Of a stretch of DNA of 22,405 bases, positions 1-22,405 are shown one piece after another. The notes under the pieces are model-generated. The model saw only the letters and a list, made by a program, of their open reading frames with translations. It made no database searches and had not been told where the DNA came from. A program made the translations under genes and the position numbers. Positions within the stretch are counted from its first letter, which is position 1, and the number at the start of each line of letters is the position of its first letter. The stretch comes from a virus: positions 1-22,405 of IMG/VR virus record IMGVR_UViG_3300036761_000774; one strand, given 5' to 3'.

Positions 1-1
1 C

Positions 2-337
2 AAGGTCACGGAAGATCGCGCACATCATGGTGTAACTGTCGAGGTCCAAGGCCGTTGGCAAGTCGTGCAGCCTCTCAATCAGAAAACTGGCGGGCGCTGG
101 CTATTACGCTATTCAGATATATCTTCCGTTAGGCCGGGTTTCTTCGATTTGCCCAATGCTCAAGCCCGCCTGCTGAAGCGTCGTTTTAAACGGCTAGGTC
201 GGGGGCGGTACCCTCTTGAAATCGAGTATCCGTTGATGCGCGGCAAGAAGAGAAATCGCTTCGGGTTCGTCGACTATCCTGGATTGCGCGCCATCGCCGC
301 CCGCGAGATCCAACGCGAGGTCGAAGCCCTCCGATAA
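2..337 (+). CDS. Unknown phage protein, 5'-truncated
   Basis: The reading frame is open from the left edge of the window to the TAA at 335-337, so this is probably the 3' part of a longer gene. A GTG at 65 could start a 90-residue protein, but its nearest purine-rich stretch is about 13 bases upstream, which is weak support. The visible 111 residues are basic, with clusters such as LLKRRFKRLGRGR and MRGKKRNRFGF, and a C-terminal helix-like tail rich in Arg and Glu. The charge would fit nucleic-acid binding, but I recognise no family and assign no function. It precedes the terminase small subunit by 98 bp, where phages often carry small DNA-metabolism or regulatory genes. The coding call rests on the long open frame and its position in a co-directional cluster. 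Confidence 0.6.
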   Translation, partial: KVTEDRAHHGVTVEVQGRWQVVQPLNQKTGGRWLLRYSDISSVRPGFFDLPNAQARLLKRRFKRLGRGRYPLEIEYPLMRGKKRNRFGFVDYPGLRAIAAREIQREVEALR

Positions 338-435
338 AAATCTCATAGGTTCTTCCTGGAGGTTGATCGAGGGCGGGTGCGAGAGGTTCGGCATTTTGCT
401 AGATTTGAGGGTTTCCAGAAAGGGGCCGCAAGGCA
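338..435 (+). other. Intergenic region upstream of terminase; candidate cos/terminase-binding region
   Basis: This 98-bp gap directly precedes the small terminase gene, the place where lambda-type phages carry cos. Three direct copies of GAGGTT (the third is GAGGGTT) start at 359, 383 and 407, exactly 24 bp apart. Evenly spaced repeats would suit a terminase small-subunit binding site, but this is inference from position and spacing only. I see no convincing promoter. An AAAGGGG at 419-425 probably serves as ribosome binding site for the next gene. Confidence 0.3.
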
Positions 436-1017
436 TTGGGCCGCAAGAAGTTAGTTTCTATTCGCGAATTTGCAAGGCAGAGGAAGGTCAATGAGTCCAC
501 GATCCGCAAGCACATCAAGCGCGGATTGATTCAGCTCCACGGCCGGGGTAAGGGGAAAGGAATCGATCCGGCCGAGGCCTCGGCGCGGCTGGCGAAGAAT
601 ATCGATCCAACGCGGATGCAGGCAGGGAATGCCAAGCTCGCCAAGACAGGTCCGGCGATGGCCGCTGCTCAACCTCTGGAGCAATCTCCCAAGATCCTGA
701 ATCTTTTCGAGGCTCGTGAAGAGCGCGCTAGATTCCAGGCAAAACGCGAAGAGCTGGCAGCCGAAAAGGAAAAAATTGAACTCGAGAGCCTTAAAGGGAA
801 ATTCATTGCGGCTGACCAGGCAGGGAAAATTCTCTCTAAAGCCGTCATTGTGATCCGGCAGAAGATACTGGCAATTCCCAGCAAGGCGGCTCCTCAGCTT
901 CGAATGGCCACGACCACGCAGGAATGTCGCGAGTTGCTCGAGGCCTTCATTCATGACGCCTTACGCGAACTTGCCAGGTGTAGGATCCCTCGATCCCTCA
1001 CCCAGCATTTGGCATGA
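436..1017 (+). CDS. Terminase small subunit (Nu1-like DNA-packaging protein)
   Basis: A 193-residue protein placed immediately before a gpA-type terminase large subunit. Residues 6-33 (SIREFARQRKVNESTIRKHI) read as a helix-turn-helix of the kind that begins lambda Nu1-type small terminases, which bind the cos or pac site and load the ATPase-nuclease onto DNA. Residues 90-120 are rich in Glu, Lys, Arg and Ala (a long EAREERARFQAKREELAAEK helix), consistent with an oligomerising coiled coil. The C-terminal part (about 125-185) is helical and would contact the large subunit. The start is TTG at 436, with AAAGGGG 10 bases upstream; no in-frame ATG gives an equally complete helix-turn-helix. The gene overlaps the large subunit by 65 nt. 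Family assignment combines motif and position; the exact small-subunit subfamily is inferred. Confidence 0.82.
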   Translation: MGRKKLVSIREFARQRKVNESTIRKHIKRGLIQLHGRGKGKGIDPAEASARLAKNIDPTRMQAGNAKLAKTGPAMAAAQPLEQSPKILNLFEAREERARFQAKREELAAEKEKIELESLKGKFIAADQAGKILSKAVIVIRQKILAIPSKAAPQLRMATTTQECRELLEAFIHDALRELARCRIPRSLTQHLA

Positions 1018-2911
1018 AGCTTTTCGGCTCTTCGAACCGCCGCCAAAACAAACTATCAGTCAGTGGGCGGATGCTCACCGGCAATTAAGCCCGGAGGCCT
1101 CGGCCGAGCCGGGCCAGTGGGAGACCTCGAGGGCTGAATATCAGCGCGGGATCATGGACGCGGTCTCAGATCCGCGCGTCCATGAAGTGGTTTTGATGAC
1201 GTCGGCCCAGGTGGGCAAGACCGAGATCATCAATAACACGGTTGGCTTTTACGTCGATCGTGATCCGGCTCCCATTCTGGTGATTCAGCCGACGCTTGAG
1301 ATGGGCGAGGCCTGGTCGAAGGACCGCCTGTCTCCGATGCTGCGCGATACGCCGGCGCTGCAGGGCAAGGTAAAAGATGCGCGGGCCCGCAATAGTGGGA
1401 ACACGCTGCTTCATAAAAGCTTTCCCGGCGGCCACATCACGATTGCGGGCGCTAATAGCCCAGTATCATTGGCCTCGAGGCCGATCCGGATCCTGCTCTG
1501 TGACGAGGTCGATAAATATCCGCCCTCGGCCGGGACTGAAGGAGATCCGGTCAGCTTGGCGCGCAAAAGAACGACCACGTTCTGGAATTCGAAGACGCTC
1601 CTGGTCTCGACGCCCACCATCCAAGGGGCCTCGCGCATTGAGGCAGCCTACGATTCGAGCGACAAGCGGCAATATCTTGTCCCCTGCCCCAACTGTGGCG
1701 AAAAGCAGATCCTCAAATGGCAGCGGGTAAAATGGGAGAAAGGGAAACCGTCCACCGCCCGCTATCAATGCCAATTCTGCGATGGTCTCTGGACCGATGC
1801 CTCTCGCCACAAGGCAGTCAAGCTGGGAGAATGGCAAGCCACCGAGATCTTCAACGGCGTCGCTGGCTTTCATCTGAATGAGCTTTACTCGCCCTGGGTC
1901 TCGCTGGCTGAAATGGCGGCCAGCTTTGCTGAAGCGGAAAAAGGCGGCCAGGAGCAGCTGAAGGCCTGGATCAATACCAGCCTGGGTGAAACGTGGCAGG
2001 AAAAGGGGGATGCTCCGGAATGGGAGCGCCTCTATGATCGCCGGGAAGCTTATCCAATCGGGATTGTTCCACGTGGAGCCCTGATTCTAACGGCCGGTGC
2101 CGACGTTCAGAAAGATCGGATCGAGGTGCAGGTAATCGGCTGGGGCCGCGGCAAAGAGAACTGGTCGGTCGATTACAAAGTGCTCGAGGGCGATACCTCA
2201 CGAGGAGAAGTCTGGCGCCGCCTCACTGAGCAGCTCGGCATTTACTACCCGCGAGAGCAGGGCGGAGAGATGCCGGTCCAGATGCTCGGCGTCGATTCCG
2301 GCTATGCGACTAATGACGTCTATGCCTGGGCTCGGGAACAGCGAGGCACCGGCCGCGTGATCGTAGTGAAAGGGGCGGAACGTGCCGGCGTCCCGATCGG
2401 AACTCCCACAGCGGTTGATGTCACGATTGGCGGGAAGCGAATTGCCCGCGGAATCAAAGTCTGGCCGGTTTCGGTAGGGATTTACAAGAGCGAGCTTTAT
2501 GGTTTCCTGAGGCTGCCGCGGCCTGTGGAGAGCGAAGAGGCATATCCACCGGGTTATCCGCACTTCCCTCAATACGACGCGGAATATTTTAAACAATTGA
2601 CAGCCGAACAGCTGGTCACGCGGATCCACAAGGGCTACCGGCATTTGGAATGGCAGCAGACGCGAGCCCGGAACGAGGCGCTAGACAATTGGGTCTATGC
2701 GAGGGCGGCCGCCGCGGTGCTGGGTCTCGATCGTTACGGTGAGCGGCAATGGCGGGAGCTGGAAGGCCGGGTCGAGGCGAAGCCTAAACCTCCGATGCCT
2801 AGCGGAACGTTGCCGCCTCCTTCAAAACCGCCGGCGCCGAAGCCCGGATGGTTAGGCCCCCGTCATCGCAACTGGCTTGATCGCGGCAGCGGCCGCGGAT
2901 GGCTGAGATAA
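953..2911 (+). CDS. Terminase large subunit (lambda gpA family, ATPase/nuclease)
   Basis: A 652-residue packaging motor protein; lambda gpA is 641. It cleaves concatemeric phage DNA and uses ATP to pump it through the portal into the prohead. The N-terminal ATPase shows the lambda-type Walker A variant TSAQVGKTE at residues 83-91 and a Walker B-like strand ending in DE (IRILLCDEVDKYP, 178-190). A VSTPT stretch at 218-222 fits the coupling motif. Two Cys pairs, CPNC (245-248) and CQFC (273-276), form the zinc-ribbon-like insert seen in gpA proteins. The nuclease part begins near GADVQKDRIEVQ (382-393), whose Asp is a likely metal ligand, followed by LGVDSGY. The C-terminal 45 residues are Pro/Lys-rich. 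ATG 953 has GAGG 9 bases upstream inside the small-subunit gene, so translation is probably coupled. Confidence 0.96.
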   Translation: MTPYANLPGVGSLDPSPSIWHEAFRLFEPPPKQTISQWADAHRQLSPEASAEPGQWETSRAEYQRGIMDAVSDPRVHEVVLMTSAQVGKTEIINNTVGFYVDRDPAPILVIQPTLEMGEAWSKDRLSPMLRDTPALQGKVKDARARNSGNTLLHKSFPGGHITIAGANSPVSLASRPIRILLCDEVDKYPPSAGTEGDPVSLARKRTTTFWNSKTLLVSTPTIQGASRIEAAYDSSDKRQYLVPCPNCGEKQILKWQRVKWEKGKPSTARYQCQFCDGLWTDASRHKAVKLGEWQATEIFNGVAGFHLNELYSPWVSLAEMAASFAEAEKGGQEQLKAWINTSLGETWQEKGDAPEWERLYDRREAYPIGIVPRGALILTAGADVQKDRIEVQVIGWGRGKENWSVDYKVLEGDTSRGEVWRRLTEQLGIYYPREQGGEMPVQMLGVDSGYATNDVYAWAREQRGTGRVIVVKGAERAGVPIGTPTAVDVTIGGKRIARGIKVWPVSVGIYKSELYGFLRLPRPVESEEAYPPGYPHFPQYDAEYFKQLTAEQLVTRIHKGYRHLEWQQTRARNEALDNWVYARAAAAVLGLDRYGERQWRELEGRVEAKPKPPMPSGTLPPPSKPPAPKPGWLGPRHRNWLDRGSGRGWLR

Positions 2912-2935
2912 ACATGAATTTCTTAGGAGGATGTC

Positions 2936-3208
2936 ATGAAGCACACCGTTGAAATCGAATTTGAAACCACCGTAAAGGCCGTCCTCAGGGGCCAGGACCT
3001 GACCGCATCAGTCACCGTCAGCCTGCCCTATGGATCGAAACGGTCTGTGTCCGTCTCAGAAGAAAGCCTCCCCGCTGAGGCGACCGCGGCGCTGAAAGAG
3101 GCGTTGGGAAATCTCCAAAGCGCAGTCCTGCCGAAATTGCTGGCACGCGCCCAGGCGGCCGCTCACCAGGCCCTGGAAGTAGCGGTTCGTAATAACGAAA
3201 AAGTCTAA
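2936..3208 (+). CDS. Small unknown phage protein
   Basis: A 90-residue protein with an AGGAGG ribosome binding site 5 bases before its ATG, so expression is well supported. The N-terminal half (residues 1-45) looks like alternating beta strands (KHTVEIEFETTVKAVLRG); the C-terminal half (47-85) is an amphipathic, Ala-rich helix (ATAALKEALGNLQSAVLPKL). I recognise no family. It follows the terminase by 24 bp, in the stretch where lambda goes directly to gpW, so it belongs to the extra cassette at 2936-6461. A small virion or assembly factor is possible, but nothing in the sequence demonstrates it. Confidence 0.72.
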   Translation: MKHTVEIEFETTVKAVLRGQDLTASVTVSLPYGSKRSVSVSEESLPAEATAALKEALGNLQSAVLPKLLARAQAAAHQALEVAVRNNEKV

Positions 3209-3249
3209 ATTCGAGACGACTTGCCATCCGTCGTTAACAAGGAGCTCAT

Positions 3250-4068
3250 ATGGGACTGAGTCAATTAGCTGAAAAGAATGCCGGAGATCTGCGTCCAGCT
3301 GGTGGAGTGCAATTGCGCCTGGTGAAAGCCAATCGGCAACCGGTGGGGGCGGTTCGCGAACCGCCGCTACGAGACATCCTGCGCTTTGGTTTCCCCAAGC
3401 GCGGCTTGCCTGATGAGGTCAACCGCTGGAGAAGTGCCAATTGGCCGCATCTGTGGCGGGGGATGAAGAACGTCCTGGCGGCTCGGATGCTCGGCATTCC
3501 CACTCATTATGGGCAACTGCATCTGGTCCGCCAACGGCCCCTGATCGCCGATCGGCTCTTACCTGAATTGCTCCAGGAATGGGCTGAGAAAATTTTCCCC
3601 TTTCCGGATTTCCCGACTTGGTGCAAACAGAAAGGCTTCGGCCTCGAGCAGATGTCTTTCGGCCTGGCCTCGCTGCGCATGGTCACGGATACTGGAGTCG
3701 CCTTCATTGTCGACGCTTTCCAGAACATCCTCGAGCTCGAGATCATGAAGTATCACGCCATCGGCACTGGCGGGGCTGCTGAAGCCGTTGGCAACACAGC
3801 GTTGACGACCGAGTGCACCACGGCTTATAACCCCGACAACACTCGGGCGACGGGTTCACTCACAGAGGGCGCCTCAGCCAACATTTTCCGCACGGTGGGC
3901 ACCAACACGGTGGATGCTGCCGTAGCCAATACCGAGCATGGGATCCTGAGCCAGGCAGCCGTTGGCGGCGGCGTGCTGCTGGATCGGTCGCTCTATTCGG
4001 TCGTCAACCTGGCGAATGGCGACAGTCTGCAGTCGACCTATGATCTGACCAATACCGCCGGCGGGTAA
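3250..4068 (+). CDS. Probable virion-associated protein with C-terminal beta domain, function unknown
   Basis: A 272-residue protein with AAGGAG 5 bases before ATG 3250. The first 165 residues are Trp-, Arg- and Pro-rich (for example NRWRSANWPHLWRGMKNVL). The C-terminal part (about 168-272) is a Gly/Thr/Ser/Asn-rich beta-type domain containing EAVGNTALTTECTT, NIFRTVGTNTVD and TEHGILSQAAVGGGVLLDRS, and ending in a repeated-strand pattern. From memory, this C-terminal pattern is common in uncultured tailed-phage structural regions, where it has no assigned role; I cannot search to confirm it. It lies in the cassette between terminase and gpW and is followed after 18 bp by another unknown. A structural or decoration role is inferred from composition and context only. 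Confidence 0.75.
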   Translation: MGLSQLAEKNAGDLRPAGGVQLRLVKANRQPVGAVREPPLRDILRFGFPKRGLPDEVNRWRSANWPHLWRGMKNVLAARMLGIPTHYGQLHLVRQRPLIADRLLPELLQEWAEKIFPFPDFPTWCKQKGFGLEQMSFGLASLRMVTDTGVAFIVDAFQNILELEIMKYHAIGTGGAAEAVGNTALTTECTTAYNPDNTRATGSLTEGASANIFRTVGTNTVDAAVANTEHGILSQAAVGGGVLLDRSLYSVVNLANGDSLQSTYDLTNTAGG

Positions 4069-4086
4069 TTCAGAAAAGGAAATCGC

Positions 4087-4671
4087 ATGCTTCGAGTTTA
4101 TTTGATGCCTCTGCAGGTCACCGCTCAAAACCAGCGAGGACCTGCTTATATTAAGTGGCGCTTCAATCCGGGCGGCATCGATTGCCAGTGGGAACTCTCC
4201 GATTACGGAGCGCAAGCTGTGTGTCTGGTTGTGGCAGACCTGGATCAGGCACAGCATGAAGCGTTAGTTGCCAATCTGGATGTTCTCGCAGTGCCCGAGA
4301 ATCTGGACGCCAACGTTTCAAGTTTGGCCGTGCCGATTATCCAATCGGCTTTCGAGGCGTTGAATATTCCCGGCGATTGGGTCAACACAACCCAGACCTA
4401 TCGCCAGATCGTGAAAATGTGCAATGCCGTCTTTGCGATCGCCAGACAGGTTCTCGCTCTCGGGTTTGAACCCATCTTTCAGGGCAGGACGCTCTCAACC
4501 CGAATTAACCAGCTCCCTGTTGCCCTCAGAAATGGCCTCGTTCAGGCCTGCCAGGACTTGGGAGCGGATACTACAAGCATTGTGGGTAGCACCACTCTCA
4601 GGCAGGCATTGAACATCGTGGGGCAGCAAGTAGCCAATCTTCCGGCCAATATCGGGAGCATTGTGCTCTAA
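4087..4671 (+). CDS. Unknown phage protein of the terminase-gpW cassette
   Basis: A 194-residue protein starting at ATG 4087 with AAAAGGA about 6 bases upstream. The N-terminal half carries strands with Trp and Tyr (PAYIKWRFNPGGIDCQWELSD); the central part is helical and acidic; the C-terminal half (about 100-185) is a set of hydrophobic helices (MCNAVFAIARQVLALGF and later ALNIVGQQVANLPANIG). I recognise no family. Its stop codon overlaps the start of the next gene (TAATG), so it is probably translated together with the repeat protein at 4671-6461. A shared role, for example assembly or anchoring of that protein, is a guess from this coupling. Confidence 0.75.
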   Translation: MLRVYLMPLQVTAQNQRGPAYIKWRFNPGGIDCQWELSDYGAQAVCLVVADLDQAQHEALVANLDVLAVPENLDANVSSLAVPIIQSAFEALNIPGDWVNTTQTYRQIVKMCNAVFAIARQVLALGFEPIFQGRTLSTRINQLPVALRNGLVQACQDLGADTTSIVGSTTLRQALNIVGQQVANLPANIGSIVL

Positions 4672-6461
4672 TGGCTCTCCCAGCCACTGACAATTTTAAT
4701 CGGGCCTCGCTGGGGCCGAAATGGTCGCTCAACACCGGAAGTCTCAATATCTACAATTCAGTTCAGATTCAGTCGGCTTCCAGTGGCGCAGAAACAGGCA
4801 TGGGTTGGAATGCGGATTCCTTCAATGCCGACCAGTATGCTTTCTTGACCCTTGCGAATAACCCTGTGGGTGGAGGCGCCATCGGTCCAGCCGCTCGCGT
4901 GGCTGTGGACGGAACGACAGATTCTTATTATTGCTGGTACGCTGATGCGGGTGGAACCTATCTGCAAAAAATGGTCGCCGGCACATTGACGCAGATCGGG
5001 ACGACGCTTGCCGGAACCGTGTCGGGCGACCTTCTCCGTCTGGAAGTGAGTGGAACTGGGGCCGGTTTCTCTTTGATTGGCTACCGAAATGGAGTCAATC
5101 AAAGATCCACGACCGGGAGCACGCACGCCCAGCATTCATCGGGTAGGGCGGGGGTTGCGGGCTGGGGAAGTGCATCGCCATGCACTCTTGGCGATACGTG
5201 GGAAGGTGGAAACTTAGGTGGAGCAACCACGTATCCGGTTTCGCTGGGCGGTGCTATTACGCGATCCGGCTCTCTGGTTCGATCTGAGTCGAAGGGCCTG
5301 CCTGGATCAATCAGCAGATCAGGCGGGATTTTGAAAATTACGAGGCGATCTATCGCCGCATCTTTGACCCCCGCGGGAGTGACGGTAAAGAGTCTGCCGC
5401 GAGGATATTCGGGCAATATATTTCCAACGGGCCTTTTTGTTCTCCAGGCGCAGAAGCCGCTGGGAGGGACAATTGCTCCCGGAGGCGCATTGGCGCGGAG
5501 CATGGAGCTTACTAAGACGGCTACACTTGGGCCCGTAGGTTCAGTAATCCAGCTCATCGGCCGGGTTTTTGCGGGGGCGGCATCTTCTGCAGGGTCATTG
5601 GCAAATGTCAAGACCAAACTAGTCTCATTCAGCGGCAGCTTGCCAATATATGGCCTCTTAAACAAAATTGTAAGTTCCCTTAAGACGGCGGCGATTGAAA
5701 GGGCGGGCAGCCTGATCGAGCAGATGAATCGAGTTTTCGTTGGCGCCGCATCGTCTTCCGGAGCCCTGATCAACATAAAAACCAATCTGGTTTCTTTTGC
5801 TGGAAGCTTGACGCCCGCTGGCGTTTTAGCGAAAGAGATCCTCAAGTCTTTGGCAGGATCTTTGACGCCGACAGGCGCAATCGCCTTTATGCAGTCACTC
5901 CTACGAAGTTTGTCGGGATCGATCAATCTCGCCGGCGCGCTGGCGAAGCAAGTAGGAAGGGCCTTTGCAGCAACCTTGACCCCATCTGGAATTGTTAACG
6001 CGGTCAAGCTCGCGGGGACTTATTTCTTGAGCCTGGCGGGTTCCCTGAATCCAACAGGGGCTATTCAAAGAAGCGTCGCGCGGACCTATTCCGGGCAAAT
6101 CCTGTCCACTGGCCTGTTCATTAAGAGCCTTGCGAGAACCTTCGCTGCGACGGCTTTGCTAGCTGGATCGGTCCTGACGGTCAAACTTTTTATTCTCGTT
6201 TTTTCGGGCGCGATCGCTGCCGCGGGGGCGCTGGAACGGGCGGTCAGCAAGACAATTCTAGGGACGGCAACGGCAACCGGAGCGCTGGCGAAGCATCTAC
6301 CGAGAAGTTTCGCGGGCGTCTTGTCCTTTAGCGGATTGGTCGATGCGATCAAGACCATTACTTCGGGGCCTCCCCGCCTGCATTCGATTTTGAGAATTGG
6401 CCGATCGGATAGAACGCTGCGGATCCGGCGCGAAGATAGAGATCTCGACATAAGGCCTTAA
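4671..6461 (+). CDS. Lectin-like phage surface protein with about 20 tandem 18-residue repeats
   Basis: A 596-residue protein in three parts. Residues 7-183 look like a concanavalin/LamG-type jelly roll: it opens with DNFNRASLGPKWS, has a typical YYCWYADAGGTYLQK strand and closes with LGDTWEGG. Residues 188-561 are about 20 head-to-tail degenerate repeats, mostly 18-20 residues, of the type S-[FL]-[AS]-G-[ST]-L-T-P-[TA]-G-A-[LI]-A-K-x-x-x-R. The last 30 residues are strongly charged (RIGRSDRTLRIRREDRDLD). The architecture suggests a carbohydrate- or surface-binding head on an elongated repetitive stalk, such as a fibre or head decoration. Function is inferred. The location next to packaging and head genes rather than tail-fibre genes is unusual. 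The start overlaps the upstream stop (TAATG), and the next gene begins directly after its stop. Confidence 0.8.
   Translation: MALPATDNFNRASLGPKWSLNTGSLNIYNSVQIQSASSGAETGMGWNADSFNADQYAFLTLANNPVGGGAIGPAARVAVDGTTDSYYCWYADAGGTYLQKMVAGTLTQIGTTLAGTVSGDLLRLEVSGTGAGFSLIGYRNGVNQRSTTGSTHAQHSSGRAGVAGWGSASPCTLGDTWEGGNLGGATTYPVSLGGAITRSGSLVRSESKGLPGSISRSGGILKITRRSIAASLTPAGVTVKSLPRGYSGNIFPTGLFVLQAQKPLGGTIAPGGALARSMELTKTATLGPVGSVIQLIGRVFAGAASSAGSLANVKTKLVSFSGSLPIYGLLNKIVSSLKTAAIERAGSLIEQMNRVFVGAASSSGALINIKTNLVSFAGSLTPAGVLAKEILKSLAGSLTPTGAIAFMQSLLRSLSGSINLAGALAKQVGRAFAATLTPSGIVNAVKLAGTYFLSLAGSLNPTGAIQRSVARTYSGQILSTGLFIKSLARTFAATALLAGSVLTVKLFILVFSGAIAAAGALERAVSKTILGTATATGALAKHLPRSFAGVLSFSGLVDAIKTITSGPPRLHSILRIGRSDRTLRIRREDRDLDIRP
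4689..5219 (+). other. Concanavalin/LamG-like domain region in the repeat protein
   Basis: This encodes residues 7-183. The DNFNRA opening, regular Gly-flanked strands and final GDTWEGG are what I would expect of a LamG or ConA-like lectin sandwich. Identification is by pattern only. Confidence 0.6.
5232..6353 (+). repeat. Tandem protein repeat array, about 20 units of roughly 18 residues
   Basis: Units begin near residues 188, 209, 227, 245, 263, 283, 299, 319, 338, 355, 375, 393, 413, 431, 454, 472, 490, 511, 528 and 546. The core is aromatic/Leu-[AS]-G-x-[LI]-x-[PA]-x-G-[AS]-[LI], then a variable stretch ending in Lys or Arg. DNA copies are diverged, so the array is conserved at protein level rather than being a recent DNA duplication. 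Some units are 16-17 or 20-23 residues. Confidence 0.8.
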
Positions 6462-6968
6462 ATGCCAAGCGACGCACAAGGCGAATATCGATTGAAACGG
6501 GTCGGGGAAAAGGCCGATTTCACGCTCGAATGGAGCGAGGAAATCGAAACCGATCCGATCAGCTTAAGTTCCTGGACCGTTCCGGCTGGTATCTTTCAGG
6601 ATACCCCGAATCCTTCGAAGACGGACACCACAACCACCATTTGGTTGAGCGGAGGCACGGCGGGAAATGAATATCCGCTCGTCAATGTCGTCACCACGGT
6701 TGGCGGGAGAGTCTATCCTCGAGTCCTGCGCATCAAGATCCTGGCCGATGTATTAAACGTTCCTCAGCCCGAGGAGTTCACCAGCGGCCAACTGACTGCG
6801 CTGCGCAATGCCTACGCCAATGGGGCACTCTCGGTCGAGTATGACGGCAAGCGCGTGGTCTATCGCACGCTTTCTGATATCGAACGCGTGATTTCGGTCA
6901 TTGAAGGCAAGCTAAATGGCACTCCTGCCAGGAACCGCTTCAGCCTGGCATCCTTTCGCAAAGGGTAA
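6462..6968 (+). CDS. Head-tail joining protein: beta-rich N-terminal domain fused to gpW-like domain
   Basis: A 168-residue protein with two recognisable parts. Residues 10-94 form a beta-rich domain with the pattern DFTLEWSEEI, ISLSSWTV, TTTIWLSGGTAGNEYPLVN and RVLRIKI, a small structural domain found in many phages and usually encoded separately. Residues 106-160 (TSGQLTALRNAYANGALSVE, then DGKRVVYRTLSDIERVIS) match lambda gpW, a 68-residue protein that completes the portal vertex and lets tail-joining proteins bind. The order terminase, gpW, portal is that of lambda. ATG 6462 directly follows the upstream stop. Fusion of the two domains in one open frame is seen directly; the benefit is unknown. 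Confidence 0.82.
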   Translation: MPSDAQGEYRLKRVGEKADFTLEWSEEIETDPISLSSWTVPAGIFQDTPNPSKTDTTTTIWLSGGTAGNEYPLVNVVTTVGGRVYPRVLRIKILADVLNVPQPEEFTSGQLTALRNAYANGALSVEYDGKRVVYRTLSDIERVISVIEGKLNGTPARNRFSLASFRKG

Positions 6969-6971
6969 ACA

Positions 6972-7259
6972 ATGAGCAGCCTCATTCTCCCGACTATAGC
7001 CATGAAGGTTATCAACAAGAGAGGGGGAATAGAAACTCGCCGCCGTGCGGGTTGGGGATTTTATCGAAAGGTGAGCGGATCCGATTATGTGGTGTTCGTT
7101 TGCCCACATTGTAGCCGGCGCAACAAACGATCGATACATGAAGCGATCTCGCAATTGCCGGGCCTAGCAGAATTCAAGTGCAAAATCTGTCGCGGGCGGA
7201 GTCAGGTAAGGCTCGAAGCCCTCATCGAGTCAGGGGGGAACCTTGAACTGGCTCGATAG
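6972..7259 (+). CDS. Small zinc-ribbon protein
   Basis: A 95-residue basic protein with four cysteines in two CxxC pairs, CPHC at residues 44-47 and CKIC at 70-73, the spacing of a zinc ribbon. The N-terminal 40 residues are Arg/Lys-rich. It starts 3 bp after the gpW gene stop with AAAGGG just upstream, and its end overlaps the portal start by 17 nt, so it is translationally embedded in the head operon. Lambda has no counterpart between W and B. A zinc-binding nucleic-acid or protein contact role follows from the motif; any specific partner is unknown. Confidence 0.72.
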   Translation: MSSLILPTIAMKVINKRGGIETRRRAGWGFYRKVSGSDYVVFVCPHCSRRNKRSIHEAISQLPGLAEFKCKICRGRSQVRLEALIESGGNLELAR

Positions 7260-8742
7260 TGCGGTGGCATGGGCATCTCCAGAGCGGGGCCTAAAACGCA
7301 TCCGGGCCCGGGCGGCTGCCTCCCATTTGCGCTTAGCCTATGATGCGGCCCAGATGGGGCGCCGCACGGAAGGATGGTTTTCCAGTGGCGCTTCAGCCAA
7401 TGCGGAACTCGGCATGGCTCTGCATCGGTTGCGGGAGCGATCGCGCGAGCTGGTACGCAACAACCCCTATGGCAAAAAAGCCTTGAACACCATCGTCAAT
7501 AATGCCGTAGGGACGGGCATCATTCCCCAGGCGGCTAGCGGCCTGGGGACGCTCGATGAGCGAATCAATTTGGCCTGGAAAGATTGGTCGCAGCAGTGCG
7601 ATGCCGATGGACAGCTCGATTTCTACGGCCTGCAGGCCCTGGCGACTCGCTGTGTGGTGGAATCCGGAGAATGTCTCATCCGTTTTCGAGTTCGCCAGCC
7701 GCAGGATGGATTGAAGATCCCATTGCAACTCCAGGTCCTCGAGCCCGATTATTTGGACAGCTCGAAGAACCAGTCTCTGGCCAATGGATATATCCTGCAA
7801 GGCATCGAGTTCGACCCAATCGGAACGCGGCGGGCCTATTGGCTGTTCAATCAGCATCCGGGCGAGGCCGTCATCACCAATTTCGGGAGAAGTTTCCTCT
7901 CGAAAGCGGTTCCAGCCAGTGAAGTGCTCCACATTTACGTCAAAGAACGTCCCGGTCAGATGAGGGCAGCCCCCTGGATGGCGCCTTCGATGATTAAAAT
8001 GAAGGACCTGGACGATTACGAGATTGCCGAGCTGGTGAGGAAGAAAATCGAGGCTTGTTTTGCAGCTTTTGTCACCCAATCGGAAGGCCTGGAGGGGCCC
8101 TCGATCGGTGTGGCCGCTCCCGAAACTCCACCCGTTCCGCGCAAAGAGCAATTCGAGCCCGGGATGGTGGAATATCTGAAACCGGGCGAGGATGTGAGAT
8201 TCGGGGAGCCAGCCAATGCCTCTGGGTATGGGGATTATACGCGGTCACAGCTTCGCGGTGTGGCGGCCGGGATCGGGGTCACTTATGAGCAGCTCACGGG
8301 TGATCTTTCGAATGTCAATTATTCAAGCTATCGGGCCGGGCACTTGGAATTCCGGGCCTTGATGGAGACCTACCGTTGGATCACCTTCATCCCCATGTTC
8401 TGCCGGCCGGTATGGAACCGGTTCATCGATATCGCGGTGGTGGCTGGAATCCTGGAGCAGATTGACTATCGCTCCAAATGGACCGCTCCGGCCTACCAGT
8501 CGATTGATCCGTTGAAGGATTCGCAAGCCGTTCGCATGCGGATCCGCTCGGGTCTGGTGACGTTGCCGGAAGCGATCGCTCAGGAAGGTTACGATCCTGA
8601 CGAGCAACTCAACGAGATCGAGGCTACCAACAAAATCCTCGACGCCAAAGGCATCGTGCTCGACTGCGATCCCAGGAAGGTGGCCGATAGCGGCAAGGTG
8701 CAGACCAGTCCTCCCGAAGAAACTGCGCCGCCGGCGCCCTGA
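7243..8742 (+). CDS. Portal protein (lambda gpB family)
   Basis: A 499-residue portal; lambda gpB is 533. The dodecameric portal sits at one capsid vertex and is the DNA channel to which terminase and then gpW and FII connectors dock. Family features include LRERSRELVRNNPYGKKALN near residues 63-82 followed by VGTGIIPQ, a WKDWSQQCDADGQLDFYGLQ block, LQVLEPDYLD, VKERPGQMRAAPW, and GVTYEQLTGDLSNVNYSSYR around residues 347-366. The C-terminus carries the lambda-like DPRKVADSG. The start is TTG 7243 behind AGGGGGGAA, overlapping the zinc-ribbon gene by 17 nt. Short Pro-rich tail (SPPEETAPPAP). It is followed by a strong terminator before the capsid gene. Confidence 0.95.
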   Translation: MNWLDSAVAWASPERGLKRIRARAAASHLRLAYDAAQMGRRTEGWFSSGASANAELGMALHRLRERSRELVRNNPYGKKALNTIVNNAVGTGIIPQAASGLGTLDERINLAWKDWSQQCDADGQLDFYGLQALATRCVVESGECLIRFRVRQPQDGLKIPLQLQVLEPDYLDSSKNQSLANGYILQGIEFDPIGTRRAYWLFNQHPGEAVITNFGRSFLSKAVPASEVLHIYVKERPGQMRAAPWMAPSMIKMKDLDDYEIAELVRKKIEACFAAFVTQSEGLEGPSIGVAAPETPPVPRKEQFEPGMVEYLKPGEDVRFGEPANASGYGDYTRSQLRGVAAGIGVTYEQLTGDLSNVNYSSYRAGHLEFRALMETYRWITFIPMFCRPVWNRFIDIAVVAGILEQIDYRSKWTAPAYQSIDPLKDSQAVRMRIRSGLVTLPEAIAQEGYDPDEQLNEIEATNKILDAKGIVLDCDPRKVADSGKVQTSPPEETAPPAP

Positions 8743-8773
8743 AGCTTAAAGAAAATTCATCTCTCTATTTGCA

Positions 8774-8798
8774 GGCCGCTCCGGGCGGCCTTTTTTAT
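8774..8798 (+). terminator. Rho-independent terminator after portal gene
   Basis: A GGCCGC stem (8774-8779), a 5-nt loop and GCGGCC (8785-8790) are followed directly by six T residues. It sits in the 72-bp gap between portal and capsid genes. Only 16 bp separate it from the capsid start, so no obvious promoter fits after it; this implies partial read-through or antitermination. Confidence 0.85.
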
Positions 8799-8814
8799 TG
8801 GGAGCGGAGGTTAT

Positions 8815-10815
8815 ATGAAACCGAAGAAGAACAGCCAGAGTCCGGCGGACGCCGAGGGCAAGGGCAGAGAACAGGCCAGGCAGATCCCCCGTGAGATATT
8901 TGCTGCTTCCATCACGCCCGAATCCGTCAATGCAGAGAAGCGCTCGGTGGACGTCATCTTCTATACGGGCGTCAAAGTCGCGCGTTATAACTGGGAGCTC
9001 GGGGATTACTGGCTCACCCTGGACCTGAAACCCGGATCGGTCCGTCTCGGCCGCTTAAATAATGGAGCGCCGGTTCTCGACAGCCACTCCGACTGGAGCC
9101 TTTCCGACGTGATTGGCGTGGTGGAAAAAGGCTGGATCGAGGATGGCAAGGGCAAAGCCACTTTTCGCTTTTCCGATCGCGCCGAAGTCGAACCCATTTG
9201 GAACGATGTGAAAACAGGGATCCTCCGCAACATCAGCATGGGAATAGTCGTCCACGCCAAGAAGGACGTCACGCCCAACGATGAAGCCGTCAAACAATTT
9301 CTGGCGACGGATTGGGAGCCGATGGAGATCAGTGTAGTCCCAATCCCAGCCGATCCCGGGGCAGGGTTCCTCAGCTTTGAGGACCCCGATCCGGATATCT
9401 CACGGGCAACAGCCCCGAAAAAGGAGAGCATCATGGACGAAGAAAACAACAAGCCAGCGGTGGCTGGTGCGGGCGCCGATGGGAATCAAGCCCGTGAACA
9501 GGAGCAGTTGAAAGAAGCCAAAAAGTTGGCTGCAAAACAAGGAGCAGAAGAGGAACGGCAGCGCGCCGCGGGAATCCGGCAAGCAATGAAGGCCGCAAAG
9601 TTGGATGAAACACTGGCCGATGACATGATCGCTGCCGGAACGTCTTTGGCTGATGCTCGCACCAAGATCCTGGAGAAATTGGCGGCCCAATCACAAGACA
9701 ATCCCATCCGCAGCCAGGTGGATATCGTGCGGGATGCCGACATGGCCCGCATGACATCAGTGGAGAATATGCTTCTCCATCGCATGGATCCCACCAAGTT
9801 TAAACTGGAGGCAGGCCGCGAATATAACGGCCAGTCAATGCTCGATCTTTGCAAGATCTTCCTCAGCGCTCATGGAATTCGTTACCAGGGGCAATCAAAG
9901 CTGGAGATCGCGCGTTTGGCCCTTCAGACCACTTCAGATTTCCCTCTCCTTCTGGCCAACGCTGGCACCAAGCGCTTGCGCGACGCCTACCAATCCGCCC
10001 CCACTACCTATCGGATCTGGGCGCGGCGAGCTCCCAATGCCCCGGATTTCAAGCAAATGCTGGTGGTCAATCTGGGCGGAACCCCAGACTTGCTCCAAAC
10101 CAATGAACATGGGGAATTCAAGTACGGAAGCATGAGTGAGGCTGGCGAAGTCTATGCAGTGCTCACTTATGGCCGCATCGTGGGTTTCACCCGCCAGGCC
10201 ATCATCAATGACGATCTCCGTGGCTTCGATCGTCTGCTCGTCGGGTTCGGCAATTCAGCAGCTCGCCTGGAGAACCGCACCGTTTATGCTCAGCTCACAG
10301 CCAATGCCAACCTGGCTGACGGAATCGCGCTCTTTGCAGCCTCCCCTCAGCATGGCGGGAATCTGGCCGCCGCGGCGGCCGTGATTTCGGTTGCCAGCCT
10401 AACGGCCGGACGGGCCGTGATGCGCCGGCAACTCGGCCTTCAAGGCGAAGAACTGAATCTCGCCCCTCGCTTCCTGCTTGTGCCAGCCACCATCGAGCAG
10501 GTGGCCTACCAATACACCTCCGCTCAATTTGTTCCCGCTACTCCGGCCACCATCAACGAGTTCAGGACTGGCGGGCGGACCGCTCTCGAACCGGTCGTGG
10601 ATTCCGTGCTCGATAGTAACAGTCCTAGCCACTGGTATCTGGCAGCCGATCCGGCTCAAATGGACACCGTCGAATATTGCTATCTGGACGGCAACGAGGG
10701 GGTCTATACCGAACAGCGGCTGGGCTTCGAAGTGGATGGAATGGAAATCAAGGCTCGATTGGATTTTGCGGCCAAGGTCATCGATTATCGCGGCCTCTAT
10801 TTGAATGCCATCTAA
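8815..10815 (+). CDS. Prohead protease fused to major capsid protein
   Basis: A 666-residue polyprotein-like fusion. Residues 25-190 form a prohead protease of the HK97/U35 type: candidate catalytic His91 in LDSHSD, Ser141 in NISMGI, and the downstream MEISVVPIPADPGA strand (Glu171) typical of the fold. Residues 207-300 are Lys/Glu/Ala-rich and probably coiled coil, fitting a scaffold (delta-domain-like) segment. From about 300 to 666 lies the major capsid protein of the Mu gpT-like/HK97-fold group: TSDFPLLLANAGTKRLRDAY, GRIVGFTRQAIINDDL, an LFAASPQHGGNLA strand-turn and the terminal YCYLDGNEGVYTEQRLGFEV to IDYRGLYLN. The protease would cut scaffold from capsid during maturation. GGAGG lies 4 bases before ATG 8815. 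A second strong ribosome binding site lies inside the gene. Confidence 0.93.
   Translation: MKPKKNSQSPADAEGKGREQARQIPREIFAASITPESVNAEKRSVDVIFYTGVKVARYNWELGDYWLTLDLKPGSVRLGRLNNGAPVLDSHSDWSLSDVIGVVEKGWIEDGKGKATFRFSDRAEVEPIWNDVKTGILRNISMGIVVHAKKDVTPNDEAVKQFLATDWEPMEISVVPIPADPGAGFLSFEDPDPDISRATAPKKESIMDEENNKPAVAGAGADGNQAREQEQLKEAKKLAAKQGAEEERQRAAGIRQAMKAAKLDETLADDMIAAGTSLADARTKILEKLAAQSQDNPIRSQVDIVRDADMARMTSVENMLLHRMDPTKFKLEAGREYNGQSMLDLCKIFLSAHGIRYQGQSKLEIARLALQTTSDFPLLLANAGTKRLRDAYQSAPTTYRIWARRAPNAPDFKQMLVVNLGGTPDLLQTNEHGEFKYGSMSEAGEVYAVLTYGRIVGFTRQAIINDDLRGFDRLLVGFGNSAARLENRTVYAQLTANANLADGIALFAASPQHGGNLAAAAAVISVASLTAGRAVMRRQLGLQGEELNLAPRFLLVPATIEQVAYQYTSAQFVPATPATINEFRTGGRTALEPVVDSVLDSNSPSHWYLAADPAQMDTVEYCYLDGNEGVYTEQRLGFEVDGMEIKARLDFAAKVIDYRGLYLNAI
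9421..9435 (+). promoter_or_regulatory. Internal ribosome binding site and in-frame ATG in the protease-capsid gene
   Basis: AAGGAG at 9421-9426 is followed 6 nt later by ATG 9433, which is codon 207 in frame. This start would give a 460-residue scaffold-plus-capsid product without the protease. Sequence and spacing are seen; use of the site is inferred by analogy with lambda, where Nu3 starts inside gene C. Confidence 0.6.
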
Positions 10816-10826
10816 GGACAGGGATT

Positions 10827-10859
10827 GGGCAGGGGGCGCTGGTGTGAGGCCTCCTGCCT
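10827..10859 (+). other. Possible hairpin in the capsid-DUF2190 gap
   Basis: GGGCAGGGG (10827-10835) can pair with CTCCTGCCT (10851-10859), including two G-U pairs, around a 15-nt loop. No T tract follows, so I do not call a terminator. The rest of the 88-bp gap holds only the GAGGT ribosome binding site at 10892-10896. Confidence 0.3.
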
Positions 10860-10903
10860 CTTATCCCTCGTCTCGCACCTCAATCTAATGTGAGGTCAAG
10901 CCT

Positions 10904-11674
10904 ATGAAAAGTTTCATACATGAAGGAGACATCCTCGAGCTGCTGGAAAGCACGCTCGATCATCCGGTTCATGGTGATGGCCTGGTGGATTCTGGCGATC
11001 CTGTCAGAGTTGGATTCATCACCGGCGTCGCTTGCGATTCGGCTGCGGCTGCCACCGATTTGATTCGCGTGGTAGTCAAGGGAGTCATCAGCCTGCCCGT
11101 CGCTGGTTCGAATGGAGCGGTGCAAGCTGCTGTGGCGCCAGGCGACGTTCTCTATTTCGATCTGGCTGGCGCCGGCGTTAAGGCAACCCAGACCTTAACC
11201 AACGATGCGGGTGGTGATGTAGCTCCCAACGATACCGTCACCATTGGCTTCCCCGGCCACACGACCGTCTACAAATTTGTGGCGGCTCTCACCGCGCCGG
11301 CAGTGGCCAATGAGGTCTTAATTGGAGGCAGCGCCGCTGAAACCCTCGACAATCTGAAGCTGGCTATCAATGGAGACACCGCTACCCTCGGAGTGAAGCA
11401 TCAATGTACGGCTCATCCAGATGTCGAGGCCACGACTAACACGAATACAACCCAGGTCATTGCAGCGAGGGTCACCGGAGCCGCTGCTAATAGCGTCGGG
11501 ACCACCGAGGCGGCCGCGCACGTGAGTTGGGGGGCTGCCGCCATGGCGGGCGGTTTGGATGCCATTGGAACCATCAACAAAGATAGCGCTGGCCTGAAAT
11601 TCGGCGTGGCTCTCCAAGCGGTCGCTATCGGCCAGACCACCTCGATTCCGGTGAAAATCAAAAAGACTTTCTGA
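10904..11674 (+). CDS. DUF2190-type head protein with inserted beta domain
   Basis: A 256-residue protein. Residues 1-94 (MKSFIHEGDILEL, then RVGFITGVA, KGVISLPVAG, APGDVLYFD) and 220-256 (IGTINKDSAGLKFGVALQAV) align by eye with the whole of the next gene, a typical 110-residue DUF2190 protein. Members of this group lie next to capsid genes and are usually regarded as capsid decoration or stabilisation proteins. Residues 95-218 are an insertion with the features of a separate phage beta domain: VTIGFPGHTTVYKFVAALT, NEVLIGGSAAETLDNLKLAI, VTGAAANSVGTTE and a closing MAGG. GAGGT lies upstream of ATG 10904. The position equals that of lambda D/E. The decoration role is inferred from family and position. 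Confidence 0.8.
   Translation: MKSFIHEGDILELLESTLDHPVHGDGLVDSGDPVRVGFITGVACDSAAAATDLIRVVVKGVISLPVAGSNGAVQAAVAPGDVLYFDLAGAGVKATQTLTNDAGGDVAPNDTVTIGFPGHTTVYKFVAALTAPAVANEVLIGGSAAETLDNLKLAINGDTATLGVKHQCTAHPDVEATTNTNTTQVIAARVTGAAANSVGTTEAAAHVSWGAAAMAGGLDAIGTINKDSAGLKFGVALQAVAIGQTTSIPVKIKKTF
11186..11557 (+). other. Inserted phage beta domain within the first DUF2190 gene
   Basis: This encodes residues 95-218, which interrupt the DUF2190 fold relative to the neighbouring paralogue. The block VLIGGSAAETLDNLKLAI followed by ANSVGTTE and a Trp-Gly turn recurs, from memory, in many phage structural proteins as an autonomous module. Boundaries are approximate. Confidence 0.55.
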
Positions 11675-11695
11675 CGGCCCTTGCCGTCTCAATTT
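11672..11695 (+). terminator. Short hairpin terminator overlapping a stop codon
   Basis: GACGGC (11672-11677) and GCCGTC (11682-11687) flank a CCTT loop and are followed by TCAATTTT. The stem starts at the TGA of the upstream gene. The T tract is imperfect, so this is likely a weak or partial terminator between the two DUF2190 paralogues. Confidence 0.5.
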
Positions 11696-11713
11696 TAAAA
11701 CGGAGATGAAACC

Positions 11714-12046
11714 ATGAGAAATTTCGTTCAAGACGGTGACGTCCTCACGCTCACTGCACCCTATAATCGATTGTCCGGGCAAGCCGCATTAATCGGGACC
11801 GCGATTTTCGGCGTGGCGGCAAATGACGTCTTGCAGGCAGCCAGCGGAGAGTTCGTCACCGAAGGCGTCTTCACGTTGCCCAAAACAGCCGCCCTTGAGA
11901 TCAATATCGGCGATAAAGTCTATTGGGACGATGCCGCCAAGGAAGTCAACAAGACCGCCCAGGGGAACACCTATGTGGGAGTAGCGATTGCCCATGCGGC
12001 CAATCCTTCAGCCACAGCCGAAATTCGCCTCAACGGCGTCGCCTGA
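11714..12046 (+). CDS. DUF2190-type capsid-associated protein, second paralogue
   Basis: A 110-residue protein of the size usual for this group, with the characteristic opening MRNFVQDGDVLTLTAPY, then LIGTAIFGVA, EGVFTLPKTA, IGDKVYWDD and GVAIAHAA near the end. It shares the same strand order as the flanks of the upstream 256-residue protein, so the pair is a tandem duplication followed by an insertion in one copy. Location directly after the major capsid gene fits a head decoration or stabilising protein. A GGAG lies 8 bases before ATG 11714. Its TGA overlaps the next ATG (TGATG), giving translational coupling with the connector gene. Confidence 0.88.
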   Translation: MRNFVQDGDVLTLTAPYNRLSGQAALIGTAIFGVAANDVLQAASGEFVTEGVFTLPKTAALEINIGDKVYWDDAAKEVNKTAQGNTYVGVAIAHAANPSATAEIRLNGVA

Positions 12047-12360
12047 TGGATTTCCGAGATCTGGCGCAGGGGGCCCTCTCGGTCCTCATGGAAAGCCTGG
12101 GGCAGCCGGTCACTTATCGGCCGGCTTCCGGGGGCTCCATCAGTTTGCGCGGAGTCTTCAATTCTGCCCATCGCCTGGTGGATCTCGGCGAAAGCGCTCC
12201 GGTTTCGAGCCTTTCTTCTAGCCTTGGGATCCAGCTTAGCGACTTGCCCGTCCCTCCCAGCCAGGGAGACCAGGCCACTCTCGATGATGTGACTTACGGG
12301 GTCGTCGACATCCAATTGGATGGCCAGGGCGGGGCCCTGTTGATTCTGGGTAAGCCTTGA
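12046..12360 (+). CDS. Head-tail connector, lambda FII-like
   Basis: A 104-residue protein from ATG 12046, which overlaps the TGA of the preceding gene; an upstream in-frame start at 11923 is possible but would run through the DUF2190 gene out of frame. The pattern SLGQPVTYRPASGGSISLRG, VFNSAHRLVDLGE and the closing GDQATLDDVTYGVVDIQLDG resembles lambda gpFII (117 residues), which binds under the portal and gpW ring and provides the docking surface for the tail. Order after the decoration proteins and before gpU matches lambda. No strong Shine-Dalgarno site is present, consistent with coupled translation. Confidence 0.82.
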   Translation: MDFRDLAQGALSVLMESLGQPVTYRPASGGSISLRGVFNSAHRLVDLGESAPVSSLSSSLGIQLSDLPVPPSQGDQATLDDVTYGVVDIQLDGQGGALLILGKP

Positions 12361-12764
12361 TGCATGCCCGCAGCCGGATTAAACAAGATATTCGAGATCT
12401 CCTGGTGGGGGCCCTCACAGCAGCCGGAGAGCGTGTTTTCGTTTCGCGTATCAATCCTGTTTTTCTAAAAGATCTTCCGGCCATCCAGGTTTATGCCAAA
12501 GACGAAACGGTGGCCGGCGATCAGCCAGGGGCTCGCAGCCGGGTCCTCATAGTCACCATCGGGGCCGCGGCCGGCGGCGCCGATTGCGATCGCCAGGCTG
12601 ATGACCTGGCCCTGGCAATAGAAACTGCCATGGATCAGTCGAACAATCTGCGGGAGTCGGTCTCTGACATTGCGTTCACCGGGACCGTCATTGAGTATTC
12701 CGGCGACGGAGAGCGCAACATCGCCGAAGCGAATCTGAGTTTTCAAATTCTGTATCTTGGATAG
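12360..12764 (+). CDS. Tail terminator protein, lambda gpU-like
   Basis: A 134-residue protein of nearly the length of lambda gpU (131). gpU forms a hexameric ring that stops tail-tube polymerisation and joins the tail to the head. Visible family features are the N-terminal helix (SRIKQDIRDLLVGALTAAG), VFLKDLPAIQVYAKDE, the long strand RVLIVTIGAAA, helix DDLALAIETAMDQ, and a final strand pair ending SFQILYL. I start at ATG 12360, which overlaps the upstream TGA (TGATG); a TTG one codon earlier is less likely. There is no gpZ-like gene between this and the FII-like gene. Confidence 0.8.
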   Translation: MHARSRIKQDIRDLLVGALTAAGERVFVSRINPVFLKDLPAIQVYAKDETVAGDQPGARSRVLIVTIGAAAGGADCDRQADDLALAIETAMDQSNNLRESVSDIAFTGTVIEYSGDGERNIAEANLSFQILYLG

Positions 12765-12773
12765 GAGGATCAC

Positions 12774-13373
12774 ATGTCAATCGATCAGACAAAAATCATG
12801 TCGGGGATCGGCAAGCTCTTCATTGCTCCTTATGGTGAAGCTTTTCCGGCCATTACAGGCGCGACGTTGACCTGGGGCGGCAACTGGCTGGACATCGGCG
12901 CCACCAAAGGCGGCACTCAACTGGAAATTGGCACCGAGGCATTCGCCATCGAGGTGGATCAGAAATTGATGCCTGTCGGCCATGAATTGCTGCGCCAGAC
13001 GGGCCGTTGGGTAGTGCCTCTGGCTGAAACGGATATCGATAAAATCGCCATCGCAATTACCAATTCCGTCAAATCCACCGTGGCGCCAGGCGTGGGCCAG
13101 GTGGGACTGAGCAAGTTGGGAGTTGGGCCCGATAATCCCATGAAGATCTGGAGCCTTGGCTTTGAGGTGAAAGCGCCAGGATCGCCAGTCAACACCTATT
13201 ACTGGCGAATGTACAAGATCTATCGTGCTATCGCCATGGGCACGGTGGGTTTTGCCTATCGGCGCGGCGAAGTCACCATCATGAACGTCGAGTTCCAGCT
13301 CGAGGAAGATGCCACCCAGGGCGGCACCAAGTCAGTCTGTGAAATCGTCGACATGACGGCGCCGGCGACTTAG
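12774..13373 (+). CDS. Major tail tube protein (gpV-like position)
   Basis: A 199-residue protein with AGGAGG 5 bases before ATG 12774, the strong initiation expected for an abundant subunit. Its content is beta-rich with the order expected of a tube protein: GKLFIAPYGEAFPAIT, LTWGGNWLDIGATKGGTQLE, a long central region, and IMNVEFQLEEDATQGGTKS near the end. Lambda gpV is longer (246) because it carries an extra Ig-like domain, which is absent here. Gene order (gpU, tube, chaperone, tape measure) is the main support for the role; sequence patterns agree. It is followed by an imperfect hairpin and a separately initiated small gene. Confidence 0.85.
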   Translation: MSIDQTKIMSGIGKLFIAPYGEAFPAITGATLTWGGNWLDIGATKGGTQLEIGTEAFAIEVDQKLMPVGHELLRQTGRWVVPLAETDIDKIAIAITNSVKSTVAPGVGQVGLSKLGVGPDNPMKIWSLGFEVKAPGSPVNTYYWRMYKIYRAIAMGTVGFAYRRGEVTIMNVEFQLEEDATQGGTKSVCEIVDMTAPAT

Positions 13374-13396
13374 AGCATTCTCTCTCTTCTGAATCA

Positions 13397-13427
13397 GGCG
13401 GCAGATCTCCCTAAAAATCCTGCCGCC
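13397..13427 (+). other. Inverted repeat after the tail tube gene
   Basis: Perfect 8-bp arms GGCGGCAG (13397-13404) and CTGCCGCC (13420-13427) surround a 15-nt loop. No T tract follows. It may be a Rho-independent-like partial terminator, or protect the abundant upstream mRNA 3' end; neither is shown. Confidence 0.5.
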
Positions 13428-13468
13428 CCGCATCTAAATTCCGACAACTCATAAAGGAGAAAATTTCC

Positions 13469-13852
13469 ATGTCTCTTACCACTCTTGTCGTTCAACGGGC
13501 CAATCAGTTGCCCGGCAAAATGCTCAACTTTTCGCCTTCGCCGATGGCGGCCGAAGCCAGCAAGGTTTATGTGGCTAGCGCCGATTTTGAATTCGTCAAC
13601 GATGGGCAGACGCTCCTCATTATCGACAATCAGCAAGCTGCTGCCACCACGGCGGTCGCCATCACAGTCCCTAACATCGGCAAAGAAGGAGTTACCTATA
13701 CTCCCTCAGGAGTCGGCGATACCGTGCCGGCTGTCCGGAAGGCTATTTTCGGTCCTTTCCCCACCTCGCTCAACAATGCCAGCAACAAGATCGTCGGAAC
13801 CATCAACCCGATCACGACCTGCTTCATGTCGGCGATCTCGCTGGGCAAGTAG
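13469..13852 (+). CDS. Small beta-sandwich phage structural protein, function unknown
   Basis: A 127-residue protein with AAAGGAG 8 bases before ATG 13469. It is rich in short strands: FEFVNDGQTLLIIDNQQ, TTAVAITVPN, then a KAIFGPFPTSLNN turn and a hydrophobic final strand. I recall this pattern (ND-G-T-LL-I-N then GPFP) from many tailed-phage structural regions, where it is placed near capsid or tail tube genes without a fixed name. It could take the place of the Ig-like surface domain missing from the tube protein, since it follows that gene, but this is speculation. A strong terminator closes the unit. Confidence 0.78.
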   Translation: MSLTTLVVQRANQLPGKMLNFSPSPMAAEASKVYVASADFEFVNDGQTLLIIDNQQAAATTAVAITVPNIGKEGVTYTPSGVGDTVPAVRKAIFGPFPTSLNNASNKIVGTINPITTCFMSAISLGK

Positions 13853-13883
13853 CCTTTCCATTTCTGATCATTTGCCTTCTCTT

Positions 13884-13923
13884 GGCCCCGGATCCATAGT
13901 GCGGCGGGTTCGGGGCCTTTTTT
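13884..13923 (+). terminator. Strong Rho-independent terminator before the tail chaperone gene
   Basis: The arms GGCCCCGGATCC (13884-13895) and GGGTTCGGGGCC (13906-13917) form a 12-bp stem with two G-U pairs and a 10-nt loop, followed directly by TTTTTT. It separates abundant structural genes from the low-copy chaperone and tape measure genes, so partial termination would set stoichiometry. Confidence 0.88.
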
Positions 13924-13981
13924 GCGGACTTCCTCCGGCGCGACTTCAGCCGCACTGGCGATGGTCATACCGGAGATCATC

Positions 13982-14398
13982 ATGGACAGAACAGAAGATC
14001 AAATCCTTACCAATGAACCCTTTCAGCTCGCCTTTGGCGACGCCACCTATCCCGTAAAACGCCTCCCCATCGGCCGCTCCAAGGCTTGGCGCAAGGAGGT
14101 CCTGGAAGTGGCCAGCCAATGGGGCCTCGAGTATTTCAAGAATTTCGGCAGCAACGCCGAAACCACCGAGCAGCTCGAACTCCGCTTCGCCAATTTCAAG
14201 ACCGCTGCCGGTGAGGTCATCGACAAATATGTTGACCTGGTAGCCGATTATTGCGAGGGCCAGATTACGCGGGAGCAGATCGAGGCTGGCAATGAAGAAC
14301 AGCTCTTTATTGCCTATCAGAAACTCGTGGAGGTGGCCTTCCCTTTGGGAATGATGACGGGGTTGACAGCCAAGCTCTGGCCGCGGCTGCAGGCGTAA
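13982..14398 (+). CDS. Tail assembly chaperone, gpG-like (zero-frame product)
   Basis: A 138-residue protein, close to lambda gpG (140). In lambda, G and its frameshifted GT form coat the tape measure protein and recruit tube subunits before being lost from the virion. This protein opens with strands (EPFQLAFGDATYPVKRLPIG), then is helical throughout (SKAWRKEVLEVASQWGLEYF, EVIDKYVDLVADYCEG, EEQLFIAYQKLVEVAF). The start is ATG 13982 with GGAG 6 bases upstream; a more upstream TTG at 13922 lies in the terminator and is rejected. Position directly between tube and tape measure genes agrees. The 3' end carries a slippery site, and a second frame without its own good start continues past the stop. 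Confidence 0.88.
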   Translation: MDRTEDQILTNEPFQLAFGDATYPVKRLPIGRSKAWRKEVLEVASQWGLEYFKNFGSNAETTEQLELRFANFKTAAGEVIDKYVDLVADYCEGQITREQIEAGNEEQLFIAYQKLVEVAFPLGMMTGLTAKLWPRLQA

Positions 14399-14577
14399 CG
14401 CCCGGGGCTATCTTCGAGGCCATTGTCCTGGCCGAATGGCACCTCAATCCCAGCGTCATTTTTGAAACCTGGACCGACGAACAGCTCTCCCTTTACCTCG
14501 ATAAACGCAACGAGCGCATTGAGCGCCAGAACGCCGCCGCCCGTGGCGAGATCTATGGTTATAAGAAAATCATCTAA
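13982..14577 (+). CDS. Tail assembly chaperone GT-like product made by -1 frameshift
   Basis: The first 122 residues are shared with the gpG-like protein. A -1 shift at 14341-14350 moves the ribosome to a frame that is open to the TAA at 14575-14577 and adds 76 residues, 198 in all. The added part reads as real protein: AIFEAIVLAEWHLNPSVIF, then TDEQLSLYLDKRNERIERQ and a final GYKKII. The helix with NERIERQNA resembles T-type extensions that bind the tape measure. No credible independent start exists for this frame. Start and end given span the joined product; the frame change is not a normal splice. Both candidate heptamers give the same protein. Confidence 0.85.
14341..14350 (+). promoter_or_regulatory. 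Programmed -1 ribosomal frameshift site
   Basis: C CCT TTG GGA is read in the zero frame of the chaperone gene as Pro-Leu-Gly. It contains two overlapping X-XXY-YYZ heptamers in correct register, CCCTTTG and TTTGGGA. A shift on either one yields the same Pro-Leu-Gly-Asn junction. It lies 48 nt before the zero-frame stop, as in other G/GT chaperone pairs. Confidence 0.85.
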
Positions 14578-14580
14578 TCT

Positions 14581-14612
14581 ATCCCCTATCCCCTATCCTC
14601 TATCCCCTTCCC
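14581..14612 (+). repeat. Tandem heptamer ATCCCCT array before the tape measure start
   Basis: Units lie at 14581, 14588, 14595 (ATCCTCT variant) and 14602, followed by TCCC up to the ATG. The 35-nt gap from the GT stop to the tape measure ATG is almost wholly pyrimidine-rich and holds no Shine-Dalgarno sequence. It could be a slipped-strand repeat or a translational control element. Confidence 0.75.
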
Positions 14613-17600
14613 ATGGCTGACATCAAAGGTCCATCCATACGAATCACAGCGGATACCGCGCAGTTCGATAAGGAACTGCAGGGGGCGGTGAAGGGAATCA
14701 ATTCCCTTGGGCTGCAAGCCGACAAACTGGCCAAATCCCTCGGGGTGGAACTGTCTTCGGCGATCAGCAAGGACGTCGATAAACTCGCCTTACTTCAAGG
14801 CCACCTAGCCAAAGTGGGTGCCCCCGCGGCGGACCTGGAAAAGGTGACGCTGCGTCTTTCTGACGCTCAGAAGAAATTGGCCGATTCGGTCAATGAAGGG
14901 GCCTCGGGTTGGAGCAAGTTCGGAGATTTTGCCCGGACCTCCGGACCAGCCATCGCCGGGATCCTGGGCGGCATGGGCGCTGCTGTCATCTCTTTCGGCA
15001 GTAAAGCGGTTGACGAGTTTTCGAAGTCCCAGGTGGTAGCCGCGCAACTGGAAGCCGTCTTGCGGTCCACCGGTGGGGCCGCCGGCGTCACCAAACAGGA
15101 CGTCGAAGGGCTCGCTACTTCTCTTTCCAACCTCACGGGCATCGATGATGAGGCGCTGACCAGCGCGCAGTCCTTGCTCTTAACTTTCACTGGAATCGGC
15201 AAGGATATCTTTCCCACAGCTACCCAGGCAATCGTTGATATGGCCACCGCCATGAATGGCGGCATGATTCCTTCGGCCGAGCAGCTCCGCAACACCACTC
15301 TCCAGGTCGGCAAAGCCCTCCAGGACCCGATTGAAGGCCTCACTGCGCTCAAACGCGCCGGGGTCAACTTCTCTGAAGGACAGAAGCTTGTTATCAAAGA
15401 TCTGGTCGAGACCGGCCGAACGGCTGAAGCGCAGAGATTGATCCTCCAGGAGCTCGCCAAGGAATTCGGCGGCAGCGGCAAGGCTCTGGGCGAAACCTTC
15501 GCGGGCGCTATGGGGAAGATGCGCACCGAAGCAGGGAATTTAGAGGAGGCTCTAGGCAAGAAACTGGTCCCGGTCTTGAATGATGTGATGAATGTGGCAC
15601 CCAAGGCCGGCGCGGCTTTTCTGATAATGAAGGACGGTCTCGGGGGCCTGAACATTTCCACCGGCGAACTATTGATCGCTCTACCGGTCCTGAAATCAGG
15701 CATCACCGCGATAGTGGGAGCAGCCACCGCGGCGGCCCCTGCTTTGTTGGGGATGGGCGCTGTCGCTATGACCGCAACAGCCGGTTTCACTGCTCTAGCG
15801 GCCATCATCGGCTATTTTGGCGTTCAGTGGCGTCTCGCCGTGGCGGGGTGGGAAGATGCCAACAAAGGCCTGGATGAGGTGACCAACAAGCTCAATGCTC
15901 AGTTGGCCGAGATCGGCAAGAGTGTGGAGCGGGGCAGCCTCTCCTGGGAGGAATGGACCGAAAAAGTCAATAAAGCCGCCAAAGAGAATGCCGGACTGAT
16001 TGAGTCCAACGTCAAGGCCAAGAAAGCCACCGAAGATGCCGTTGTGGCTGCAGCCAAGCATAAAGAGGAACTCAAAAAACAAGCTGAAGCGGCCGCCAAA
16101 GCCGCCAAAGAGATCCAGGGATGGGGCTCGGCCATCGGCGTCACAATTCCGAAGCTCAAAGAGAATGTTGCCGAGGGCGAGAAGTATGTCGCCTACCTGA
16201 AAAAATCCGGGGCATCGGCGGTAGAAGTTCGGGATGCTGAAGACAAGCTCCGCGAAGCCAAGTTGCGGCTCACCGAAGCCCTCCATCCGGAGATCCAGGC
16301 CTTCAAGGACCTCGACAAGGCGATGATTGCCAACAATGCCACGGCCCTGGAGGCCTTGAATCGCAATGCCTCTCTGCAACAAATGCTCGGCGTTGAAATG
16401 CCGGATGCTCTCAAGCAAATCCCGCCCTATATCCAGGACGTGGATGCTGCCTATAAGCATCTGGGTATTACCTCGGAGGCGGTCCTTACCAAACAGGTGG
16501 AACAGAGCCAACAGGATTATCAAGCCATCGCCAAAAATGCCACCAGTTCGATTCGGGACATTGATGTTGCCTGGGTGGCCATGCGTGAGAAAGAGATGGA
16601 TCTGGCGCGCAAGACCGGCCAGGAAGTGACCGACGCCGAGAAGAGCGCGGTCGACGCCATGAAGGCCAAGTGGGGCGAGTTCGGCGACAAGACCAAAAGC
16701 ACCTTTGAGCAAATGGCCGCGATCGGGAAAAAACAAATCTCGACCATCGTCACCGATCTCTCCAAAGGCTTTGCGGATCTGCTCTTCGCTGCCGGGGATT
16801 TTGGCTCCAAGATCGTCGGCATGTTTAAGCAGATCGGCCAGGCCATCGTCCGGGCCTGGATCGAGACCGGCGTCATGGGATTGATCACAGGGAAAGGCTT
16901 CTCGGGCTTTGGTGGGTTCCTCTCCGGCATCATTGGCGGTATTACCGGCAAGGGTGGTGGCGGCGCTGCGGGGACGGCCAGCAGCTTATTCGGCCTGGGT
17001 GGGACTGCCGCCAGCGCTTTCGGAATCAAAGGCGGCCTAATCGGTGGCATCGGTAGCTTGCTCGGGATCGGCGGATCTTCTCTGGCCTTTGGCGGAGCAT
17101 CACTGGCTGGCCTGGGCGGTGCTGCTTTGCCGGGGTTCATGCTGGCAGCTCCCACAGTGCCGGGCCTGGCGGGCGCCAGCCTGGCAGGCGGAGCATCGCT
17201 GGCTGGCCTGGGCGGCGCTGCTTTGCCGGGGTTCATGCTGGCAGCTCCCACAGTGCCGGGCCTGGCGGGCGCCAGCCTGGCAGGTGGAGCAGCCAGCGGC
17301 GGAGGGATCATGAGCAGTATTGGAGGCCTCTTGACCAATCCCTGGACCGCCGCGATCGCGGGCGCCATCGTGGCCGGCATCCTCGGTTACAAATTCGCCA
17401 AAGGCAAGAATGCTTATGAAGCCGGCAGCATGGAAGTAGCACGGGATCTAGGAGGGGTTTCCTTTTCCAAAAACCAGATGAAAGAGTTTTATTCTTCGAT
17501 CGGCTTATCGGAGTCGCAAGCCTATGGAGTCCGGAAAGAAGTAGAATCCTCACCAAAATTTCTAGCTGAAGTCATAGGTCCTTTGGCCCAGCAGCAAGGG

Positions 17601-19013
17601 AAGATGCCTCAGCTCCTCGCTTCCCTGACCTCGGGCTATTCAGCGGCCTACTCCGCGGCCTTTGAGAAAGGGATGAAGACCGGGGACTGGAAAGATCTCA
17701 ACAAAGAATATGAGATCTGGGAATCCCACTTCACGGCCCTGGGCAAGATCATGCCCGATTGGAAGGACAAGCTCGCCGCGGTGACAAAGACCGAAGAAGA
17801 GAATGCTGCTGCCACGGCCGAAGCGGCTGCTCAATTCGGATCCCTGGCCGACCAGTTCCTCCAAACCGGGGAAATGTCTGATGATTTCAAGAAACAAATC
17901 ACTGCCGCCGGCGGATCCTTCGAAGCTTTTGATATCGCCTCCGGAGCCATTAAGAACCTGCAGGGCCTCAAGGGTGAATTCGCCGATCTGAAACAAGCCG
18001 TCGATGCTCTATTGCCTCCCGTCAAGACCTGGCAACAGCAGTTCATGGAAACCGGTATCATCACTGACGAGCTGGCGGCTAAGATCCAGGAAGCCGGCGG
18101 CAACATCGAAGATTTCAAAGCCTTCGCCGACGTCCGCAAGACCCAGGCCGATTGGACGAAGCTCAAAGACCAGTTCGACCAGACGGGCGAAGTCTCTGAC
18201 GAGCTGCTCTCCATCCTGCGCCGATTCGGGGATGCGGATACCCTGAGTGCGTTCGAAGCCCTGGTGAAACAGGCCAAAGAATCAGGCGTTTCTATCTTCG
18301 ACCTGGCCAAAGAGTCAGAGGCCGCCAATAAGACTATCCAGGACGCTTTTGGCCTCACAGGCACCGCCATCGACAAGCAAATGACCGATGCTGCCGGCGT
18401 ACTCTCCAGTACTCTTCAGACCATGGACGACAATCTCACCGCGGCCATCGATAAACTCCAGAAGGCCCTAGTGACGATGATTAAGGATCTCATCGATGTA
18501 CTGCTGGAGGTCCCCGGCGCGGCTGAGAAGGCTGCTGCCGACGCCAATTTCTTCTTGAACGGGATCAAGGACAAAACGGTCGACGTAGAGGTCGTGCTCC
18601 ATACTCCCAGCCCAGAAGAAATCGCCCAGATGAACAAGACGCTTTCAGGTCGCAGCGGCCAGCAAGACGGATCCAGGGTGACAACCCGCGATGTCACAAA
18701 TACCGGCGGAGAGACGACCGTCTATACGGGTGAGCGCACGAATCCTCCTCCCCGCACCCGTTTTGCCGCAGGGGGTTATGTCGACCAACCTACTGATGCC
18801 CTCTTGGGTGAAGCTGGGGCAGAGTGGGTGATTCCAGATAAGCTCCTGGCTAATTTCGCCCGGGCCCTGTCGGGCGGATCCACTCGTCGAGATGGCCGCT
18901 CCGGAGCCCAAATCAACCAGCAGATTACTTTGGTTAATCCCCCCGATCCCTGGGCCGTGCGAAAAATGATGGATCGAGTTAACGACAGTTTAGTTCTCGC
19001 TTTGAGCCAATGA
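14613..19013 (+). CDS. Tail tape measure protein
   Basis: A 1466-residue protein that sets tail length and is ejected with DNA during infection. Residues 8-100 open with the usual RITADTAQFDKELQGAVKG and LGLQADKLAKSL helices. A conserved tape measure domain (about 125-320) contains LEAVLRSTGGAAGVTKQDVE, TGIDDEALTSAQSLLLTFTG and MNGGMIPSAEQLRNTTLQVG. A hydrophobic segment (about 352-402) could span a membrane; 440-530 is strongly coiled coil (AAAKHKEELKKQAEAAAKAA). Residues 765-930 are Gly/Ala-rich with an exact 32-residue duplication (827-858, 859-890). Three diverged QFxxTG repeats start near 1081, 1143 and 1187. The C-terminal GGYVDQPTDALLGEAGAEWV is a typical closing motif. There is no Shine-Dalgarno site; the end overlaps the next gene (ATGA). 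Confidence 0.95.
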   Translation: MADIKGPSIRITADTAQFDKELQGAVKGINSLGLQADKLAKSLGVELSSAISKDVDKLALLQGHLAKVGAPAADLEKVTLRLSDAQKKLADSVNEGASGWSKFGDFARTSGPAIAGILGGMGAAVISFGSKAVDEFSKSQVVAAQLEAVLRSTGGAAGVTKQDVEGLATSLSNLTGIDDEALTSAQSLLLTFTGIGKDIFPTATQAIVDMATAMNGGMIPSAEQLRNTTLQVGKALQDPIEGLTALKRAGVNFSEGQKLVIKDLVETGRTAEAQRLILQELAKEFGGSGKALGETFAGAMGKMRTEAGNLEEALGKKLVPVLNDVMNVAPKAGAAFLIMKDGLGGLNISTGELLIALPVLKSGITAIVGAATAAAPALLGMGAVAMTATAGFTALAAIIGYFGVQWRLAVAGWEDANKGLDEVTNKLNAQLAEIGKSVERGSLSWEEWTEKVNKAAKENAGLIESNVKAKKATEDAVVAAAKHKEELKKQAEAAAKAAKEIQGWGSAIGVTIPKLKENVAEGEKYVAYLKKSGASAVEVRDAEDKLREAKLRLTEALHPEIQAFKDLDKAMIANNATALEALNRNASLQQMLGVEMPDALKQIPPYIQDVDAAYKHLGITSEAVLTKQVEQSQQDYQAIAKNATSSIRDIDVAWVAMREKEMDLARKTGQEVTDAEKSAVDAMKAKWGEFGDKTKSTFEQMAAIGKKQISTIVTDLSKGFADLLFAAGDFGSKIVGMFKQIGQAIVRAWIETGVMGLITGKGFSGFGGFLSGIIGGITGKGGGGAAGTASSLFGLGGTAASAFGIKGGLIGGIGSLLGIGGSSLAFGGASLAGLGGAALPGFMLAAPTVPGLAGASLAGGASLAGLGGAALPGFMLAAPTVPGLAGASLAGGAASGGGIMSSIGGLLTNPWTAAIAGAIVAGILGYKFAKGKNAYEAGSMEVARDLGGVSFSKNQMKEFYSSIGLSESQAYGVRKEVESSPKFLAEVIGPLAQQQGKMPQLLASLTSGYSAAYSAAFEKGMKTGDWKDLNKEYEIWESHFTALGKIMPDWKDKLAAVTKTEEENAAATAEAAAQFGSLADQFLQTGEMSDDFKKQITAAGGSFEAFDIASGAIKNLQGLKGEFADLKQAVDALLPPVKTWQQQFMETGIITDELAAKIQEAGGNIEDFKAFADVRKTQADWTKLKDQFDQTGEVSDELLSILRRFGDADTLSAFEALVKQAKESGVSIFDLAKESEAANKTIQDAFGLTGTAIDKQMTDAAGVLSSTLQTMDDNLTAAIDKLQKALVTMIKDLIDVLLEVPGAAEKAAADANFFLNGIKDKTVDVEVVLHTPSPEEIAQMNKTLSGRSGQQDGSRVTTRDVTNTGGETTVYTGERTNPPPRTRFAAGGYVDQPTDALLGEAGAEWVIPDKLLANFARALSGGSTRRDGRSGAQINQQITLVNPPDPWAVRKMMDRVNDSLVLALSQ
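17091..17282 (+). repeat. 96-bp tandem duplication inside the tape measure gene
   Basis: Copies 17091-17186 and 17187-17282 differ at only two positions (17102/17198 and 17120/17216), both silent. Each encodes 32 residues beginning GGASLAGLGGAALPGF. A degenerate fragment of the next copy follows at 17283. Exact codon phase preserves the frame. Confidence 0.93.
17853..18270 (+). repeat. Three diverged protein repeats in the C-terminal part of the tape measure
   Basis: QFLQTGEMSDDFKKQITAAG (residue 1081), QFMETGIITDELAAKIQEAG (1143) and QFDQTGEVSDELLSILRRFG (1187) share the pattern QF-x-x-TG-x-x-[ST]D-[DE]-[FL] followed by an amphipathic helix. Spacings of 62 and 44 residues differ, so these are old, reshuffled repeats. 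Confidence 0.7.
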
Positions 19014-19840
19014 AAAGCATCGCATGGATCTCTTCCGATGGCGATCGCCTGGAGATCCGCAACGGTAACGATCAGAATTACTACCTGAGCCAGATCACCG
19101 GCCTGAACTCGGCCGACATGGAAGTCCTCACCCAGCGGGCCCCATATCAGAGTGGGCGGACTTCCATTGATGCCTTGGTCAGATCGCGGAGCATCAAGTT
19201 TCGCCTGGTCATCCGCCAAACTTCGACTCTGGATCTAGAAGGGGCGCGCCGCTATATTGGCCGGATCTTTTCCCCTATTAATTATTTGGGCCAGGTGAAT
19301 CTGGGGCGTCTGGAATACATTCGGGACGACGATCTGGAATTTGCCATCGATGCGGTGCCTTCTGGCCTGGATATGCCGGGCACCTCTCCTTCGCGCGGGC
19401 CGCGCCATCAGTTGGCCAGCATCTACCTGGAATGCGAGGATGGGTTCTTTCGAGATCTTACCGCCTCCACCCAGGCCCTGGTCATCGATGTCAGCCAGGC
19501 GGTCTTGAATGTTGGCGACGTCCCGACTTTGCCTTTGGCTTCGATCACTGGCCCTTCTAATATCCCGCGCCTCTCGAATCTGAGCACCGGCAAATACATC
19601 GAATTTTCAGACAACCTGGCGGCCGGCTACCGGCTGGATCTGGATTTTCGCTTCGGGAAGAAAAGTGCCACTCGGGTCAAGATCTCGGACAGCACCACAA
19701 CCGACTGGTATTCCCTGATTAACCCAGCCTCCGAATGGTGGCCCCTGGTCGTGGGTTCGAACAGCATCAAACTTACTTCCCAGGACACCTCCGGATCTGC
19801 CGTCTTGACCTGGTCGAATCAATATCAATCCATCGCCTGA
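19010..19840 (+). CDS. Distal tail protein (Dit-like)
   Basis: A 276-residue protein directly after the tape measure, starting in an ATGA overlap with its stop. Dit forms a hexameric ring at the tail tip that joins the tube to the baseplate or central fibre. The N-terminal domain (1-110) has the usual order: SIAWISSDGDRLEIRNG, a QITGLNSADMEVLTQRAPYQ loop, GRTSIDALVRSRSIKFRLVI and a helix beginning LEGARRYIGRIFSP, with LGRLEYIRDDDLEFAIDAVP after it. The C-terminal domain (168-275) is a beta sandwich that recurs in the next gene. The role is supported by synteny and the N-terminal pattern. The frame stays open for 41 codons after the TGA, probably by chance. Confidence 0.85.
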   Translation: MKSIAWISSDGDRLEIRNGNDQNYYLSQITGLNSADMEVLTQRAPYQSGRTSIDALVRSRSIKFRLVIRQTSTLDLEGARRYIGRIFSPINYLGQVNLGRLEYIRDDDLEFAIDAVPSGLDMPGTSPSRGPRHQLASIYLECEDGFFRDLTASTQALVIDVSQAVLNVGDVPTLPLASITGPSNIPRLSNLSTGKYIEFSDNLAAGYRLDLDFRFGKKSATRVKISDSTTTDWYSLINPASEWWPLVVGSNSIKLTSQDTSGSAVLTWSNQYQSIA

Positions 19841-19849
19841 AATTGGCGA

Positions 19850-19865
19850 ACACAACATCTTGTGG
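19850..19865 (+). repeat. Palindrome copy 1
   Basis: Arms CACAA and TTGTG around CATC; the outermost base pair is broken (A against G). Centre sequence CATC is shared with copy 3. Confidence 0.8.
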
Positions 19866-19893
19866 CTTATCCAGCTCAGATTGACCAGGTCAA

Positions 19894-19909
19894 CCACAAC
19901 CTATTGTGG
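19894..19909 (+). repeat. Palindrome copy 2
   Basis: CCACAA and TTGTGG around CCTA, extended by one more A-T pair (19893 and 19910). It starts 44 bp after copy 1. Confidence 0.85.
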
Positions 19910-19937
19910 TCTGGGGAGCTCAAAGACTTCCAGGAAG

Positions 19938-19953
19938 CCACAACATCTTGTGG
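19938..19953 (+). repeat. Palindrome copy 3
   Basis: CCACAA and TTGTGG around CATC. It starts 44 bp after copy 2. The spacers before copies 2 and 3 are each 28 bp and share AGCTCA at the same offset. Confidence 0.85.
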
Positions 19954-19974
19954 TCAGTATCTGTAATTCATTCT

Positions 19975-21381
19975 ATGAGACTTGCAGAAGAGAGCTTTGA
20001 TTTAGGCTTTGGAGCTGTGGAAAACCATGGGGCCAGCGTCGACACCGTTGCGCCTCTCCAAGGGACAGGCTCCCTCAAATTTGACTGTGCCGCGGAAGAA
20101 TATGGGCTTCTCTACTGTGGCGGATGGCCGGTGGATCGCTTCTGGGTCGGCCTGCACTTCATGCTGGAGGATACCTTCCATCGTAATGGCCTGGTGGGTT
20201 GGATGACGGCCAATTATATGGGCGGCTATATCGTGCTCGAGAACCAGCGGCTGGTGGCCCATATTCCACCCTTCGACGTGGCCATCGGCAATCGCATTAT
20301 CCTGCCCGGCGTGCTTTACCATTTGCAACTGGAGATCTGGTTCGATCCCAGCCACGGATCCATCAAGGCCAAGCTCAATGAAGGGATCCGCAACGACATC
20401 AATTACTATCCGGATAATTCCGGTAACGTCAATCGGACCCCGGAGACCTATATTGAAAAAATCTGGTTGGGTTCCTTCTTCAGCCACGGCCAGGGCAATG
20501 GCTGGATTGACGACGTCGTTTTGAACCATTGGTGGTACCTGAGCACTACGGATTTCACCTGGCCTGGCCGCGTCACTCTCAGGTCCTCAGCTCCGATCGG
20601 ACTGGGAGCTTACGATGAATGGTCCAGCGCCGGCCTGACCGATAAATGGACCGAAACCGTCTGGCCTCCGAATGCTTTGCCCCATCAAACTCTGGGGCAA
20701 CTCAGTTTTCAGGGAGGAGCCGACCAGATCATTGACAACGTCGGGAATGTAGAAACTCCGCCGGCGCTGGACATTTATGGGCCGGCCTCCAATCCCAGCC
20801 TGGAGAACAAGACTACCAGCAAGACGCTCCAATTCAGCGGGGACGTGCCCAGTGGCTATTATCTGAATATCCAGATGGGGCCCGGCCGGACTTACCTGGT
20901 GAAGATCGCGGACAATTCCTATGAAGACTGGAATGGCCACATTTCAGCCCCGGTTGAGTTCTGGCAGCTCGCGGTTGGTATGAACACATTCCGAGCCGAG
21001 CCCAATGGAGCCCAGGTGCTGGCCGGTTGGATGCCTTATTATCGAGGCGATTGGCAGAGCTTCGTATTTGACGACGCCCCAGCCGCGCCCGTGGGCGGGT
21101 CTCTGGAAGCGATGAGCCATGTTTTCAAATGCAGGCTCAATGCTCCTCCGCCGCCGGAATCGTTTGCCAAGATCATTCCGGGCGTCAGATTCTTCCCTGA
21201 TAACTATTGGGGCAAATACTGGCAGCCGCAGACTGAGCACATTTATCCCCAAACTCAGCTAATGGCCATGCCGCATCGTATGCGGCGCAATCCCATTCAG
21301 GGCGGTCTCTGGGACCTGGCAGATATGCCGGCCATGGAATGCCTCTTCAAATATTCGAATCTAGTCAACCAGCAGGAGTAA
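19975..21381 (+). CDS. Tail-tip protein with lectin-like and Dit C-terminal-like domains
   Basis: A 468-residue protein from ATG 19975. The N-terminal part (1-200) resembles a concanavalin-type sandwich: EESFDLGFGAVENHGASVDT, then GTGSLKFDCA, FWVGLHFMLED, and a GNGWIDDVVLNHW strand near its end. Residues 259-360 are clearly related by eye to the C-terminal domain of the preceding Dit protein (NVGNVETPPALDIYGPASNP against NVGDVPTLPLASITGPSNIP, then TLQFSGDVPSGYYLNI against YIEFSDNLAAGYRLDL). The last 70 residues carry Trp/Tyr- and Pro-rich stretches. It probably attaches to the tail tip and contacts host surface glycans; this is inferred. The start is uncertain: GTG 19906 falls inside a palindrome, and neither start has a good ribosome binding site. 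Confidence 0.78.
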   Translation: MRLAEESFDLGFGAVENHGASVDTVAPLQGTGSLKFDCAAEEYGLLYCGGWPVDRFWVGLHFMLEDTFHRNGLVGWMTANYMGGYIVLENQRLVAHIPPFDVAIGNRIILPGVLYHLQLEIWFDPSHGSIKAKLNEGIRNDINYYPDNSGNVNRTPETYIEKIWLGSFFSHGQGNGWIDDVVLNHWWYLSTTDFTWPGRVTLRSSAPIGLGAYDEWSSAGLTDKWTETVWPPNALPHQTLGQLSFQGGADQIIDNVGNVETPPALDIYGPASNPSLENKTTSKTLQFSGDVPSGYYLNIQMGPGRTYLVKIADNSYEDWNGHISAPVEFWQLAVGMNTFRAEPNGAQVLAGWMPYYRGDWQSFVFDDAPAAPVGGSLEAMSHVFKCRLNAPPPPESFAKIIPGVRFFPDNYWGKYWQPQTEHIYPQTQLMAMPHRMRRNPIQGGLWDLADMPAMECLFKYSNLVNQQE

Positions 21382-21384
21382 GGC

Positions 21385-22257
21385 ATGGGCTTCACGAGGG
21401 CCAACAAGAATCCTAATTGCACCAACGTGGCGGCTTTTAAGGCTTGGGCCCAGTGGATGGGCGATGAGATCGTCAATCGCGGCTGGGTGCGCACCGGTGA
21501 CACCGGCCAGGCTGATTGGCCCAATATTGTGGCCGTCCCCAGCGCCGCAGGAACCGTCTGGGAGGTCTTTCGCGCCAACGATTCCCTCCAGGCCACGATG
21601 CCCATGTTCCTCTATCTCAGTTATTACGCCACCACCAATTCCCCTCGGCTGCAGGTGATGCTCGGGATTGGGACCAATGGAGCGGGGAGCCTCATTTATC
21701 CTTGCCTCAGCGCCAACAGTCTCCCGGCCGGAGCCTCGGCTGACGATAATCCGCGGGATTGTGTTATCTGCGGAGATGCTGGCTTTTTGACGGTTCTGAT
21801 GTTTCGGGACGCCTCGGATCCCAACACGTTCACTTTCGCTTTCTGTGTAGACCGTAGCCGAGATGAAACCGGAGCTCCCACCGACGAGTATATTGGCGGC
21901 TGGGCTTTTGGAAACAATGGGCACCGCTGGCATGCTAATTGCCCGAAGCCGGGAACTGGCACCAAAACGGCCTGGAGCACCGATATAGGAGTTTGTTCCC
22001 TGGCCTTTGTGGGGCAGACGGCCAACTGGAATTTCCAGGGAAACGTGGCAATTTCGCCAATCTTTCCAGCGCCCGGTTTCCTCGGCAATCCGACGTTGGG
22101 AATAGTCTGTTGCCGTGAAGCCGATGCCAATGAGAATGAGCAAAAGACGGTCAATATCTATGGGGCCAATCACAACTACCTTTTCAGCAAGGCCACCTCT
22201 GTTAAGAGTTGGGCCGGATCTGGTACTACCTCCGCCTTCGGCGTGCTGATGGAATGA
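21385..22257 (+). CDS. Phage virion protein with DTGQ-type N-terminal motif
   Basis: A 290-residue protein with AGGAGT before ATG 21385, 3 bp after the upstream stop. The N-terminal block AFKAWAQWMGDEIVNRGWVR followed by TGDTGQADW, then TVWEVFRANDSLQATMPMFL and SPRLQVMLGIGTNGAG, is a pattern I associate with uncharacterised tail or virion proteins of many phages. The rest is beta-rich (DCVICGDAGFLTVLMFRD, FTFAFCVDRSRDETG). Cysteines are more frequent than in neighbours. The next gene shares the DTGQ block, so this is the first of a tandem pair. Location after the tail-tip genes suggests a fibre or receptor-binding component; not proven. Confidence 0.78.
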   Translation: MGFTRANKNPNCTNVAAFKAWAQWMGDEIVNRGWVRTGDTGQADWPNIVAVPSAAGTVWEVFRANDSLQATMPMFLYLSYYATTNSPRLQVMLGIGTNGAGSLIYPCLSANSLPAGASADDNPRDCVICGDAGFLTVLMFRDASDPNTFTFAFCVDRSRDETGAPTDEYIGGWAFGNNGHRWHANCPKPGTGTKTAWSTDIGVCSLAFVGQTANWNFQGNVAISPIFPAPGFLGNPTLGIVCCREADANENEQKTVNIYGANHNYLFSKATSVKSWAGSGTTSAFGVLME

Positions 22258-22260
22258 CCG

Positions 22261-22405
22261 ATGAAAACCAAATGGTATGCCCATTCGACGATGGATACGC
22301 TGGCTCGGTTTCTTGCCTTTTATAAACCGATCAGCGACGGGCTCAGCGCTGCCGGCTGGGTGAAAACCAGCGACACCGGCCAGGTGGATTGGGTAACGCT
22401 CACTC
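22261..22405 (+). CDS. Paralogue of the DTGQ-type virion protein, 3'-truncated
   Basis: A frame open from ATG 22261 to the right edge (48 codons seen). It begins 3 bp after the preceding stop. Residues LARFLAFYKPISDGLSAAGW followed by VKTSDTGQVDWVTLT line up with the N-terminus of the preceding protein, sharing GWV-[RK]-T-x-DTGQ-x-DW. No upstream Shine-Dalgarno sequence is clear, so it is probably coupled. The gene continues outside the window, and its length and other domains cannot be judged. Confidence 0.75.
   Translation, partial: MKTKWYAHSTMDTLARFLAFYKPISDGLSAAGWVKTSDTGQVDWVTLT

Follow-up and report, generated by a model that had tools for sequence, protein, structure and literature searches.

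The question raised by this locus is what three 16-bp palindromes, repeated at an exact period of 44 bp, are doing between two tail genes of a phage in which no RNR gene was recognised. The window, that is the whole 22,405-bp stretch of DNA analysed here (IMG/VR record IMGVR_UViG_3300036761_000774, positions 1 to 22,405), carries the palindromes at starts 19850, 19894 and 19938, and the coordinates and sequences given in the initial annotation were confirmed, as was the placement between tail genes. The upstream gene (19010–19840, plus strand) codes for the distal tail protein Dit (Pfam SPP1_Dit, 7e-8; phrog_33, 1e-19) and the downstream gene (19975–21381, plus strand) for a second tail protein whose C-terminal part is Dit-like (phrog_33, 2.7e-6; phrog_5577, 4e-6; Pfam below cut-off), followed by a codirectional gene with no family match (21385–22257, plus strand). 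The whole array is held by the 134-bp intergenic gap (19841–19974) between the TGA stop codon of the Dit gene (19838–19840) and the ATG at 19975. The gene strand has no open frame that crosses the whole gap, and two in-frame starts of the downstream gene, GTG at 19906 and TTG at 19948, overlap boxes 2 and 3.

Box 1 (ACACAACATCTTGTGG, 19850–19865) and box 3 (CCACAACATCTTGTGG, 19938–19953) each match the NrdR core CACWANATNTWGTG at 12 of 12 positions, in agreement with what had been proposed for these two copies, and are identical to each other at 15/16 positions, the first base pair of box 1 being broken by A in place of C, as already noticed. Box 2 (CCACAACCTATTGTGG, 19894–19909) has perfect arms and a deviant centre, reading CCTA where the core has NATN, and scores 11/12. 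As box 2 is without the conserved centre A, neither 44-bp pair of the window is made up of two perfect boxes, and the perfect ones, 1 and 3, are 88 bp apart. The two 28-bp spacers (19866–19893 and 19910–19937) were correctly reported to share AGCTCA at the same offset (a run of 6, p = 0.006) and have an overall identity of 11/28 (39%, p = 0.06). Because of this shared hexamer, a 44-bp unit may have been duplicated to build the array, with the boxes kept and the spacers drifted, and the equal spacing could be inherited in part from such a unit. Throughout the 22,405-bp record, at least 10/12 matches to the core are reached at the three boxes and nowhere else. First-order Markov simulations give 0.05 expected sites with at least 11/12 matches per window, and two such sites within 60 bp of each other appeared in 0 of 300 simulations.

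NrdR senses dATP and represses the genes for ribonucleotide reductase (RNR). The published NrdR box, acaCwAtATaTwGtg, is paired at integral helix turns (Rodionov and Gelfand 2005, as relayed in PMC4009431). For the NrdR proteins of four species both boxes were needed, with binding at spacers of 14–17 bp and again at about 24–27 bp; E. coli NrdR binds most strongly at spacers of 26–27 bp, corresponding to periods of 42–43 bp, NrdR of both L. monocytogenes and E. coli binds well at 18-bp spacers (period 34), and the DNA is bound in the presence of ATP plus dATP and released with ATP alone (PMC12051234). Pairs four helix turns apart consequently exist and are bound, which disposes of the objection that NrdR boxes usually lie closer together (PMC12051234). 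The period in the window is 44 bp, or about 4.2 turns, compared with about 31–33 or 40–43 bp by measured NrdR binding, and the 28-bp spacer is 1 bp past the tested range.

Like the NrdR pair of a bacterial nrd promoter, the window array consists of 16-bp palindromes with the core CACWA-N-AT-N-TWGTG, at least two in number, and their separation by about four turns may be close enough to an integral number. It differs from such a pair in having three boxes, a 28-bp spacer, the deviant centre of box 2, a location in a phage tail operon, no adjoining nrd gene and none seen in the record. Since the neighbours are tail genes and no RNR family match was obtained among the window proteins scanned, the array was filed as an NrdR-type operator and not as an nrd promoter operator. 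In the nrd promoter of P. aeruginosa an NrdR box lies between −35 and −10 (PMC4409342), whereas at the window array no sigma-70-like promoter, with a box flanked by −35 and −10 hexamers, was recognised.

In the comparison with related phage genomes suggested in the initial annotation, no relative with the same two flanking genes was found in IMG/VR or among GenBank phages, but motif pairs do recur in unrelated IMG/VR contigs. No relatives of Dit, the downstream gene or the tape measure protein were found in IMG/VR, and blastn with positions 18–22 kb of the window returned no relative among GenBank phages. A first IMG/VR scan for CACAA-N4-TTGTG pairs with a gap of 28–34 bp gave several unrelated contigs with a period of exactly 44 bp and boxes reading ACACAACATCTTGTGT. 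In further scans with the centre AT required, pairs of CACAANATNTTGTG (CACAA-N-AT-N-TTGTG) with a gap of 16–46 bp were present in 40 contigs and pairs of CACTANATNTAGTG (CACTA-N-AT-N-TAGTG, the classical box) in 21. Both controls, CACAA arms with a TA centre and swapped arms with the AT centre, give only one contig each, so selection acts on the arm sequence and its AT centre, not on palindromicity. Other CACAA-N4-TTGTG pairs without the AT centre (L004, L009/L014, L018/L007) were set aside as unrelated. The same was done with the 22-bp repeats in L013 (3927–4006), L016 and L017, four CACAA-N4-TTGTG palindromes at a 22-bp period inside a replication-initiator-like gene, perhaps origin iterons.

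Several cellular genomes have a CACAA-type pair at period 31/32 directly upstream of RNR genes. NrdR is encoded in all five cellular genomes checked, and the nrd promoters, examined in four of these five, mostly have weaker pairs at 31–33 bp. Most of the 40 viral records contain exactly two boxes, i.e. one pair, nearly all elements carrying pairs are devoid of RNR genes, and an ATP-cone is encoded in only 3/40 viral records, adjoining the pair in one. Pairs without an nrd gene are the rule among viruses, which removes the doubt about NrdR that had been raised from the missing nrd gene. The literature searched gave no account of NrdR boxes from phages or plasmids.

The 47 family-level periods fall at 30–35 bp (36 families), 41–44 bp (9) and 53–54 bp (2, one per box type), with none at 36–40, 45–52 or 55–60 bp though these were within the searched range; the period bins were named after the data had been seen. 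A Rayleigh test of the CACAA set gives R = 0.74 for 10.5 bp (p < 1e-5), with p = 0.007 for the spacings beyond the first turn, and published NrdR binding obeys the same helix-phase rule as these viral and plasmid pairs. A period of 43–44 bp is found in five other viral families and in Pseudomonas plasmids.

Two groups of relatives serve as natural experiments on the spacing. Two phages of about 73% identity (L006 and L059) have kept both boxes in the TerS–TerL gap at periods of 44 and 34 bp, respectively, the gap sequence itself being barely alignable. Conjugative Pseudomonas plasmids possess a conserved pair at 44 bp, with the period of the YC-AE1 plasmid being 34 bp, exactly 10 bp shorter, and their W positions change only from A to T or from T to A, which fits NrdR since its consensus allows A or T there. 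Spacers that change by one turn while the boxes are kept are the behaviour of a protein bridging two sites on one DNA face. The pair is absent from TerL relatives of the L006 phages, namely Pelagibacter phages and phage DSL-LC04, and in phage 023Pt_psg01 a single full box follows the upstream gene, with a long hairpin and no second box. In the Pseudomonas plasmids (L023 7745–7802; L126–L129 and L131; mostly rep_cluster_428) the pair is located directly upstream of a small hypothetical gene. The 34-bp pairs from Bordetella petrii (L027 7658–7705) and a Burkholderia symbiont (L029 5434–5481) lie near a large helicase/methylase-like gene, which is typical of integrative elements.

As to the genomic setting of the recurrent arrays, 10 of the 23 CACAA clusters have a TerS, TerL or portal gene at a distance of up to about 1 kb, and several CACTA contigs are likewise near a terminase or portal gene; by an informal estimate for contigs of at least 15 kb, with no matched background, the CACAA type has 7 such cases where about 2 would be expected, and the CACTA type shows no surplus. 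A box is embedded between −35 and −10 of a near-perfect sigma-70 promoter, between TTGACA and a TATAAT-like hexamer, in L066 (8741–8786), in L051 (2055–2150) and L058 (1290–1385), and in L060 (3807–3852), an arrangement like that of the P. aeruginosa nrd promoter (PMC4409342), and no promoter was seen at the other 44-bp arrays. The embedded boxes and the proximity to terminase genes point to NrdR as a putative regulator of phage genes in cis. The inovirus-like contigs L045 and L055, in which the pair sits between two convergent gene ends with the boxes fully conserved, have a setting that points to titration as a possible function. The R. albus prophage (L058/L030) has a third box 32 bp further on. 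In several large phage contigs (L041, L044/L062, L091, L094) the pair is near a NAD-dependent DNA ligase-like gene, identified by a family match for L041 and by eye for L091 and L094.

NrdR was taken as the binder because of the box consensus, the bound spacer ranges, the pairs upstream of RNR genes and the presence of NrdR in 5/5 genomes; both its binding to the window array and the direction of its effect are what we infer from these comparisons. The initial annotation had listed an operator array for a phage or a host regulator, of which the latter is favoured by the AT centre, by W positions that accept A or T, by the pairing and by the whole-turn spacing, with NrdR being the best candidate. 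That the window array is an NrdR-type operator we regard as quite probable, and that it serves the NrdR of the host, most likely acting in cis, in a phage showing no nrd gene, as fairly probable. Given an NrdR-type operator, cis control would be slightly favoured, and pure titration, although less probable, would still carry considerable weight.

The proposed mechanism is as follows. With plentiful dATP, an NrdR tetramer would bridge two or more boxes on one helix face, about four turns apart, and with falling dATP it would let go of them. In cis, the array would repress the following tail genes until phage replication drains dATP, either because an internal promoter that has escaped recognition is blocked or because the bound array forms a roadblock within the late operon. 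Upon departure of NrdR, the host nrd genes and the NrdR-gated phage genes would be turned on together, and each replicated genome copy would add NrdR sites, resulting in some titration away from the host nrd promoters. Cis control and titration would both result from a single binding event. Control in cis of the second Dit-like gene and the genes following it is favoured because the array fills a codirectional tail-operon gap, while titration remains a strong rival because no promoter is recognisable at the window array.

The array might instead be an NrdR decoy with no role in cis, the rising phage copy number titrating the few host NrdR tetramers so that host RNR is derepressed and more dNTP is made, which we consider rather unlikely. 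A decoy would be in keeping with the 44-bp arrays at which no promoter was seen, that of the window included, with the conserved pairs at the convergent gene ends of L045/L055, with exactly one pair and no RNR in most records, and with mobile-element boxes that are closer to consensus than the own nrd boxes of three hosts, a difference partly due to the search mode. However, a pure decoy has no need for the observed clustering near terminase genes and promoter regions. Strong induction of the NrdR regulon was reported in pneumococci infected with phage SpSL1 (PMC6755750), where, as proposed here, phage infection is linked to NrdR control of dNTP synthesis. This derepression shows that NrdR does sense infection and could be read in favour of a decoy, but SpSL1, unlike the window phage, has no NrdR-box pair, so the effect there has to have another cause, such as a drain of dATP, which is sufficient by itself; derepression needs no decoy and SpSL1 gives it no support.

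Still less probable is an operator for another widespread regulator with an NrdR-like site, CACAA-S-AT-S-TTGTG, paired at 34, 44 or 54 bp in phages and conjugative plasmids. A different binder is possible because periods of 34, 35, 43, 44 and 54 bp, found in 12/28 families of the CACAA type against 0/19 of the CACTA type (p = 0.0006), occur in mobile elements only, with centres mostly CATC/GATG, while nrd promoters in these hosts are at 31–33 bp; in the cellular genomes scanned, periods of 34 and 44 bp were never found upstream of nrd genes. Nevertheless, the elements share no gene able to encode such a regulator, which could therefore only come from the host, as a protein of near-universal occurrence, the A/T swaps in the plasmid relatives are those the NrdR consensus allows, and L. 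monocytogenes and E. coli NrdR bind well at 18-bp spacers, which give a period of 34.

RNA hairpins setting mRNA processing or translation between the two tail genes, another of the initial options, are very improbable: a stem of 6 bp capped by a 4-nt loop could form at each box, but the gap folds only mildly better than shuffled sequences (z = −1.9), with box 1 pairing with box 3 instead of three hairpins being formed, and what the relatives preserve goes beyond pairing to sequence and helix phase, with no compensatory arm changes seen that preserve pairing but lose CACAA/TTGTG. A known RNA element was rejected, as no Rfam covariance model matched up to E = 1. A neutral remnant of tandem duplication, suggested by AGCTCA as part of a duplicated 44-bp unit, or a site at which tail modules are exchanged by recombination, as initially listed and compatible with the different relatives of the head and tail modules, is likewise very improbable and hardly agrees with spacers at 39% identity between boxes that stay at 15/16 and with the recurrence of the same pair in unrelated contexts, and nothing in support of the recombination site as such was found. 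A CRISPR array, requiring repeats of at least 21 bp, unrelated spacers and cas genes, was dismissed for three 16-bp palindromes in a tail operon, and a DnaA-box reading was rejected as well.

Returning to the NrdR-type operator, mobile elements are known to use operators of host repressors, for example LexA-controlled prophage promoters. The window array would be alike in that a mobile element reads a physiological signal of the host via a host repressor, with the difference that the signal would be the dATP pool, not DNA damage. It is conceivable, although we stop short of calling it probable, that RNR-less phages and conjugative plasmids commonly carry operators for the dATP sensor NrdR, using their own dATP drain as a clock for packaging and structural genes or drawing NrdR away from the nrd promoters of the host. 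Binding of NrdR to these arrays would mean that phages and conjugative plasmids, while lacking its usual target genes, have co-opted a near-universal bacterial sensor of the nucleotide pool. This would give a simple answer to how an RNR-less phage times late expression to replication or secures dNTP, NrdR-box pairs away from nrd genes would mark mobile elements, and the one-turn spacer changes would be natural experiments on the NrdR tetramer.

With regard to the host, a portal relative was found in 53/349 Pseudomonadota genomes and 0/350 Chloroflexota genomes, and the latter group was rejected. The head genes point to a presumable host from Pseudomonadota, a phylum in which NrdR is usual. In 20 Pseudomonadota prophage regions with a portal identity of 43–51%, the head module is shared and the tail module is not, and the NrdR pair is absent from all 20 of these regions with related head genes. 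The phage is a mosaic of a head module (window 436–12043), including a gpA-type terminase, a lambda-type portal, capsid and decoration proteins with 40–51% identity to Pseudomonadota prophages, and a tail module (window 14613–22257), of which the tape measure protein and Dit have remote relatives only, Dit pointing to Paenibacillus and Methanoculleus phages at less than 30% identity. Within the head module, a single 666-aa open frame (window 8815–10815) combines a prohead protease (Peptidase_S78, at cut-off) with the capsid protein (Phage_capsid_4).
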